A DNA stretch of 64,000 nucleotides, from positions 434,001 to 498,000 of the forward strand of contig NZ_NOXU01000032.1 of NCBI RefSeq assembly GCF_002251795.1, given 5' to 3'. This DNA is from Niveispirillum lacus (GTDB lineage: Bacteria; Pseudomonadota; Alphaproteobacteria; Azospirillales; Azospirillaceae). Below, one piece after another: positions 1 through 64,000 of the stretch (position 1 is its first letter; each line of letters opens with the position of its first letter). The notes under the pieces are model-generated. The model searched no databases and had not been told where the DNA came from. It saw only the letters and a program-made list of their open reading frames with translations. The position numbers and the translations under genes are program-made.

Positions 1-1035
1 GGCCGGCAGGTCAAAAGCCGACAGGGAGGGCGGCCCTTCCAGCAGGGTCACAGCCACCGAATGTTGAAGGGAGAACTTCGCCTCGATCACTGAGCCAGGG
101 TGGGGGCGGTCACAAAAGCGCAGGGCGTCGCCATAGGTCTGGATGGCGATGCCCGTCACCTCTTCCCCCCGCAAACAGGGGCGGCCCTGCTGTTCAAGCA
201 GGGCCAAGGCCGCATCAATCACCGGATGGGCATGGCGGCAGGCGGGCCAGGGTTTCAGGCTGATCTCGGTCAGGCACCAGGCGTCGGCGCTGGCATCGGT
301 GAGGATGGTGGTGGGATCGGCAGCGCCAGCGGTCGCTGCGAACAGCCCTTCCCGCCCGTCCAGAATCCCAGACGGCCCGCGCAGCCCCACCGCCGCCATC
401 GACGCCGCCAGCCAGCCATCGCCCGCCGCCTGCGCATTGTGGATTTGCTTGGCGTGGGAACGCGGATCGTTGCGTGTTTCCCAAAGGCCACCCGTACGGG
501 TGACGGCCAAGGCCATCGCCTGGGCCGTGGCGTCGCGGTCAAGGCCCAGGATGGAGGCTACCGCCACCGCCGCCCCCACCGTGCCGCAACTGGCCGTGCT
601 GTGCCAATAGCGGTAATGCGCATCGCCCAGGGACCGGCCCAGCCGCACCATGGCTTCATAGCCACGCACAACCGCCTCCAGCAGGGTGCCGGCGTCGGCC
701 CCCGTCGCTTGCGCCGCCGCCAGGGCCGCCGGAATGACAACCGGACCCGGATGCAGCCGCGCCCGCTTGTCGACATCATCCATTTCATAGATGTTGCCAA
801 GGGCGCCCAGATAGCGGGCCGCCGCCTCCGGACCCACCGTGCCGGCCTGGCCGATGACCGCGCAGGGCCCTTGCTGGTCACGCAGGAAGATATCGGCCAA
901 AAGTCCGGCCACAGGCGTGGTGGCGCCGATCACGGCACAGCCTGCCCAATCCAGGACATGCAGGGCAGCCTGCTGGCGCAGGGCTGCGGGAACGGGACGG
1001 TGCAGATGATCGGCAAACCGTGCAATCAGTGACAT
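1..1035 (-). CDS. MmgE/PrpD family protein (C-terminus cut by window edge)
   Basis: The minus frame is open from an ATG at 1035 to the window edge, giving 345 codons of a family usually near 450 residues, so the C-terminus is missing. The translation has the family hallmarks: an N-terminal helical segment (MSLIARFADHLHRP), an Asp-rich active-site segment with DDVDKRARLHPG near residues 83-96, and WPACRHAHPVIDA further on. Members include 2-methylcitrate dehydratase and cis-aconitate decarboxylase, so it probably dehydrates or decarboxylates a tri- or dicarboxylic acid in the cytosol. It is divergent from the CoA-transferase at 1111, with a TGTCCGGACA palindrome between them. The exact substrate is not determinable. 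Confidence 0.9.
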   Translation of the reverse strand, partial: MSLIARFADHLHRPVPAALRQQAALHVLDWAGCAVIGATTPVAGLLADIFLRDQQGPCAVIGQAGTVGPEAAARYLGALGNIYEMDDVDKRARLHPGPVVIPAALAAAQATGADAGTLLEAVVRGYEAMVRLGRSLGDAHYRYWHSTASCGTVGAAVAVASILGLDRDATAQAMALAVTRTGGLWETRNDPRSHAKQIHNAQAAGDGWLAASMAAVGLRGPSGILDGREGLFAATAGAADPTTILTDASADAWCLTEISLKPWPACRHAHPVIDAALALLEQQGRPCLRGEEVTGIAIQTYGDALRFCDRPHPGSVIEAKFSLQHSVAVTLLEGPPSLSAFDLPA

Positions 1036-1047
1036 GATGCCTCTATT

Positions 1048-1057
1048 TGTCCGGACA
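1048..1057. promoter_or_regulatory. Motif A operator, site 1
   Basis: Perfect palindrome TGTCCGGACA inside ATTTGTCCGGACATAT, in the divergent promoter region between the MmgE/PrpD gene (start 1035) and the CoA-transferase/GntR operon (start 1111). The same 16-base pattern recurs at 9456, 19855 and 24597. The GntR/UTRA protein encoded at 2390 is the likely binder, because this site controls its own operon; that assignment is inferred. Confidence 0.75.
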
Positions 1058-1110
1058 TATTTTCATTATCATGAGTTCCCGCCTGCTGGGAAGATTGGAA
1101 AGACGATCAG

Positions 1111-2370
1111 ATGCAGAAAATCGGCCTGATGGATGCACCCGCCTGGATCGCCGCCCGCGCGGTGGACAATGCCCGTGTCTATGTGGCCGGCTGTTCCGGG
1201 CAGCCTACCGCCCTGTTCGAGGCCTTTCGCCACATGCCGGAAAAGGCGCGCCACCTGACATTCCATGGCATCTGGATTCCCGGCGTCAACCGCCTGGACT
1301 GGTCCGGCCTGCACCCCAATGCCCGCGGCGAGGCGACATTCGCCAGCCCGGACTGGCAGCACAGCCAGCAGACAGGTCGGTTTCGTGTTGTGCCTGAAAC
1401 CTACAGCGCAAGCTGGCAACGTCTGGCCACGACATCGACCGATGTCGCGGTCGCGCTGGTTGCCCCGCCGGATGCCGATGGATTCTGTTCGCTGGGCGTA
1501 GCGGCCGATTTCACGCCCGCCGCCTGGGCCCGCGCCCGCCACCGTCTGCTGCTGATCACCCCGCACATGCCGGTGCCTGCCGATGGTATCCGCCTGCCCC
1601 TGGCCGAGGCGGACGCCATTGTGGAGGTGGATCAGCCGGTGCTGACCGTACCGCCGGTGGCGCTGGACAGCGCCTTCACCGCCATCGCCGGGCACATCAA
1701 ACCGCTGTTGCGTGACGGTGACACGCTGCAATTCGGCCTGGGCAAGGTGCAGTTGGCCATGCTGGCCAATCTGGGCGGGTTGCGCCATCTCCGTCTGCAT
1801 GCGGGCATGGTGTCCGATCCGCTGCTGCCCCTGCTGTCCCAGGATGTTTTGTGTCCAGCACCGGGATCGATCACGGCGGGCGTGGCCCTGGGGTCGGGAA
1901 CGCTGTACGGGGCCGTGGCCGGTGACCCCCGCTTGCGGTTCCGGCCGGTCGGCTTCACCCATGATATCCGCACCCTGGCTGCCATTCCCCGGCTGATCGC
2001 AATCAATTCGGTGATTGAGATCGACCTGTTCGGACAGGCCAATGCCGAGTTTATGGGCGACCGGGCCGTCTCGGGCGGGGGCGGGCTGCTGGACTTTCTG
2101 CGTGGGGCACGGTTGTCGCCGGGCGGGATGCCCATCCTGGCCCTGGTCGCCAGCGCCCGCAACGGCACAGTGTCGCGCATCGTGCCAAAACTGGCGACGC
2201 CGAGTGTGACCGTTGCCCGTTGCGATGTCGGGCTGGTGGTGACCAACCATGGCGTGGCGGACCTGCGCGGACTTGACGAACAGGCCCGCGCCATGGCCTT
2301 GATCTCCATCGCAGACCCCGCGCACCGGGACGACCTTACCGCTGCCTGGGAGCAGATGTGCTGCCGTTGA
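1111..2370 (+). CDS. Acetyl-CoA hydrolase/4-hydroxybutyrate CoA-transferase family protein
   Basis: 419 residues. The C-terminal half carries the family active-site region INSVIEIDLFGQAN, in which Glu303 is the expected glutamate that forms the CoA thioester intermediate; a Gly-rich segment (SGGGGLLDFLRGA) follows it. The family moves CoA from acetyl- or succinyl-CoA to a carboxylic acid, and itaconate CoA-transferases belong to it. It is followed 19 bases later by a GntR regulator in the same direction, so the two form an operon under the motif A palindrome. Recognising the fold and active site is firm; the acid activated is unknown. Confidence 0.88.
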   Translation: MQKIGLMDAPAWIAARAVDNARVYVAGCSGQPTALFEAFRHMPEKARHLTFHGIWIPGVNRLDWSGLHPNARGEATFASPDWQHSQQTGRFRVVPETYSASWQRLATTSTDVAVALVAPPDADGFCSLGVAADFTPAAWARARHRLLLITPHMPVPADGIRLPLAEADAIVEVDQPVLTVPPVALDSAFTAIAGHIKPLLRDGDTLQFGLGKVQLAMLANLGGLRHLRLHAGMVSDPLLPLLSQDVLCPAPGSITAGVALGSGTLYGAVAGDPRLRFRPVGFTHDIRTLAAIPRLIAINSVIEIDLFGQANAEFMGDRAVSGGGGLLDFLRGARLSPGGMPILALVASARNGTVSRIVPKLATPSVTVARCDVGLVVTNHGVADLRGLDEQARAMALISIADPAHRDDLTAAWEQMCCR

Positions 2371-2389
2371 GGAACCACAGGATTTGGCA

Positions 2390-3106
2390 ATGACCGCGAC
2401 GCCCCGGTACCAGCAGATCGCCCAGATGCTGCGTGCCGCCATCGCCAATGGCACCTATAAGGTGGGCGACCTGCTGCCGACCGAACAGGAACTCTGCGCC
2501 ACCCACGAGATTTCCCGTCACACGGCCCGCGATGCGCTGCGCCTGCTGACGGAAGCGGGGCTGGTGACCCGCAAAAGGCGGGCGGGTACGGTGGTTGCCG
2601 CCGCCACCCCGCCAACCGTCTTTGTCCAACCGCTGGGCGGTTTTCAGGATCTGCTGCAATATGCCCGCGACGCCCGCCTGAAGATTCTGGCCTATGGCCC
2701 GGCTCCCGCCGACGGTTTTGCCCGTGAACTGGGCCTGGACCCAGGAGGCTGGCGGGAGTTGCGGGGGCAGCGGGGCACAGGAACCGCCACTGTTGGCCTG
2801 ACCCGTGTGCTGGTCCGGACCGACTGCGCCCCCACCCAGGCGGAAATTGAGGAACGCCCCACCATCGCCGATGCCATTGAGGCCCGGTATGGCATCGCAG
2901 CCGCCCGCATTGATCAGCAGATCAGCGCCATGGTCCTGGATGGACAGGTGGCGTCACTGCTGGGCAGCGAGCCGGGGTCGGCGGCCCTGCTGACCCGGCG
3001 GTTCTACCATGACGGCCATGGCGCCCTGTTCCTGGCCAGCGAAAGCGCCCACCCGGCCGACCGCTTTGTCTATTCGATGAGCTTCAACCGCGAGCGCAGC
3101 GAATAG
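2390..3106 (+). CDS. GntR family regulator, HutC/UTRA type
   Basis: 238 residues from the ATG at 2390, which has CAGGA seven bases upstream; a TTG two codons earlier is also in frame. Residues 5-75 form the GntR winged helix (YQQIAQMLRAAIANGTYKVGD, then SRHTARDALRLLTEAGLVTRKRRAGTVV) and the rest matches the UTRA ligand-binding domain. It is cotranscribed with the CoA-transferase at 1111. The palindrome TGTCCGGACA upstream of this operon, repeated three more times in the window, resembles operators of this subfamily, so it is the best candidate for the motif A repressor. Confidence 0.9.
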   Translation: MTATPRYQQIAQMLRAAIANGTYKVGDLLPTEQELCATHEISRHTARDALRLLTEAGLVTRKRRAGTVVAAATPPTVFVQPLGGFQDLLQYARDARLKILAYGPAPADGFARELGLDPGGWRELRGQRGTGTATVGLTRVLVRTDCAPTQAEIEERPTIADAIEARYGIAAARIDQQISAMVLDGQVASLLGSEPGSAALLTRRFYHDGHGALFLASESAHPADRFVYSMSFNRERSE

Positions 3107-3139
3107 GCATGAACACGACAAGGGCGCCGGGCCGTCGGT

Positions 3140-3181
3140 TGCCGGGGGCCCCTCTGCCAAGGCACATACCCCCGGCAGAGG
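3140..3181. terminator. Possible bidirectional terminator between convergent genes
   Basis: TGCCGGGGG at 3140-3148 pairs with CCCCCGGCA at 3169-3177, between the convergent ends of the GntR gene (3106) and the RND gene (3186). An alternative stem pairs CCTCTGCC at 3151-3158 with GGCAGAGG at 3174-3181. No clear T-tract follows, so the terminator call is tentative. Confidence 0.45.
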
Positions 3182-3185
3182 CAGC

Positions 3186-6100
3186 TCACTCCGCCGCCCG
3201 GTCCAGCATGGGGGGCACAACCGGGGTCGCCGGCGGTTGCCGCCGGGCCTGTCGCCACTCATGCAGGCGGGCGCGCAGCATCAGGGCGCAGGGGGTAACC
3301 ACCAGGGTCAGCAGCGTGGCGAAGGTCAGGCCAAAGACAATGGCGTTGGCAATGGCCGTCCACCATTGGGTGGCCGGCGCATCCACCGTCACGGCGCGTT
3401 CCAACACGTCGATATTGACGCCCAGGCACAGGGGCAGCAGGCCCAGGACAGTGTTGAGCGCCGTGAGCAGCACGGGCCGTAACCGTTCCGCACCTGTGCG
3501 CAGGATGGCGTCATAGGCGCTGGCCTCCGTTTTGCGATACTGATCATAGGTGTCGATCAGCACGATATTGTTCTGCACCACGATGCCGGCCAGGGAAATG
3601 ATGCCCAGGCCTGTCATCACGATGCTGAAGGGCTGGCCGGTGATGATCAGGCCCAAGGTCACGCCGATGGTCGACATGATCACCGAGGACAAGATCAAGA
3701 AGGCGCTGTACAGGCTGTTGAACTGGGTCACCAGGATGATGGCCATAATGACCATACCGGCCAGGAAAGCCTGGGTCAGGAAGGTCTGGCTTTCCTGCTG
3801 TTCTTCGTCCTGACCCTTGAAATTGACGTCGACGCGCGGATCAACGGGGTTCTTGACCAACCAGGTCTTCAGCTCCGTCAGTTTGGTGTCTGGCAGGGTA
3901 CCGGAGGTGACAGCGGCCTTCACCCGCATCACCCGCTCCCCATCCACACGGTCGACCTGACTGACTTTCTGTGCCGGGGTGACAGTGACGAAGTTGCTGA
4001 TGGGCACGGACCCGGCGGAGGTGACGACGCGCACGGCATCAATCCGGTCGATGGAGCGGTATTCCTCCGGATAGCGGACGACCACGTCAATCTCGTCATC
4101 CGTGTCGTCCGGGCGATAAGTGGACAAGATCAGGCCATTGGTCACCATACGGACGGCATCCCCCACCGCCGAGGTATCCAGTCCGAATTTGGCCGCCTGC
4201 GCCCGGTCCACATCCACCTGCCATTCGATACCCGGCAGGGGGCGGCTATCCTCGATATCAATGACACCGCCCAGCGATTCCAGACCGCGCCGGACATGGG
4301 CAGCGGCATCGGGCAGAAGGTCAGGGAAACGGGAGGACAGTTCCACCTGCAGCGCCTTCCCGGTCGGCGGGCCGCTTTCCTGCTTACGCACCTCGATCTG
4401 GACACCGGGCAGGTCGGCGGTCAGTCTGCGCACATCCTCCAGGATCACTTCGGCCTTGCGGCGCTGCTGCCAGTCCTTGAAGTCCAGTTGGATCTGGCCG
4501 ATGACATCCAGGGCCGCATCATCGCCGCCCCCGCCGCCATTGCCATCCCCGCTGGTGCGGGCATAGACACTGTCAAACTCATTCAGTTGCAGGATGCGGG
4601 ATTCGACCTGACGCACCAGGACGTCACGTTCGTCAATGGACATGTTGCCACGCGCATGGACCAGAATAGCGGCATTGTCCGGTTCGACATCGGCGAAGAA
4701 TTCCACGCCGTTGCCATGGGTGGCGTACCAGGTCTGCACCCCGATCAACAGACCAATGGTGGCCAGGATGACCATCGCTGGCCGGGCCAGCGCCCAGCGC
4801 AGCAGGGCAACATAGGGTCCGTTCAGCTTGGCCGGCGGGTCCACCGGGTCGGATTCATCCTCATTGGCCAGTTGGTTGGCCGGCGCATAGGGCAGTACCG
4901 GTCCATGTGCCCGCCCAAAGCGTGCGCCCAGAACGGGGATAAAGATCAGCGCCATGGCGAGCGCCGCCATCAGGGTGGCGAACTGGCTGATGGGCAGGAA
5001 CTTCATGAACTCGCCCACCACCCCTGGCCAGAACAGCAGGGGAGCGAACACGGCAAGCTGGGTGGCGGTACTGGCGATGATGGGCCAGGCCATGCGGCGC
5101 GCCGCCAAGCCATAGGCGCGGCGGGGCGACATACCGTCGGCCATCTTACGGTCGGCATATTCGGTGACGACGATGGACCCGTCCACGACATTGCCCGCCG
5201 CCAGAATCAGGCCGAACAGCACGACAATGTTGATGGAAAAGCCCATCCCATGCAGGACCAGGATCGCCGTCAGGAACGATCCTGGCACCGCAATGCCGAC
5301 CAGAACGGAGGTCCGCACCCCCAGCGAGGCAACCACAATCACCATGACCAACAGGACGGTGATGGCCAGATTATTGCCCAGGTCGTTCAACATCATCTTG
5401 ATGTCGCCCGACTGGTCACCGGTGTAGCTGACCACAACATTGGCGGGCCAATAGGCCTGTTCGGCGGCCACAACGGCGCGCACCCGCTCAATCGTATCGA
5501 TGATGTTTTCGCCCGAGCGTTTGGACACGTCCAACGCCACGGCGCGGTCGCCATCCAGGCGGGCATAGCTTTCGGCATCCTTGAAGGTGCGGCGGATTTC
5601 CGCGATATCGCGGAAGCGGACGACGGCGTCGCCCTGCACCTTCACGGGCATGTTCCAGATATCTTCCACCGTCTCGAACAGGCCGGGCACCTTGACCGCG
5701 AACCGGCCCTGGCCCGTATCCATGCTGCCAGCAGCAACCAGCCGGTTGGAACGGGAGAAAAGCTGCGCGATCTGGGTGGCGTCCAGGCCATAGCTTTCCA
5801 CCTTCACCGGATCGACGATGATCTCGACCAGCTCTTCCCGGTTACCGCGGATGGTGGCGGACAGCACGCTGTCGATCCCTTCGATCCGATCGCGCAGTTC
5901 GCGCGCCAGATGCAACAGCGTGCGTTCCGGTACATCCCCTGACAGAACGACAGAGACAACGGGGAACAGCGAGAAGTTGACTTCCTGGATGCGCGGTTCA
6001 TCCACCCCATCGGGCAGTTCGGCACGGGCGATATCGACCTTTTCCCGCACATCCGCCAGGGCCTGGTCGGCATCGAACCCGGCAGAGAATTCAAGCACGA

Positions 6101-6374
6101 TGTTGCCGCCGCCCTGAAAGGCGGTGGACCGCATCTCCTTGATGCCTTCAATGGTCCGCACCTCCAGTTCGACCGGCCGCAGTAACAGCCGCTCGCTGTC
6201 TTCCGGGCTGATGCCGGTATAGTACATGGAGACATAGATCAGCGGGATGTTGATGTCGGGCGAGCTTTCCTTGGGAATACTGACAAAGCTGACCGTGCCG
6301 GCCACCAGCAGGAAGCAGAGCGACAGCATCACCGTGCGGGCATGGGCCAATGCCCAGTTGATGATCCCATTCAT
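3186..6374 (-). CDS. RND efflux transporter permease
   Basis: 1062 residues, the normal length for an RND pump. An N-terminal membrane helix is followed by porter-domain sequence with SIPKESSPDINIPLI near residues 30-45 and GISPEDSERLLLRPVE. The transmembrane core includes LILAAGNVVDGSIVVTEYAD, where the Asp fits the proton-relay position, and a second helical bundle near the C-terminus (GLGIISLAGIVVQNNIVLIDT). The ATG at 6374 overlaps the TGA of the adaptor gene as ATGA, which fixes the start. With the adaptor it forms a tripartite pump; no TolC-type outer membrane gene is nearby. Substrate unknown. Confidence 0.95.
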   Translation of the reverse strand: MNGIINWALAHARTVMLSLCFLLVAGTVSFVSIPKESSPDINIPLIYVSMYYTGISPEDSERLLLRPVELEVRTIEGIKEMRSTAFQGGGNIVLEFSAGFDADQALADVREKVDIARAELPDGVDEPRIQEVNFSLFPVVSVVLSGDVPERTLLHLARELRDRIEGIDSVLSATIRGNREELVEIIVDPVKVESYGLDATQIAQLFSRSNRLVAAGSMDTGQGRFAVKVPGLFETVEDIWNMPVKVQGDAVVRFRDIAEIRRTFKDAESYARLDGDRAVALDVSKRSGENIIDTIERVRAVVAAEQAYWPANVVVSYTGDQSGDIKMMLNDLGNNLAITVLLVMVIVVASLGVRTSVLVGIAVPGSFLTAILVLHGMGFSINIVVLFGLILAAGNVVDGSIVVTEYADRKMADGMSPRRAYGLAARRMAWPIIASTATQLAVFAPLLFWPGVVGEFMKFLPISQFATLMAALAMALIFIPVLGARFGRAHGPVLPYAPANQLANEDESDPVDPPAKLNGPYVALLRWALARPAMVILATIGLLIGVQTWYATHGNGVEFFADVEPDNAAILVHARGNMSIDERDVLVRQVESRILQLNEFDSVYARTSGDGNGGGGGDDAALDVIGQIQLDFKDWQQRRKAEVILEDVRRLTADLPGVQIEVRKQESGPPTGKALQVELSSRFPDLLPDAAAHVRRGLESLGGVIDIEDSRPLPGIEWQVDVDRAQAAKFGLDTSAVGDAVRMVTNGLILSTYRPDDTDDEIDVVVRYPEEYRSIDRIDAVRVVTSAGSVPISNFVTVTPAQKVSQVDRVDGERVMRVKAAVTSGTLPDTKLTELKTWLVKNPVDPRVDVNFKGQDEEQQESQTFLTQAFLAGMVIMAIILVTQFNSLYSAFLILSSVIMSTIGVTLGLIITGQPFSIVMTGLGIISLAGIVVQNNIVLIDTYDQYRKTEASAYDAILRTGAERLRPVLLTALNTVLGLLPLCLGVNIDVLERAVTVDAPATQWWTAIANAIVFGLTFATLLTLVVTPCALMLRARLHEWRQARRQPPATPVVPPMLDRAAE

Positions 6375-7450
6375 GGCGCGGCCTCCATCACGGCCGTGAC
6401 CTTCTGCCCCTGGGTGATGAAGTCCTGGCCGACCGTGACCAGATTGATGGTGTCGGGCAGCCCCCCCAACCACATTGAGCCATCCGGTGCATTGCCCAGC
6501 AGTTGCACCGGCGCAAACCGGGCGGTGCCATCCGCCTCCACCAGCTTGACCCCAACTGTGCCGTTATCGGCCAGGGTAAGGATGCCGGGTGACACGCGAT
6601 GCGCCTTCGTCTGCGCCACCGGCAGCGTGACCGAGGCGGTCAGGCCGTCGCGGATGCGATTTCCGGGGTTGGCAACCTCCAGCTCGATGCGGAAGGTGCG
6701 GGTATTGGGTTCGGCCGCCGCGGCGACATACACAATCGTGCCCTGCAATTCGGTGCCGTCCAGCAGACGCGCACTGCCCTTCATGCCCGCCGACAAGCGG
6801 GTGACGTCGCGTTCGGTGGCATTGGCGACGATCCGGATCGGGTCCAGATCGACAATGGTGCCCACCACGCCATTCACTTCCATGAAGCTGCCGACTTCGG
6901 CGTCACGGGTCTCCAGCACGCCATCAATGGGGGACTTCACATCCAGATTGTCGACGTCAAGGGCCGCCTGTCGCTTTTCCGCCTGCGCGGCTTCAAACTG
7001 AGCCCGGGTTTCGGCCAATCGGATCTGCGACTGGAAACCCTTGGCCTGCAAGGTCTTGGCCGCTTCATATTCGATGCGGCGCTGCTCAAGCCGGGCGGTG
7101 GCTTCATCCAGCCTTTCACGCCGCGCCTTGGCCGCGATGCGCAGGACCGGCTGCCCGGCCCGCAGATTGGCGCCGCGTTCGGCCAGGATGGCTTCCACCG
7201 GTCCCGCCACCTCCGCGCGCAGGGAAATCTTACGCTGTGCTTCCGTGCGGCCTGGAATGGCGAGTGCCGCCTGCATGAGTTCGGCTTCCTGGCGACGCAC
7301 CTGTACCCGCGGCGCCGGCGGCGGTGCACCGGCTGCCTTTGCTTCGGCCGCCGGCGGTGGGTCATCCCCACCGAACAGGACGCCGGACAGAATCCACAAT
7401 ACGGAAAACGCCAAAATGACGGCCGCAATGATGACGGACCGGCGATTCAT
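6371..7450 (-). CDS. RND efflux periplasmic adaptor (membrane fusion protein)
   Basis: 359 residues. One N-terminal membrane anchor (residues 5-25) is followed by a periplasmic adaptor: lipoyl-like segment LRAEVAGPVEAILAERGANLRAGQPVLRI, an alpha-helical hairpin, the second lipoyl half (VKSPIDGVLETRDAEVGSFMEVNGVVGTIVDLDPIRIVA) and a beta-barrel domain. A strong Shine-Dalgarno run (GGGGGTAGGGA) precedes the ATG. It overlaps the permease gene by four bases, so the two are translationally coupled and form one pump across the inner membrane and periplasm. Confidence 0.95.
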   Translation of the reverse strand: MNRRSVIIAAVILAFSVLWILSGVLFGGDDPPPAAEAKAAGAPPPAPRVQVRRQEAELMQAALAIPGRTEAQRKISLRAEVAGPVEAILAERGANLRAGQPVLRIAAKARRERLDEATARLEQRRIEYEAAKTLQAKGFQSQIRLAETRAQFEAAQAEKRQAALDVDNLDVKSPIDGVLETRDAEVGSFMEVNGVVGTIVDLDPIRIVANATERDVTRLSAGMKGSARLLDGTELQGTIVYVAAAAEPNTRTFRIELEVANPGNRIRDGLTASVTLPVAQTKAHRVSPGILTLADNGTVGVKLVEADGTARFAPVQLLGNAPDGSMWLGGLPDTINLVTVGQDFITQGQKVTAVMEAAP

Positions 7451-7589
7451 TCCCTACCCCCAGATGCACGCAGACATGGACCAAACGCATCACTTCGCAA
7501 AATTGTGCGGCGCAATATGGTTCATATCCCACCGCGCACAAGTTCCGGGGTACAAAATGACGTTTCCAGCGCCCGCACAGTGCGGGCCA

Positions 7590-8510
7590 TCACGCATTGG
7601 TGATTTTTTCTTTACCATCCATCGGGTCCGAGCGGCGTGCTTCGTCCGACAGAATATCGATCAGGGCGGTTTCAAAGGCGGATGGTGAGGCGCGTCGGCG
7701 GCGCAGAATGGTCAGCGGCGTGGTCCAGGCCCCATCGGCCAAGTCGCGACCGATCAGCCCGTTGCTGCCCGTCACCATGGATCGCGGCAGAATGGCCAGC
7801 AGATCGCTGCTGGTCAGCACTGACAAGCCGAACAGAATGGATGATGACGTGATCCGCGGGCGGATCGGGTCTGCCCCCTGCTGAAGGAAAAACCGGTCGA
7901 TGCGACCGTCCAGCCCATCCGGCATGGGGCCATAGATCCAGTCGCAGCCCGCCAAGTCGGCCAGGGATCGTGCCGACGACAGGACCGGGTGATGCAACCG
8001 CCCGGCGACGACCCAGCGTTCGTGGTCAAGCGTGCTGACCACAATCTGCGGATCGGCGGCCGAGGCGCTGGTGCTGATCGCCAGGTCAATCTCCCCAGCC
8101 AGCAGCATCCGCACAAACAGAGGTTCCACCCCCGCCTCCACCCGCAGATGCAGACGGGGGAAAAGACGTTGCAGTCGGGGAATGGCGTGCCGCCCGATGC
8201 CGGCGGCGGCCGCCGGACTGATACCCAGGGCCAGTTGGGTGCTGCTGCGGCCCAAGGCCACATCCAGATCGCGCCGGAACTGCCCCATCTCCCCCAGGAC
8301 CGACCGGGCACGCGACAAAAGCGCCTCGCCCATGCGGGTGACGCGCACACCCTTGGGGGTCCGTTCCAGCAGCAGCACCCCCAACTCACCTTCCAGACGT
8401 GCCAAGCTTTTTGACAGGGCCTGCTGGCTGAGCCCCTTCTGGCGCGCGGCCAGGGTCAGGCTGCCGGTATCAACGACGGCCAGGAAATATTCCAGGTCCC
8501 GTAATTCCAT
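7590..8510 (-). CDS. LysR family transcriptional regulator
   Basis: 306 residues. Residues 1-60 are a LysR winged helix (LRDLEYFLAVVDTGSLTLAARQ, then SQQALSKSLARLEGELGVLLLERT) and the rest is a periplasmic-binding-type effector domain. It reads in the same direction as the pump genes and ends 140 bases upstream of them, so it may control the pump, but no divergent arrangement supports this. A hairpin, GTCCCG/CGGGAC at 8531-8547, lies just upstream of its start and could be an autoregulatory site or a terminator of the preceding gene. Confidence 0.92.
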   Translation of the reverse strand: MELRDLEYFLAVVDTGSLTLAARQKGLSQQALSKSLARLEGELGVLLLERTPKGVRVTRMGEALLSRARSVLGEMGQFRRDLDVALGRSSTQLALGISPAAAAGIGRHAIPRLQRLFPRLHLRVEAGVEPLFVRMLLAGEIDLAISTSASAADPQIVVSTLDHERWVVAGRLHHPVLSSARSLADLAGCDWIYGPMPDGLDGRIDRFFLQQGADPIRPRITSSSILFGLSVLTSSDLLAILPRSMVTGSNGLIGRDLADGAWTTPLTILRRRRASPSAFETALIDILSDEARRSDPMDGKEKITNA

Positions 8511-8672
8511 GGTGCCGGTCCATCATGCAGGTCCCGGCGCGCGGGACGTTGGTCATATCATTCCGGAACCCACCGGCGATTGCCAGCCTGGAACAGAAGG
8601 CGCCACCCAAATGACCCGAACCAGAGTGTGCAACCTTGTCATAGAGGCGAGAGATATCGCCCTTTATGCAGA

Positions 8673-9359
8673 TCAAAAAGGTTTGACGGTTCCCAGAAAC
8701 GCCATGGTGATGATGCCGGCCCAATAGACATAAGCCAGTTTGCGCCCCACGGCCAAGGCGCCATCCAGTTTGGCTTCCAGGGCAGCGGACGGGCCGCCCG
8801 CGTCCAACTGCCGGAAGATCACGATCCAGTCACGCATGATATAGCGCAGCAGCAACCCGATGATCAGAAGCCCTGAAAACAACGTTGCTTTGGCGGCATA
8901 CCAACCCGCCGACAACGGACCGCCAGTCAGCAGACTGTAGACACCGACACAGAACAGGGCCGGGATCACGACATAGCGAATGGCCTCGTCCGTCTTGGTC
9001 AGGACCATGTAGGCCGGTGACTTGCGCTGGAAAAAGGCGAAGATCACCAATGACAGCCACGCAGCCACAAAAATCCACATACCGATCAGCCAGGGGCCGC
9101 CCAGCGGTTGCACCCCCATATTGTAGCCCAGATGCAGACCCAAGGGCAGCAACAGCACGATACCGCTGCGTGGCAGGATGTCGATGCGGTACGCCGTTTC
9201 CATGTGCCGACGGCGTTCGTCCAGCGACAAAGCCGTGTTCGTCAAGGGCCGCGCTGCGTTGAACACGCCCCATTCCCCGCCCAGCCAATAGGCCATGGCC
9301 ACGATATGCATCCAGCGCAGCACCAGATGCTCATCCAGATACATCCCCAGGATTTCCAT
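8673..9359 (-). CDS. Multi-pass membrane protein, CopD/DUF2269-like
   Basis: 228 residues from the ATG at 9359, preferred over an ATG at 9440 because AGGGAAG lies just upstream. There are six or so hydrophobic helices, with His residues inside the first two (RWMHIVAMAYWLGG, LPLGLHLGYN) and a Trp/Tyr-rich last helix. This resembles small heme- or copper-linked membrane proteins of the CopD/DUF2269 sort, but the family call is weak. It stands alone with a motif A palindrome about 100 bases upstream, which ties it to the regulon of the GntR at 2390. Function unknown. Confidence 0.7.
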   Translation of the reverse strand: MEILGMYLDEHLVLRWMHIVAMAYWLGGEWGVFNAARPLTNTALSLDERRRHMETAYRIDILPRSGIVLLLPLGLHLGYNMGVQPLGGPWLIGMWIFVAAWLSLVIFAFFQRKSPAYMVLTKTDEAIRYVVIPALFCVGVYSLLTGGPLSAGWYAAKATLFSGLLIIGLLLRYIMRDWIVIFRQLDAGGPSAALEAKLDGALAVGRKLAYVYWAGIITMAFLGTVKPF

Positions 9360-9455
9360 GACGCTTCCCTGCTTGTTGATTGCCGGGCCGAACCATTCAG
9401 GCCCCTGGGGCAGAGTGCCCGGCGCAGGGAGGACACTCATTGATCCAGATCAATA

Positions 9456-9465
9456 TGTCCGGACA
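9456..9465. promoter_or_regulatory. Motif A operator, site 2
   Basis: Perfect palindrome TGTCCGGACA inside ATATGTCCGGACAATT, about 97 bases upstream of the membrane protein gene starting at 9359 on the minus strand and inside an otherwise featureless intergenic stretch. Confidence 0.72.
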
Positions 9466-9552
9466 ATTAAAAGGCACCGGCCCCGACCTGCCTGCCGTCG
9501 CTGGGGGCGCCGGGAGCGGCAGTGGCATGATTGCCGATCATGCAATCACCCG

Positions 9553-10098
9553 TCAGGGTCCTGTCAGTTCGTAGAGGACGATCAAATGGCCGTCGGGATC
9601 AATAAAAGCGGTCTCTGTGCCCGTCCGCCCTTCTGGCGTGCGCAACGGGCGCGGCGCGATGGTGGTCAACCCCAGGGCCTTGATCTTCTCCATCACCGCC
9701 GGCAGGGCAACCGCATTGATCACCATGGCCACGGGCCGGGGCGATTGCGGGGTGGTGATGGCCTGACCCTTGATTTCAAACAGGGCGAGGGTGCGCACCT
9801 GCTGCGGTCCAGCCGACAGCATGGCAGTGCGCAACGTGGCCTTGGGGTCCAGGTTGAACACTTCATAAGAATAGGAGGTGGGAAGCGACTGCCGCACTTC
9901 CCCGCCCTGAAAACCCAGGATGTCACGGTAGATGGCAAGGGACCGGTCGATATCGGACACCAGCAGCGTGGCGCGCTTGAACAGTGGGCCCTGATACGCC
10001 GCCGGTCCGGCAGGATCGGCCGCCACAGCAGCCGGAGAGAGCAGCAGCGACGAGTAGAACAGGGCCGCCGCCAGGGCCCGCCGATGCAAATTGATCAC
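9553..10098 (-). CDS. Periplasmic VOC (glyoxalase-fold) protein
   Basis: 181 residues from a GTG start with GGGAGG upstream. An N-terminal signal peptide (through SPAAVAA) predicts export. The remainder is one VOC unit: FKRATLLVSDIDRSLAIYRDILGF at the first beta-alpha-beta and FIDPDGHLIVLYELTG at the end, where the Glu before the C-terminus fits a metal ligand. Exported VOC proteins are unusual. It lies 45 bases downstream of the aldehyde dehydrogenase gene on the same strand, probably in that operon, and has a clear paralogue at 16313. Substrate unknown. Confidence 0.85.
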   Translation of the reverse strand: MINLHRRALAAALFYSSLLLSPAAVAADPAGPAAYQGPLFKRATLLVSDIDRSLAIYRDILGFQGGEVRQSLPTSYSYEVFNLDPKATLRTAMLSAGPQQVRTLALFEIKGQAITTPQSPRPVAMVINAVALPAVMEKIKALGLTTIAPRPLRTPEGRTGTETAFIDPDGHLIVLYELTGP

Positions 10099-10143
10099 GC
10101 TAACCTCCCGAATGTCGATCTTCTCTCACAAGCGGCCGAAGGG

Positions 10144-11562
10144 TCAGCCACCCGCATCTTCGGCAAAGGCCGACAGGGGAGCCGGACGCCCGGTCTGGGC
10201 GATCAGTGCCTGGCGGCGGAAAAACCGGGTATAGCCGTCCAGCCCCATGCGCGATGGACCCAGGCCGCTGTCGCGAAAACTCTGTTTGGGGGCTTCATGG
10301 AACAGGGCGGTCAAGGCGGCATCGTTCAGACTGACCGCACCGGCCACCAATTGCCGACCGACGGCCGCGGCCTGGTCCAGGTCGGCGGCAAACACCGCGG
10401 CCGACAGGCCATACTGGCTGTCATTGGCCAGGGTCACAGCCTGTTCCACACTGTCGAACGGCATGACAGGCAGAATCGGGCCAAAGGTTTCCTCCCGCAT
10501 GACCGCCATTTCATGGTGGACATGGGTCATGACGGTGGGGCGTAACCAGAAGCCGCCATGATCCTCCACCGCCCCCCCGGTCAGGATGCGAGCCCCCTTG
10601 GCACGGGCGTCGGCAATCTGCTGGCGCAGAATGTCGGCCTGCTTGTCAAAAATAATCGGACCGAGCTCTCCCCGGCTGATATCAGGGGTATTGAGGCGCA
10701 CCTGCGATGCAGCGGCAACCAACCGGTCGACAAAGGCATCATGGATCGGGGCCGCGACATAGATGCGCTCGATCGACTGGCATGCCTGACCAGTCGCCAA
10801 CACCGATCCGCGCAGGGCCGCCGTCACGGCATTGTCCAGATCAGCCCCCTCCAGGATGATCATCGGGTCCTTGCCGCCCAGTTCCAGGAAGGCCGGGATC
10901 AGACGCTGGGCCGCCTGTACCGCCACCTTACGGCCGGTTGGCACCGAACCGGTGAAACAGACACAATCAACGGCATCGACCAGCGCCTGTCCTGTGGTTG
11001 CGTCCCCGCGCACCAGGGCCAGGACATGGGCGAGGCCGGCTTCCATGATGGCGGCAGCCAGCGGGTCGGCGAAGCGTGGCGTTACCTCCGACGGTTTGAT
11101 CATCACCGAACAGCCCGCCAGCAGGGCCGGGACCGCATCAATCAAAGACAGGGTCAGGGGGAAGTTCCAGGGGCTGATCACGCCCACCAACCCATAGGGC
11201 ACCCAATGCGCAGCATGGCGGATGGCCGGGTTGGACCTTCCCTGTATCCAGGCGCCGGGCAAGGTCTCCGGCACCGTTGCACACCAGCCGGCGATGGCGC
11301 CGCGCACCCCCTCCACTTCCATTCGGGCAATGCGGGCCCGACCGGTATCGACAGCCAGCGCCGCCGCCAGTCCATCTTGATGCTGGCCCAGCGCCTCGGC
11401 GAACCGGCGCAGGGCAACCACCCGGCCCGCCAGACCCAGCGCCTGCCAGCCCTTCTGGGCCAGCCGCAACCGGGACGCCGTGGCCAGCACGGTTGCGGCG
11501 CCGACCACCGCGACGCGGCCATCCTGCTCTCCGGTGCGGGGATTGCGGACCGGAATCTCCAT
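10144..11562 (-). CDS. NAD(P)-dependent aldehyde dehydrogenase
   Basis: 472 residues with the superfamily signature: VGVISPWNFPLTLSL near residue 125, FLELGGKDP containing the general-base Glu, and TGQACQSIERIYV containing the nucleophilic Cys. Family length is normal. GGAGGGG precedes the ATG. It is transcribed away from the nitrilase-fold gene at 11663, and a long inverted repeat of motif B separates the two. It would oxidise an aldehyde to the acid in the cytosol; the sequence does not identify which. Confidence 0.93.
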   Translation of the reverse strand: MEIPVRNPRTGEQDGRVAVVGAATVLATASRLRLAQKGWQALGLAGRVVALRRFAEALGQHQDGLAAALAVDTGRARIARMEVEGVRGAIAGWCATVPETLPGAWIQGRSNPAIRHAAHWVPYGLVGVISPWNFPLTLSLIDAVPALLAGCSVMIKPSEVTPRFADPLAAAIMEAGLAHVLALVRGDATTGQALVDAVDCVCFTGSVPTGRKVAVQAAQRLIPAFLELGGKDPMIILEGADLDNAVTAALRGSVLATGQACQSIERIYVAAPIHDAFVDRLVAAASQVRLNTPDISRGELGPIIFDKQADILRQQIADARAKGARILTGGAVEDHGGFWLRPTVMTHVHHEMAVMREETFGPILPVMPFDSVEQAVTLANDSQYGLSAAVFAADLDQAAAVGRQLVAGAVSLNDAALTALFHEAPKQSFRDSGLGPSRMGLDGYTRFFRRQALIAQTGRPAPLSAFAEDAGG

Positions 11563-11576
11563 GACGCCCCTCCTTG

Positions 11577-11602
11577 TTAATGATATAAAGGTATATCATT
11601 AA
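11577..11602. promoter_or_regulatory. Motif B operator, site 1
   Basis: Perfect 11-base inverted repeat, TTAATGATATA, four bases, then TATATCATTAA, in the divergent promoter between the aldehyde dehydrogenase (minus) and the nitrilase-fold gene (plus). It is the most symmetrical of seven related sites in the window (half-site TATAYCAWT). Confidence 0.75.
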
Positions 11603-11662
11603 GGAATTGTCGGCGACAAACATTTTGACAGACGCCCGATGTGGTGTGGAAAGGGGACAAGG

Positions 11663-12709
11663 ATGTCACGGGATGCGACCTATATGGCCTTGGCGCTGCA
11701 GGTGACCTGCCACGCCGTCAACCGGTGTGCCGACCGGGCGGCCGCCCGGTCACGGATGGCGGACAGCATCGCCCGCATCCAGGACCAGATCATCGCTTCC
11801 AAACGCTTCATCGGGCCGGATGTACGTCTGGTGGTGCTGCCGGAATATTTTTTGACCGGCTTTCCCATGGGCGAAGGCCCGGCGCTGTGGGCAGAAAAGG
11901 TCGCGCTGGCGATGGATGGACCGGAATACAAGGCCTTGGGTCAGGCAGCGCGGTCAGCAGACTGTTTCATCGCCGGCAATGCCTATGAACGTGACCCGCA
12001 TTTTCCGCGGCTCTATTTCCAGACGAGCTTTGTGGTGGCGCCGCAGGGCAATGTGATCCTGCGCTATCGCCGCCTGATCTCCATGTTCGCCCCCAGCCCC
12101 TATGATGTCTGGGATCACTACCTGTCGGTCTATGGCAAGGACGCGATCTTCCCTGTTGTAGAGACAGAGATCGGACGGCTGGCTGCCATAGCGTCGGAGG
12201 AAATCCTGTATCCGGAAATCGCGCGCGCCCACGCCCTGCGCGGGGCGGAGATTTTCGTCCATTCTTCGTCCGAAGTGGCCAGCCCTTTGGCCACGCCGAA
12301 AAACATCGCCAAACAGGCCCGCGCCATTGAGAACCTGGCTTATGTCGTTTCCGCCAATTCGGCGGGCGTGGCCGATATATCCATTCCGATGGCGTCCACC
12401 GATGCCAGCTCCAAGATCGTTGATTATCGCGGACAGGTACTGGCCGAAGCAGGCTATGGCGAAAGCATGGCCGCCTTTGCCCCCATTGATCTGGGCGCCT
12501 TGCACGCCTGGCGCCGCCGTCCTGGTATGGGCAACATACCAAGCCGCCTGCCGCTTGCCCTGTTCGCAGAGGCCTATGCCGGACATGAAGCGCAGGTGCG
12601 CAACGGCTTATTGGACCCTGACGGCGCGCCGCACGCGCCCGATCCGGCTTTCTACCGCGAGCGGCAGTTACAGGTGATCGCGCGCCTGGACCAGTCCGGC
12701 GTTATTTGA
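11663..12709 (+). CDS. Nitrilase-superfamily protein lacking the catalytic Cys and Lys
   Basis: 348 residues from the ATG at 11663 (GGGGACAAGG upstream); an in-frame ATG lies eight codons earlier. The carbon-nitrogen hydrolase fold is clear: VVLPEYFLTG with Glu61, a YRRL segment at 135-138 where the catalytic Lys should be (Arg137 here), and SEEILYPE where the nucleophile should be Cys but is Ser178 (TCG at 12194-12196), followed by ARAHALRGAEIFV. Two of the three triad residues are substituted, so normal amidase or nitrilase chemistry is doubtful. It is divergent from an aldehyde dehydrogenase across a motif B operator. Confidence 0.85.
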   Translation: MSRDATYMALALQVTCHAVNRCADRAAARSRMADSIARIQDQIIASKRFIGPDVRLVVLPEYFLTGFPMGEGPALWAEKVALAMDGPEYKALGQAARSADCFIAGNAYERDPHFPRLYFQTSFVVAPQGNVILRYRRLISMFAPSPYDVWDHYLSVYGKDAIFPVVETEIGRLAAIASEEILYPEIARAHALRGAEIFVHSSSEVASPLATPKNIAKQARAIENLAYVVSANSAGVADISIPMASTDASSKIVDYRGQVLAEAGYGESMAAFAPIDLGALHAWRRRPGMGNIPSRLPLALFAEAYAGHEAQVRNGLLDPDGAPHAPDPAFYRERQLQVIARLDQSGVI

Positions 12710-12746
12710 CCGGTCAAATGACATTTTTCCTTTGCACCCCGAACAC

Positions 12747-12768
12747 AATGATATACTTTTATACCAAA
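12747..12768. promoter_or_regulatory. Motif B operator, site 2
   Basis: AATGATATA, four bases, then TATACCAAA, about 50 bases upstream of the DUF1838 gene at 12817. It matches the other motif B sites in spacing and half-site. A CCGGACA string at 12772-12778, just downstream, resembles half of motif A but is not a full palindrome. Confidence 0.65.
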
Positions 12769-12816
12769 TAACCGGACAGAAAGTCCTTTGGTGCGGGAAC
12801 TGGGAGACTGAACACG

Positions 12817-13728
12817 ATGAAGCTGTTGACCTTACGCACAATTCTGATCGCCACGGCGGTTTCGCTCTGTTCCGGACTGGCCGCACAGGCCGCCACCAAA
12901 ACACTGGATCTGAACAATCCGGCCGATGCCCTGATCGCGATGCGCAAATTGCAGTGCCACCTGGATGATGGCAAACCCGCCTTCTATGCCTGGTCGGGGG
13001 AAGTGTTTGCCCGCCGCCGGGGCGAGCCGGACAAAAAACTGTTCAAGGTCGAGGGCATGAATGTCCGGGCCTGCAAAACAGTGGATGATCCCAAGCTGGG
13101 CAAGGGTTTTCGGTTGGTCAGCCGCGAGGTGCTGGTCTATCTCGATCCCGTGACGGGTCAAATCCTGCGCCGCTGGGCCAATCCCTGGACCGGCAAGGAG
13201 GTCGAGGTGCTGCATGTCGCCAACGACCCGGTGAATAACAGTTTCGGTAGCATCGGCCGCGACGGCAAACCAACGCCATCGGCCTTTACCAGCATGGGCA
13301 ATGCTGCCTTTGTGTCCTTCACCGTACCGCTGTTCTATCCCAACCCGCTGGCGGGGGAGTATCAGGTCCAGGTCGGCGGCACCTACCATGCCACGGAGAT
13401 GTTCAATTTCTCCATGCCTAAGGACAAGCTGGTCAGCCCGAAGACCAAGTCGGTCGATGATGCTGTCATTTCCTGGACCCGGCTTTCGCAATGGCTGCCC
13501 TGGATGGATATGGGGGATCGTGAAGGCATCCTCTATTTCAGCACAGTCGGTGCGCGCGTCCCGGACTTTGACGCCTTACCTGAAACGCTGAAGGCGGAAA
13601 TCCGCGCCAATTATCCGATCTACACGGACGCGCCGCCGCTGGACGATCCGCGGCGCAATGAGACGAGTTGGACCTACTACAAAAAAGTGATGGAAGAACG
13701 CCGGGCATCCGCGCCAAAGGCCAACTGA
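12817..13728 (+). CDS. DUF1838 family protein, exported
   Basis: 303 residues with a signal peptide (cleavage probably after AAQAA) and a DUF1838-like body including LVYLDPVTGQILRRWANPWTGK near residues 107-128 and SWTRLSQWLPWMDMGDREG near 220. The function of this family is not established. A Shine-Dalgarno (GGGAG) precedes the ATG. It is followed by a TonB receptor 122 bases downstream and preceded by a motif B operator, so it is probably part of an uptake and first-step processing unit in the periplasm. Confidence 0.85.
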   Translation: MKLLTLRTILIATAVSLCSGLAAQAATKTLDLNNPADALIAMRKLQCHLDDGKPAFYAWSGEVFARRRGEPDKKLFKVEGMNVRACKTVDDPKLGKGFRLVSREVLVYLDPVTGQILRRWANPWTGKEVEVLHVANDPVNNSFGSIGRDGKPTPSAFTSMGNAAFVSFTVPLFYPNPLAGEYQVQVGGTYHATEMFNFSMPKDKLVSPKTKSVDDAVISWTRLSQWLPWMDMGDREGILYFSTVGARVPDFDALPETLKAEIRANYPIYTDAPPLDDPRRNETSWTYYKKVMEERRASAPKAN

Positions 13729-13850
13729 CACGGCGGCCATCGTTGCCGCCCCAAGAAAAGACAGTCAATCAGCGGCGTGCAGGCGGCCTTGGGCCCCGCC
13801 CGATAAACGATCTGACGCGCCCGCACAGAAAATCGGGAGTTGCTCACGTC

Positions 13851-16184
13851 ATGAAGAACCAACTGCTGCGATCCTCCTTCCTGGTGGCCGGTTTCGCCCT
13901 GGCGTCGGGCAGTGCCCTGGCCCAGACAGCCGAACCTTTGCTGTTGGAAGAAATCATCGTCACCGCGCGCAAACGGGCCGAAAGCCTGCAGGAAGCCCCG
14001 CAGGCGATCACTGCCTTCAGCGCTGCGGAGATCACCGAAGCCCGCATCACCAGCATTGATGATGTGGCGAAACTGACACCCGGCCTGAACTATGCCCCGC
14101 TGTTCGGCCCGGCTGCGGCGACGCCCATCATCCGCGGATCGACCCAGACGTTCGGCGCGCCCAATGTCGGTGTCTTCATCGACGGCATTTATCTGACCGG
14201 CAAGGCCGCGATGGATATCGCCCTGTCGGATCTGGAACGGATCGAGGTGATCAAGGGTCCTCAGAGCGCTCTGTATGGCCGCAACACCTTTGCCGGCGCC
14301 ATCAACTACATCACCAAGGCCCCGCAGATGACCCTGGGGGGTGAAGCGGAACTGACTGTGGGGTCGCACGGCATGCTGGAAGGCCGCGCCAGCATCACCG
14401 GCCCCGTCATTGCCGACAAGCTGGCCCTGCGCCTGGGGGTCAGCCATAAGGAATTTGACGGCTATTACCGCAGTTCCATCGACAATGGCCGCATTGATTT
14501 CGAGAAGACGCAAGGGGTCGCCGCCGACGCGTTGTTCACCCCGACGGACGCACTCTCGGCGCGTCTGCGCTTCTCCTACGCCAAGGATGATAGCGGTCAG
14601 CCGGCGAGTGCGGTGGTGCGTGCCAATGGCATTGCGCGCACGGTACCGGTGGCGCTGAATGGTGGCATCCCGGTGGGCAGCCCGCAGACCTATGTCGGGC
14701 AACTGCCAGAGATGGGCAAGTACCTGCCGGTCAATACCCAGCGCCGGATCGCCGCCGAACTGGCGGATTACGGCAACCGCCAGGAAACCTATCGCACCAG
14801 CCTGGCACTGGATTACGATCTGGAGGCAATGACCCTGACCAGCGTCACTGCCTATAACAAGCGCGACAATGAATATCAGATCGACGGAGACAATACTGTC
14901 TGCGAAGACACGCTGGGGTGCCGTAACTTCGGGCCGCCGCTGCCAACCTTCCGGCCGATCGCCTTCCGCCAGTCGCAGTTCGCCACCTCCTCCGAAGTCA
15001 ATACGACCAAGGATTTCAGCCAGGAACTGCGGATGAGTTCACCCGACGAGGGGCAAATCCGCTGGATTGTCGGCGGATTCTATTACTGGTCGAAGGTCAG
15101 TGCGGTTCAACGTTCCCTGTCACCGATGCTGCCCAACCCACCGGCCTTTGGCTATCCGCTGGCCAGGCTGGGAACGGAAGCCAAAAGCCTGTTCGCCTCT
15201 GTTGCTTATGACGTGACCGATGACCTGACGGTGACGGCGGAGGCGCGGCAGGAATGGGAAGATCAGACCTACAAGCAGCGTCCCACGGTAACGGCAGGTG
15301 TCGCCGCCACGGATGCATCGCTGCGCAACATCAACCTGAAACAGGACTTCAAGTTTTTCACCCCGCGCTTCATCGTTGATTACACGATCAGCGATGACAT
15401 CATGGCCTATGCCAATGTCGCCAAGGGCACAAAGACGGGCGGCTTCAATACCGGTCTGCGTGTTCTGGAAAGCCAGTTCACCTATCAGGAAGAAAGCTCC
15501 TGGAACTATGAGGCCGGTATAAAAGCCACCTGGCTGGGTGGCCGTGCCACCACCAATCTCGCCTATTTCCACACGGACTGGAAAGACCAGCAAGTGGCCT
15601 GCCAGAACCCGGTTTCGGTGGGCGGCACCTCCACCCAGCGCACCTATACCTGCAATGTCGGCCAGGCCGTCATTGACGGTATCGAGGTGGATGCCCAGAT
15701 GCGCCTGACCGATGTCCTGACGGCCAGCCTGGGCTATTCCTGGACAGATGCCGCTTATGAAAAGTTTGTGGATGACAGCCTGACAGCAACCCTGGCCGCC
15801 GGGGGCCTGCCACCGATGAATTTTGTCGGCAAATCCCTGCCTTATGTGCCGAAGAACAAACTGTTCGCCAGCCTGAGGGCCGATTTTAACCTGTCGGCCG
15901 ACATTGAAATGTTCATGCGGGCGGATGTGAATTATCAGAGCAAGTCCTACATCCGCGCCGACAATCTGGCCTATATCGGCGACAAGACCGTGGCGGATTT
16001 CCGTGCCGGCCTGCGCTTTGAAAATGGTGTCAGCGTCACCGCCTTTGTCGAGAATGCCTTTGATGACCGCACACCGCTGACAGCGGTGCGCTTCTTCGAC
16101 AGCGTCAATTTCTCGATCCCCACCCCGCTGGTGACTGGTGCGGTTGGCCGGAAGGCAGGCGTGACGCTGAACTACAGCTTCTGA
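13851..16184 (+). CDS. TonB-dependent outer membrane receptor
   Basis: 777 residues. A 24-residue signal peptide ending SGSALAQ is followed by a TonB-box-like EEIIVTARKRAESLQEAP, a plug domain with IEVIKGPQSALYGRNTFAGAINYIT, and a beta barrel ending in Phe (VTLNYSF). This style is typical of receptors for organic substrates rather than siderophores in sphingomonad-like bacteria. The start was moved to the ATG at 13851 because the signal peptide begins there. It lies between the DUF1838 gene and a periplasmic VOC gene, all on one strand. Confidence 0.95.
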   Translation: MKNQLLRSSFLVAGFALASGSALAQTAEPLLLEEIIVTARKRAESLQEAPQAITAFSAAEITEARITSIDDVAKLTPGLNYAPLFGPAAATPIIRGSTQTFGAPNVGVFIDGIYLTGKAAMDIALSDLERIEVIKGPQSALYGRNTFAGAINYITKAPQMTLGGEAELTVGSHGMLEGRASITGPVIADKLALRLGVSHKEFDGYYRSSIDNGRIDFEKTQGVAADALFTPTDALSARLRFSYAKDDSGQPASAVVRANGIARTVPVALNGGIPVGSPQTYVGQLPEMGKYLPVNTQRRIAAELADYGNRQETYRTSLALDYDLEAMTLTSVTAYNKRDNEYQIDGDNTVCEDTLGCRNFGPPLPTFRPIAFRQSQFATSSEVNTTKDFSQELRMSSPDEGQIRWIVGGFYYWSKVSAVQRSLSPMLPNPPAFGYPLARLGTEAKSLFASVAYDVTDDLTVTAEARQEWEDQTYKQRPTVTAGVAATDASLRNINLKQDFKFFTPRFIVDYTISDDIMAYANVAKGTKTGGFNTGLRVLESQFTYQEESSWNYEAGIKATWLGGRATTNLAYFHTDWKDQQVACQNPVSVGGTSTQRTYTCNVGQAVIDGIEVDAQMRLTDVLTASLGYSWTDAAYEKFVDDSLTATLAAGGLPPMNFVGKSLPYVPKNKLFASLRADFNLSADIEMFMRADVNYQSKSYIRADNLAYIGDKTVADFRAGLRFENGVSVTAFVENAFDDRTPLTAVRFFDSVNFSIPTPLVTGAVGRKAGVTLNYSF

Positions 16185-16312
16185 CGGCGCGGGGGCTGAC
16201 GGCGTTCCTCCTCCCCTGTTCGCGCCAATGCCCTGCTGCCGGTGTGGCCGGCCCGTTTCCTTCCCTGACCGGATGGCGCGGCGCCGGCCTTTCTTTTGAA
16301 AGGTCCTGGATC

Positions 16313-16843
16313 ATGAAAAAACTGACCTTCACCCTGCTGGCGGCTGTGTTCCTGTCTGGCCCTGTCGGGGCCGAGGTGAAACCAGCCGGGGCAGACAGCG
16401 CCAGCTATGACGGCGTCCATTACAAGCGGGCCACGATCCTGACGACCGACCTGGACCGGTCCTTGACCTTCTATCGCGACCTGATGGGGTTGAAGGTGGA
16501 GGTGGAGATGCCGCTGAAACCCACCTCCTACGCCTATGTCATGTTCAATATCGACAGCAAGGCACAGATGCGGATGGCCATGCTGTCATCCGATACCCAG
16601 CAGCGGACCCTGGCCATCATCGAGGTAAAGGGTGCGCCCATCCACATGCCCACCGCCCCCCGACCCCATGCTATGGTGCTGCAAAGCCCGGACCTGCCCG
16701 GCATGGCCGCCCGCGCCCGCGAACGCGGTTTGACCGTCTTCAAGGAACTGGACCTCACCACTGTGGATGGTCGCCAGGGCAAGGAACAGGGCCTGTTGGA
16801 CCCCGACGGGCATCTGGTGATCCTGTACCAGTTGAACCCGTAA
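16313..16843 (+). CDS. Periplasmic VOC (glyoxalase-fold) protein, paralogue of 9553
   Basis: 176 residues from the ATG at 16313. A signal peptide (MKKLTFTLLAAVFLSGPVGA) precedes one VOC unit with YKRATILTTDLDRSLTFYRDLMGL and LLDPDGHLVILYQLNP. By eye it is clearly related to the protein at 9553 along its whole length, including the KRAT, TSY and DPDGHL segments. It lies 128 bases downstream of the TonB receptor and is probably in the same transcript. Role unknown; a periplasmic binding, isomerase or lyase role for the imported compound is a guess. Confidence 0.85.
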   Translation: MKKLTFTLLAAVFLSGPVGAEVKPAGADSASYDGVHYKRATILTTDLDRSLTFYRDLMGLKVEVEMPLKPTSYAYVMFNIDSKAQMRMAMLSSDTQQRTLAIIEVKGAPIHMPTAPRPHAMVLQSPDLPGMAARARERGLTVFKELDLTTVDGRQGKEQGLLDPDGHLVILYQLNP

Positions 16844-16974
16844 GCTGTTGTCTGAACAATTTTTGGGCCAGCACGATACAACGGCGACCCTGTCGCCCGC
16901 CAAGGCGGCCCAGGGCATCGGCGGCAGATGCTGTCCTGCATCTGTTGCCGAAGCGACACAGGTGCAATTGAATA

Positions 16975-16989
16975 TGAGAGTGATTCTTA
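16975..16989. promoter_or_regulatory. Candidate Fur box upstream of FecA-like receptor
   Basis: TGAGAGTGATTCTTA differs from the 15-base Fur consensus TGAGAATNATTCTCA at two positions. It lies about 75 bases upstream of the receptor at 17064. The arm TGAGAGT is repeated inverted as ACTCTCA at 17006-17012. The downstream gene type supports iron control. Confidence 0.6.
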
Positions 16990-17063
16990 TGTCTGCTTGA
17001 TAGTAACTCTCACTCTAATTATCTGCTGCCGGCATAAAGTTAATAAATGGAGCTGGCAGTTCG

Positions 17064-19232
17064 ATGTCCCGTTATCCCTTTGGCCTGATCGGCTTTTTCA
17101 TGTCCAGTGTGGCGGCTCTGCCCGCCCTGGCGCAGTCCGCTCCCTCGGAGAGGGCCGCAGGTACCGTCAGTGAAGTGGCGGAAATCGTGGTTGTGGGCGG
17201 CCGCCAAGGGTTGAACCGGATACCGGGGTCGGCCAGCGTGGTGGATGGCGAGGATCTGCGCCGCAGCCAGATTTTCACAGTGAATGATGCGCTGCGCAAA
17301 GTGCCGGGCCTGTTCCCGCGTGAGGAGGAAGGCGGCGGGCTGCGGCCGAATGTCGGTGTTCGCGGCCTGAATCCGACGCGGTCGACCAAGACCCTGTTCC
17401 TGGAAGATGGGCTGCCGCTGGCCTTCGCCCCCTATGGCGACAACGCCACCTATTTCCATCCGTCGGTAACGCAGTATCAGCGGATTGAGGTGCTGAAAGG
17501 GTCTGGGCAGATTGCCTTTGGCCCCAATACGGTGGGCGGCATCATCAATTACATCACCCCGACCCCACCGACCCAGCCCGGCGGCACGGTCATGTTGCGG
17601 GCCGGCAACCGTGATTTCTATGAGGCCGAGGCCAGCGTTGGTGGCACGGTTGGCGACACCGGCCTGCTGTTCACGGGTCAGCGGCGGGAGACGGATGGCA
17701 CACGGCGCAACATCCATCTGCGCACCAACGATGCCAGCATCAAGATCGTCCGGTCCCTGACAGAGGGGCAAAGCCTGACTGCGAAACTATCCTGGCATGA
17801 CGAAGACAGCGACGTTCCATATTCCGGGCTGACACGGGCGGAATATGCGGCTGATCCGCGGGCCAATCCCTTTACCAATGACGAATTCCGCACCCGCCGG
17901 GCCGGCGCATCGTTGGTGCACAAAGCCGCACTGAACGATAATGATGATGTGACGACGGCGCTGTACGGGACATGGTTCGACCGCGACTGGTGGCGGCAAT
18001 CCAGCAATTCTGCCCAGCGGCCCAATGACAGCAGTGATCCGCGCTGTGCGGGTATGGCGAACCTGAACACCACCTGCGGCAACGAGGGACGGCTGCGCAC
18101 CTATTACACCTATGGCGTGGACAGCCGACTGACGCTTCGCCGCGATCTAGGGTCGCTGGACAGTGAAACCACCATCGGTGTGCGTGCCCATGGGGAAGAG
18201 CAGGAGCGTCGGCAGGTCCATGGTGACACGCCCAACGCCCGCACCGCCGGCACCAGCGTCAATGGTGGTCTGCGAGAGGATAACCGCCGCGAGGTGGCGG
18301 CCTATTCCGGGTTTATCCAGAACCGGTTTGGGATGGGAACCTTTGCCGTCACTCCGGGCCTGCGGGTCGAGAATATCAATTACGACCGCTTTAACCGTTT
18401 GAATAACACCAAAGGCGAGAGTGACCTGACCGCCTGGATCCCCGGCATCGGTGTGTCCTACACAGGCATTGCTGATACGACCCTGTTTGCCGGCCTGCAT
18501 CGCGGGTTCGCACCGCCGCGTGTCGAAGACATCATCAATGCCACCGGCGGCAGTGTCGATCTGGGCCCGGAGAAGAGCTGGAGTTACGAACTGGGCCTGC
18601 GGGGTCAGATACAGCCCGGTGTGACGCTGGAAGCCAGCCTGTTCCGGATGGATTTCGACAACCAGATCGTGCCGTCCAGCGTGGCTGGCGGGGCGGGTGC
18701 CACCCTGACCAGTGCAGGCAAGACGCTGCATCAGGGACTTGAAGCTTCCGTGCAGGTGAACAGCCGCGATCTGCTGTCCAGCCAGCAACCCTACGCGGTT
18801 ACCCTGTCGGCGGCCTGGACCTGGGTGGCCGATGCGGAATATCGCGGCACACGGTTCAGCAACCTCAGCGGCTTTACTGCTGTGTCGGTCCGTGGCAACC
18901 GCCTGCCCTATGCGCCGGAAAACATTGCGACGCTGGGTCTGGGCTTTACCCATGATGCCGGGTTCGACGCCCTGGTCGAATGGGTGCATACGGGGTCCAT
19001 GTTCACCGACGACATCAACTCCGTCCCGGTCAGCGCCAATGGCCAGCAAGGGCGCATCGGGCAGGCCAATATCTTCAACCTGTCGCTCAGCCAGACGGTC
19101 GGCGATAGCGGCGTGACGGCCCTGTTCACGGTGAAGAACCTGTTCGACCGCACCTATGTCGTCGATCGGTCGCGCGGCACCATTCCCGGCGCGCCGCGCC
19201 TGATCCAGGCCGGCGTGCGTTACAGCTTCTAA
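17064..19232 (+). CDS. TonB-dependent receptor, FecA/siderophore-like
   Basis: 722 residues. Signal peptide through LPALAQ, plug domain with VAEIVVVGG, VPGLFPREEEGGGLRPNVGVRGLNPTRS and IEVLKGSGQIAFGPNTVGGIINYIT, then a barrel ending in YSF. The plug resembles ferric-citrate and siderophore receptors rather than the organic-substrate receptors elsewhere in the window. GGAG precedes the ATG. A Fur-like sequence lies upstream and a strong terminator downstream, so it forms its own transcription unit and is probably iron-regulated. Confidence 0.93.
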   Translation: MSRYPFGLIGFFMSSVAALPALAQSAPSERAAGTVSEVAEIVVVGGRQGLNRIPGSASVVDGEDLRRSQIFTVNDALRKVPGLFPREEEGGGLRPNVGVRGLNPTRSTKTLFLEDGLPLAFAPYGDNATYFHPSVTQYQRIEVLKGSGQIAFGPNTVGGIINYITPTPPTQPGGTVMLRAGNRDFYEAEASVGGTVGDTGLLFTGQRRETDGTRRNIHLRTNDASIKIVRSLTEGQSLTAKLSWHDEDSDVPYSGLTRAEYAADPRANPFTNDEFRTRRAGASLVHKAALNDNDDVTTALYGTWFDRDWWRQSSNSAQRPNDSSDPRCAGMANLNTTCGNEGRLRTYYTYGVDSRLTLRRDLGSLDSETTIGVRAHGEEQERRQVHGDTPNARTAGTSVNGGLREDNRREVAAYSGFIQNRFGMGTFAVTPGLRVENINYDRFNRLNNTKGESDLTAWIPGIGVSYTGIADTTLFAGLHRGFAPPRVEDIINATGGSVDLGPEKSWSYELGLRGQIQPGVTLEASLFRMDFDNQIVPSSVAGGAGATLTSAGKTLHQGLEASVQVNSRDLLSSQQPYAVTLSAAWTWVADAEYRGTRFSNLSGFTAVSVRGNRLPYAPENIATLGLGFTHDAGFDALVEWVHTGSMFTDDINSVPVSANGQQGRIGQANIFNLSLSQTVGDSGVTALFTVKNLFDRTYVVDRSRGTIPGAPRLIQAGVRYSF

Positions 19233-19259
19233 CAGGCCTCTCACAGGTCAGTAGCGTTG

Positions 19260-19315
19260 GGGGTGCCTGCGCCGTTAACATCGACGGCGCAGGCACCCCG
19301 ATCGGTTTTATTTTA
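19260..19315 (+). terminator. Strong Rho-independent terminator
   Basis: A 16-base perfect stem (GGGGTGCCTGCGCCGT with ACGGCGCAGGCACCCC), an 8-base loop, and a T-rich tail (TTTTATTTT) end the receptor gene stopping at 19232. The stem could also act on the convergent gene ending at 19308, but the T-tract is on the plus strand. Confidence 0.9.
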
Positions 19316-19754
19316 GCCGCGTCTCCTTGATACAGGTGCGGCGGACCAGTTGGTCATTCTCAAACCAGTGCCAGGTGCGGCCCCGGTGGTTGCCGCAATC
19401 GGAAAGCTGGATCATCTCATACAGATACCAGCCGGGCATGTTCAGGCGTTCCCAGTAGAGACAGACGGTCCGCGGATCGACCTCCCAGGCGTGGCCCTGG
19501 ATGCGGTCGGTATCCCAAAAAATGCGGCCCGCGCGATAGGTGGCGGGAAACAGATGCGTCTCCTGGCGGCCATCGTCCCAGGTATAAACATTGGTCTGGT
19601 GATAGGCATGGGGACCTTCCGTCGGGAAGGTACAGGTCAGGTGTGAGCGATGCCGGTCGATCAGGTTGTTATCGGCGTCGACATGCGTGTAAACACCGAC
19701 CCATTCCCCGGCATGGCGGGCCAGAACCGGCATGCCCGTGCGAATATCCTCCAT
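19308..19754 (-). CDS. DUF3598-like small protein
   Basis: 148 residues from the ATG at 19754, chosen for the AGGGAAGGGAAG upstream. The sequence is rich in Trp, Tyr and His (GVYTHVDADNNLIDRHRS at the start, TWHWFENDQLVRRTCI at the end) and reads like a lipocalin-type beta barrel of the DUF3598 sort; the family call is tentative. No signal peptide. The upstream region is the only one in the window to carry both a motif B-like and a motif A palindrome, suggesting dual control. Function unknown. Confidence 0.7.
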   Translation of the reverse strand: MEDIRTGMPVLARHAGEWVGVYTHVDADNNLIDRHRSHLTCTFPTEGPHAYHQTNVYTWDDGRQETHLFPATYRAGRIFWDTDRIQGHAWEVDPRTVCLYWERLNMPGWYLYEMIQLSDCGNHRGRTWHWFENDQLVRRTCIKETRLK

Positions 19755-19808
19755 GACTTCCCTTCCCTGTTGCGGCATGACCGCGGCCGGCGATCCGGCC
19801 GCTTTTAA

Positions 19809-19830
19809 GTTGGTCCATTCTTATACCATT
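19809..19830. promoter_or_regulatory. Motif B-like operator, site 3 (imperfect)
   Basis: GTTGGTCCA, four bases, then TATACCATT. The right half is a good TATAYCAWT match and the left half is degenerate. It lies about 55 bases upstream of the DUF3598-like gene. Confidence 0.5.
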
Positions 19831-19854
19831 TCATGCCGCCAGAAAAAAGCCATT

Positions 19855-19864
19855 TGTCCGGACA
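19855..19864. promoter_or_regulatory. Motif A operator, site 3
   Basis: Perfect TGTCCGGACA inside ATTTGTCCGGACAATT, about 100 bases upstream of the DUF3598-like gene and beside the end of the DUF1330 gene. It lies 24 bases from the motif B-like site. Confidence 0.7.
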
Positions 19865-19869
19865 ATTAT

Positions 19870-20175
19870 CTATTCCTGCCATACCCCTTCCACGGCGATA
19901 ACCTGCACATCGGCCATGCCATCGCGCAGGCGTTTGATTTCGGCATAGTCGGGACTGTCCCAGAACCGGCGCAATGTCTGCATATCCGGCCAGCGACTGA
20001 CCAGGATGGCGGCACCGTCGCCGAAATCGCCTTCCAGCAATTGGGCATCGCGTCCGCGAAAAACATATCGCCCGCCGTGACGGGCAACCAGCTCAGCGGC
20101 TTGCCGGCCATAACCCGCGATGAACGCATCCCGGTCATGGATACGGGCGGTGATGATCATGTACGCCGTCATCAT
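19870..20175 (-). CDS. DUF1330 family protein
   Basis: 101 residues matching the dimeric alpha+beta barrel DUF1330 fold: AYMIITARIHDRDAFIAGYGRQAAELVARHGGRYVFRG, then ILVSRWPDMQTLRRFWDSPDYAEIKRLR. The ATG at 20175 overlaps the TGA of the MFS gene as ATGA, so the two are translationally coupled. Proteins of this fold are often small isomerases or cyclases, or of unknown role. It probably acts on the compound carried by the transporter. Confidence 0.88.
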   Translation of the reverse strand: MMTAYMIITARIHDRDAFIAGYGRQAAELVARHGGRYVFRGRDAQLLEGDFGDGAAILVSRWPDMQTLRRFWDSPDYAEIKRLRDGMADVQVIAVEGVWQE

Positions 20176-21410
20176 TTGGCCTCCGCCGCCGGGAAGGTGG
20201 CGGTGTCGGGATACCGGCCCAGCAGCAGCAACGAGGCCGCCCCCACCAACAGCATGACCCCGCCATAAAGCAACCCGGCATCATAGCTGCCCGTCTGCAC
20301 GAAGATGCGGCCGAACGTATACGGCCCAAACCCCGCACCCAGGGCGAAAAAGCCATAGACCAGGCCATAAATGGCACCATAGCAGCGCATGCCGTAATAG
20401 CGGCTGACCAGGAAGGCCAGCATGTCATATTCCACACCGGCGGCAAAACCGATCAGGATGACGGCAAAGGTGGCCATCAGCGGGGTGGTGGCATCGCCGG
20501 TCAACAGCCAGCAGGCGATGGCCGGCAGGGACAGCAGCACAAAGGCAACACCAGGCGCCCAGATCCTGTCGATCAACCAGCCTCCGATAATGCGACCGGC
20601 AATAACCGATGGGCCGATGATGCTGGCAATCTGCACCGCCTGCTGCACATCAATGCCTTTGGACGTGAAAATCTTCTCCAGATTGGGGATCGGGCCACCG
20701 ACTGCGAAAGAAATGGGGATAAAGGCAATGGCCAGAAGCCAGAAACGGTAGCCTTTCATTGCCTGGCGCAGGGAGAAACCCCGATGGGCCTGCCGCACGG
20801 GCGCGCCCTTGGCCTTGGCATCCGTCGTATCCCGGAACAGGAAATAGGCCGTTGGCAAGGCAATCAGCAGCGGCAACAGCGCCAGGCCGATATAGGCCGT
20901 GCGCCAGCCGAACTCCCCGATCAGGTAATTGGCATAAAGCTTCGCTCCGGCCCCGAACAGGCCAGTGCCCAGCAATGACAGGCCCAGCGCCAGACCGCGA
21001 TGGGTGTTGAACCAGTTGCTGACAGCGCGGGTCCAGGTGACGGGCAACGTCCCCGCCCCCAGCGACGAAAGCAGCAGCCAATTGATGTAGAACAGGGTCA
21101 GCGATCCGTTGGAGAGGGCGAAACCGGCCAACGTCAACCCGAACAGCGTCACGGAGGCCAGAACGACCGGCCGCACCCCGAACCGGTCAGCCAACATCCC
21201 GGCAATCGGCCCCATCACAACCGCACCCAGGGTCATGATCATCAAGGAGAACATGATCTGATCGACGGCCCAGCCGAACTCCGCGCTCAACGGGGCCACA
21301 AACACCCCGATCGTATAGAAGGGAATGGGCGACAGGCCCGTGCCAATGCCCAGGGCCGAGGCGACAACCACCTTCCAGCCCTGGCTGAATTCCGAGCGCG
21401 CGTCCGACAT
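20172..21410 (-). CDS. MFS transporter
   Basis: 412 residues, twelve predicted helices. The loop after helix 2 reads GMLADRFGVRPV, the usual MFS signature, and WFNTHRGLALGLSLLGTGLFGA follows. It resembles the carboxylate-type (oxalate/formate antiporter-like) MFS group. A second transporter at 38027 is very similar along its length. A motif B operator lies just upstream of its start and GGGAG precedes the ATG. Likely an inner-membrane carrier for a carboxylic acid, by inference. Confidence 0.92.
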   Translation of the reverse strand: MSDARSEFSQGWKVVVASALGIGTGLSPIPFYTIGVFVAPLSAEFGWAVDQIMFSLMIMTLGAVVMGPIAGMLADRFGVRPVVLASVTLFGLTLAGFALSNGSLTLFYINWLLLSSLGAGTLPVTWTRAVSNWFNTHRGLALGLSLLGTGLFGAGAKLYANYLIGEFGWRTAYIGLALLPLLIALPTAYFLFRDTTDAKAKGAPVRQAHRGFSLRQAMKGYRFWLLAIAFIPISFAVGGPIPNLEKIFTSKGIDVQQAVQIASIIGPSVIAGRIIGGWLIDRIWAPGVAFVLLSLPAIACWLLTGDATTPLMATFAVILIGFAAGVEYDMLAFLVSRYYGMRCYGAIYGLVYGFFALGAGFGPYTFGRIFVQTGSYDAGLLYGGVMLLVGAASLLLLGRYPDTATFPAAEAK

Positions 21411-21427
21411 GTGCTCTCCCGATGTTA

Positions 21428-21449
21428 AATGATATATTTATAGATTATT
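21428..21449. promoter_or_regulatory. Motif B operator, site 4
   Basis: AATGATATA, four bases, then TAGATTATT; seven of nine positions of the right half match the best motif B site. It lies 17 bases upstream of the MFS gene start at 21410. Confidence 0.6.
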
Positions 21450-21574
21450 ATGGGGGTGGTCTTGGCCTCCGGCAATCGGAAAGCAATCGTACCCAGAAGA
21501 TTTCGGTATGTTCGGGCGACGGCACCAGCAGCGGCGCCCGGTTCGGGTTGTCAGGCTTCACGTTGGCCGGTTTA

Positions 21575-21592
21575 TGGTATAATGTTATACCA
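21575..21592. promoter_or_regulatory. Motif B operator, site 5 (regulator promoter)
   Basis: TGGTATAA, TG, TTATACCA: a perfect 8-base inverted repeat, about 157 bases upstream of the GntR/UTRA gene at 21749. It is in the 338-base stretch between the MFS and GntR genes, which otherwise holds only the site at 21428. Its position implies autoregulation and links motif B to this regulator. Confidence 0.72.
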
Positions 21593-21748
21593 ATAAAATA
21601 GAGCCTATGACAGCCGGGATATGTGTCCGCCCCTGGGCGGCGATTGTGGTGCCGGCGAGGGGGACAGCAACGGCGATCTTGTGCGAAAGCCCGAAGACGC
21701 TGATAAAGCGGTAACAGTTCCCTGCCCGTTCAACCTGGATGGAGTTCC

Positions 21749-22543
21749 ATGGACCAGCCGACCCTGCCCTTGGGCCTGAGCCCCGAACAGCTGGACCATA
21801 ATGCCCCGACCCCGCTGTACCACCAGATCTATCTGGTGCTGCGTGAAAAGATCCGCAGTGGCGAATTTCCCGCCAACTCGGTGATGCCGGGCGAACAGGA
21901 ACTGTCAAAGCTGTTCGATGTCTCCCGCATCACGGTGAAGCGCGCCCTGAATGAACTGGCAGCCCATGACCTGGTCAGCCGGCATCGCGGGCGCGGCACC
22001 GTCGTGACCCCGTCCGCCACCTTGCCGCAGGTCCATGGCAGCTTTGACAATCTGATCGACAGTTTGAAAACCCTGGGCCTGGAAACGCAGGTGGAGGTGC
22101 TGGAACTGTCCGACCTGCCGGCCCCGGTAGCCGTCGCCAATCTGCTGGATCTGGAACCGGGCATGGAGGTGCAGCGGGGGGTCCGTCTGCGCAAACTGTC
22201 GGGCGAACCGTTCAGTTATCTGATCCAATATATGCCGGCCGACATCGCCGCCCGCATCAGCCGGGCTGATATGGAGACGGTACCCATGCTGGTGCTGCTG
22301 GAACGGGCCGGTGTCCCGCCTTATGAGGCCGAACAATGGATTACGGCGGTCGCCGCCGAACCGCACATCGCCGCCGCCCTGGACATGGCCACCGGCGCCC
22401 CGCTGCTGCGGGTGGAACGGGTGATGCGGGACAAGGCCGGACGGGCCGTCCAACTGATCTATGCCCATTACCGCCCTGACCGGTTTAAATATCACATGCG
22501 ATCAAACCGCAAAGGCGGCAGCAACTGGCGGACAGAGGGCTGA
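21749..22543 (+). CDS. GntR family regulator, HutC/UTRA type
   Basis: 264 residues. The winged helix spans about residues 18-85 (TPLYHQIYLVLREKIRSGEFPANSVMPGEQEL, SRITVKRALNELAAHDLVSRHRGRGTVV) and the UTRA domain about 100-250. It is divergent from the MFS gene, with two motif B sites between them. Since motif B also sits upstream of the ALDH/nitrilase, DUF1838, LeuC and second MFS genes, this is the best candidate for the motif B regulator. Confidence 0.92.
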   Translation: MDQPTLPLGLSPEQLDHNAPTPLYHQIYLVLREKIRSGEFPANSVMPGEQELSKLFDVSRITVKRALNELAAHDLVSRHRGRGTVVTPSATLPQVHGSFDNLIDSLKTLGLETQVEVLELSDLPAPVAVANLLDLEPGMEVQRGVRLRKLSGEPFSYLIQYMPADIAARISRADMETVPMLVLLERAGVPPYEAEQWITAVAAEPHIAAALDMATGAPLLRVERVMRDKAGRAVQLIYAHYRPDRFKYHMRSNRKGGSNWRTEG

Positions 22544-22544
22544 T

Positions 22545-23668
22545 TGCTTTTAAGGGCAAAACTGCTACCATCACTATAAAGAGTAATAACTTTAGCTCAA
22601 ACTTAAGCCATAACACAATGGGGCGACGGCAATGGATCATCGGAATGATAAAGTTGAAGTAATACCTCCAGGGAAAGGAGGAGCCGAGATGCAGAATCGA
22701 GGCATAACTTTGGCAGAAGCCCCAAATGAAGAAATAAAAAATGTAATTATGTCCGTGATGACTGGCCAAAGTGCAATTTCAGCTGTAAAAAACAAAGTTT
22801 TTATATTAGAGGTCGATGATGTTTGCCAGGTATATGAAAAAATAAAGCAAGAGGTAGAAAAATATAAAATAGTAGCAGAAACGATCAGCATCGAAGTTCA
22901 TCTCAATAATGGCAAGACTTTCAAAATTTTTTCCATAGACGCATTCAAAAAACTCGATTCATCTCAAAAAGAAAGCGTGAAAGAAATTAACATAGAATGT
23001 AGCATTACGATTAAAGTTAGTTCAGATGCTCCTCCGGAAATGTATGTCATTGAAATAGGGCTCCGCTGCGAAAGTCCAGAAAAAGAAAATATTATGTCTA
23101 TATTGTTCGGAGCAGAACAAGGGAACATTTTTACCAGAGTAAGGTATGTTGACTATATAGTAGGCAAAAATATATTTAACTGTGTCAGCGGGTGGGCGGA
23201 TTCCTTGCCAACCGTTACTATAAAAAAGTTCCCGGAGTACCTTAGGAAGAACTCCCAGCATTCTGGGTCTATCGCAAAAGTTCTTGCTGTCGCAACAACA
23301 TCTATTTGCTTTTTCATTGTATCACGTGACTCAGAGATATCTATTCAAGAATTTTCTCAATATCTGTCCCTAAGCGGACTGGTCTTTTGCTTCAATATTG
23401 TGGTTCTCTGGTTTCTTTTTGATTCGTTCAAGGCATCAATTCAAAAAACTGGGCCGGTGGCATTCATAAAGTTTACGAAGGGCGATCAAGAACGAATAAA
23501 AAGAGTCACCTCTAGAGAGGAAGACTTCACCTCAAAATCACGAAAATTTCTTATGTATGCCGTCATCACAGTTCTGCTGAATATTGTGTCCTCAATCGTT
23601 TATGATTCATTTAAAAACGACACCACCAAAAGAAATACGTTAAGCACTAAGAACATAGAGGAAACTGA
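22545..23668. other. AT-rich island, probably acquired
   Basis: From just after the GntR stop to the start of the crotonase gene the base composition drops sharply, with A/T-rich third codon positions quite unlike both neighbours. The island carries a single gene (22689). No transposase, integrase or terminal repeats were seen. It separates a regulator from a catabolic gene that may once have been adjacent. Confidence 0.8.
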
Positions 23669-23720
23669 ATGTCCGACAAAGTCATTCTGCGCCGTGAGGA
23701 TCACGGTATCGGCCGCCTGA
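22689..23720 (+). CDS. Unknown membrane protein in AT-rich island
   Basis: 343 residues from the ATG at 22689, chosen because AAAGGAGGAG lies seven bases upstream; an ATG at 22632 is also in frame. The first ~190 residues are soluble and Lys/Glu-rich, with repeated short beta-like segments (VFILEVDDVCQVYEKIKQEVEK, SIEVHLNNGKTFKIF). Three hydrophobic helices follow near residues 194-212, 223-243 and 286-305. Codon use is strikingly AT-rich. The last ~16 residues are read from the 5' end of the next gene in another frame, so the native C-terminus may be lost or fused. No family recognised. Confidence 0.75.
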   Translation: MQNRGITLAEAPNEEIKNVIMSVMTGQSAISAVKNKVFILEVDDVCQVYEKIKQEVEKYKIVAETISIEVHLNNGKTFKIFSIDAFKKLDSSQKESVKEINIECSITIKVSSDAPPEMYVIEIGLRCESPEKENIMSILFGAEQGNIFTRVRYVDYIVGKNIFNCVSGWADSLPTVTIKKFPEYLRKNSQHSGSIAKVLAVATTSICFFIVSRDSEISIQEFSQYLSLSGLVFCFNIVVLWFLFDSFKASIQKTGPVAFIKFTKGDQERIKRVTSREEDFTSKSRKFLMYAVITVLLNIVSSIVYDSFKNDTTKRNTLSTKNIEETECPTKSFCAVRITVSAA

Positions 23721-24451
23721 TCCTGAACCAGCCGGCCAAGCGCAATGCCCTGTCACAGGAAATGTGGCAGTTGGTGCCCGCACGGCTGGCCGAGGCGGCT
23801 GCCGATCCCGCCATCCGCGTCTTGGTGGTCCAGGGTGCCGGCGGCACCTTCGCCGCCGGGGCCGACATCTCCGAATTTGAAGCCGCCTATGCGACGCGGG
23901 AGAGTACCGCCGTCTATGCCGGCGATATTGCACGGGCCATGGATGGGCTGGCCGATTTTATCAAACCGACCATCGCCCTGATCCAGGGCGCCTGTGTGGG
24001 GGGTGGGCTGGGTCTGGCCCTGGCCTGCGATCTGCGGTTTGCGGCATCCGACGCCCGCATGGGCATCACGCCGGGCAAGCTGGGCCTGGTCTATCCGCTG
24101 GGCGATACCAAGCGGCTGGTGCAGGCCGTGGGGCCCAGCCATGCCAAGGACCTTTTGTACACGGGCCGCCTGCTGGAGGCCGGTGAGGCCCTGTCCATGG
24201 GGCTGGTCAACCGGGTGGCCGCACCGGACCGGGTGGAGGCTGCCGTTCTGGACCATGCCGCTCAGATCACCGCCGCCAGCCAATATTCGGCCCGCGCGAC
24301 CAAGCGCATGATCAATCGCGTGCTGGCCGGACAGGTCGTAGACACGGCCGAGACGGTTGCGGAATTCCTGGACGCGATCGAAGGTGCGGATTTCATCGAA
24401 GGCCGTAACGCCTTCCGCGACAAGCGCAAGCCCTCCTTCACCTTCGGGTGA
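23669..24451 (+). CDS. Enoyl-CoA hydratase/isomerase-superfamily protein lacking both catalytic Glu
   Basis: 260 residues of crotonase fold. The oxyanion-hole segments are present (GTFAAGADISEFE near 59-71; GACVGGGLGLALACDLRF near 107-124). In classical enoyl-CoA hydratase the second segment has Glu after GGGx, here Gly115, and a further Glu follows Pro in the next segment, here Gly136 (GITPGKLGLVYPLGD). It is therefore unlikely to be a standard hydratase; isomerase, decarboxylase or thioesterase-type crotonase activity is possible. Its start overlaps the end of the AT-rich gene by 52 bases. Confidence 0.88.
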   Translation: MSDKVILRREDHGIGRLILNQPAKRNALSQEMWQLVPARLAEAAADPAIRVLVVQGAGGTFAAGADISEFEAAYATRESTAVYAGDIARAMDGLADFIKPTIALIQGACVGGGLGLALACDLRFAASDARMGITPGKLGLVYPLGDTKRLVQAVGPSHAKDLLYTGRLLEAGEALSMGLVNRVAAPDRVEAAVLDHAAQITAASQYSARATKRMINRVLAGQVVDTAETVAEFLDAIEGADFIEGRNAFRDKRKPSFTFG

Positions 24452-24596
24452 GTTCTCATCCATCGGTGACGTGATGACGCCGCCCCGGCGACAGGGGCGG
24501 TGGTCGGGGCATTGCGCCCTCCCCCCCCTTTGGACTGCCGAAATTACGCTGTGGCGGCACCAATCCGCCTTGACGGGTCTCACTTTTGCCCTAATA

Positions 24597-24606
24597 TGTC
24601 CGGACA
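24597..24606. promoter_or_regulatory. Motif A operator, site 4
   Basis: Perfect TGTCCGGACA inside ATATGTCCGGACAAAT, 20 bases before the start of the CitE-like gene at 24627, where a bound repressor would block initiation of the whole downstream operon. Confidence 0.75.
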
Positions 24607-24626
24607 AATAGAAATCGAGGATCGCG

Positions 24627-25442
24627 ATGGCGGAACGCTCCCTGTTGTTCGTGCCCGGTTCCCGTCCGGAACGGTTTGGCAAGGCCTTGGCCGCGGGCGC
24701 CGACATCACCTGCATTGACCTTGAGGATTCGGTGGCCCCGGCCGGCAAGGAGGGGGCGCGGGTGGCTGCGCTGGCCTTCATTGCCGAAAAGGGTGCGCCC
24801 GATCACCTGTGGCTGCGGATCAATCCGGTGCGCAGCAAGGCGGGACTGGCTGATCTTCTGGCCGTGTTGGACAGCGCCGCCGGCCCCCGCACATTGATGC
24901 TGCCGAAACTGTCAGACCCATCCGACCTGGATTTCCTGGCCGAGTTGCTGGGCGACCGGTCCCTTTCGCTGGTACCGCTGATTGAGACGGCGGCAGGGCT
25001 ACGGCAGGCGGCGTCCATTGCCCGTGGCCTGCATGTCACGGCACTGCTGTTTGGGGCGGTGGATTTCGCGGCCGAACTGGGCTGCACACTTGACTGGGAA
25101 CCGCTTCTTTTCGCCCGCTCCAGCCTGGTGGCGGCAGCGGCGGAGGGTGGGATCGGCCTGTTCGACGTCCCCTCCATTGACGTTGCGGATATGGAGGGGC
25201 TGCGGTCCTCCACCCAGCGCGCCAAGGCGCTGGGCTTCACGGGCCGCGCCTGTATCCACCCGTCACAGGTTGCGGTGGTGAATGAGGTGTTCACACCAAG
25301 CCAGGCGGACATCGACCGGGCCCACCGCGTGGTGGACAGCTTTGCACAGGCCGGCGGCGGTGTGGCGCTGCTGGATGGAAAACTGATCGAAATGCCCGTG
25401 GTGCGGGCGGCGCGGCGGGTGCTGGCCGCGGCCGGACGATAA
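24627..25442 (+). CDS. HpcH/HpaI-family CoA-ester lyase (CitE-like)
   Basis: 271 residues. The TIM-barrel hallmarks are visible: SLLFVPGSRPERFGKALAAGADITCIDLEDSV at the start, LVPLIETAAGL with the metal-binding Glu, LLFGAVDFAAELG with the metal-binding Asp, and GFTGRACIHPSQV near the end. These are the features of citramalyl-, malyl- and beta-hydroxyacyl-CoA lyases. It is first in an operon with a MaoC hydratase and an acyl-CoA dehydrogenase, which suggests cleavage of a hydroxyacyl-CoA formed by those enzymes. GAGGATCGCG precedes the ATG. Confidence 0.9.
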   Translation: MAERSLLFVPGSRPERFGKALAAGADITCIDLEDSVAPAGKEGARVAALAFIAEKGAPDHLWLRINPVRSKAGLADLLAVLDSAAGPRTLMLPKLSDPSDLDFLAELLGDRSLSLVPLIETAAGLRQAASIARGLHVTALLFGAVDFAAELGCTLDWEPLLFARSSLVAAAAEGGIGLFDVPSIDVADMEGLRSSTQRAKALGFTGRACIHPSQVAVVNEVFTPSQADIDRAHRVVDSFAQAGGGVALLDGKLIEMPVVRAARRVLAAAGR

Positions 25443-25453
25443 AGGAACAGACC

Positions 25454-25975
25454 ATGGTACAGAACTGGAAAGAAGTCGGCCCCAACCGCTACCGCGAGAC
25501 CTTTGGGCGCTATTTCGAGGATTTCCATGTCGGCGATATCTATGAGCATCGCCCCGGCAAGACGGTCACCGAATATGACAACCACCTGTTCACGCTGCTG
25601 ACGCTGAACACCCATCCCATGCATTTCGATGCCGAATTCGCCAAGGCCAGCGAGTTCAAGCAGAACCTGGTGGTCAGTCCCTATACGCTGGCCCTGCTGA
25701 TCGGCATGAGCGTGACGGATGTCAGTCAGAAAGCCATCGCCAATCTGGGCATGGACGAGGTGAAGTTCAGCGCCCCCGTCTTTCATGGCGACACGCTGTA
25801 TGGCGAAAGCGAAGTGCTGGCCAAGCGCGTCTCGGAAAAGCGGCCCAACCAGGGCATCGTCACCATTCGCACACAGGGTAAGAATCAGAACGGCGTCACC
25901 GTCTGTTCGTTCAAGCGCAACATGCTGATCCCCTTCCGTGGCCATGCCGTGGAAGACCGGGTCGAACATTACTGA
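25454..25975 (+). CDS. MaoC-family hydratase, mesaconyl/itaconyl-CoA hydratase-like
   Basis: 173 residues of single hot-dog fold with HVGDIYEHRPGKTVTEYDNHLFTLLTLNTHPMHFDAEFA. In classical R-hydratases the pocket motif has Asp five residues before the His; here that position is Asn in LNTHPMH, a pattern I associate with the mesaconyl-CoA-type group found beside CitE-like lyases. It begins 11 bases after the lyase gene and is followed by an acyl-CoA dehydrogenase, the same order of functions as in leucine/itaconate-linked operons of mycobacteria. It would hydrate a branched enoyl-CoA. Confidence 0.88.
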   Translation: MVQNWKEVGPNRYRETFGRYFEDFHVGDIYEHRPGKTVTEYDNHLFTLLTLNTHPMHFDAEFAKASEFKQNLVVSPYTLALLIGMSVTDVSQKAIANLGMDEVKFSAPVFHGDTLYGESEVLAKRVSEKRPNQGIVTIRTQGKNQNGVTVCSFKRNMLIPFRGHAVEDRVEHY

Positions 25976-25997
25976 TCGCATGCGGGAGCCAACAGAT

Positions 25998-27197
25998 ATG
26001 AGCAGCACGCCCCACCCCGGTATCCATCCCGATGATGAAGCCGCCATCCTGGACAGTATCGAACGCTGGCTGGCCCGCGAGGTTCGCCCCGTGGCGGACA
26101 AGCTGGAACATGATGATATCTATCCGATCCAGTTGGTCGAACAGATGAAGGACCTGGGCCTGTTCGGCGCCACCATCAGCCCCGAATATGGCGGTCTGGG
26201 CCTGCCGGCCAAAACCTATACCCGCATCGTCAGCCTGATCGCTGAAACCTGGATGTCGCTGACCGGCATCTTCAACAGCCATATCATGATGGCGACGGTG
26301 GTGGAAAAGTTCGGGACCGAAGCCCAGAAGCATTATTGGCTGCCCAAATTCTGTTCCGGCGAGATCCGTGGCGGTCTGGGCCTGACGGAGGCCGATGCCG
26401 GCACTGACCTGCAGGCCATTCGCACCCGCGCCACCCGCACGGATCGGGGCACCTATATCGTCAATGGTACCAAGACCTGGATCTCCAACGGGATCGAGGG
26501 CGGGGCCGTGGCGCTGCTGGTCAAGACCGACCCCGACGCACAGCCACGCCACAAGGGCATGACCATGCTGATCGCGCCCAAGGTCGATCCCGACACGGGC
26601 AGGCGCTACGAAGGTTTCCGCACCGGCAAGAAGCTGGAGAAGATGGGCTATAAGGGCATCGACAGTGCCGAGCTGATCTTTGAGGATTATGAGCTGGATG
26701 CTGAACGCCATCTGGTGGGTGGTATCGAGGGCAAGGGGTTCCATATGGCTGTGGGGGGTCTGGAACTGGGCCGGATCAACATTGCCGCCCGTGCCGTCGG
26801 CATTGCGCGCCGGGCACTGAAGGAAAGCGTGGCCTATGCCCAGACCCGCAAAACCTTTGGCAAGCCCATCGGGGAACATCAGGCCATCCAGTTGAAGCTG
26901 GGCGAAATGGCCACCAAGGTGCGGGCCGCCGAGCTGCTGGTCCAGGATGCGGCAGGCGCCTATGATCGAGGTGAGCGCTGCGACATGGAAGCCGGTATGG
27001 CCAAATATTTCGCCTCCGAAACGGGGGTCGAGGTCACACTGGAGGCCATGCGTATCTTTGGCGGTTACGGCTATTCCAAGGAATACCCGATTGAGCGCCT
27101 TTATCGCGACGCGCCCCTGATGTGCATTGGTGAAGGCACCAATGAGATGCAGCGCATCATCATCGCCAAGCAGATGATCGCCCGCCATCCGGTGTGA
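25998..27197 (+). CDS. Acyl-CoA dehydrogenase
   Basis: 399 residues from the ATG at 25998; an ATG at 25980 is possible. FAD-dependent fold: GLGLTEADAGTDLQAIRTRA near residue 130, TKTWISNG, the helical domain ARAVGIARRALKESVAYAQTRKTFGKPIGEHQAIQLKL, and IFGGYGYSKEYPIERLYRDA followed by IGEGTNEMQR, whose Glu is at the usual catalytic-base position. It is third in the CitE/MaoC operon and would introduce the double bond that MaoC hydrates. The substrate is probably a short branched acyl-CoA such as a methylsuccinyl-CoA-type ester, by context only. Confidence 0.92.
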   Translation: MSSTPHPGIHPDDEAAILDSIERWLAREVRPVADKLEHDDIYPIQLVEQMKDLGLFGATISPEYGGLGLPAKTYTRIVSLIAETWMSLTGIFNSHIMMATVVEKFGTEAQKHYWLPKFCSGEIRGGLGLTEADAGTDLQAIRTRATRTDRGTYIVNGTKTWISNGIEGGAVALLVKTDPDAQPRHKGMTMLIAPKVDPDTGRRYEGFRTGKKLEKMGYKGIDSAELIFEDYELDAERHLVGGIEGKGFHMAVGGLELGRINIAARAVGIARRALKESVAYAQTRKTFGKPIGEHQAIQLKLGEMATKVRAAELLVQDAAGAYDRGERCDMEAGMAKYFASETGVEVTLEAMRIFGGYGYSKEYPIERLYRDAPLMCIGEGTNEMQRIIIAKQMIARHPV

Positions 27198-27222
27198 TTG
27201 ATCCTGATCATTCATTCCTACC

Positions 27223-27250
27223 CGCCTTCCCGGCGAAAGCCGGGAAGGCG
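27223..27250. repeat. REP-like 12-bp hairpin with GAAA loop
   Basis: CGCCTTCCCGGC, loop GAAA, GCCGGGAAGGCG: a perfect 12-base stem in the 97-base gap between the acyl-CoA dehydrogenase and the next CoA-transferase. There is no T-tract. It looks like the palindromic dispersed units common between alphaproteobacterial genes and could attenuate or stabilise the operon transcript. Confidence 0.6.
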
Positions 27251-27294
27251 ATAAAAGGCGGCAATTCCAGCCCCTTCCCCAACGGAGCCCCCCC

Positions 27295-28425
27295 ATGACC
27301 CGCCCCTTGTCCGGCGTCCGCGTGATCGCGGTGGAACAATATGGTGCTGGCCCCTATGGCAGCATGCTGCTGGCCGATCTGGGGGCCACGGTGATCAAGG
27401 TGGAAAACGCCGCAACAGGCGGGGACGTCTCCCGCGCCACGGGGCCGCATTTCCTGGGCGATGGCGACAGCCAGTTCTTCCAGACCTTTTCCAAGGGCAA
27501 GCAATCGGCCAGCATCGACCTGAAAAGCCCGGATGGCCGGGCCGCCTTTAACGCGTTGTTGGCTGGTTCGGACGCCCTGATCAACAATCTGCGCGGTGAC
27601 CAGCCGAGAAAGCTGGGCCTGACCTATGACGCGGTGAAGGCGATCAATCCGCGTCTGGTCTGCGCGCACCTGTCGGCCTATGGCCGGGGTAACAGCCGGG
27701 AAACCTGGCCCGGCTATGATTACCTGATGCAGGCCGAAGCCGGGTTCATGGGACTGTCGGGGGAACCGGATGCGCCACCGACACGGCTGGGCGTGTCGAT
27801 GGTCGATTTCATGACGGGCACCATGATGGCGTTCGGCACCGTGTCGGCCATTCTGGGCGCCAGGGCCACGGGTATCGGTTGCGACGTGGATGTCGCCTTG
27901 TTCGATACGGCCCTGCACCAGCTCTCCTATCCCGCCACCTGGTATCTGAATGCCGGTGACCAGGTGACACGCCTGCCACGCGGCGCGCATCCGTCCATCG
28001 CCCCCAGCCAGTCTTTCAAGACACGTGATGGCTGGGCCATGCTGATGTGCCAGACCCCGAAATTCTGGGAGGAATTCTGCCGCCGCGCGGGCCGCGCCGA
28101 CCTGCTGGACCGTCCGGAATTCAAGGATATCCCGGCCCGCCGGGACAACCGGCAATTGCTGTCCGACACGCTGGACGCGTTGCTGTCCACAAGAACCACG
28201 GCGGAATGGTTGTCGATCCTGGGCGGGCATGTGCCGTTCGCCCCCATCACCAATCTGGATCAGGCACTGGATAATCCGTTTGTGGGGGAGATTGGCATGG
28301 TGGAAACGGTTGACCATCCGGACGCGGCCGGCGGCAGCCTGCGCCTGCTCTCATCCCCCATCCGCATCAATGGCGAAAGGCCCAGGGGCGTGCGTGCCCC
28401 CAAATTGGGGGAAATGGCCGAATGA
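27295..28425 (+). CDS. CaiB/BaiF family III CoA-transferase
   Basis: 376 residues. Family III signature at the N-terminus (GVRVIAVEQYGAGPYGSMLLADLGATVIKVE), FSKGKQSASIDLKSPDGRAAFNALLAGSDALINNLRGD with the expected acidic active-site region in the middle, and a C-terminal domain ending GVRAPKLGEM. These enzymes move CoA between acyl-CoA and a free acid. It follows the acyl-CoA dehydrogenase across a hairpin and overlaps the next CoA-transferase gene by ATGA. Substrate unknown. Confidence 0.93.
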   Translation: MTRPLSGVRVIAVEQYGAGPYGSMLLADLGATVIKVENAATGGDVSRATGPHFLGDGDSQFFQTFSKGKQSASIDLKSPDGRAAFNALLAGSDALINNLRGDQPRKLGLTYDAVKAINPRLVCAHLSAYGRGNSRETWPGYDYLMQAEAGFMGLSGEPDAPPTRLGVSMVDFMTGTMMAFGTVSAILGARATGIGCDVDVALFDTALHQLSYPATWYLNAGDQVTRLPRGAHPSIAPSQSFKTRDGWAMLMCQTPKFWEEFCRRAGRADLLDRPEFKDIPARRDNRQLLSDTLDALLSTRTTAEWLSILGGHVPFAPITNLDQALDNPFVGEIGMVETVDHPDAAGGSLRLLSSPIRINGERPRGVRAPKLGEMAE

Positions 28426-29543
28426 AACTGCAAGGGATCAAGGTTCTGGACCTGTCGGCCTTCCTGCCAGGTCCGCATATGACCATGATGATGGCCGACC
28501 ACGGCGCCGACGTGATCATGGTCGAACCCGCCAACGGCACGGGCGAACCGACGCGGGAGATCGGCCAGAAAACGGGGGACGGGATTACCGTCTGGTTTCG
28601 CAATATCGCACGTGGCAAGCGTTCGGTGGCGTTGAACCTGAAGGACCCGGCCGACCATGCCATCTTCATGGATCTGGCCAAGGACGCCGATGTGGTGGTG
28701 GAGGCGTTCCGCCCCGGCGTGGTCAAACGCCTTGGTGTGGATTACGACGCCGTGCGCGCCATCAATCCCGGCGTGGTCTATTGCTCCATCTCCGCCTTCG
28801 GGCAGACGGGCCGATACGCGCACAAACCTGCCCATGATATGACGGTGCAGGCGCTGGCCGGTCTTGTGGACCTGAATCGGGGTCTGAACGACACGCAACC
28901 GGCCAGCCCGAACATGCCCGTGGCGGACATGGCTGCCAGCCTGATGGCCCTTTCCGGCGTGCTGATGGCGCTGCTGCGTCGTGCCACAACGGGCAAGGGG
29001 GATTATCTGGACCTGTCCATGTTCGATGCCGCCCTGGCCTGGACACCCAATGTCACCGGTCCGGTTTTTGCCGAGGACCGCCACCCGCCCGTCAAGGACA
29101 TGCGCAGCTTCGGCGGCTCGGCCCTGTATCACATCTATGAAACAGCCGACGCGCGTTTCCTGGTGCTGGGCGGATCGGAGATCAAGTTTGCCGAAAACCT
29201 GCTGACCGCACTCGGCCGGCCCGACCTGATCGCCATCGCCAAGAAGCCGCCGGGGCCGGATCAGGAACCGCTGCGGGCGTTTCTCAAAGCCACCTTTGCC
29301 AGCCAAACCCTGGCCGATTGGCAGGAATTCCTGCGCGCGGTTGATTGCTGCTGGGCGCCGGTACGCAGCCTGAAGGATGCGTTTGACGATCCCTTTGTGG
29401 TCGAACGCGGCATGATGCTGACCGATGCGGGCGGCTACCGCCATATCGGTGTGCCCATCCGCTTTGTCGATGAACCAGCACACCCACATTTCGATCTGCC
29501 GGCCTTTGGCGATAAATCGGCCCATTGGCGGCGGGGCGGTTAA
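28422..29543 (+). CDS. CaiB/BaiF family III CoA-transferase
   Basis: 373 residues with LQGIKVLDLSAFLPGPHMTMMMADHGADVIMVEPANGTGE at the start and IARGKRSVALNLKDPADHAIFMDLAKDADVVVEAFRPGVVKRLGVDYDAV, the usual family III core; the acidic residue in the NPGVVYCSISAFGQTG neighbourhood is in place. ATGA overlap with the preceding CoA-transferase makes them a coupled pair, possibly a heteromer or two steps on related acids. Its TAA stop lies in a TTAA shared with the stop of the convergent hydrolase gene. Confidence 0.93.
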   Translation: MKLQGIKVLDLSAFLPGPHMTMMMADHGADVIMVEPANGTGEPTREIGQKTGDGITVWFRNIARGKRSVALNLKDPADHAIFMDLAKDADVVVEAFRPGVVKRLGVDYDAVRAINPGVVYCSISAFGQTGRYAHKPAHDMTVQALAGLVDLNRGLNDTQPASPNMPVADMAASLMALSGVLMALLRRATTGKGDYLDLSMFDAALAWTPNVTGPVFAEDRHPPVKDMRSFGGSALYHIYETADARFLVLGGSEIKFAENLLTALGRPDLIAIAKKPPGPDQEPLRAFLKATFASQTLADWQEFLRAVDCCWAPVRSLKDAFDDPFVVERGMMLTDAGGYRHIGVPIRFVDEPAHPHFDLPAFGDKSAHWRRGG

Positions 29544-30919
29544 TCCCCCGACGCCATGGCGCGCCAGGCCCGATCCAGGATCGGTGCCGCCTTCAGCCAA
29601 TACCAGGTTTCGGCCTGCAACCGCGCGGGGTCTGGCAGCAGCCCGTCGCCGGGCGCAAACAGATGGGCGTCCCGTGCCTGCTGCCAAGCCGCCAGCAGAT
29701 GACCACCGCCTTCTACCGGGCGCAGGTCCGGTGGGGCCGTGGTGTGGCCGGGGTGCAGTGTCAGCCCGCTGACCTGTCCTGGATGCCGTTTGGCCAGGAC
29801 CTGGGCCACCCGCCCCCCATAGCCCCAGCCTTCAACCGCGCCACCGGACCAGCCGCGCGCGGTCAGCAACCCCGCGACCGCATCGGCAACCGCCGTGAGA
29901 TCACCGGGTTCCGCCGCCAGATCGCTGTCGCCCATGCCGGGCAGGTCGGGGGCCAGCCAAGCTCCCTGCGCCGGTGCGGGCAGCAGGGCGCCAGCGCCAC
30001 CCAGATCATGCAGGCGTAACAAAGGTTCTCCCTGCCCGCCGGCCCGCCAGGCCATCCCGTTGGTCACACCACAAGCGTCACAGGCAGGGGCTGGCGGTGC
30101 TGCCACATCAGGCATGTGCTGGCGCAGAAAATCCGTGATCACCCCATAGGCGGCACTGCGGTCCGACGCCGTTGCCACCGCCACCCCGTCGGGCAAGGGC
30201 GGCACTTTGGACAAATAGCGGACCAGCGGATCATCCTGGGCGATGAACAGCAGGGCTGGCACCGACAGGGACGCCATATCCTCGGTTGGGCAGTAAGACA
30301 GGGCGGCCGCGTAACCGACACGGTAAGGGTCGCCCGCCCGCATCAACTCCATGACCTGTGCATGCATCCGGGCCAGATCGGGTTTGGGCCGTGCCAGCCG
30401 GGCCGAGGGTTCGCGCCGATACCACGGGAAAAAGATGCCCTGGTCACGAATACGGTGCCACGCCCAGGCCAGGTGCCCCCCGTCCCATTGCGGCTGAAAG
30501 GGCGGCAGGTAATGGGCCAGGAAATCCTCCCGCTCCTCCTGCCCCATCACCATGAACCCGTCCACCACCACCCCTGTCACCCGGTCGGGATACAGGGCCG
30601 CCACGCGGTTGGCGATACAGGCACCGGTATGGAAGCCATAGAAAGCCGCCTTCTCCAACCCCAGTGCCTGCAACAGGTCGACCATCGCCTGGGCAAACCG
30701 GTCAATGCAGGCCGGGCCATCGGGCAAGGGGTCCGAAAGGCCGAAGCCCGGATGATCCGGAGCGATGACGGTGGCGTAGGGCGCCAGCGCCCGCATCAGC
30801 GGCACCAGTTCGGCGCTGTCACGCGGGGACTGGTGCAGGGCCACCACCGCCGGCCCGTTTCCGGTGCGGCGGTAATGGACCAACCGTCCCTCCACCGTGA
30901 TGAAATGCCGTTCGATCAT
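29540..30919 (-). CDS. Two-lobed alpha/beta-hydrolase-fold protein without a canonical nucleophile
   Basis: 459 residues from the ATG at 30919. Residues 5-270 form an alpha/beta hydrolase lobe (VVALHQSPRDSAELVPLMRALA, VIAPDHPGFGLSDPLP), and about 300-450 look like a second, shorter lobe (LAPDLPGMGDSDLA). The nucleophile elbow of lobe 1 is GFHTG with His97 in place of Ser/Asp/Cys; that of lobe 2 is GWGYG with Gly366. It may be a degenerate or unusual hydrolase. It converges on the CoA-transferase with the stop codons overlapping, and has no obvious partner on its own strand. Confidence 0.82.
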   Translation of the reverse strand: MIERHFITVEGRLVHYRRTGNGPAVVALHQSPRDSAELVPLMRALAPYATVIAPDHPGFGLSDPLPDGPACIDRFAQAMVDLLQALGLEKAAFYGFHTGACIANRVAALYPDRVTGVVVDGFMVMGQEEREDFLAHYLPPFQPQWDGGHLAWAWHRIRDQGIFFPWYRREPSARLARPKPDLARMHAQVMELMRAGDPYRVGYAAALSYCPTEDMASLSVPALLFIAQDDPLVRYLSKVPPLPDGVAVATASDRSAAYGVITDFLRQHMPDVAAPPAPACDACGVTNGMAWRAGGQGEPLLRLHDLGGAGALLPAPAQGAWLAPDLPGMGDSDLAAEPGDLTAVADAVAGLLTARGWSGGAVEGWGYGGRVAQVLAKRHPGQVSGLTLHPGHTTAPPDLRPVEGGGHLLAAWQQARDAHLFAPGDGLLPDPARLQAETWYWLKAAPILDRAWRAMASGD

Positions 30920-31189
30920 CGCCGCCGCCCCGCCCTGCTTTGCTCTGCTTACCGGTGATCTTTGACCGCCCGAAAACCGTTGGTCCAGCCAAGCAGTTGG
31001 GAAACCGCACAAACATCAGTTGTGTCACAGGTCCGCACGAATGGGGTGTCGGGGGAACCGGCGGATGAGCAGCCACAAATCCGCGTAGTGGCGATTGACA
31101 ACTGGATGTGAGGCCATAGGCCAGCCTTGGCCTTAAACTACGTATCAACGGGCCGAATAAACGCCCGCAACAGATGGAGGACAGGTGAG
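30920..31189. other. Divergent intergenic region, no clear operator
   Basis: 270 bases between the two-lobed hydrolase and methyltransferase genes. It holds a TTGACA at 31095-31100 that could be a -35 element for the methyltransferase operon, but no convincing -10 at normal spacing. None of the three GntR-type palindromes of the window occurs here. Confidence 0.4.
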
Positions 31190-32419
31190 ATGGACGGTTC
31201 AGGCAAACCCGTTCAGGACCGGGATGCGGCCCTTGTCGCCGCCTATGACGGCCCACCCGATTACCGGGTCGTCGGCCGTCACGGCGTCTTTCCGGACATG
31301 ACGCATGACGAGATCGAACGTTTCAACTTCCTGGCCCATATGAACCGCCATCTGGCCGGGCGCGTCATGCCGGCGGTCAAGAACGCGTTTGAAACGCGGG
31401 TCGCCCCCGGTCAAGTTTTCACCGATCGCCATCAGGTACGCCGCGCCCTGGTCAAGGACCCCTACTGGCAGCTTTGGTCCGCGCTGCGCCGCAACACGAT
31501 GGAAATGCGACAGCAGGCCGGGCGCTGGGTCACCCTGCGCCAGCAGGAGGAACTGGCGGCCCGCGTGGCGGCCCTGACCGATGGCGATCCACGTCTGGTG
31601 CTGGACCCCAACCTGGTTCTGCCCCGTTATGTGTCCTCCATCGACCATCACTGCATGCCCGGCAGCTATCACACCGAATATGGTCCGGGCGACGTGGCCA
31701 ACGCCGCCAATTATGACAGCGGCCTGTTTGCCACCACCGGTGGCATGCTGGGCCGTTATTCCGACGGCGGCGGCCAGGCTGTCGCCCGCTGGGTTGCCCG
31801 AAACCTGCCCGACTTCAAGCCCAGGCGCATCCTGGATATGGGCTGCGGCCTTGGTCACAATGTACTGCCCATCGCCCAGGCTTTCCCCGATGCCGAGATT
31901 GTGGCGGTGGACGTGGGCGCACCCATGCTGCGCTACGGTCTGGCGCGGGCCAAGTCGCTGGGCGTGGAAAACGTGACCTTCGTTCAGGCCAATGTCGAAA
32001 GCCTGCCGCACTTCGCCGATGGCCGTTTCGACTGGGTGCAGACGACCATGTTCCTGCACGAAACCAGCTACAGTTCCATGCAGCGCATCTTCAAGGAGAC
32101 GCATCGCCTGCTGGCACCGGGTGGCATCGTTCTGCATGTAGAACAACCGCAATACAGCCCGGCCATGCCCCTGTTTGAACAGGCGATGCGGGACTGGGAC
32201 GCGTTTTACAACGCCGAACCGTTCTGGACCAAGATGCATGAGGCCGATCTTGACGCCTGGATGGTGCAGGCGGGCTTCACCAAGGAAAGCCTGATCCATG
32301 GCGGCGTCACCGCCGTGGTGGATAAATCCGTCTTCCCCGATGCCGCTGAGGATAGTGGCGAGGATTATGGCCGTAAGGCAGCCTGGCATGTCGTGGGCGC
32401 CCGTAAGGAGGGTGTGTGA
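31190..32419 (+). CDS. Class I SAM-dependent methyltransferase
   Basis: 409 residues from the ATG at 31190, which has GGAGGACAGGTGAG upstream. An N-terminal ~200-residue extension precedes a class I core: SAM motif RRILDMGCGLGHNVLPIAQAFPDAEIVAVDVG near residues 211-240, LPHFADGRFDWVQTTMFLHETS, then a ubiquinone/UbiE-like segment ETHRLLAPGGIVLHVEQP. It is translationally coupled to the next gene by a TGATG overlap. The methyl acceptor is unknown; the N-terminal domain is not recognised. Confidence 0.88.
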   Translation: MDGSGKPVQDRDAALVAAYDGPPDYRVVGRHGVFPDMTHDEIERFNFLAHMNRHLAGRVMPAVKNAFETRVAPGQVFTDRHQVRRALVKDPYWQLWSALRRNTMEMRQQAGRWVTLRQQEELAARVAALTDGDPRLVLDPNLVLPRYVSSIDHHCMPGSYHTEYGPGDVANAANYDSGLFATTGGMLGRYSDGGGQAVARWVARNLPDFKPRRILDMGCGLGHNVLPIAQAFPDAEIVAVDVGAPMLRYGLARAKSLGVENVTFVQANVESLPHFADGRFDWVQTTMFLHETSYSSMQRIFKETHRLLAPGGIVLHVEQPQYSPAMPLFEQAMRDWDAFYNAEPFWTKMHEADLDAWMVQAGFTKESLIHGGVTAVVDKSVFPDAAEDSGEDYGRKAAWHVVGARKEGV

Positions 32420-32772
32420 TGTCGATCCAAATGGCCCTGGCCGGCGCATCGGCCAAACCCACGGGCAAGCGCCCGCATTTCCTGGAAAGCTGGGAAGCAG
32501 AGCGGAGCATGGCGATCGCCCTGTCGCTGGCCGGCGAACTGGTGGTCACGCGCCAGCGTCTGGACACGCTGGAACGGTTGCTGGCTGCCAAGGGCATTGT
32601 CAGCCGCGACGAGATCGAAGGCTTTACGCCGACCAAGGCGGAAGCGGCCGAACGCGGCCTGTGGAACCAGGAATTCCTGGCCCGCGTGCTGCGCGTGGTA
32701 CAACAGGAAGCCGAGGCCCTGACCGCCACCGATGACAGCAGCGAGACGATCGCTGAGGAGCTGGCCCGATGA
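32419..32772 (+). CDS. Small hypothetical protein in methyltransferase/VOC operon
   Basis: 117 residues. It starts one base inside the methyltransferase stop (TGATG) and ends overlapping the VOC gene (ATGA), so all three are coupled. The sequence is largely helical, with a coiled-coil-like ELVVTRQRLDTLERLLAAKGIVSRDEIEGF. No signal peptide or membrane segment, and no family recognised. It probably forms a complex with one of its two partners. Confidence 0.78.
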   Translation: MSIQMALAGASAKPTGKRPHFLESWEAERSMAIALSLAGELVVTRQRLDTLERLLAAKGIVSRDEIEGFTPTKAEAAERGLWNQEFLARVLRVVQQEAEALTATDDSSETIAEELAR

Positions 32773-33653
32773 AGCTTCTGCGTGCCGCCACCCTGACCGT
32801 CACCGACCCCGAGGCGAGTGCCGCCCGCTATGTCGCATGGCTGGATTACAGCCTCGTCGAGCGGGGAACCCTATCCAGCGACCTGGCCGCCGCCTGGGGC
32901 GCGCCGGCCAGCGAAGGCCGAGCCTTTGTCGTCTTGAAGCCCTCCAGCGGAGCGCCGGTCTATCTGCGGTTCGTGGCCGGTGACGCGGTGCGCGAATATC
33001 GCCCCTTGCGCACCTATGGCTGGGCCGCCATCGAGATCTGCGTGCAGGATGTGCTGAAAGTGAATGAGCGGATGCTGAACAGCCCGTTCGAGATCATCGG
33101 TCCCCCGCGCGAGATCGACGGGCTGCCCGCCATCTACCCGATGCAGGTGAAGGGACCGGACGGAGAGATCGTTTATTTGACGCAGATCCGGTCCGACCTG
33201 CCGGCCTTTGACCTGCCACGTGCCGAAAGCCTGATCGACAAACTGTTCATCCTGGTCATGGCCTGTTCGGACATGGACGCCAGCATCGACTGGTTTGAAA
33301 AGGTGGTCGGCCTCAGCCTGGGGCGTAAAATGGACATCGTCTATACGATGCTGGCCAATGCCTTCGATCTGCCGATGGAACAACTGCACACGATCAGCAC
33401 CGTTGTGCATGACCGCGACGTGTTCCTAGAGCTGGATCAATATCCCGACGCCGCCACCCCGCGCCCGGCCCATGCCGGACAATTGCCGCCTGGCATCGCC
33501 ATCTGCACCCTGTCCCACCCTGACCTGTCCAAGGTCAAAGGCGACTGGATCACGCCGCCGACCCGCCGCGACGGCGCGGTCTATGGCGGGCACCTGACCG
33601 GCACGCTCCGCGCACCCGACGGTACCTTGGTGGAACTGGTGCAGTTGGGGTAG
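32769..33653 (+). CDS. VOC-superfamily protein, two VOC units
   Basis: 294 residues, cytosolic, with two glyoxalase-like halves: ATLTVTDPEASAARYVAWLDYSLVERG at the start and ILVMACSDMDASIDWFEKVVGLSLGRKMD in the middle, ending TLRAPDGTLVELVQLG. Tandem VOC proteins include ring-cleavage dioxygenases, but a complete set of metal ligands is not obvious here. Coupled by ATGA to the 117-residue gene. A hairpin terminator follows. Confidence 0.85.
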   Translation: MKLLRAATLTVTDPEASAARYVAWLDYSLVERGTLSSDLAAAWGAPASEGRAFVVLKPSSGAPVYLRFVAGDAVREYRPLRTYGWAAIEICVQDVLKVNERMLNSPFEIIGPPREIDGLPAIYPMQVKGPDGEIVYLTQIRSDLPAFDLPRAESLIDKLFILVMACSDMDASIDWFEKVVGLSLGRKMDIVYTMLANAFDLPMEQLHTISTVVHDRDVFLELDQYPDAATPRPAHAGQLPPGIAICTLSHPDLSKVKGDWITPPTRRDGAVYGGHLTGTLRAPDGTLVELVQLG

Positions 33654-33659
33654 AAGACA

Positions 33660-33687
33660 GGGGGCAGACCGCCACGGGTCCGCCCCC
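33660..33687. terminator. Bidirectional terminator-like hairpin
   Basis: GGGGGC and GACC (33660-33670) pair with GGTC and GCCCCC (33677-33687) with one mismatch, between the convergent VOC gene and HMG-CoA-lyase-like gene. Confidence 0.55.
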
Positions 33688-33732
33688 TCCAGGTGCTGCC
33701 AGCCTGCGCTGAGCCAAAAGGCGCGTTGAAGA

Positions 33733-34671
33733 TCAGAGCCCCCACGCCCCGCTGAACCCCTTCGGCAGCCCAGCATCCGGCGTGAAACCGTACAGTTCTG
33801 TGTCCGGCAGGGCGGCCTTGACCACGTCCCGCACCGCCAGCAGCTTTTCCAGATCCACGCCCGTCTCATAGCCCATGGCGGCCAGCATGAAGGCGAGGTC
33901 TTCGGTGACGATATTGCCCGAGGCACCGGGCGCGAAGGGGCAACCGCCGATGCCGCCCAAGGACGCGTCCAGCGTCGTGATCCCTTCATCCAGCGCCGCC
34001 AGCGCATTGGCCAGACCCAGGCCGCGCGTATTATGCAGATGCACACCGGCACAGGCATGGTCGCCCACCACGCTGCGCACCGCGCGGATCAGACGCTTGA
34101 CCTGGGCCGGGTTGGCGTAACCGGTCGTGTCGGACAGGCCGACCTCGTCACAGCCGGCCTTCATCAACGCCTCGGCAATCTCCAGCACCTTGGCTTCTGG
34201 TACCACCCCTTCCAGGGTGCAACCGAAGGCCGTGGACAGGCCGCCCTCAAACTTCGGTCGGCGGCCCTCGGGCTGCGCCTGGATCAAGGCGGCGATGGCG
34301 GCTGTCTCCTCCAGCATTTGCGCATGCGTGCGCCTTACATTGCGCAGGCTGTGGGTCTCGCTGACCGACAGGGGGATGGTGATCTTGTGGGCGCCCGCCG
34401 CCACGGCGGCCTCTGCCCCTTTCAGGTTGGGGACCAGCACCGCCACGGTCAGGCCAGGGATGGTACGGGCAAAGGCGACCAGTTCGGCCGTGTCGGCGAG
34501 TTGCGGCAGGATTTTGGCCGGTACGAAGGACCCGACCTCAATCTCCCGCACGCCAGCCGCCGCCTCTGCCGCGATCCAGGCCTTCTTCGCCTCGGTCGGC
34601 ATAATTGGGGAGATGGATTGCAGACCGTCGCGGGGACCAACCTCGGAGATTTCGATAAAGCTGCCGGACAT
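33733..34671 (-). CDS. HMG-CoA lyase-family protein
   Basis: 312 residues of DRE-TIM barrel: EVGPRDGLQS near residues 10-19 (metal and substrate binding), AGVHLHNTRGLGLAN with the His-X-His metal pair, and GGIGGCPFAPGASGN with the catalytic Cys244. It would cleave a 3-hydroxy-3-methylglutaryl-CoA-type ester. The gene ends a four-gene operon with LeuCD-like and CoA-transferase genes, starting three bases after the transferase stop, so its natural substrate is probably a related branched hydroxyacyl-CoA. Confidence 0.93.
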   Translation of the reverse strand: MSGSFIEISEVGPRDGLQSISPIMPTEAKKAWIAAEAAAGVREIEVGSFVPAKILPQLADTAELVAFARTIPGLTVAVLVPNLKGAEAAVAAGAHKITIPLSVSETHSLRNVRRTHAQMLEETAAIAALIQAQPEGRRPKFEGGLSTAFGCTLEGVVPEAKVLEIAEALMKAGCDEVGLSDTTGYANPAQVKRLIRAVRSVVGDHACAGVHLHNTRGLGLANALAALDEGITTLDASLGGIGGCPFAPGASGNIVTEDLAFMLAAMGYETGVDLEKLLAVRDVVKAALPDTELYGFTPDAGLPKGFSGAWGL

Positions 34672-34674
34672 GGG

Positions 34675-35883
34675 TCATCCCTCCGCCTGCACGACCAGAC
34701 CGCGCGCCAAAAGGTCGGCGATGCGGGACCGGTCATAGCCCAACTCGCTCAGCACATCGGTCGTATGCTGACCAGGCTTGGCCAGGTCATGCTGAAGCGC
34801 GGGACGGTGACCATCAATTTCAACCGGCAGGGCGGGCAGGCGGATCAGACGCTGATCGTCGGGCAGATGCAGGTCCAGCAAACCGCCCGACGCCGCCAGA
34901 TGTGCATCGTCGAACAGGTCCTCCGGTCGGTTGATGGGGGCAAACGGTAGCCCGATTTCTTCCAGACGCGCCAGCAGCTCGGCCTTGGTGAAGGTTCTGA
35001 ACAGCTCCTGCACGCGCGGAATGATGCGGTCGCGGGCCTGGACCCGCCCGTTATTCCTGGCCAGCGTCTCATCCGCAGCGAAATCGTCCAAACCGAAGGC
35101 TTTGCAGAAGCCAGCCCATTGCCCGTCGGTGACCACCCCGGCAAAGACCGTCTGTTCATCCTTGGTCTGGAACTGGTCATAGACGGCCCAGGCGGAAATG
35201 CGCACCGGCATGGGCCGTGCGGCCGTACCGGTGACCACATATTGGGCCATATGCTGTCCCACCAGGAACACGCAATTCTCGAACAGAGCCGACTTCACCG
35301 TCTGTCCCCGGCCCAGGGTGCCGCGCTGGATCAGGGCAGCCAGCACGCCGATGACCCCGAACAGACCGCCGATTACGTCGATGACCGAGGCACCGGCGCG
35401 CAAGGGGCGGCCCGGCGGTCCGGTCATATAGGCAAGCCCGCCCATCATCTGTGCCACCTCATCCAGGGCCGCACGATGTTCATAAGGGCCGGACAGAAAA
35501 CCTTTGGCCGAACAATAAATCAGGCCGGGATTGCGCGCCTTCACCGCCTCTTCCCCGAACCCCAGGGCATCCATGGCACCGGGGCGGAAATTCTCGATCA
35601 GGACATCGGCCTTGTCGATCAGGTCCAAGGCAACCTGTTTTCCTTCCGGGGATTTCAGATCGACCGACAGGCTGCGCTTGTTGCGACCATACATGGGGAA
35701 GTAACCGGCACCCGACCCCAGCAGGCGGCGTGTATTGTCGCCGCCGACCGGTTCCACCTTCACGACATCGGCGCCCAGGTCGCCGAGCACCATGCCCACC
35801 GTCGGCCCCATGACCATGTGGGTGAATTCCACCACCTTCAATCCGGCCAAGGGTAATGCGGCGGCTTTGTCGTCCTGCGACAT
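34675..35883 (-). CDS. CaiB/BaiF family III CoA-transferase
   Basis: 402 residues with LAGLKVVEFTHMVMGPTVGMVLGDLGADVVKVEPVGGD and MYGRNKRSLSVDLKSPEGKQVALDLIDKADVLIENFRPGAMDALGFG. It lies directly between the LeuD-like gene and the HMG-CoA-lyase-like gene, with gaps of 22 and 3 bases. In that position it should activate the product of the hydratase to a CoA ester for the lyase. Confidence 0.93.
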   Translation of the reverse strand: MSQDDKAAALPLAGLKVVEFTHMVMGPTVGMVLGDLGADVVKVEPVGGDNTRRLLGSGAGYFPMYGRNKRSLSVDLKSPEGKQVALDLIDKADVLIENFRPGAMDALGFGEEAVKARNPGLIYCSAKGFLSGPYEHRAALDEVAQMMGGLAYMTGPPGRPLRAGASVIDVIGGLFGVIGVLAALIQRGTLGRGQTVKSALFENCVFLVGQHMAQYVVTGTAARPMPVRISAWAVYDQFQTKDEQTVFAGVVTDGQWAGFCKAFGLDDFAADETLARNNGRVQARDRIIPRVQELFRTFTKAELLARLEEIGLPFAPINRPEDLFDDAHLAASGGLLDLHLPDDQRLIRLPALPVEIDGHRPALQHDLAKPGQHTTDVLSELGYDRSRIADLLARGLVVQAEG

Positions 35884-35905
35884 GAAGAACCTCGAACGCT
35901 GAAGG

Positions 35906-36514
35906 TCAGAAGAAAAGCCAGGGATAGCGGGCGCGGTATCCGCCCTCGAAATCCTGGATGGCGGGCAAGCGTTTCAGGGTGATGCCGATAGCATCCAACC
36001 CTTCCAGCAACATTTCCTTGTCGGCGGGTGCGATGGTGAATGGCAGTTCGGTCCCGTCCGGTACGCGCACAGTTTGCGCCGCCAGATCAATGGTCAGGGT
36101 CTGTGGCCGGTCGGCCGTGGCCAGGGCCGCCACCGCCGGTTCCGGCAGGACCAGCGGCAGAATGCCATTGCGCACACAGTTGCTCTGAAAGATGGCCCCG
36201 AAACTGGGCGCAATAACGCAGCGAATGCCATAATCCTGCAGTGCCCAGACGGCATGTTCGCGTGACGAGCCACAACCGAAATTGGGACCAGCCAGCAGGA
36301 TTGGCGCCTTGCGGTAGCCAAGGCGGTTCAGCACAAAATCAGGGTTTTCCACCCGCGCCGCCACATCGCTGTAGCGCCAGTCGGCGAACATGCCCTCCCC
36401 CAGCCCTTCCTTCGACACACGCTTCATCTCGCGCGACGGAATGATGGCGTCGGTATCGACATTGGCGCGGAACAGGGGGGCGGCCACACCGGTCAGTCGG
36501 GTGAACTTATCCAT
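35906..36514 (-). CDS. Aconitase-family hydratase small subunit, LeuD-like
   Basis: 202 residues from the ATG at 36514. Swivel-domain features: LFRANVDTDAIIPSREM near residues 12-30 and LLAGPNFGCGSSREHAVWALQDYGIRCVIAPSFG near 74-107, then NCVRNGILPLVLP. The gene follows the LeuC-like subunit by 4 bases, so they make a heterodimer. Its context (CoA-transferase and lyase downstream, no other leucine genes, motif B control) argues for a catabolic hydratase rather than leucine biosynthesis. Confidence 0.92.
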   Translation of the reverse strand: MDKFTRLTGVAAPLFRANVDTDAIIPSREMKRVSKEGLGEGMFADWRYSDVAARVENPDFVLNRLGYRKAPILLAGPNFGCGSSREHAVWALQDYGIRCVIAPSFGAIFQSNCVRNGILPLVLPEPAVAALATADRPQTLTIDLAAQTVRVPDGTELPFTIAPADKEMLLEGLDAIGITLKRLPAIQDFEGGYRARYPWLFF

Positions 36515-36518
36515 GGGA

Positions 36519-37931
36519 TCAAGCCTCCCCCAGCAGCGGACGCGGATCGGCGATATGGCCGGCAATGGCCGATGCCGCCACCGTCACCGGGCTGGCAAGG
36601 TGCGAACGGGTGCCCGGACCCTGGCGATTTTCAAAATTGCGGTTGGTGGAGGTCACAACCCGCTGTCCTTTGCCAAAATGCTCGCCCCCGGCAAAGAAAC
36701 ACATGGAACAGCCACTCTCCCGCCATTCAAATCCAGCCGCCTGGAAGATCAGGTGCAAGCCCTCGGCCTCTGCCGCCGCCTTCACCGGCGTGGAACCGGG
36801 CACACAGATGGCGCGAACGCCGGCTGCCACCTTGCGTCCCTTCAGCACTGCGGCGGCAGCGCGCAGGTCGGACAGGCGACTGTTGGTGCAACTGCCGATA
36901 AAGGCTCCGTTGATGGGCAGGCCGATCAGGGCGTCGCCCGGCAGAAGGCCCATATATTCCAGCGCCCGGCGCTGCGCCTGGGCTGCGTTGGCGTCCGCCG
37001 CACGCTCAGGATCGGGCACATGACCGGTCAGCGGTATGGCATGCTGCGGGCTGGTGCCCCAGGTGACGGTGGGGGCGATGCTGGGCGCATCCAGAACGAT
37101 CTCCTTGTCGAAGACCGCCTCCGCATCGCTCACCAGTTCCTGCCAGTCGGCGACAGCCCGATCCCATAAATCGCCTTTGGGCGCAAAGGGACGACCCTGG
37201 ACCCAGTCGATGGTCTTGGCATCCGGCGCCACCAGACCCGTCCAGGCGGCGAATTCGACCGCCATGTTGCACAGGGTCATGCGCCCCTCCACCGACAGGG
37301 CCGTGACAGCGGATCCGGCAAACTCAATGGCATAGCCGGCACCACCGCCAGCCCCATAAGCGGCGATCAGGTGCAAGACCATATCCTTCGCCCCCACACC
37401 GGGGGAGAGCGCTCCCTCGAACCGCACCCGCATCGTTCGGGGCCGCTTGACCACCAGTGTCTGGGTGGCCAGCGCATGCGCAGCCTCCGTCGATCCGATC
37501 CCCCAGGCCAGCGCGCCCAAGCCCCCTTGCGTACAGGTATGGCTGTCGGGGCACACGATCGTGGCCCCCGGCAGGGCAATGCCCTGTTCGGGCGACACGA
37601 CATGCACAATCCCCTGACCGCGGTCACCAATATCAAAGACCCGAATGCCGGCCTCGACCGCTGCCGCGCGGGTTTCCTGGATAAAGGCAGTGCCACCGGG
37701 CATGACCGTCGCATCACCGCGCCCTGGCAGCGTGTCAACAATATGGTCCATGCAGACAAAGGCCCGGTCGGGACGGCGCACCGTGCGCCCCTGTTCCTTC
37801 AACCCCTTCAGCGCCATGGACCCGGTCCGCTCATGCAGCAGCACACGGTCGATGTAAAGCAGGTCCGTCCCGTCGCCCAGATCGGCGACACAGTGCCGTT
37901 CCCAGAGTTTTTCGACAAGTGATCGGGCCAT
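36519..37931 (-). CDS. Aconitase-family hydratase large subunit, LeuC-like
   Basis: 470 residues. [4Fe-4S] ligands are visible in IGSCTNSR and in GCSMCFFAGG near the C-terminus; VCPDSHTCTQGGLGALAWGIGSTE is the active-site segment. The residues after the Cys pair (FFAGGEHF) differ from the LMNPD type of most LeuC proteins, supporting a different substrate. It starts an operon with LeuD-like, CoA-transferase and HMG-CoA-lyase-like genes; a motif B site lies about 40 bases upstream. Likely interconverts branched hydroxy-dicarboxylic acids. Confidence 0.92.
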   Translation of the reverse strand: MARSLVEKLWERHCVADLGDGTDLLYIDRVLLHERTGSMALKGLKEQGRTVRRPDRAFVCMDHIVDTLPGRGDATVMPGGTAFIQETRAAAVEAGIRVFDIGDRGQGIVHVVSPEQGIALPGATIVCPDSHTCTQGGLGALAWGIGSTEAAHALATQTLVVKRPRTMRVRFEGALSPGVGAKDMVLHLIAAYGAGGGAGYAIEFAGSAVTALSVEGRMTLCNMAVEFAAWTGLVAPDAKTIDWVQGRPFAPKGDLWDRAVADWQELVSDAEAVFDKEIVLDAPSIAPTVTWGTSPQHAIPLTGHVPDPERAADANAAQAQRRALEYMGLLPGDALIGLPINGAFIGSCTNSRLSDLRAAAAVLKGRKVAAGVRAICVPGSTPVKAAAEAEGLHLIFQAAGFEWRESGCSMCFFAGGEHFGKGQRVVTSTNRNFENRQGPGTRSHLASPVTVAASAIAGHIADPRPLLGEA

Positions 37932-37968
37932 CTTCCCCTACCCATGGCGGCGTCGATGCCCGCCGCAA

Positions 37969-37990
37969 AATGATCTATTGTTATATCTTT
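37969..37990. promoter_or_regulatory. Motif B operator, site 6
   Basis: AATGATCTA, four bases, then TATATCTTT, about 40 bases upstream of the LeuC-like start at 37931. Each half has one or two mismatches to the consensus, but the spacing is conserved. Confidence 0.6.
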
Positions 37991-38026
37991 ATCAGATTTT
38001 CACCGATGCGGAAGCCGCTATCAGCG

Positions 38027-39268
38027 TCATGTCTGGGTTTCGTCGCCGGGCAGGCTGTTGGGATCGGGGTAGCGCCCCATGGTCAGCAGCAGGGCTGCCC
38101 CCGCCAGCAAGGCGATGGCACCAGCCAGCAAGGCGCTATCGTAGGTGCCCGTGGTCACAAACAGTCGGCCGAAGGTGAAAGGGCCAAAGCCCGCCCCCAA
38201 GGCAAAGAAGCCATACATCATGCCGTAGATGGCCCCATAGGCCCGCATGCCGTAATAGCGGCTGACCATGAAGGCCAGAATGTCGTACTCCACCCCCGCG
38301 GCAAATCCGATCAGCAGGACCGCAGCAACAGCGGATGGTGTGGTCACCCCATCACCGGTCAGCAGCAGACAAGCCGATGCCGGCAGGGCGAGCAGCACAA
38401 AGGCCACCGCCGGCGCCCAGAACCGGTCGATCAGCCAGCCGCCAATCAGACGGCCGGCAATCACCGATGGACCGATCAGACTGGCAATCTGTACCGCCTG
38501 CTGCGGGTCCATGCCTTTCGACCCCAGGATTTTCTCCAGGTTGGGGATCGGGCCGCCCACGGCAAAGGCGATGGGCACAAAGGCGATGGCCAATATCCAG
38601 AACCGGTAGGTGCCCAAAGCCTGACGTAAGGTGAGGCCACGATGGGCGACCTGGACCGGTGCATCGACGGCGCCCTTGTCCGTCACATCGCGGAACAGGA
38701 AATAGGCCACGGGCAGCGACAGCAGCAGCGGCAGCAACGCCAGTCCGACATAGGCCATGCGCCAGCCAACGACGCCGATCAGGTAGTTGGCATAGAGTTT
38801 GGCCATCGCCCCGAACAGGCCCGTGCCCAACAAGGACAGGCCCAGGGCAAGACCCCGATGGGTGTTGAACCAGTTATTGACCGCCCGTGTCCAGGTGATC
38901 GGCAAGGTCCCCGCGCCCAGGGCCGACATCAGCATCCAGTTCACATAAAACAGGGTCAAAGACCCGTTCGACAGGGCAAAGCCTGCCAGCGTCACCCCAA
39001 AAAGCAGCACCGAGACCAGCACGACCCGGCGCACTCCGAACCGGTCCGCCGCCATGCCAGCCAGCGGCCCGACCAACATGGCCCCAAAGGTCATGATGAC
39101 CAGCGAGAACATGATTTGATCCACGCCCCAGCCGAATTCCGCCGACAATGGCGCCACAAAGACGCCGGTCGTATAGAAAGGGATCGGCGACAGCCCCGTA
39201 CCAATGCCCAGGGCGGAAGCGGCCACCACCTTCCAGCCTTGCCTGAATTCTGACCGATCGACAGACAT
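38027..39268 (-). CDS. MFS transporter, paralogue of 20172
   Basis: 413 residues, twelve helices, with GMAADRFGVRRV after helix 2 and WFNTHRGLALGLSLLGTGLFGA. By eye well over two thirds of residues match the MFS protein at 20172, including most of the N-terminal half, so the two are recent paralogues. It ends just downstream of the LeuC operon promoter and has its own motif B site upstream. GGGGG precedes the ATG. Probable carboxylate uptake; substrate unknown. Confidence 0.92.
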   Translation of the reverse strand: MSVDRSEFRQGWKVVAASALGIGTGLSPIPFYTTGVFVAPLSAEFGWGVDQIMFSLVIMTFGAMLVGPLAGMAADRFGVRRVVLVSVLLFGVTLAGFALSNGSLTLFYVNWMLMSALGAGTLPITWTRAVNNWFNTHRGLALGLSLLGTGLFGAMAKLYANYLIGVVGWRMAYVGLALLPLLLSLPVAYFLFRDVTDKGAVDAPVQVAHRGLTLRQALGTYRFWILAIAFVPIAFAVGGPIPNLEKILGSKGMDPQQAVQIASLIGPSVIAGRLIGGWLIDRFWAPAVAFVLLALPASACLLLTGDGVTTPSAVAAVLLIGFAAGVEYDILAFMVSRYYGMRAYGAIYGMMYGFFALGAGFGPFTFGRLFVTTGTYDSALLAGAIALLAGAALLLTMGRYPDPNSLPGDETQT

Positions 39269-39289
39269 GCAAGCCCCCAGGTCAATCTA

Positions 39290-39311
39290 ATTGGTATAAT
39301 GATGTATCATT
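39290..39311. promoter_or_regulatory. Motif B operator, site 7
   Basis: ATTGGTATA, four bases, then TGTATCATT, 22 bases upstream of the MFS gene start at 39268 and in the 308-base divergent region shared with the isochorismatase gene at 39577. The rest of that region shows no other palindrome I could recognise. Confidence 0.68.
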
Positions 39312-39576
39312 ATGATCAAGGCAGGGCGGCCTAGGCAATCGCAAACCAGTCTGCCGGCTAAAAGTTTCACTGCCCTTGTCCAGTGGCTGGACAGTCGATC
39401 CGGGTCTGACAAATGATCAGCCATGACCGCCATCGCCGGGCCCCTGGCGTGCGCCTGTCGAACGGATCGCCCATGGCCTGTTCAACTGACGGACAGTTGC
39501 AGCGAACAGGCAGGTCACAGACGTTCCAGTCGCGTATCGGGAAAGGCCGTTTTCTTTGCCAAAGGGGTCGCCAATC

Positions 39577-40209
39577 ATGGCCATTGATCTGAATGCCGAT
39601 TATGCCCAGGCCGGTTTTGGCAACCGCCTGGGTTGGGGCCAGCGCCCGGCCCTGTTGATCATTGATTTCGTCAATGCCTATCTGGACCCGGCCTGCCCGC
39701 TTTATGCCGGGGTGGAGGGGGCGCAGGCCGGCGCTGTCACGCTGCTGACGGCGGCACGGGCCGCTAGCGTCCCGGTATTTCACACCAATGTTGCCTACAC
39801 GCCCGGTGGCGTGGATGGCGGGGTATTCTTCCGCAAGGTCAAGGCGCTTTCCTGCTTTGAACGCGGTCTGCATCCGCATTGGGCCTCTTTCGCAACGGGG
39901 TTGGAGCCGGCAGCGGGGGAACCCGTGATCACCAAACAATATGCCAGCGCCTTTTTCGGCACATCGCTGGCTTCCACCTTGACCGCCAGCGGCATCGACA
40001 CGCTGCTGATTGCCGGCCTGTCCACGTCCGGCTGCGTCCGCGCCTCGGCCCTGGATGCCTGCCAGCACGGTTTTGTGCCGCTGGTGGTGCGCGAGGCTGT
40101 GGGCGACCGAGACGCACGGGTGCATGAGGCGAACCTGTTCGATCTGAACGCCAAATATGCCGATGTCATCGGGATTGAAGAGGCGATCACGCACCTGTCG
40201 GCGCGGTGA
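39577..40209 (+). CDS. Isochorismatase-family cysteine hydrolase, paralogue of 56324
   Basis: 210 residues from the ATG at 39577. The catalytic triad is in place: Asp30 in LLIIDFVNAY, Lys120 in VITKQYAS and Cys153 in STSGCVRAS. This group includes N-carbamoylsarcosine amidases and related amidohydrolases. The protein at 56324 is about 85% identical by eye over its full length. Here it stands alone, divergent from the MFS gene, with a terminator downstream. It probably hydrolyses an amide or ureido bond. Confidence 0.9.
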   Translation: MAIDLNADYAQAGFGNRLGWGQRPALLIIDFVNAYLDPACPLYAGVEGAQAGAVTLLTAARAASVPVFHTNVAYTPGGVDGGVFFRKVKALSCFERGLHPHWASFATGLEPAAGEPVITKQYASAFFGTSLASTLTASGIDTLLIAGLSTSGCVRASALDACQHGFVPLVVREAVGDRDARVHEANLFDLNAKYADVIGIEEAITHLSAR

Positions 40210-40214
40210 GAAAG

Positions 40215-40244
40215 AAAGGGCCGGCCAGAGGTTGCCGGCCCTTT
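40215..40244. terminator. Terminator between convergent genes
   Basis: AAAGGGCCGGC pairs with GCCGGCCCTTT across an 8-base loop, in the 42-base gap between the convergent isochorismatase and GH3 genes. It could serve both strands, with T/A-rich stem ends. Confidence 0.75.
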
Positions 40245-40251
40245 CCGTCCC

Positions 40252-42462
40252 TCAGGGTTTCATCACCCGCTTGCTGATTTTGGCCGTACCGGTCAATGCG
40301 GCCTTCTCTGCCGTCGGGCCCACAGTGACCTCGTACGTGCCACCCGCGATGCGCCACTGGCGTCCAGCTTCGTCAAAGCTGGCCAGCAGGCGCGGATCGG
40401 CCTTCAGCGTCACGGTGCGCGTCTCACCCGGCTTCAGGTCAACCTTGTCAAAGCCGATCAGGCGCTGCAGCTTCACCCCGCCGGCCCCGGTCAGATAGAC
40501 CTGGGGCGCATCCTTGCCCGCGACAGCGCCCGTATTGGTGACCCGGAAACTGACGGTCAGCGTGTCACCACCCTTCACCGACAGCTTGTCATAGGCAAAG
40601 GTCGTGTAGGAAAGGCCGTGGCCGAAGGGAAAGAGCGGCTTCATGCCCAGGGTGGCAAAGCGGCGATAGCCGACATCGGCCCCTTCCTCATAGACCACGT
40701 CGAACTGCTGCTTCTTGGGCAGGCCCCAGCCCGGCAGATCACGGCGCGGATACTGGTCCAGGCTGGCCGGGAAGGTGACTGGCAGGCGGCCCGACGGATT
40801 GACCCGGCCGGTCAGCACATCGGCGATGGACTCACCCCCCTTCTGTCCGCTGTACCAGGCGGCGACCACCGCCCCCACCTTGTCCAGCCAGGGCATCAGG
40901 ACCGGGCCGCCCGTTTGCAGGACCACGATGCTGTTGGGATTGGCGGCGGCCACCGCCTGGATCATTTCGTCCTGGCCCTGGGGCAGCGACAGGTCGTAGG
41001 CATCCAGTGCCTCGGCCATCCACTGGTTGGCGAAGACGATGGCGATATCGGCGGCCTTGGCGGCGGCGGCGGCTTCCGCCGGATAGCGACCATCCGCGAA
41101 GCTGATGGTGGCATCGGGCAGGACCGCGCGCAGCGCCTTCAACGGGGAAGAGGGATGGAATATCTGTCGGCCCCACATGGCCATGGGTCCGTCCCCACCC
41201 ACCGGCACGACGCGGGCATTACCGCCCGTGGCCGTCACCTGTGACGAACCGGCACCCGACAGCACACCGGCATCTGCATGGCCGCCGATGACCACGATCC
41301 TTTTCCCGGCCCCGCCCTTCAATGGCAGAAGGCCCTTGTTGGCCAGTAGAACAATACCTTCATCGGCCACTTTCTTGGCCACCGCAGCGTGGGCGGCCGG
41401 ATCAATCTGCGGCTTCACCGGCTTACCATCGAACAAGCCGGCAGCAAACATAGAGCGCAGGATACGCCGGGACATGTCGGACAGACGCGTCTCTGGCACA
41501 GTGCCGGCCAACGCCGCCTGCTTCAGCGGTTCACCGAACCAGACTTGGCTGTCCAACTGTTCACCCGACTGCTGGTCCAGCCCCTTCAAGGCATAGTCGG
41601 TGGCGTGGACTGCTCCCCAGTCTGACATGACCCAGCCCTTGTAACCCCAATCCCCCTTCAGCACGCCATTCAGCAAATGGTCGTTGCCGCAGGAATAATC
41701 GCCATTCACAAGGTTATAGGCGCACATGACAGAGCCGGGCTGGCCCTTCTCGATGGCGATCTGGAAGGCCAGCAGATCGCTTTCGCGGTGGGCGGCTTCC
41801 TGGATGATGGAATTGGCGTAGAAGCGCCCCGTTTCCTGCCCGTTCAGGCTGAAATGCTTGACGGTAGAAATAATGTTCTGGTCTTGGATCGCCTTGATGC
41901 TTTCACCCGCAAGCGTGCCAGCCAGCCACGGATCTTCCCCCAAATATTCAAAATTGCGGCCATTGCGTGGATCGCGGGCCAAGTTGACGCCGCCGGCCAG
42001 CAGCACGTTGAACCCGCGCGCCGCAGCCTCTTTGGCGATGATGGCCCCACCTTCGTAGGCGAGTTTGGGATTGAAGCTGGCGGCCAGCGCCACACTGGCT
42101 GGCAGGGCCGTCGCCGTATCGCCCGGCCGCACCTCGCCCGGATTGGTGATGCCCAGGCTGGCGTCTGTTTCCGTCAGCGCCGGAATGCCGAGACGCGGCA
42201 CACCAGGGATAAAGCCAGCGCCACCCACTGATCTCGCCGGAAGGGGCGGGCCGCCGGGAAAACTCAGTGCCATCGGCCCATGCAGCAGACCGATCCGTTC
42301 ATCCAGCGTCAGTTCAGCATCCAGCAACCGGGCCCGTTCATCGGGCGACAGTGACGGGTTGCGCCAACCCTCTCCCGCCGCCAGGGCAACGGCGGAACAG
42401 GACAGGCTTGCCCCACAGATGGCGGTGGCCAGGAATGGCATCAATACCCGGTTTTTCGACAT
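40252..42462 (-). CDS. Glycoside hydrolase family 3 beta-glucosidase-like enzyme
   Basis: 736 residues from the ATG at 42462 with AGAGGGGAG upstream. A signal peptide through VALAAG implies periplasmic or outer location. N-terminal (alpha/beta)8 domain with AAASFNPKLAYEGG-type GH3 region, NGRNFEYLGEDPWLAG, STVKHFSLNGQETGR, and nucleophile Asp in GWVMSDWGAVHA; then the alpha/beta sandwich and a C-terminal fibronectin-like domain (FRVTNTGAVAGKDAPQVYL). It would release sugar from a beta-glycoside, perhaps an aglycone handled by neighbouring genes. Confidence 0.95.
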   Translation of the reverse strand: MSKNRVLMPFLATAICGASLSCSAVALAAGEGWRNPSLSPDERARLLDAELTLDERIGLLHGPMALSFPGGPPLPARSVGGAGFIPGVPRLGIPALTETDASLGITNPGEVRPGDTATALPASVALAASFNPKLAYEGGAIIAKEAAARGFNVLLAGGVNLARDPRNGRNFEYLGEDPWLAGTLAGESIKAIQDQNIISTVKHFSLNGQETGRFYANSIIQEAAHRESDLLAFQIAIEKGQPGSVMCAYNLVNGDYSCGNDHLLNGVLKGDWGYKGWVMSDWGAVHATDYALKGLDQQSGEQLDSQVWFGEPLKQAALAGTVPETRLSDMSRRILRSMFAAGLFDGKPVKPQIDPAAHAAVAKKVADEGIVLLANKGLLPLKGGAGKRIVVIGGHADAGVLSGAGSSQVTATGGNARVVPVGGDGPMAMWGRQIFHPSSPLKALRAVLPDATISFADGRYPAEAAAAAKAADIAIVFANQWMAEALDAYDLSLPQGQDEMIQAVAAANPNSIVVLQTGGPVLMPWLDKVGAVVAAWYSGQKGGESIADVLTGRVNPSGRLPVTFPASLDQYPRRDLPGWGLPKKQQFDVVYEEGADVGYRRFATLGMKPLFPFGHGLSYTTFAYDKLSVKGGDTLTVSFRVTNTGAVAGKDAPQVYLTGAGGVKLQRLIGFDKVDLKPGETRTVTLKADPRLLASFDEAGRQWRIAGGTYEVTVGPTAEKAALTGTAKISKRVMKP

Positions 42463-42773
42463 GGACTCCCCTCTTGCGGCAAAGCTGTCGACGCTCATGG
42501 TTCGTTGGTTGAAGTTTCTTCAGCCTGCCACGGAAAGAAACCCGCGCCAAAATGGCGGCGGCAGTTATCCGCCAGGTGGCCATACGACTAACCGGCAGTT
42601 GATGCACAAATTTGTCGCAGTGTTCAGGCAGAACAGACCAAAATTACATTTATCGCCACACAGCGGATAAAGATGATATCGCCGCTGCCACACTCCGTTT
42701 CCTTCCCCACAATTGTTTCCCAGAACAACAACGCCGGCCAAAGGCAGCACTGACGAAACTGGGAGTACGGGAT
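42463..42773. other. Divergent intergenic region, GH3/aldehyde dehydrogenase
   Basis: 311 bases between divergent genes. It holds a short imperfect hairpin, GGTTGAAG with CTTCAGCC at 42507-42525, close to the GH3 start. No copy of motifs A, B or C was seen, so both flanking genes appear to lie outside the three GntR regulons. Confidence 0.45.
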
Positions 42774-44282
42774 ATGCAGATCGAGAACATTGTGCCGGTA
42801 CAGGAAACTGTCCGCGAATGGCTGAGGAAGCCCCGACATCAACTGCTGATCGGCGGGCAGTGGGTTGACCCGGTTGCCGGCGGCACCTTGGCCACCATCA
42901 ATCCCGCGACAGGCGAGGTATTGGCCCAGATCGCCGCTGCCGATGCTGCGGATGTCGACCGTGCCGTGGCCGCCGCCCGCACGGCCTTCGATGATGGTGC
43001 CTGGCGATCGATGACACCAGCCCTGCGTGCGCGCCTGTTATGGCGTATCGCCGACCTGATTGATGCCCATATTGAAGAATTGTCGGAGTTGGAGACGCTG
43101 GACCAGGGCAAGGCGCTTTATGTCGGGCGCTGGGCCGAAATCCCGATGGCTGCCGAACAATTTCGGTTCTTCGCCGGCCTGTGTACCAAGGTGACGGGCG
43201 ACACGATTCCATCCAGCATCAATTATCAGCCGGTGGGCAAGCGGGTCGCGGCCTTCACCACCAAGGAGCCGGTGGGTGTGGTGGCCGCCATCACGCCCTG
43301 GAATTCGCCCTTGATCATGCATGCCATGAAACTGGCACCGGCGCTGGCCGCCGGCTGCACGGTGGTCCTGAAACCGGCGGAGGAAACGTCGCTGACGGCC
43401 CTGCGCCTTGCGGAACTGTTGGTAGAAGCGGGCGTGCCGGCCGGCGTGGTCAATGTCGTGACCGGGCTGGGCCCGGTCGTGGGGGCAGCGCTGGCCGCCC
43501 ATAAGGATGTCGATAAGGTGGCCTTCACCGGCTCCACCCAGACGGGCCGCGCCATCCTGGACGGGGCCAGGGGCAATCTGAAGAAGGTGACCCTGGAACT
43601 GGGTGGTAAGTCGCCGGTCGTGATCATGCCGGATGCGGATCTGGATGCCGCCATCCCTGGGGCTGCCAATGCCATCTTCTTTAATGGCGGACAGGTCTGT
43701 GTGGCGGGGTCGCGGCTTTATGCTCACCGGTCCATCTTTGACAAGGTGGTGGCCGGTGTGGCGGCGATTGCCCGCAGCACCCGCCTGGGTCACGGCCTCT
43801 CACCAGACACACAGATGGGGCCGCTGGTCAGCAAGCGCCAGGCCGACCGGGTGAAGGCCTATATCGATCAGGCGGTGGCCGATGGCGCCACCCTGGTGAC
43901 GGGCGGCGGGCAGAAAGGCCCCGCTGGCACCTTCATCGAGCCGACCGTGATCACCAATGCTGATCCTGCATCGCGTATCATGTGCGAAGAAGTGTTTGGC
44001 CCCGTGGTGGTCGCCACCCCGTTCGACGATGTGGCAGAAGTGGTCGCCGCCGCCAATGACACCGAATTTGGTCTGGCTGCGAGCGTCTGGACCCAGGACC
44101 TGTCGGCGGCACACCGCCTTTCATCCGATATCCGCGCCGGTACGGTGTGGGTGAACTGTCACTCGTTCTGGGATGTGGCGCTGCCCATCGGTGGGTTCAA
44201 ACAGTCAGGCTGGGGCCGCGAAAGCGGGGCCGGAGCCATCGAAAAATACTTGGAAATCAAAACCGTGTGCATGGTCCTGTGA
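42774..44282 (+). CDS. NAD(P)-dependent aldehyde dehydrogenase
   Basis: 502 residues from the ATG at 42774. Signature segments: VGVVAAITPWNSPLIMHAMKLAPALAAGC, VTLELGGKSPVV with the general-base Glu, and FFNGGQVCVAGSRLYAH with the nucleophilic Cys. The C-terminus (GGFKQSGWGRESGAGAIEKYLEIKTV) is of the phenylacetaldehyde/betaine-aldehyde type. A TonB receptor gene follows 41 bases later, suggesting coupled uptake and oxidation. Confidence 0.93.
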   Translation: MQIENIVPVQETVREWLRKPRHQLLIGGQWVDPVAGGTLATINPATGEVLAQIAAADAADVDRAVAAARTAFDDGAWRSMTPALRARLLWRIADLIDAHIEELSELETLDQGKALYVGRWAEIPMAAEQFRFFAGLCTKVTGDTIPSSINYQPVGKRVAAFTTKEPVGVVAAITPWNSPLIMHAMKLAPALAAGCTVVLKPAEETSLTALRLAELLVEAGVPAGVVNVVTGLGPVVGAALAAHKDVDKVAFTGSTQTGRAILDGARGNLKKVTLELGGKSPVVIMPDADLDAAIPGAANAIFFNGGQVCVAGSRLYAHRSIFDKVVAGVAAIARSTRLGHGLSPDTQMGPLVSKRQADRVKAYIDQAVADGATLVTGGGQKGPAGTFIEPTVITNADPASRIMCEEVFGPVVVATPFDDVAEVVAAANDTEFGLAASVWTQDLSAAHRLSSDIRAGTVWVNCHSFWDVALPIGGFKQSGWGRESGAGAIEKYLEIKTVCMVL

Positions 44283-44323
44283 CCTGCCGGTAATGTGACC
44301 ACTCGATCAAGGATCAATATCTG

Positions 44324-46528
44324 ATGTTCGCCAATCGCAAGACCGGCCGTTCGCTGCTCCTGGCCACGACCATCGTTGCCACCGCTCCCCCAGCGCTCTC
44401 GCAGACCAACAATCTGGTGCTGGATGAGATTATCGTGACGGCCCAGCGTCGCGAAACCTCGCTCCAGACGACGCCCGTCGCCGTCACGGCCCTGAACGCC
44501 GACGCCCTGGCCACCCAGAATGTCAGTAGTGCAGAGGATCTGTCCGCCCTGGTTCCCAGCCTGACCATGCTGCCCGTCACGGCCAGCCGGTCCACCCTGC
44601 AGGTGGGCCTGCGCGGTGGTACGGAACAGTCAGGCGGTCTGGTCACGTCTGAATCCGCTGTCGCCTTCTATGTCGATGACGTCTATCGCGGCCGTCTGGC
44701 CGGGTCGAATATGGAACTGGCCGATATTCAGCGGGTCGAGGTGCTGCGCGGGCCGCAGGGCACGCTCTATGGCCGCAACTCCTTCTCCGGTGCCATCAAG
44801 ATCGTCACCCGCACGCCGGGGGAGGATGAATGGGCAGAGGTTCAGGGCGGTATCGGGTCACAGGATCTGGTTTATGGTGCCGCCTCCTGGGGTGGTGACG
44901 TCATTGACAATGCGCTGGGCGCATCGCTTTCCGTGCTGTACCGCGACCAGGACGGCTATGTGTATAATCAGGCCCTGAACAAGGATGTGTTCGGGCAAGA
45001 GAATCTGGCCCTGCGCGGCAAGCTGCATTTCTATGGGCGTGAGGGGCTGAAGGCCACCCTGGCGGTCACCCACACCAAAGACCGCAATGACGGCCCGGCC
45101 AACCTGATCCCCGTCCGCTTTGCCGGCACCTTCCCCACCCTGGCGGCCAACGCGGTTTCCACCACCGACGCCATCCCCCGTGCCGGTTCCCGCTATGTCA
45201 GCCTGTCGACCGCCGAACCCGATGGCTATACCGACCAGACGGCAGTATCGCTGGATATCAGTGCCGAATGGGGCGAAGTGACGGTGCGGTCCATTTCTGC
45301 CTTTGTCGGTACGCAGGACGGTTTCGCGTTCGACCTGTCGGGCGGCATCCGCAACCCCGACGGCAGCTACCGTCCCAACGGTCTGGTGCGGGATGGCCGT
45401 GGCAGCACCGACCAATATAGCCAGGAACTCCAGTTCCAGGGTGATGGGCTGGACGGCACGCTGAACTGGATCACGGGACTGTATTACTTCCGCGAAGAAA
45501 GCCATCAGGTACTGAAGGACCAGTTGGTACTGGGCCAGTTCTTCACCATGCCCGTCCTGCCGCAGACCATCGACACCACCACCGACAGCTACGCCGCCTT
45601 TATCCAGGCGACTTATCAGGTGGATGACCGTCTGTCCGTGACCGGCGGCCTGCGCTATACCAAGGACAAGAAGAAGCTGGATGGCACCATCCAGAACTAT
45701 CTGCCCTTTGGGCCCGGCCCGGCCATCGCGCTGGTCCCGGTCAAGCGCGAACCCAGTTTCAGCGCCTGGTCGCCGAAATTGGGGGTGGACTATAAGATCA
45801 CAGACGACGTCTTTGCCTATGCCACGGTGTCGCGCGGGTTCAAAGCCGGTGGTTTCAATGGGCTGGCCGTGGCCAACCCCGTGGTATTCGGCACCGTCTA
45901 TGATCCTCAGACCGTCTGGGCCTATGAGGGTGGGTTGAAGGTCACGGGCCTGGAGGGGCGGCTGCGGGCCAACCTCTCCGTCTATCGAAACGACCTGTAT
46001 GATTTGCAGCAGACCGAACAGGTCGCCGCCGGTTCCTTCGCCGTTCGCAATATCGGCAATGCCCGTGTGGACGGTGTGGAACTGGAACTGACCCTGAAGG
46101 CGGCGGAAGGGCTGGATCTGTTCGCCAATCTGGGCCTGATGGACGACCAGTACAAATCCAAGAACCCCCTGTCCGACAGCGCCACCTCGGGCGCCAAGCA
46201 TCTGCCCCTGCTCTCACCGTGGAGCATCCAGACCGGCTTCACCTATGAAACCCCTGCCTTCTGGCAGGATCAGGCACGGGTGCGGCTATCGGCCAGCTAC
46301 CAGTATCAGGATGATTATTATTCCACCGTCGCCAACCTGATCCGGACAGAGACGGTGGGTCTGGTCAGTGGGTCCGTCGCCCTTGTGTCCGACAATGAGA
46401 GCTGGAGCCTGACCTTGGCCGGCAAGAACCTGACCAACGAAAGCTACTTCACCACGGCCCCCAGTAGCGCCGCCATCGCCGTAGCGGAGCCGCGCACCTG
46501 GACCCTGACGGCGGGGTACAAGTTCTGA
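44324..46528 (+). CDS. TonB-dependent outer membrane receptor
   Basis: 734 residues. Signal peptide through APPALSQ, TonB-box-like DEIIVTAQRRETSLQTTP, plug segment VEVLRGPQGTLYGRNSFSGAIKIVT, and a barrel ending LTAGYKF. AAGGA precedes the ATG. It lies downstream of the aldehyde dehydrogenase gene and converges on another receptor gene across a hairpin terminator. Organic-substrate type, ligand unknown. Confidence 0.95.
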   Translation: MFANRKTGRSLLLATTIVATAPPALSQTNNLVLDEIIVTAQRRETSLQTTPVAVTALNADALATQNVSSAEDLSALVPSLTMLPVTASRSTLQVGLRGGTEQSGGLVTSESAVAFYVDDVYRGRLAGSNMELADIQRVEVLRGPQGTLYGRNSFSGAIKIVTRTPGEDEWAEVQGGIGSQDLVYGAASWGGDVIDNALGASLSVLYRDQDGYVYNQALNKDVFGQENLALRGKLHFYGREGLKATLAVTHTKDRNDGPANLIPVRFAGTFPTLAANAVSTTDAIPRAGSRYVSLSTAEPDGYTDQTAVSLDISAEWGEVTVRSISAFVGTQDGFAFDLSGGIRNPDGSYRPNGLVRDGRGSTDQYSQELQFQGDGLDGTLNWITGLYYFREESHQVLKDQLVLGQFFTMPVLPQTIDTTTDSYAAFIQATYQVDDRLSVTGGLRYTKDKKKLDGTIQNYLPFGPGPAIALVPVKREPSFSAWSPKLGVDYKITDDVFAYATVSRGFKAGGFNGLAVANPVVFGTVYDPQTVWAYEGGLKVTGLEGRLRANLSVYRNDLYDLQQTEQVAAGSFAVRNIGNARVDGVELELTLKAAEGLDLFANLGLMDDQYKSKNPLSDSATSGAKHLPLLSPWSIQTGFTYETPAFWQDQARVRLSASYQYQDDYYSTVANLIRTETVGLVSGSVALVSDNESWSLTLAGKNLTNESYFTTAPSSAAIAVAEPRTWTLTAGYKF

Positions 46529-46534
46529 CAAGAT

Positions 46535-46561
46535 GGGCGGGGCCGATCGCCGGCCCCGCCC
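46535..46561. terminator. Terminator between convergent receptor genes
   Basis: GGGCGGGGCC at 46535-46544 pairs with GGCCCCGCCC at 46552-46561, followed by a short T-run on the plus strand. It separates the receptor ending at 46528 from the convergent receptor ending at 46571. Confidence 0.7.
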
Positions 46562-46570
46562 CTTTGATGA

Positions 46571-48880
46571 TCAGAAGCGTGCCTTCAACTCCACACCCAC
46601 CGTGCGCGGCGGGGCCTTTGTGGTGAAGTTGAAGACGGTGGTGTTGGGCACGACCAGCACCACGCCATCGACATTGTAGCGCTTGTCAAACAGGTTGCGG
46701 GCATAGAGCGTGGCGCTCCATGTCTCGTTTTCCACACCAAGCCGGACATTGACCAGATCAATGGCCGGCCGTTCCGTACCGGGCGTGTTCAGCGTGTCAT
46801 AGAACATCGGGCCAGTGCGGTTATATTCCACACGTGCCGACATATCGTAATCAGCAAAGACCGGTACCGTATACTGGGCGCCCAGGATCGCGTCATATTT
46901 GGCCGTGAACGGGAAGCGGTTGCCGACAGTCTGCGGCAATTCGGCATTCTTCTTGATCTCGCTGTCCAGATAGCCGTAGCCGAAGAACAGGTCCAACCCT
47001 TCGGCCACGCGTGCCTGACCGTCAAATTCGAAGCCCCGGATCTGGTTGCGATCGACAATGGAGATCACGCGCGACAGCGAGAAGGGGAAGAACTGGAAAT
47101 ATTGGGCGTTTTCCACCTTCGTGCTGAAGGCCGCGACATTCAGGGTCAGACGGCCATCCAGCAGGCGGCTTTTCACGCCCGCCTCATAAGAAGACGAGGT
47201 CTCCTTGCCGAACGCATCCTGAACGGTGGTGTTGCGCACACCGTCAGTGTTGATGATGTTGAAACGGCTGCCCAACGGGTTGAAACCGCCGGAGCGGAAG
47301 CCCTCGCCATAGGTGGCGTAGAGTGACACATCCTCCGTCGCCTTCCAGCGCAAGGACACCCGCGGCTGTGCGGCACTAAACTTGTCCGAACGGACCAGAC
47401 CCGTCACATTGGGAAGCGGGGAGAAAGCAGCCGGCGTCAGGTTTTTGGTCTCACGATCTTCCTTGTCGTACCGCATGGCGGTCGAGATTTCGAGTTCGGG
47501 CGTGATGTCATAGGCCACCTGACCGAACACCGCCCAGGCCTCGTTGGTATTGTCAGTCCAGGTGACGGCGACGACCGGGTTTGCCGCACCACCCAGCGGA
47601 TCAGGCACAATCACGCCCTGGCCCAAATCGTTACCGCGGTTCAACACGACCTCGCGGTTGAACTTGATATAATAGGCGCCGGCGATATAGCGCAGGCGGT
47701 TCTCACCGGGCGAGGTAAAGCGCAGTTCAAAGGACGTATCGTCCTGATTACGCTCCTGATACTGCGTACCATCGCGCAGGGTGGGCCCATAACCTTCGAT
47801 CAAAGCCGGATTGGTGAAAAAGGCAGACGGGGCTGGACCACCGGGGAACGGCACCCCAAACAAGGCCAAGTCCACCGCACCTTCGCCGCCCATATTCTCC
47901 TTCAGGTCGTGATAGGCGGCGGTGAAAGTGAGGGTGCCCGCCTCACTGTTCCAATCCACCTTGCCCGACAGGTCAACACGTTCCTGATTGTTGAAGCTGC
48001 GCACATTGCCGGCATAGGGGATGGAGGTGTCCCGGATATCCACACCGGTGACAAAGCCGGGCGTGCCAGCCGTCTGGTTATTGAAGTTGAAGGCGTACCC
48101 GTCGATCTCGCCATAGCCCGCCGACAGGTCGATCTCAATATCTTCCGTCGCCTTATAGACCAGACGGCCCCGCACCAAGCTTTCGGTGAAGGGGTCTTCC
48201 TTTTCCTTCAGGGTGATATTGTCGTAAAAGCCCTTGCGATCCTTGTGGACGGCCGTGACGCGGGCGAACAGCTTGTTCTCCACCAGCGGGCCACCGACAT
48301 AACCGCCGACCTTATATTCATTGCCGCGGAACTCGTATCCGGCCTGTACCTGGCCTTCCGGCGTATCGCCGGGCTTCTTGGTGCTGACCAGGATGGCACC
48401 ACCGATGGCGTTACGGCCATAAATCGATCCCAACGGACCCTTGATCACCTCGATCTGCTCAATATCCACCATCTCCTGGTTAAAGGCGTTGGGGTTGGGC
48501 ACCAGCACCCCGTCCAGGACATAGGCAAAAGGCGGCTCGGCATCACGCGGCTGAATGACGCCACGGATATGGACCTGGCTTTCACCGACATTGGTGGTCT
48601 GCAGGAAGCTGACATTGGGGGTGAGGGCCAGGAAGTCGGCCGGGCCGGAAATGCCCGCCTTCTCAATCGTCTCCGACGTGAACGCCGCCACCGCCACCGG
48701 CGTCTCGCGCGCGGTTTCGTTGCGCTGGCGCGCGATGACCACGATTTCCTCGATCATGGTGGCGCTGTTGGCCCCTGCCGGCGGCGCGCTCTGCGCCTGC
48801 GCTGGCATATTGGATACAATCATTGATGCACATATGGCCGTGCCGGTCAGCAGGCGGGCCGAGGAAATACCGTTTCGCAT
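46571..48880 (-). CDS. TonB-dependent outer membrane receptor
   Basis: 769 residues from the ATG at 48880 (AGGTGATC upstream). Signal peptide through MPAQAQS, TonB-box-like EEIVVIARQRNETARETP, plug IEVIKGPLGSIYGRNAIGGAILVST, and a barrel ending VELKARF. It is divergent from the FCD regulator at 49189, and a motif C site lies between them, so it may belong to the motif C regulon that covers the Hyu genes. Confidence 0.95.
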   Translation of the reverse strand: MRNGISSARLLTGTAICASMIVSNMPAQAQSAPPAGANSATMIEEIVVIARQRNETARETPVAVAAFTSETIEKAGISGPADFLALTPNVSFLQTTNVGESQVHIRGVIQPRDAEPPFAYVLDGVLVPNPNAFNQEMVDIEQIEVIKGPLGSIYGRNAIGGAILVSTKKPGDTPEGQVQAGYEFRGNEYKVGGYVGGPLVENKLFARVTAVHKDRKGFYDNITLKEKEDPFTESLVRGRLVYKATEDIEIDLSAGYGEIDGYAFNFNNQTAGTPGFVTGVDIRDTSIPYAGNVRSFNNQERVDLSGKVDWNSEAGTLTFTAAYHDLKENMGGEGAVDLALFGVPFPGGPAPSAFFTNPALIEGYGPTLRDGTQYQERNQDDTSFELRFTSPGENRLRYIAGAYYIKFNREVVLNRGNDLGQGVIVPDPLGGAANPVVAVTWTDNTNEAWAVFGQVAYDITPELEISTAMRYDKEDRETKNLTPAAFSPLPNVTGLVRSDKFSAAQPRVSLRWKATEDVSLYATYGEGFRSGGFNPLGSRFNIINTDGVRNTTVQDAFGKETSSSYEAGVKSRLLDGRLTLNVAAFSTKVENAQYFQFFPFSLSRVISIVDRNQIRGFEFDGQARVAEGLDLFFGYGYLDSEIKKNAELPQTVGNRFPFTAKYDAILGAQYTVPVFADYDMSARVEYNRTGPMFYDTLNTPGTERPAIDLVNVRLGVENETWSATLYARNLFDKRYNVDGVVLVVPNTTVFNFTTKAPPRTVGVELKARF

Positions 48881-49188
48881 GATCACCTGTCTCCGCTGTT
48901 CCATGGATTTTATTGATTTTCCGGGGCTGGACCGGCGTGTCGCCGTCCCGCTCGCCTCAGCAAAAACTTATATGAGATTCCGCTTTCGGCAAGCGCGGAT
49001 GCATGACATTGTATACTTTATCGATTGGATGTGACGCGAATGCCGCGGTGGCTGCCAAAGCTACGCGGCGCAGGATGTGGTTACCCGACGCACCGGCCCG
49101 ACAGAACGGATGGGTGGTGCGATCACCCGTCCTTGCGCTAAGAACAAGTGTCACTCCGCCGGGTTGGAAGCCACCAGGACATGCAGCG
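48881..49188. other. Divergent intergenic region with motif C site
   Basis: 308 bases between the receptor and the GntR/FCD gene. The only recognisable element is the TGTATAC palindrome at 49009-49016, which is nearer the receptor than the regulator. Confidence 0.5.
49009..49016. promoter_or_regulatory. Motif C operator, site 1
   Basis: TTGTATAC in the context ATTGTATACTTT, with one end position off the full TGTATACA palindrome seen at 54895 and 55052. It lies upstream of both the receptor (minus) and the GntR/FCD regulator (plus). Confidence 0.6.
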
Positions 49189-49860
49189 ATGAGCAATGCC
49201 GTCGAAAAGGCCTATGCCGAAATCCGCGACGCCATCCATGCCGGCCGATTCCCTCCCGGCGCGCACCTGAAGGAAGGGGAGCTGGCCGATCTGATCGGCG
49301 TCAGCCGCACCCCCATCCGCGAGGCGCTGCGCCGGTTGAATGCCGAAGGGGCGGTGAAGTTCATGCGCAACCACGGCGCCTTTGTCGCCGACTGGTCGCT
49401 GGATGAGATCAAGGAAATCTTTGATCTGCGCGCCATGCTGGAGGGCTACGCCGTCGAACGCGCCGCCGAACGCGCCACTCCGGAACAGGTGGCGCGGCTC
49501 CGGCAGTTGGCCGAAGAGATGCTGGCGCTGGAACCCAAGGCAACAGCCGCCGCGTTATCCCGGATTGCAGAGGCGAATGGCGAGTTCCACCGCCTGATTG
49601 TGCAAGCCGCCGGCACGCAGCGCCTGTCCCTGATGATGGCGCAGGTGGTCGAGGTGCCGCTGGTCCTGCGCACCTTCCACCGCTACAACGCCGAAGCGCT
49701 GCGCCGCAGCCTGCGCCACCATATGGAAATCGTCTCCGCCTTTGAGGTGCGCGACGGTGCCTGGGCCGGCTCCGTGATGCGCAGCCACATCGCCGCCGCC
49801 TGGCACGCGATTGAGGCAAGCCGGGCGGAAACGATGGCGGTCAGGGAAGCAGCGGAGTGA
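49189..49860 (+). CDS. GntR family regulator, FCD (FadR) type
   Basis: 223 residues from the ATG at 49189. Winged helix at residues 5-70 (KAYAEIRDAIHAGRFPPGAHLKEGELADLIGVSRTPIREALRRLNAEG) and an all-helical FCD domain with EIFDLRAMLEGYAVERAAERA, HRLIVQAAG and a C-terminal HHMEI segment whose His residues fit the usual metal site. It converges on the HyuB gene. A motif C site lies upstream of it and two more lie upstream of the Hyu/HMGL and CoA-transferase genes, making it the likely controller of that set. Confidence 0.93.
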   Translation: MSNAVEKAYAEIRDAIHAGRFPPGAHLKEGELADLIGVSRTPIREALRRLNAEGAVKFMRNHGAFVADWSLDEIKEIFDLRAMLEGYAVERAAERATPEQVARLRQLAEEMLALEPKATAAALSRIAEANGEFHRLIVQAAGTQRLSLMMAQVVEVPLVLRTFHRYNAEALRRSLRHHMEIVSAFEVRDGAWAGSVMRSHIAAAWHAIEASRAETMAVREAAE

Positions 49861-49886
49861 TTGGCGGGGCACCGAGCCCCGCCAAT
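49860..49886. terminator. Terminator between convergent genes
   Basis: ATTGGCGGGGC pairs perfectly with GCCCCGCCAAT around a 5-base loop, directly after the GntR/FCD stop and 8 bases before the end of the convergent HyuB gene. Confidence 0.7.
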
Positions 49887-49893
49887 CAACTTC

Positions 49894-51771
49894 TCACGCC
49901 GCCCGCACACTTTCCTGCATCGCCGGATCAACCGGGGCCGGAAGGCCGGTTTCCGCCACACAGCGTTCGCGCAGTTCTTCGATGTCACCGCCAAAGTTAA
50001 ACAGGCCCGTCTCGCCCCGCGCCGTGCGAAGGCTGTCGCGCAGGCTGTCCGTGGCCGCCGCATCCACCGATCCGTCGGCGGCCAGCACCACGCCATAGCG
50101 CTTGGCGCCGTCTGCCGTGACCAGCCCACGCTTGACGTCCCCCGCCACCAGCGCCGGGTCGCGGGCCAGCGGGTCGCCCCAGCCGCCGCCGCCCCAGGTG
50201 TCGAAGATCAGCAGGTCGCCGGGGCGGACCTGGATATCGTCAATCTTGGCAGCCAGCACCTTTTCTGTGCCATCAGCCCGGATCAGGACGCGGCGGGAAC
50301 GCCAGCCGGGTTCGCCACCATTCACACCCCAGGGATAGGTGAACCAGCGATCATCATGGATGGCGATGGCACCCGGTTCGAGGAAACGATAAGCGATGCG
50401 CACACCATTGCCGCCGCGATGCAGGCCGGGGCCGCCACTGTCGGGAATGGTCTCATACCGCTCGATGCGCAGCGGGAAATAGGCTTCCAGGAACTCGTTG
50501 GGCACATTGGTGAAATTGGGCCACAGTGAATGTCCGTCCGGCCCATCGCCAAAGGGGCGGCCCGGAATGCCACCAAAGCCGATCTGGAACAACTGGTAGT
50601 ACTTTCCAGACCCGCGATAGGTGCCCGACAGCATCAAATGCGGGGAGGAGGAGAAACCGGCCGCGTTCAGGAATTCCGGCGTGCGCTGCCCCAACAAGGC
50701 CCCCAGCACGTCGAACACCCGCCCAATACCATGGGTACGGCAGGACAGCGCTGCCGGATATTTCGGCTTCAGCAGCGATCCTTCCGGGATGCGGGTTTCC
50801 ACCAGATCATAGAAGCCGTCATTGAACAGGATCTGCGGGTCGAAGACCATGATCATGTAGATGCCGAAGAACATCTTCAGCATATTTTCATTGAGGTAGA
50901 AGTTGATCGAGCTTTCCGACTGGGGCGAGGTGCCTTCCCAGTCCAAGATCACCTTATCGCCCTCCCGCCACATGGTGGCCTTCAGCTTGTATGGACCATA
51001 TCCGCGACCATCGTCACAGATGTAGTCCTCAAAGCTGACCTTTTCTTCACTAATGGAAGTGGCGATCAGTTGCGCCATGGCGCGTTTGTTCCGCTCCAGC
51101 AACTCTCCCGTTGCAGAAACGAATGTTTCGGTCCCGAAACGGCCACAGAGTTCCGTGATCCGTCGGGCAGCGATTCGACAGGACGCGATGATGGCATTCA
51201 GGTCCGACCGGCACCAGTCGCGCGTGCGGGTATTGTTCAGGACCAGTTCCAGCAGATCCTCGTTCAACACACCCTTACGATACAGCTTTACGGGCGGGAT
51301 GCGGATGCCTTCCTGGAAAATGGAAGTCGCATCGGTGGGCAGGCTGCCCGGCACCTTGCCGCCGACATCGGTCTGATGGCCGAAATGGCAGGTCCAGGCG
51401 ACCAGCTTGCCATCCTTGAAGACCGGCATGATCACCAGCCAGTCATTCAGATGGCTGATGGCCCCTTCTACCGAATAGGGGTCGGACAACCAGATGATGT
51501 CGCCTTCTTCGATCGTGCCCTTGTAGTTCTTCAGGAAGCCGCCCAGGAAGGAGCCGAACTGCCCCACCACCATCTTGCCTTCGTTATTGGCGATCAGGGG
51601 GAAGGCGTCGCCCTGTTCACGGATGCCGGGCGACATGGCCGTGCGGAACAGGGTGGCATCCATTTCCGCGCGCGCATTGCGCAGGGCGTTTTCAATGATG
51701 TCCAGCGTGATCGGGTCGATGGCGACCTTCTGGAACGGGGTGGGGTTGGTTTCAATGATCTTGGCAACCAT
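49894..51771 (-). CDS. Hydantoinase B/oxoprolinase family protein (HyuB-like)
   Basis: 625 residues. Family features: DPITLDIIENALRNARAEMDATLFRTAMSPGIREQGDAFPLI near the start, GDIIWLSDPYSVEGAISHLNDW, and the Gly-rich VRPGDLLIFDTWGGGGWGDPLARDP near the end. It is the partner subunit of the HyuA-like protein encoded 28 bases upstream. Such pairs hydrolyse cyclic imides or amides with ATP, or form acetone-carboxylase-like enzymes. AGAGGGA precedes the ATG. Confidence 0.94.
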   Translation of the reverse strand: MVAKIIETNPTPFQKVAIDPITLDIIENALRNARAEMDATLFRTAMSPGIREQGDAFPLIANNEGKMVVGQFGSFLGGFLKNYKGTIEEGDIIWLSDPYSVEGAISHLNDWLVIMPVFKDGKLVAWTCHFGHQTDVGGKVPGSLPTDATSIFQEGIRIPPVKLYRKGVLNEDLLELVLNNTRTRDWCRSDLNAIIASCRIAARRITELCGRFGTETFVSATGELLERNKRAMAQLIATSISEEKVSFEDYICDDGRGYGPYKLKATMWREGDKVILDWEGTSPQSESSINFYLNENMLKMFFGIYMIMVFDPQILFNDGFYDLVETRIPEGSLLKPKYPAALSCRTHGIGRVFDVLGALLGQRTPEFLNAAGFSSSPHLMLSGTYRGSGKYYQLFQIGFGGIPGRPFGDGPDGHSLWPNFTNVPNEFLEAYFPLRIERYETIPDSGGPGLHRGGNGVRIAYRFLEPGAIAIHDDRWFTYPWGVNGGEPGWRSRRVLIRADGTEKVLAAKIDDIQVRPGDLLIFDTWGGGGWGDPLARDPALVAGDVKRGLVTADGAKRYGVVLAADGSVDAAATDSLRDSLRTARGETGLFNFGGDIEELRERCVAETGLPAPVDPAMQESVRAA

Positions 51772-51799
51772 GGGTCTGTCCCTCTGTCCAGAAGTGTCG

Positions 51800-53857
51800 T
51801 CAGGCGGTGGCGAGCGGGCGGATCAGGATCAGCCCGTAATCGTCAACCTCCGCCCCATGGTCGGGCAGCAGCACGGTGGTGCTGTCCATTTCACAAATGA
51901 TGGCAGGACCGGTGATAAAGTCACCGGCCTTCAGCTTGGCCCGGTCGTAAATGACCGCCGGATGCTCCTTGCCATCAGCCCAGAGGACATGGTCGCGCAC
52001 CTTGGCAGCCGCCGGGTTGCCATCGCCGCGCGGCAGCCTTTCCAGACGGATGGCTGAGGCCTTGCCCAGCGCCGTGGCACGGACCGTCACCAGCTCCCGG
52101 TCGCTGTCCAGGCAGAAGGTAAACAAGCGCTCGTGCTCCTTGTCAAAGGATGCTGCCAACGCTTCCAGCCCGCCTTCCGCAAACCCGTCGAGCGCCACGG
52201 GTAACGACACTTCGAACGCCTGCCCCGAATATCGCACCCCGGCCTCAAACGTGATTTCCTGATCCGCTTCCGCCACCCCCTCGGCCAGCAGTTCGCGGGC
52301 CACCGCGGCACGCAGGTCGGCCAGCAGCGCCGCAACATTGGCATTGCTCACTTCGGCAAAAATCTTGCCCACCGACTTGGCGCGTTCGGCGCGCAGGCGG
52401 GTGGTGGCATCGCCAAAGGCGCACAGCACGCCGGGACTGGGCGGCACAATGACCGGCCAGCTACCCAGCAGCTTGCCCAGGGCATTGGCATGCAGCGGCC
52501 CCGCCCCACCGAAGGCCACCAGCGCGAAATCGCGCGGGTCATACCCCTGCTGAACCGAGATCAGGCGCAGGGCCCCCATCATCGTCTCATTGGCGATCGA
52601 ATAGATGCCGTTGGCGGCCGCCGCCAGATCAATGCCCAGCGTGTCGGCGATGTTCTGCACCGACGCCGACGCCGCGGGCCGGTCCAACCGCATGGTGCCG
52701 CCCAATAACTCTTCGGGCAGGTAACCCAGCACGACATTGGCGTCGGTCACGGTCGGCTTATCCCCGCCGCGGGAATAGCAGACGGGGCCGGGCACGGCCC
52801 CGGCCGACGCCGGGCCCACGCGCAGCGCCTTGGTGAGGTCCGGCACAAAGGCGATGGAGCCGCCGCCGGCCCCGACCGTGCGGATATCCAGCGATGTGGC
52901 ACGCACCTTCAGATCACCGCATTCGGTTTCGCGCGCCAGACGCGGCTGACCATTTTCGATCAACGCCACGTCGGTCGACGTGCCGCCGACATCGACAGTC
53001 AGCAGATTCTTGAAGCCCGACTTGCCGCACACCCACAGCGCCCCGGCCACACCGCCGGCCGGTCCGCTCATCAGCAGATTAACGGGATGATCCTGGGCCT
53101 TTTCAAAGCTCATCAGACCGGCGTCGGAGCGCAGCAGGTTCATCTGCCCGTTCATGCCGGCCTTGTTCAGTTCGGCCTTCAGGTTGCGCACATAATTGGC
53201 CACACGCGGGCGGACATAGGAATTGGCAACGGTCGTCAGGGCGCGTTCATATTCCTGCATCTCCGGCAGCACCTCGGACGACAGCGACACGGGCAGATCG
53301 GGGAAGACCTCCCGCGCGATCTGGCCGGCCCGCACCTCATGCGCGTCATTGCGATAGGCATTGATGAAGGCGATGGTCAGGGCCTCGATCCCCTCCCCCT
53401 TCAGCTTTTCCAGGGCGACGCGCAGGGCAGCCTCGTCCAGGGGCGTGACGATCGACCCGTCCGCCCCGATACGCTCCGGCACTTCTACGGTGCATTCCAG
53501 GGGGGCCGTCAGCGGCGGCTTGTTCCAGACGATCCAGCCGGCCAGGCCGCCCGGCACGAAGCTGCGCGCAATGTGCAGCACCTGGCGGTAACCGTCTGTC
53601 GTCACCAGCCCCACCCGCGCCCCGGTGCTGGTCAGCACGGTATTGGTGGCGACCGTGGTGCCATGCATGAAAAGCTGCACATCCTTCGGATCAATGCCCG
53701 CCTTGGCGCAGATTTTCAGGGTGCCGGTAACAACAGCCACCGACGGGTCGTGCGGGGTGGACGGCACCTTGTCGCGAAAGGTTTCCCCCGTCTCATCCTC
53801 GATCAGCAGCAGGTCCGTGAAGGTTCCCCCCACGTCCACGCCGAGCCTGTAAGCCAT
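51800..53857 (-). CDS. Hydantoinase A/oxoprolinase family protein (HyuA-like)
   Basis: 685 residues. ASKHA-type ATP-binding motif RLGVDVGGTFTDLLLIED at the N-terminus, a second phosphate segment LLTVDVGGTSTDVALIENGQ, and RTVGAGGGSIAFVPD with the adjacent Gly-rich loop. Normal family length. AGGAG precedes the ATG. It forms one operon with the HMG-CoA-lyase-like gene upstream (60-base gap) and HyuB downstream. N-methylhydantoinase-type activity is a reasonable guess given the isochorismatase-fold amidase in the same regulon. Confidence 0.94.
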   Translation of the reverse strand: MAYRLGVDVGGTFTDLLLIEDETGETFRDKVPSTPHDPSVAVVTGTLKICAKAGIDPKDVQLFMHGTTVATNTVLTSTGARVGLVTTDGYRQVLHIARSFVPGGLAGWIVWNKPPLTAPLECTVEVPERIGADGSIVTPLDEAALRVALEKLKGEGIEALTIAFINAYRNDAHEVRAGQIAREVFPDLPVSLSSEVLPEMQEYERALTTVANSYVRPRVANYVRNLKAELNKAGMNGQMNLLRSDAGLMSFEKAQDHPVNLLMSGPAGGVAGALWVCGKSGFKNLLTVDVGGTSTDVALIENGQPRLARETECGDLKVRATSLDIRTVGAGGGSIAFVPDLTKALRVGPASAGAVPGPVCYSRGGDKPTVTDANVVLGYLPEELLGGTMRLDRPAASASVQNIADTLGIDLAAAANGIYSIANETMMGALRLISVQQGYDPRDFALVAFGGAGPLHANALGKLLGSWPVIVPPSPGVLCAFGDATTRLRAERAKSVGKIFAEVSNANVAALLADLRAAVARELLAEGVAEADQEITFEAGVRYSGQAFEVSLPVALDGFAEGGLEALAASFDKEHERLFTFCLDSDRELVTVRATALGKASAIRLERLPRGDGNPAAAKVRDHVLWADGKEHPAVIYDRAKLKAGDFITGPAIICEMDSTTVLLPDHGAEVDDYGLILIRPLATA

Positions 53858-53917
53858 TCTAAAACTCCTGTTCCCGAATGTTTTTCTGCTTTCGATGCGG
53901 CGTGGCTTGTCCCGCCG

Positions 53918-54832
53918 CTATTCCGCTGCTTGCGCTGGTGCCGGGAACATGCCTGCCCGCCCCAGCATCGCCGGATTCCGGCGTCCGATGATCCCTTCCA
54001 ACCAACGGGCAGCCTCTATGGCCGCCGCAAGGTCGATACCGGAGGCGATCTTCATACGGTTCAGCATGTAGACCAGATCCTCGGTCGGGATGTTGCCCGT
54101 GGCCGCCGGCGCAAAGGGGCAGCCGCCGATGCCCCCCAGCGAACTGTCCAGGACAGCAACGCCGACAGTCGTCGCCGCATAGGCATTGGCGATGCCGGTA
54201 TTGCGGGTGTTATGAAAATGGGCGCGCAGACGAATGCCGGGAAGGGCTTCGGCTACGGCCTGAAACCGTTCCACCACATCGGCAGGACTGGCCACACCGA
54301 TCGTATCGGCCAGGGCAATCTCATCCACACCATGGTCGGCGGCACGCTTGGCCACTTCCACCACCCGCGCTACCGCAACCTCCCCCTCAAAAGGGCAACC
54401 GAAAGACGCGCCGATGGTCACGCTGGTCGGAATCTTGGCCGCACGGGCGGCGGCCGCCACTTCCGCCCAACCGGTCAGCGTTTCCATCGTCGGGGCACCA
54501 TTATTGCGCTGGCTGAAGGTGTCGGACGCCACCAGCACATAGTTCACTTCGGTCACACCAGCGGCCAATGCCCGATCGAAACCACGGCCATTCATGGCCA
54601 GACCGATATAGGAGACGCCGTTGTCGCGGGGCAATGCTGCCAACACCGCTTCGGCATCCGCCATCTGTGGCACACGCTTGGGATTGACGAAACTGGTCAC
54701 CTCAATCCGCTTTGCCCCGGCCGCGATGGCGCGGTTGATCAATTCCACCTTCTGTTCGGTGCTGACGGGCGTGGCCTCGTTCTGCAAGCCGTCGCGAGGG
54801 CTGACCTCGACGATTTCCACCTGGGAAGGCAT
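53918..54832 (-). CDS. HMG-CoA lyase-family protein
   Basis: 304 residues from the ATG at 54832. DRE-TIM features: EIVEVSPRDGLQNEATPVS, IRLRAHFHNTRNTGIANAYAA with the His-X-His metal pair, and GGIGGCPFAPAATGN with the catalytic Cys. Diverged from the paralogue at 33733 but the same family. It leads the Hyu operon, with a motif C palindrome 63 bases upstream. Confidence 0.92.
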   Translation of the reverse strand: MPSQVEIVEVSPRDGLQNEATPVSTEQKVELINRAIAAGAKRIEVTSFVNPKRVPQMADAEAVLAALPRDNGVSYIGLAMNGRGFDRALAAGVTEVNYVLVASDTFSQRNNGAPTMETLTGWAEVAAAARAAKIPTSVTIGASFGCPFEGEVAVARVVEVAKRAADHGVDEIALADTIGVASPADVVERFQAVAEALPGIRLRAHFHNTRNTGIANAYAATTVGVAVLDSSLGGIGGCPFAPAATGNIPTEDLVYMLNRMKIASGIDLAAAIEAARWLEGIIGRRNPAMLGRAGMFPAPAQAAE

Positions 54833-54894
54833 CCGCTTCTTCCTTGCTGCGGACAGGCAGGCCAATGGCCCGACATGCCCTAATCGCTGTCAAA

Positions 54895-54902
54895 TGTATA
54901 CA
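54895..54902. promoter_or_regulatory. Motif C operator, site 2
   Basis: Perfect TGTATACA palindrome in AAATGTATACAAC, in the 244-base divergent region upstream of the HMG-CoA-lyase-like gene at 54832. Confidence 0.65.
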
Positions 54903-55050
54903 ACCATGCCCGACACAGCCCTGACAAGAGGGTTTGAGCACCGGATTTTCTCCGCACCACCCCTTGCCATGGCGCCTTATTATGTGCATCCTTTAGCGGA
55001 ACTCCAGTCGGCAGGCCCTTCCCCGCCACCGACCGGGGCCGAAATTCCAA

Positions 55051-55060
55051 ATGTATACAT
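55051..55060. promoter_or_regulatory. Motif C operator, site 3
   Basis: Perfect 10-base palindrome ATGTATACAT, centred 22 bases upstream of the GTG start of the CoA-transferase at 55077. The position would block initiation if bound. Confidence 0.68.
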
Positions 55061-55076
55061 TGATTGGGAGACGACG

Positions 55077-56321
55077 GTGACGGACCAGGGCATCGACGCC
55101 AATGAAAGCACGGGTCAGGTGGCCAAGCGCCAAGGCCCCCTGACCGACCTGCGCGTGATCGAGATGGGGCAGCTTCTGGCCGGGCCCTTCTGCGGTCAGT
55201 TGCTGGCCGATTTCGGGGCGGAGGTGATCAAGCTGGAGCAGCCCGGCAGCGGTGACCCGATGCGCGAATGGGGTCGGGAAAAGCCGCATGGCAAGTCGCT
55301 GTGGTGGCCGGTCGTCGCCCGCAACAAAAAATCGGTGACCCTCAATCTGCGCGAAAAGGCAGCCCAACAGATCGTGCGTGATCTGGTGGCCAAGTCCGAC
55401 ATCCTGATTGAGAATTTCCGCCCCGGCACCATGGAACGCTGGGGCTTGGGTTATGATGTGCTGTCGCAGATCAATCCCAAACTGGTGATGGTGCGGGTCA
55501 CGGGTTTTGGCCAGACGGGGCCCTATGCGTCACAGGCCGGCTATGGCTCCATCGGGGAGGCTATGGGCGGCCTGCGTTATGTGGTGGGTGACCCGTCCAC
55601 GGCGCCCTCACGCATGGGCATTTCCATCGGCGACAGTCTGGCCGCCACCTATGCCGCGTTGGGCGCCCTGATGGCCGTCCATGCGCGTGAACGCACCGGC
55701 CGGGGGCAGGTCGTGGACAGCGCGATCTATGAGGCGGTGCTGGCCATGATGGAAAGTCTGGTCACCGAGTATGACCAGACCGGCTATGTGCGTGAACGCA
55801 CCGGCCCCATCCTGCCCAATGTGGCGCCCAGCAACGTCTATCCGACCAGCGACGGCCAGATGATCCTGATCGCCGCCAACCAGGACACAGTGTTCAAGCG
55901 TCTTGCCGACGCCATGGAACAGCCCGAACTGGCCAGCAATCCGCGCTATGCTACCCATTCGGCGCGCGGTGCCGTGCAGCAGGAACTGGACGATCTGATT
56001 TCCCACTGGACCCGCACGGTGGAAGCCGGGCCGCTTCTGGACCTGATGGAAAAACACGGTGTGCCGGCCGGGCGTATCTACCGTGCGCCGGAGATGATGC
56101 AGGACCCGCATTTCCAGGCCCGTCAGAACATCATCAAAGTAGCTCATCCGATCTTTGGCAAACTGGCCATGCAGAACGTGGCCCCGCGCCTGTCCGATAC
56201 GCCGGGCGGCGTGGTCCATCCTGGCCCCGAGCTGGGTGAACATACGGCTGAAGTGCTGGGCGGCATTCTGGGCCTGGACCAGGACCGTCTGTCAGCGTTG
56301 AAGGCGGCGGGGATCATCTGA
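55077..56321 (+). CDS. CaiB/BaiF family III CoA-transferase
   Basis: 414 residues from a GTG start chosen because GGGAG lies six bases upstream and the longer frame lacks a plausible start. LRVIEMGQLLAGPFCGQLLADFGAEVIKLEQPGSGDPMREWG, NKKSVTLNLREKAAQQIVRDLVAKSDILIENFRPGTMERWGLG and MVRVTGFGQTGPYASQAGYG are family III landmarks. It is followed two bases later by the isochorismatase-family gene, so the two are coupled, and it is divergent from the Hyu/HMGL operon. Confidence 0.94.
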   Translation: MTDQGIDANESTGQVAKRQGPLTDLRVIEMGQLLAGPFCGQLLADFGAEVIKLEQPGSGDPMREWGREKPHGKSLWWPVVARNKKSVTLNLREKAAQQIVRDLVAKSDILIENFRPGTMERWGLGYDVLSQINPKLVMVRVTGFGQTGPYASQAGYGSIGEAMGGLRYVVGDPSTAPSRMGISIGDSLAATYAALGALMAVHARERTGRGQVVDSAIYEAVLAMMESLVTEYDQTGYVRERTGPILPNVAPSNVYPTSDGQMILIAANQDTVFKRLADAMEQPELASNPRYATHSARGAVQQELDDLISHWTRTVEAGPLLDLMEKHGVPAGRIYRAPEMMQDPHFQARQNIIKVAHPIFGKLAMQNVAPRLSDTPGGVVHPGPELGEHTAEVLGGILGLDQDRLSALKAAGII

Positions 56322-56323
56322 AC

Positions 56324-56962
56324 ATGGCACAGGACCTGGATGCCGATTATGCGCAGGCGGGGTTCGGGCACCGGTTGGGCTGGGGCAAACGCCCGGCTCT
56401 GCTGATCATTGATTTCGTCAATGCCTACCTCGACCCTGCCTGCCCGCTTTATGCCGGCGTGGAGAACGTCCGCGATCAGGCGGCAACCTTGTTGTTGGCC
56501 GCCCGCGCCGCCGGCATCCCGGTCTTTCATACCAATGTCGCCTACACACCGGGCGGTGTGGATGGAGGGGTGTTTTTCCGTAAGGTGAAGGCCTTGTCCT
56601 GTTTTGAACGCGGTCTGCATCCGCATTGGGCCGCCTTTGCCGACGGGCTGGAACCGGCGGCCGGGGAGCCGGTGATCACCAAACAATATGCCAGCGCCTT
56701 TTTCGGCACATCACTGGCCTCCACCCTGGCGTCCAGTGGCATCGACACGCTGCTGATCGCCGGCCTGTCGACCTCTGGCTGTGTGCGGGCCTCGGCGCTG
56801 GATGCCTGCCAGCATGGTTTCATACCGCTGGTCGTGCAGGATGCAGTGGGGGACAGAGACCCACGGGTGCATAAGGCGAACCTGTTCGACCTGAACGCCA
56901 AATATGCCGATGTGGTGGGGCTGGAAGAGGTTGTCACCCATCTGGCGACCATCGTTCGGTAA
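56324..56962 (+). CDS. Isochorismatase-family cysteine hydrolase, paralogue of 39577
   Basis: 212 residues. Triad Asp30 (LLIIDFVNAY), Lys120 (VITKQYAS) and Cys153 (STSGCVRAS) as in the paralogue, from which it differs at about 30 positions concentrated near residues 48-66 and at the C-terminus. It begins two bases after the CoA-transferase stop. Sharing a regulon with HyuA/HyuB, it may act as the N-carbamoyl amino acid amidase of a hydantoin-type route, but the link to a CoA-transferase is unexplained. Confidence 0.92.
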   Translation: MAQDLDADYAQAGFGHRLGWGKRPALLIIDFVNAYLDPACPLYAGVENVRDQAATLLLAARAAGIPVFHTNVAYTPGGVDGGVFFRKVKALSCFERGLHPHWAAFADGLEPAAGEPVITKQYASAFFGTSLASTLASSGIDTLLIAGLSTSGCVRASALDACQHGFIPLVVQDAVGDRDPRVHKANLFDLNAKYADVVGLEEVVTHLATIVR

Positions 56963-56981
56963 GGTCAGCCCGCCCGCAGCC

Positions 56982-57950
56982 TCAGGGCGACAGAACGGCG
57001 CTACCGTCGGACTTCAGGGTCTGGCGGCACCAGTCCGCTGCCTCTGACAGCAGGGGTTCTACCGCCGGTGTCACCCCGGTCATATGGATGAAGGCGTGGA
57101 TCATCGACGGGCAATGGCGGTGTGTGACCGACACGCCGTCGGCCAAAAGCCGGTCTGCAAGGGCTTCACCTTCTTCGCCCAGCGGATCAAAACCGGCGGT
57201 CAGCAGCATAACGGGCGCGCAATGGCCCATAGGGCCCCGTTCCAGGAAATTGTAGCGGGCATCACCGCGGCCCACCGGGTCAGGCAGGGCCAGGGCCGTG
57301 AAAGTCTGCATTGACCGTTCCGTCAGCAGATAATCACGGCCCAGCCGTGCGCGGCCCGGAAACTGTCGCACGAAGGAGACGACCGGATAGAACATCAGGA
57401 TACCGGCGACGCGGGGACCGTCGGGGGGCGCATCCAATGCCGTCGCCAACGCCAGGTTGGCCCCGGCGGAATCCCCGGCGATGATCACCTGGTCCGGGGC
57501 CAGACCCCAGGTTGGGCCTTGCTGCCCGATCTGGGCCAAGATGGCTAAGGCATCATCATGGGCGGCCGGCAAGGGATGTTCCGGCGCCAGACGGTATGTG
57601 GCGGCCAATACCGGCATGCCCGACAGGGTGGCCAGACGGCGGCAGGCCATCTCGTGGCTGTCCAGCCCCCCCGCCACGAACCCGCCGCCATGGAAATAGA
57701 GGATGGCCGTGGCCGGCCCCTCTCCCCCGCCTGCCGACCGATAAAGCCGCCCTTCCAGCGGGCCGGTGGCCCCGGTCAGCGACACTGTCTGCACCGTCAG
57801 GGGTTCGCTGGGGGGTGGGGCTTCCATCCTGCGGCAATTTTCCGTCATGACGGCCCGGATCACGTCAACCGGCAGGTCAGCCATGTCCGGCTGCCCCAGG
57901 CCATTGATATGCGCCAGCATGCCGGCGATCGCCGGGTCAAGGTTGGTCAT
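56982..57950 (-). CDS. Alpha/beta hydrolase, hormone-sensitive-lipase-type esterase
   Basis: 322 residues, cytosolic. HGGG oxyanion motif at 87-90, nucleophile Ser161 in GDSAGAN, and the likely acid and His at Asp255 (AGFDPLGEEG) and His285 (SMIHAFIHM). All HSL-family elements are intact. It lies 12 bases after the alcohol dehydrogenase gene, last in an operon with a TonB receptor and two dehydrogenases, so it may release an alcohol from an imported ester that the dehydrogenases then oxidise. Confidence 0.94.
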   Translation of the reverse strand: MTNLDPAIAGMLAHINGLGQPDMADLPVDVIRAVMTENCRRMEAPPPSEPLTVQTVSLTGATGPLEGRLYRSAGGGEGPATAILYFHGGGFVAGGLDSHEMACRRLATLSGMPVLAATYRLAPEHPLPAAHDDALAILAQIGQQGPTWGLAPDQVIIAGDSAGANLALATALDAPPDGPRVAGILMFYPVVSFVRQFPGRARLGRDYLLTERSMQTFTALALPDPVGRGDARYNFLERGPMGHCAPVMLLTAGFDPLGEEGEALADRLLADGVSVTHRHCPSMIHAFIHMTGVTPAVEPLLSEAADWCRQTLKSDGSAVLSP

Positions 57951-57962
57951 GGTGTTCCCCTG

Positions 57963-59087
57963 TTACAAGGCCGGTATCGGCGTGCCGGGCATCAGGATGA
58001 TCGGCTTGATCACCTGTCCGCGTTCAGAGGCTTCCACAGCCTCATTGATCTCGGCCAGCGGATAGAACTGCACCAGCCGGTCAAAGGGCAGGCGGCCTTC
58101 GCGGTACAGATCCACCAGCCAGGGGATGAAGGTTTCGGGATCGGCATCCCCCTCCACCACCCCGCGCAGGCGACGCCCGCCGCTGAGCAGATGACCGCCA
58201 TCAACGGCGATGTCCTGCCCATGGGCGATGGCACCGACCACGGCGCATTCACCCATGGGGGCCAGCATCAGGATGCCGCTGCGGATGACATCGGCCCGTG
58301 CGGTCGTGTCGATGCTGTAATCGACGCCCACCCCCTGGGTCAGGGCCAGGATGGAAGCCACGGTATCGGTGCCAATGGGATCAATCACATCGGTGGCGCC
58401 CAGCGACAGGGCCATGTCGCGGCGGGCCGGCTGCGGGTCGATGGCAATAATGCGCCCGGCCCCCAGCATCCGGGCCGCCATGATGGCCGACAGGCCCACG
58501 GTACCAGCGCCCATAACCACCACGCTTTGCCCGGCCCGTATCTTCAGGGCATTGGTGACGGTGCCCACCCCCGTCATCACGCCGCAGGCCAGCGGCCCCA
58601 GCAGGGCCGTGGGCACATCGTCCGCCACCTTCACGACATTGCGTTCATGGGCCAGGGCATGGGTGGCAAAGCTGGACTGGCCGAAAATATTGCCATGGAT
58701 GGGTTCGCCATCCTTGGACAGGCCGCTGCTGCCATCCAGGCGGGACCCAAAGAAATTGCGGGGGAAAAACTCCCGGCAATAGGAGGGAGCGGAACCGGCA
58801 CAGGCCGGGCAGGTGCCGCAGGTATTGAAACTGATCACCACCGCATCGCCGGGCCGTACCTTGGCGACACCGGCGCCCACCGCCTCCACAATGCCGGCCC
58901 CTTCATGGCCCAGCACCACCGGCTGTGGCACCGGCAGCAGCCGGTCGCGCATCACCATGTCGGTATGGCAGATGCCGGTGGCCAGGATGCGGACCCGCAC
59001 CTCCCCCGGCAACGGATCTTCGATATCAAGCTGTTCCAGGATAAAGGGGCCGCCCGTCTCGCGGGTCACCGCCGCCGTGATCTTCAT
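57963..59087 (-). CDS. Zinc-dependent alcohol dehydrogenase (MDR family)
   Basis: 374 residues from the ATG at 59087 (AAGGG upstream); a GTG three codons earlier is less well placed. Catalytic zinc ligands Cys40 and His61 with the adjacent Glu62; structural zinc Cys90, Cys93, Cys96 and Cys104 (CGTCPACAGSAPSYC); Rossmann motif VVMGAGTVGLSA. It resembles aryl-alcohol or benzyl-alcohol dehydrogenases. It lies between the aldehyde dehydrogenase and the esterase genes, so an alcohol-to-aldehyde-to-acid sequence is likely. Confidence 0.94.
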   Translation of the reverse strand: MKITAAVTRETGGPFILEQLDIEDPLPGEVRVRILATGICHTDMVMRDRLLPVPQPVVLGHEGAGIVEAVGAGVAKVRPGDAVVISFNTCGTCPACAGSAPSYCREFFPRNFFGSRLDGSSGLSKDGEPIHGNIFGQSSFATHALAHERNVVKVADDVPTALLGPLACGVMTGVGTVTNALKIRAGQSVVVMGAGTVGLSAIMAARMLGAGRIIAIDPQPARRDMALSLGATDVIDPIGTDTVASILALTQGVGVDYSIDTTARADVIRSGILMLAPMGECAVVGAIAHGQDIAVDGGHLLSGGRRLRGVVEGDADPETFIPWLVDLYREGRLPFDRLVQFYPLAEINEAVEASERGQVIKPIILMPGTPIPAL

Positions 59088-59101
59088 GATGGGCACCCTT
59101 T

Positions 59102-60568
59102 TCAGAATGGATAGGCGGGCGGGCGGGTCTTCACCGTGGACCAGCGCCAGGTGGAGAATTCATCCCAATTGGCGGGGCCACTGATGCGGCCGCCATTGCC
59201 GGACTGGCCGAAGCCGCCGAACGGGGCCGCAGGGTCGGCCAGCACTGTCTGGTCATTCACATGCAGATGCCCGACCCGGATTTGTGCGGCCACCGCCCTG
59301 GCCCGTGTCAGGTCGGTACCGATAACGGCACCGGCCAGACCATAGGCGGTGGCATTGGCCAGCCGCACCGCCTCTGTATCGTCCTGGAAGGTCGTGATCA
59401 CCGCGACGGGGCCGAACAGTTCCTCATTAAAGGCCGGCATGCCGGGGCGCACATCGGCCAGGACGGTGGGTGCATAGAAACGCTCATTGATGCGCCCGCC
59501 GGCCAGCAGCCTTGCCCCCGCCTTGACACTGTCCTGCACAATCGTATCGAGGCGCTGTACCTGCTGCGGCGTGATCAGGGGGCCCAGCGCCACGTCGGGG
59601 TTCAGGTGCGGGTCGCCCACGGGCAGCCGTTTGGCCCTTTCCACCAGCCGGTCTGTCACCGCGTCTGCGATCTTCTGCTGCAACAGGATGCGGCCCGTGG
59701 CCATGCAGATCTGGCCCTGATGCAGCCACGCACCCCAGGCGGCATTAGCGGCGGCCAGGTCGGGATCGGCATCGTCCAGCACGATCAGCGGGTTCTTGCC
59801 GCCCAGTTCCAACTGCACCTTCTTCAGGTTCTCCCCACACAGCGCGCCCACGCGTCGCCCTGCACGGGGAGAGCCGGTGAAGGACACCATGGCGATGGCC
59901 GGATTGGTGCACAGTTCCTCCCCCGCCTCAGCATGGCCGGGCAGGACATGCAGCAGGCCGGGCGGCAACCCTGCGGCTTCAAACAGTTTGGCGATGATCA
60001 GGCCGCCCGACACGGGTGTGCGCGGATCGGGCTTCAGCAGGACCGCATTGCCGGCGGCTAGCGCCGGGGCCACGGCCCGCAGCGACAGGACCAAGGGGAA
60101 ATTGAAGGGCGAGATCACGCCAACAACGCCCAGCGGCACCCGCTCGGCCAGACTGTCCGTGCCGGGATCGGCGGGCAGGACATGGCCGCGCGGTTCCAGG
60201 GCCTGGGCCGCCGCATGCTCGATAAACCCGACGGCATGGTCGGGTTCCAACCGCGCCTTGGCCTGGATTGAGCCACCTTCGCGCACCAACCAGCCCGCCA
60301 CCTCGTCTTGGTGCTGACGCAGAAGGTCGGCGGCCCGGCGCAGGATGGTGGCCCGTGCGCCGGGATGCAGTGCGGCCCAGGCGGGCTGCGCCAAGGCCGC
60401 CCGCTCCGCCGCCGCCGCCACCTGTGCGGCACCGGCCAGACCGACGCTGACCAGAATCTGGCCTGTGGCCGGTTCCAACACGGTCAAGGGCCCGGCGCCG
60501 GGGCGCCAACCGCTGCTGTAGAGCAGGCCCTGCCAGTCCTGTCCCATCAGGGATGTCTTCTCCGCCAT
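59102..60568 (-). CDS. NAD(P)-dependent aldehyde dehydrogenase, benzaldehyde type
   Basis: 488 residues from the ATG at 60568, chosen because GGGGGG lies eight bases upstream; ATGs at 60574 and 60598 are also in frame. VGVISPFNFPLVLSLRAVAPALAAGN, KKVQLELGGKNPLIVLDDA with the base Glu, and HQGQICMATGRILLQQ with the nucleophilic Cys. The overall type is like benzaldehyde/vanillin dehydrogenases. It starts 16 bases after the TonB receptor stop and precedes the alcohol dehydrogenase by 14 bases. Confidence 0.93.
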   Translation of the reverse strand: MAEKTSLMGQDWQGLLYSSGWRPGAGPLTVLEPATGQILVSVGLAGAAQVAAAAERAALAQPAWAALHPGARATILRRAADLLRQHQDEVAGWLVREGGSIQAKARLEPDHAVGFIEHAAAQALEPRGHVLPADPGTDSLAERVPLGVVGVISPFNFPLVLSLRAVAPALAAGNAVLLKPDPRTPVSGGLIIAKLFEAAGLPPGLLHVLPGHAEAGEELCTNPAIAMVSFTGSPRAGRRVGALCGENLKKVQLELGGKNPLIVLDDADPDLAAANAAWGAWLHQGQICMATGRILLQQKIADAVTDRLVERAKRLPVGDPHLNPDVALGPLITPQQVQRLDTIVQDSVKAGARLLAGGRINERFYAPTVLADVRPGMPAFNEELFGPVAVITTFQDDTEAVRLANATAYGLAGAVIGTDLTRARAVAAQIRVGHLHVNDQTVLADPAAPFGGFGQSGNGGRISGPANWDEFSTWRWSTVKTRPPAYPF

Positions 60569-60584
60569 CGTCATGTCCCCCCGA

Positions 60585-63029
60585 TCAACCGCGCACACGC
60601 AGGGTCAGGAACCATTCGCGCGGCCGCGAATAGGTGCCCGTGGTGTTGCCGATGCTGCTGTTGGTCAGGCCCGTGACCAGAAAGCGCTTGTCGGTAGCGT
60701 TGCGCACGCCGGTCAGGATTTGCCAGTTGCTGTCGGCGGGCCGGTATTCCGCCGCCATATTGACGACACCATAGCCACTCTGGATAAGGGCGGGGCTGTT
60801 GATAGCGTCTTTGGCCTGGGCGCTTTTGTAGACATAATCAGCGCGCAACGTGCCGGTGCCGGCATCACCCAGCCCGACCTCATAAGCGCCGCCGACATTG
60901 AAGGTCCAGTCCGGCGTGTTGACGAATTTGTCATCCAGACTGATCGTCGATCCGGCTTCCAGCTTGCGGTATGCGGCATCCAGATAACCCAGGGCCGCGT
61001 TCAGGGTGAAGGCGTTGGTCACAGCCGCCTCGGCCTCCAGCTCGAACCCCTTGATGCGGCCGGTGCCGGCATTCTCAAAGGTGGGGGAGATGCCGCGCTG
61101 TACCACCACCTGGATGTTCTTATAATCGGTCCAGAACACGGCCCCGTTCAGGCGCAGGCGCCGGTCAAACAGTTCCGATTTGATACCCGCCTCATAGGTG
61201 TCAGCCGTTTCGGGTTCGAAATCAGGGGCGATGCCGGTCGGTTCCGGCGCCGTCAGGCGGGTGGTCCAGCCGCCGGACTTGAAGCCTTGCGCATAGGATG
61301 CATAAGCCAGGACATCATCGGTCAGCTTGTATTCGGCCCCGAGCCGGACAGAGCTGTCGGTGAATTTCTTGTGGTTCACGCCCAACGGATAAACACGAGT
61401 CAGGTCGGTCTGGTCTGGATAGAAGGCGGCGGGGAAGCCCATTTTCAGGGCGAAGCTGTTCAGGTCGCGCTGCTTGCCCTCGAACCGCTTTTTCTCCTCG
61501 GTATAACGCGCGCCGAAGGTCAGGCCGATCCGGTCGGTCAGTTGATAATTATTGTGGGTGAACAAGGCCCAGGCGACATTGCGGAAATCATTGGGGCCAT
61601 AGACCTGCACCAGACCTTCCACGAAGGGAACCGTGTCGAGAAGGCTACCCGTTTCCTTGAAATAATAGGCGCCAACCACCGATTTCAGCCGGTCATCAAA
61701 GCCGGAATAGGTGAATTGCAGCTCCTGCGACACCTGCTCCTGCTGCATGTTGAAGGAGGTATCGGAGACGACAAAGGGCGCGCCGCCATTTTCCACCCCG
61801 AAGGCACTGTCCAGGTTGCGATAGGCGGTGATCGACTTGAAGCCCAGGCTTTCAGACAAGGACCAATCCAGCGTGGCCGACAGACCGTAGGTATTCACGA
61901 TGGAATAGTTGCTGCCCCGCGCATAGGAGGTGTCGATATCGCCGGTGACAAAGCGATTATCATAGGGCAGGCGGTTATTGGACGGATCGGCATCGACATT
62001 CACCCCGGCCAGGCCCGTGCCTACGGTGCCGCGCGGCCCGCAGGCAGCCCCCAAGCCGATGCCGGCCAGAACGGCGGGCGGCAGGCTGATACAGGCATTG
62101 TAGACGGACGCGATGGACTGGCTGGCGGGATCGGTGATGGTGCCCAGCAAGGTACTGGGGGCCGCCTGTTCATTGGCCCAGGAGGCATCGCCGGCCAGGA
62201 CCAGCTTCACATCCTGGTTCGGGGTGAAGGCCAGCTTACCGCGCAGCGTGCGGACATTCTCATTGCCCTGCCGGTCACCGCCCGGCGGGCGCGAGGTGAT
62301 GAAACGGCCCGTGTCCGTGACAAACCGTTCCGCACCGGGAAACGGGATACGCTTTTGATAGCCATCCCGTTCCTTCGACGAGAAGGAGACAGAGGCTGCA
62401 AGCTTTTCCGCGACCAGCGGCACATTGATGGTGCCGCGCGCATCCAACCGATGGAAGCTGCCGGTCGTCATTTCCGCCTTGTATTTGAATTCATCGGTCG
62501 GGTCGGCAGTGACCACCGACAAGGCACCGCCGATGGTATTGCGCCCGAACAGGGTGCCTTGCGGCCCCTTCAGCACCTCCACCCGCTCAATATCCAGCAG
62601 ATCGACGGCGGCGCCCACAGTGCGGGCGAAATAGACGCCGTCAACATACAGGCCAACGCCCGGTTCCATATTGAAGGCAAAGTCGTTCTGCCCGATGCCG
62701 CGCACGAAGGCCGAAACGATGGTGGAGGAACCCGCGAAGGGCGAGGCCTGATCGATCTGGATATTGGGGGCGAAGTCGGTGACCTGGGTGACATTGGTCA
62801 GGCCCTTGGCCTCCAACGCATCGGCACTCAGCGCCGTGATGGCGATGGGCACTTCTTGAAGATTTTCGGCCCGCTTCTGGGCCGTCACGATAATCTCTTC
62901 CAGCGTGGCGACACCGGCATTATCCTGTGCCTGCGCGGCACCTGCCAGCCCCAGAAACGATACGGTAAACGGCAAAGCGGAAACGCATGCCTTTAACAGC
63001 GCGGAAACCGCGCGCTTGCTGCCCTTCAT
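60585..63029 (-). CDS. TonB-dependent outer membrane receptor with non-aromatic C-terminus
   Basis: 814 residues from the ATG at 63029 (GGGAGG upstream). Signal peptide through AGAAQAQ, TonB-box-like EEIIVTAQKRAENLQEVP, plug VEVLKGPQGTLFGRNTIGGALSVVT, then a long barrel. The last residues are FLTLRVRG, ending in Gly instead of the Phe or Trp usual for barrel insertion. It leads the operon with the aldehyde and alcohol dehydrogenases and the esterase. Confidence 0.94.
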   Translation of the reverse strand: MKGSKRAVSALLKACVSALPFTVSFLGLAGAAQAQDNAGVATLEEIIVTAQKRAENLQEVPIAITALSADALEAKGLTNVTQVTDFAPNIQIDQASPFAGSSTIVSAFVRGIGQNDFAFNMEPGVGLYVDGVYFARTVGAAVDLLDIERVEVLKGPQGTLFGRNTIGGALSVVTADPTDEFKYKAEMTTGSFHRLDARGTINVPLVAEKLAASVSFSSKERDGYQKRIPFPGAERFVTDTGRFITSRPPGGDRQGNENVRTLRGKLAFTPNQDVKLVLAGDASWANEQAAPSTLLGTITDPASQSIASVYNACISLPPAVLAGIGLGAACGPRGTVGTGLAGVNVDADPSNNRLPYDNRFVTGDIDTSYARGSNYSIVNTYGLSATLDWSLSESLGFKSITAYRNLDSAFGVENGGAPFVVSDTSFNMQQEQVSQELQFTYSGFDDRLKSVVGAYYFKETGSLLDTVPFVEGLVQVYGPNDFRNVAWALFTHNNYQLTDRIGLTFGARYTEEKKRFEGKQRDLNSFALKMGFPAAFYPDQTDLTRVYPLGVNHKKFTDSSVRLGAEYKLTDDVLAYASYAQGFKSGGWTTRLTAPEPTGIAPDFEPETADTYEAGIKSELFDRRLRLNGAVFWTDYKNIQVVVQRGISPTFENAGTGRIKGFELEAEAAVTNAFTLNAALGYLDAAYRKLEAGSTISLDDKFVNTPDWTFNVGGAYEVGLGDAGTGTLRADYVYKSAQAKDAINSPALIQSGYGVVNMAAEYRPADSNWQILTGVRNATDKRFLVTGLTNSSIGNTTGTYSRPREWFLTLRVRG

Positions 63030-63167
63030 GATGTACCTCCCAGTACGAGGCGCCATTGTTATTGGCGTTAATTGTACTGTGATATAATCATTTTCCAGGC
63101 AGGACTGCTTGACCGGGGCGGCAGGGAAACTTGGTCAGAACGGCAATCACACCAGCGGCATGAAATC

Positions 63168-63182
63168 TTGACCTTTGGTCAA
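63168..63182. promoter_or_regulatory. Palindrome upstream of receptor operon
   Basis: TTGACC, TTT, GGTCAA, a perfect inverted repeat about 140 bases upstream of the receptor start. A TTGACC at 63109-63114 and a TTGGTCA at 63131-63137 repeat the half-site nearby. A candidate operator for the adjacent AraC regulator, by position only. Confidence 0.5.
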
Positions 63183-63270
63183 ACGTTCCTGCTCCTCAAT
63201 CGCCGGCGCCAGCATCCGCTGGCTCGGGCACGCCGCCTGTGCGGCGCGGCGGCGGTCGCCGCCGTACCAG

Positions 63271-63289
63271 CGGTCATAAGTTATGACCG
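63271..63289. promoter_or_regulatory. 9-bp inverted repeat next to AraC gene end
   Basis: CGGTCATAA, one base, TTATGACCG: a perfect 9-base inverted repeat just beyond the 3' end of the AraC-type gene. It could be an operator or part of the transcription stop; no T-tract follows on the minus strand. Confidence 0.45.
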
Positions 63290-63295
63290 TTGGTA

Positions 63296-64000
63296 TCAGA
63301 CCACCGAAAACGGGTCCTGCCGGTAATCGCGGGGTGTGCGGCCGAACCGGGCCTTGAAGGCGCGGGAGAAATGGCTGGCATCATTGAAGCCGCAGGCAAA
63401 GGCCAGTTCCGTCACGCTGCGCCTGGCATGGCGCGGATCACGAAGCTGCCGCGCGCATTCCTCCAACCGGCGGCGCAGGATATAGGCGGTCAGACCCTCT
63501 CCATCGCCGGCCAGCAGCAGGCGCAGATATCGTGGCGACAGGCCCAGGGCCGCGGCAACGGCGGCGGGGCCCAGTTCCGGGTCGAACAGATGCGCCTCCA
63601 CATGGCGGCGGATGCGGGCACGGTGGCCATCGGCCAATGCCCCTTCCTCTGCCCCGGCGCCGAACTGCATGTGACAGGCCGTGGCAAACAGGTCCAGGAT
63701 GGTGGCACCCAGCCGTTCACCCACCGGCTGTGACAGCTCATCCCCACCATCAGCCTGTTCCCAGACCTCCGTCACCAGGGTCCGGACCATCCGCATGGGG
63801 CCCGCCGCACCCTGCAATCGCCGTCCCAGCAGGCCGTGCGGCGCCACGACCCGCCGGCGCAGTTCAGAGGCCGGAATCCCCAGGATCAGGGTCCGCGATG
63901 TGCCTGACAGGCCCAGATCATAGGGGGCGGCCGCATCGCACAGGACCATATCGCCCGGTTCCAGCCAGCCTTCGCGCCCATCCTGCACCGCATGCATGCG
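63296..64000 (-). CDS. AraC family regulator (N-terminus cut by window edge)
   Basis: The minus frame is open to the right edge, so the start lies outside the window. About 235 residues are seen: part of an AraC ligand-binding-like domain (WLEPGDMVLCDAAAPYDLGLSG, ILGIPASELRRRVV) and a C-terminal double helix-turn-helix of about 100 residues with FDPELGPAAVAAALGLSPRYLRLLLAGDG and VTELAFACGFNDASHFSRAFKARFGRTPRDYR. It lies upstream of, and codirectional with, the receptor/dehydrogenase/esterase operon, which it probably activates. Confidence 0.93.
   Translation of the reverse strand, partial: RMHAVQDGREGWLEPGDMVLCDAAAPYDLGLSGTSRTLILGIPASELRRRVVAPHGLLGRRLQGAAGPMRMVRTLVTEVWEQADGGDELSQPVGERLGATILDLFATACHMQFGAGAEEGALADGHRARIRRHVEAHLFDPELGPAAVAAALGLSPRYLRLLLAGDGEGLTAYILRRRLEECARQLRDPRHARRSVTELAFACGFNDASHFSRAFKARFGRTPRDYRQDPFSVV

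Follow-up and report, generated by a model that had tools for sequence, protein, structure and literature searches.

FCD regulators of the VanR group are told apart by a C-terminal domain of six helices instead of seven, and a metal site of Asn/Asp and three His has been described for Atu1419 of Agrobacterium fabrum and two other members (PMC7797058). Atu1419 has a proven operator, ATGTATACAT, which Ser44, Arg45, Thr46 and Arg49 of its helix 3 touch through base and phosphate contacts, and as a tetramer it is able to loop DNA between two palindromes. It controls a catabolic cluster that includes its own gene, through palindromes at promoters and one more, degenerate, within the reading frame of a target; its targets are hydroxycinnamate genes and its proposed effector is N5,N10-methylenetetrahydrofolate (PMC7797058). 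AlkR of Pseudomonas aeruginosa is a VanR-group repressor encoded divergently from its target, alkB2, with a palindromic operator (ATTGTCAGACAAT) over the –10 region and release by fatty acyl-CoA (PMC12042122).

The regulator at 49189 and its gene cluster

The gene at 49189..49860 on the plus strand of the window (the whole 64-kb stretch of Niveispirillum DNA analysed here) encodes a GntR/FCD transcriptional regulator of 223 aa that Pfam, a structural model and Foldseek place in the VanR group. It scores above the Pfam cut-offs for both GntR (68.7 bits, cut-off 27) and FCD (PF07729, 90.3 bits, cut-off 24.3), which puts it in the FCD subfamily, and its model (pLDDT 83.1, below 50 at residues 157–164) has the six C-terminal helices of the VanR group (71–95, 98–117, 120–141, 144–155, 168–186 and 190–222). 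In the alignment with Atu1419 the metal ligands Asn130, His134, His178 and His200 correspond to Asn137, His141, His192 and His214, and Ser39, Arg40, Thr41 and Arg44 correspond to the four helix-3 contact residues; His26 replaces Arg31, a phosphate contact in Atu1419, and this counts against the binding proposed below. The lowest Foldseek E-value for the model belongs to Atu1419 bound to DNA (6za3), and the fold of AlkR is also close (TM 0.81). Judged by its model, the regulator is of a known type, the VanR group of FCD proteins. An Atu1419 ortholog is ruled out by an identity of ∼25% in the fold match together with the different target genes, and PhnR of Burkholderia (TIGR03338) by a score of 132.3 bits, below the curated cut-off of 271.5. 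The best PDB sequence match is PmiR of P. aeruginosa (7xp0, 79.6 bits), reported in the title of the paper by Cui et al. 2022 as a sensor of 2-methylisocitrate. Elsewhere in the genome, on contig C25, a distant VanR-like FCD gene (the C25 gene) lies beside a VanA-like gene, with two copies of TGTATACA nearby.

A TonB-dependent receptor gene is divergent from the regulator (46571..48904, minus strand, with a start at 48904 or 48880; Pfam TonB_dep_Rec 159 bits, Plug 62 bits). A minus-strand operon begins with an HMG-CoA-lyase-like (HMGL-type) lyase (53918..54829) and continues with hydantoinase/oxoprolinase subunits A (HyuA, 51800..53857; Pfam Hydantoinase_A 304 bits) and B (HyuB, 49894..51771; Pfam Hydantoinase_B 492 bits), while the plus strand carries a class III CoA-transferase (55077..56321; Pfam CoA_transf_3 419.5 bits) and an isochorismatase-fold amidohydrolase (56324..56962; Pfam Isochorismatase 124 bits). 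The lyase reaches 324.8 bits with NCBIfam PRK05692, above the curated cut-off of 246 for a model that names a subfamily and not a tested substrate, and 234 bits against the HMG-CoA lyases of the PDB. Together with the regulator these six genes make up a seven-gene core that is conserved in several alphaproteobacterial families.

Predicted operators and their conservation

The original prediction had placed three TGTATAC palindromes at 49009, 54895 and 55051, upstream of the FCD regulator and TonB receptor, of the HMGL/Hyu operon and of the CoA-transferase operon. These positions are right to within one base (plus-strand starts at 49010, 54895 and 55052), the sites map to the gaps named, and TGTATAC is confined to these three places in 64 kb (five strand-hits against 0.99 expected; none of 100 shuffles reaches five). 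The predicted operator O1 (49008..49019, ATTGTATACTTT) lies between the starts of the divergent receptor and FCD genes, O2 (54893..54904, AATGTATACAAC) is ∼65 bp upstream of the ATG of the lyase (54829), and O3 (55050..55061, AATGTATACATT) sits 16 bases 5′ of the GTG of the CoA-transferase (55077), just ahead of the GGGAG of its ribosome site. Only the third of them is a perfect 12-bp palindrome, O1 having an imperfect right arm, and the count of three was too low: a fourth, operator-like site, O1′ (48809..48820, ATTGGATACAAT), falls in the signal-peptide codons 29–32 of the receptor, which read ATT-GTA-TCC-AAT (GTA accounts for 45 of 1206 Val codons counted). The core of O3 is identical to the Atu1419 operator, and the promoter sites with one degenerate partner inside a reading frame repeat the arrangement described for that protein (PMC7797058). 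The FadR-subfamily operator consensus is the palindrome NyGTM-N0-1-KACNy (PMC4494728); the GTA-TAC of the three sites first predicted fits it, and O1′ with GGATAC departs from it.

The operator word found beside related regulators, ATTGTATACAAT, has exactly four matches in the window at up to two mismatches (0.43 expected; a count not seen in any of 100 shuffles), namely these four sites, of which O1′ is the closest. Genome-wide, ATTGTATACAAT with at most one mismatch occurs at one place, 48809-48820 (four for the reversed control), and WTTGTATACWWT occurs once, at O1 (control 0). The looser motif WTGTATACAW with up to two mismatches is at chance level in the window (21 against 22.85 expected, a count reached by 69 of 100 shuffles), so that only the tight word is informative. 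Even TGTATACA has nine occurrences in the 4,971,122 bases of the genome against 11 for the reversed control pattern; two of the nine fall in the single HMGL/CoA-transferase intergenic region, and for most of the seven other places the neighbours alone were looked at. With no genome-wide enrichment, it is position and conservation that carry the argument. The other palindromes of the window are different words (TGTCCGGACA and TGGTATA-N4-TATACCA).

Conservation in related genomes, which had been proposed as a check, bears the prediction out: all four sites are kept in six genomes with the same gene order, one with a substitution. In an alignment of eight genomes the sites are invariant islands within otherwise drifting intergenic DNA. 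At O1 the longest stretch of non-coding sequence without a change is ACATTGTATACTTT (49006–49019), 14 bases long where the runner-up has 5; 0 of 20,000 column shuffles match that length. O1′ is present in 8/8 genomes, as ATTGAATACAAT in one. ATGTATACAA at O2 and ATGTATACATT at O3 are each invariant in all eight, the former being the second longest non-coding run and the latter the longest of its region; eight of 20,000 column shuffles reach the 11 bases of the O3 run, and none reproduces the top two runs together. The third longest, likewise in 8/8 genomes, is CTGACAAG, a possible –35-like element of the HMGL promoter (CTTGTCAG on the minus strand, 54921..54928), and this element could possibly put O2 over the –10 region.

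Across 38 HyuA loci TGTATACA is found at 11/11 of those whose FCD gene is ≥41% identical and at 3/27 of the others. Six of the 11 positive loci are one close clade, and after collapse to independent clades the count is 5/5 against 3/27 (Fisher 0.0003); some of the negative loci are short contigs of 3.7 to 12 kb, and the context check covered all of the 36 HyuA hits at E ≤1e-220 but two, the second copies in G068 and G075. In three genomes of other families (L097, L098 and L120) the cluster, the FCD gene (41–49% identical), the TonB receptor (34–37%) and the operator word are all kept; L098 has an exact ATTGTATACAAT between receptor and FCD gene and TTTGTATACAAT between HMGL and CoA-transferase, and the other two have an equivalent arrangement. 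A second genus has FCD genes (50% identical) beside LeuCD and not Hyu, with two to three TGTATACA within 1 kb in 8/8 genomes. Against this, TGTATACA was found in none of three loci (L056–L058) with FCD genes of 37–39% identity, in the 20 kb searched.

Probable repression by the 49189 product and its alternatives

We conclude that the 49189 product, a VanR-group protein, very probably binds O1, O1′, O2 and O3 and is most likely a local repressor. Its operators would have the form (A/T)TGTATAC(A/T)(A/T), with O1 in the receptor/FCD intergenic region partnered by O1′, and with O2 and O3 in the divergent promoter region of HMGL-HyuAB and CoA-transferase-amidohydrolase. Like Atu1419 it would control a catabolic cluster and its own gene. 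A small carboxylate of the pathway would most likely release it, and release would induce the receptor and the catabolic genes jointly. That motif, regulator and targets belong together, as first suggested, agrees with the conservation of the sites along with cluster and regulator. The word tracks an adjacent FCD gene that is ≥41% identical; its assignment to this one protein is not exclusive, because L054/L055 have another FCD gene and TGTATACA also lies beside the C25 gene. The paired sites, 199 bp apart at O1–O1′ in the window (199–201 bp across genomes) and 157 bp at O2–O3 in six genomes (176 and 178 in two), may be joined by looping; since the spacing is not universal and L098 lacks a second site close by in both places (receptor/FCD and HMGL/CoA-transferase), looping is weakly supported and we do not regard it as a general feature.

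The operator core word is one that FCD regulators share, which counts against our assignment, and the sites might serve another regulator, for instance the C25 protein, with the adjacent FCD protein at most accessory. The two TGTATACA near the C25 gene would fit this, as would L054/L055, two sister genomes in which the HMGL/CoA-transferase site pair is kept and the cluster's FCD gene is a different one (49–50% identical), placed third in the CoA-transferase operon that this same operator precedes. Yet the word goes with the neighbouring FCD gene across families at 11/11 loci, and the C25 protein is only ∼30% identical to the 49189 regulator, so we consider another regulator unlikely. It is also improbable, to much the same degree, that the protein binds these sites as an activator. 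CitO, an FCD protein, does induce the cit promoters in its citrate-bound state (PMC4746285), but Atu1419 and AlkR, both of the VanR group, are repressors (PMC7797058 and PMC12042122), and position favours repression, with O3 in the stretch from promoter region to ribosome site and O1 sharing bases with a –10-like element.

We regard it as very improbable that the sites are conserved promoter cores or chance occurrences. O1 does contain TATACT, where a minus-strand 9-of-12 promoter-like match ends, and it is overlapped by a weak –10-like TACAAT for the receptor; the chance frequency of the looser motif in the window and the genome-wide count of TGTATACA, no higher than its reversed control, point the same way. 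However, a simple promoter scan found nothing near O2 and O3, the element at 54921..54928 included, the conserved part is a symmetric word present in both orientations and at different positions, O1′ lies inside a coding region, and occurrence of the word is tied to an FCD gene being there.

The substrate of the regulon

The creatinine route uses N-methylhydantoinase and N-carbamoylsarcosine amidohydrolase. These are the best PDB sequence matches of the cluster HyuA (478 bits) and amidohydrolase (171 bits), the latter followed by 3ot4/3uao (144 bits), which we take to be maleamate amidase. Beyond these the cluster has a CoA-transferase and an HMG-CoA-lyase-like enzyme, for which this route has no need, and a creatinine pathway was rejected since it leaves both unexplained. 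Caprolactamase was rejected as well, the two subunits scoring 528.5 and 235.2 bits (NF050156, NF050157) against a curated cut-off of 1000 each, and the CoA-transferase stays below the cut-offs of the named families. The compound taken up and catabolised is probably a cyclic amide or imide.

A tentative and rather doubtful reading is a pathway for tetrapyrrole fragments that leads from a dialkylmaleimide to central metabolites, with maleamate, dialkylmaleate and dialkylmalyl-CoA as intermediates. The receptor would import the dialkylmaleimide, a product of chlorophyll or bilin degradation; its conversion would fall to HyuAB and the amidohydrolase together with a LeuCD-type hydratase, the CoA-transferase and the HMGL-type lyase, and the FCD protein would sense a hydroxy-dicarboxylate. 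The 3ot4/3uao match supports this, as do the FCD relatives with the same operator beside LeuCD in 8/8 genomes of the second genus; in the one such genome examined a lyase of the PEP mutase/isocitrate lyase superfamily, also matching 2,3-dimethylmalate lyase, is adjacent. Against it, the LeuCD pair of the window passes plain isopropylmalate dehydratase cut-offs, and ATTGTATACAAT with up to two mismatches was not found near that pair. Among open PubMed Central papers we found none with three of hydantoinase, isochorismatase, HMG-CoA lyase and CaiB together, none with TTGTATACAA and GntR, none linking two of dimethylmaleate hydratase, dimethylmalate lyase and maleimide, and none with Niveispirillum and hydantoinase.

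Together these results make a testable regulon out of a run of unassigned genes, with a defined regulator, four predicted operators and a seven-gene core. Since the operators mark co-regulated genes, the TonB receptor probably shares its substrate with the ring-opening enzymes, and the range of compounds to be searched becomes smaller. The clade is also a natural experiment, in that its sister species combine the same operators with two FCD genes that are ∼50% identical.

Candidate operators around the receptor and Hyu genes

The original prediction placed three TGTATAC sites near the gene for the GntR/FCD protein (FCD regulator; 49189-49860, plus strand), and the motif is indeed present at 49010, 54895 and 55052 and at no further place in the window (5 strand-hits against 0.99 expected, a count reached in none of 100 shuffles). 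Site 1, ATTGTATACTTT (49008-49019), is palindromic but imperfect. It lies between the divergently oriented genes for the TonB receptor (46571-48904, minus strand) and the FCD regulator, and is the sole WTTGTATACWWT in the whole genome. The second and third sites, AATGTATACAAC (54893-54904) and AATGTATACATT (55050-55061), occupy the region between the divergent HMGL-HyuA-HyuB and CoA-transferase/amidohydrolase operons. A loosened version of the motif occurs in the window at chance level, and therefore the tight word alone is informative. Searching with ATTGTATACAAT, the word seen beside related FCD genes, at ≤2 mismatches gave exactly four matches in the window (0.43 expected; every one of 100 shuffles gave fewer), namely these three sites and ATTGGATACAAT at 48809-48820.

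This fourth site lies within the signal-peptide codons of the TonB receptor and is the genome's single ATTGTATACAAT match at ≤1 mismatch, compared with four for the reversed control. It is read as ATT-GTA-TCC-AAT (Ile-Val-Ser-Asn), a codon choice with a product of 0.0012 under the usage of the window genes counted, where GTA makes up 45 of 1206 valine codons. All 8 aligned genomes retain the site (as ATTGAATACAAT in one), even two in which much of the surrounding signal peptide has changed; its distance from site 1 is 199 bp in six genomes and 201 bp in two.

The window also holds four perfect TGTCCGGACA palindromes (1048-1057, 9456-9465, 19855-19864 and 24597-24606), all outside genes as delimited and perhaps one of the other predicted motifs; at ≤1 mismatch the count rises to 8, where 2.39 would be expected and each of 100 shuffles gave fewer. 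A single copy of the inverted repeat TGGTATAATGTTATACCA (21575-21592) stands upstream of a GntR-type gene at 21749.

Conservation and association with FCD genes

Records titled Niveispirillum, Azospirillum or Alpha proteobacterium in a named genome collection supplied six relatives; a family search added a seventh, G068. Gene order and all sites are common to six genomes, window included, the outcome that the original prediction's refutation test called for. In the receptor/FCD intergenic alignment (window, L010-L015, L041) no invariant run is longer than the 14 bases of ACATTGTATACTTT (the next has 5; 0 of 20,000 column shuffles reach 14). The two longest runs in the HMGL/CoA-transferase alignment (window, L010-L013, L041, L054, L055) are ATGTATACATT and ATGTATACAA; a run of 11 is reached in 8 of 20,000 column shuffles and both top runs in 0 of 20,000, the shuffle assuming, as a simplification, exchangeable columns.

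Two genomes, G071 and G075, carry the TonB receptor and a 77-79% FCD ortholog alone, with site 1, and the Hyu cluster elsewhere, where another FCD gene (49-50% identical) stands third, after the CoA-transferase and amidohydrolase genes. Both operators of that cluster are kept, spaced 176 and 178 bp apart vs 157, which suggests that two FCD genes share this operator word.

HyuA searches returned 36 hits at E ≤1e-220. The genomic surroundings of 34 of them were inspected, and four further named relatives brought the set to 38 loci. At 11 of these there is an FCD gene of ≥41% identity, and all 11 have TGTATACA. Of the remaining 27 loci, one of which has a 30% FCD gene, the word occurs at 3 (L109, L127, L130), and at none of the three does it adjoin an FCD gene of ≥41% identity (Fisher 3e-6 as counted; 0.0003 with close relatives collapsed to five clades). 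Its absence at some negative loci is weaker evidence because the contigs are short. Three loci from other families of the class, one family each (L097, L098, L120), keep the cluster. L098 has an exact ATTGTATACAAT between receptor and FCD genes and TTTGTATACAAT between the HMGL and CoA-transferase genes; L097 has two words in the latter gap and one upstream of FCD; in L120, where a contig end cuts off the cluster, ATTGTATACAAT lies between the FCD gene and a receptor gene, the latter followed by HMGL, HyuA and HyuB on its own strand. A second genus in the window's own family has FCD relatives (50%) that adjoin LeuCD, with 2-3 TGTATACA inside 1 kb in all 8 genomes. None of three FCD genes of 37-39% identity has the word in 20 kb.

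All 8 genomes from that second genus (L046-L053) have one TGTATACA a short way downstream of the FCD gene, ~650 bp from where that gene starts; in L046 this copy sits between two converging genes.

The regulator protein

The FCD regulator has GntR and FCD domains (Pfam), and its model (pLDDT 83.1, pTM 0.71, nine sequences) shows six C-terminal helices, the mark of the VanR group according to PMC7797058. The lowest Foldseek E-value against the PDB belongs to Atu1419 on palindromic DNA (2.3e-10, TM 0.61), the TM-score of AlkR being higher (0.81); by sequence, PmiR (7xp0) scores best and Atu1419 second. Atu1419 is described in PMC7797058 as contacting ATGTATACAT via Ser44, Arg45, Thr46 and Arg49. 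These correspond to Ser39, Arg40, Thr41 and Arg44 of the FCD regulator, invariant in seven aligned FCD proteins. The phosphate-contacting Arg31 of Atu1419 is replaced by His26. The metal ligands agree. PMC7797058 further describes, for Atu1419, a degenerate palindrome located within the reading frame of a target gene, as well as palindrome pairs between which a tetramer can loop the DNA; such looping would fit the paired sites here, although their spacing is not universal.

Elsewhere in the genome (L117, contig C25) an FCD gene accompanies a VanA-like gene and a reductase gene, with TGTATACA at 7719 and 8011, upstream of and inside the VanA-like first gene, the arrangement of site 1 and the fourth site.

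Putative target genes and proposed regulation

The closest PDB match of HyuA is N-methylhydantoinase, that of the isochorismatase-fold enzyme is N-carbamoylsarcosine amidohydrolase (then 3ot4/3uao), and those of the HMGL-type lyase are HMG-CoA lyases; the cluster enzymes fall below curated equivalog cut-offs for named hydantoinase-type enzymes and CoA-transferases. On the simplest reading HyuAB would open a ring amide or imide, with de-amidation, CoA activation and lyase cleavage following.

The genome has a further HyuA/HyuB pair (63% and 71% identical; L111 6929-10840, contig C22), ~21 kb before the window; the 20 kb covered there contain no FCD gene or TGTATACA. Another set in the window (33733-40209), with an HMGL-type lyase, a CoA-transferase, a LeuCD pair and an isochorismatase-fold gene, has no operator word nearby.

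On the minus strand, a weak promoter-like match for the receptor gene overlaps site 1. The promoter scan found none at the HMGL/CoA-transferase site pair, although the invariant CTTGTCAG that precedes HMGL there may be a -35 element. Neither the Hyu cluster nor the FCD regulon was found described in an open-access literature search; local regulators of the FCD type with TGTATACA operators are an already known kind of system. The FCD protein would bind all four candidate operators, covering the start regions of the receptor, HMGL and CoA-transferase genes, and a pathway carboxylate would release it from the DNA.
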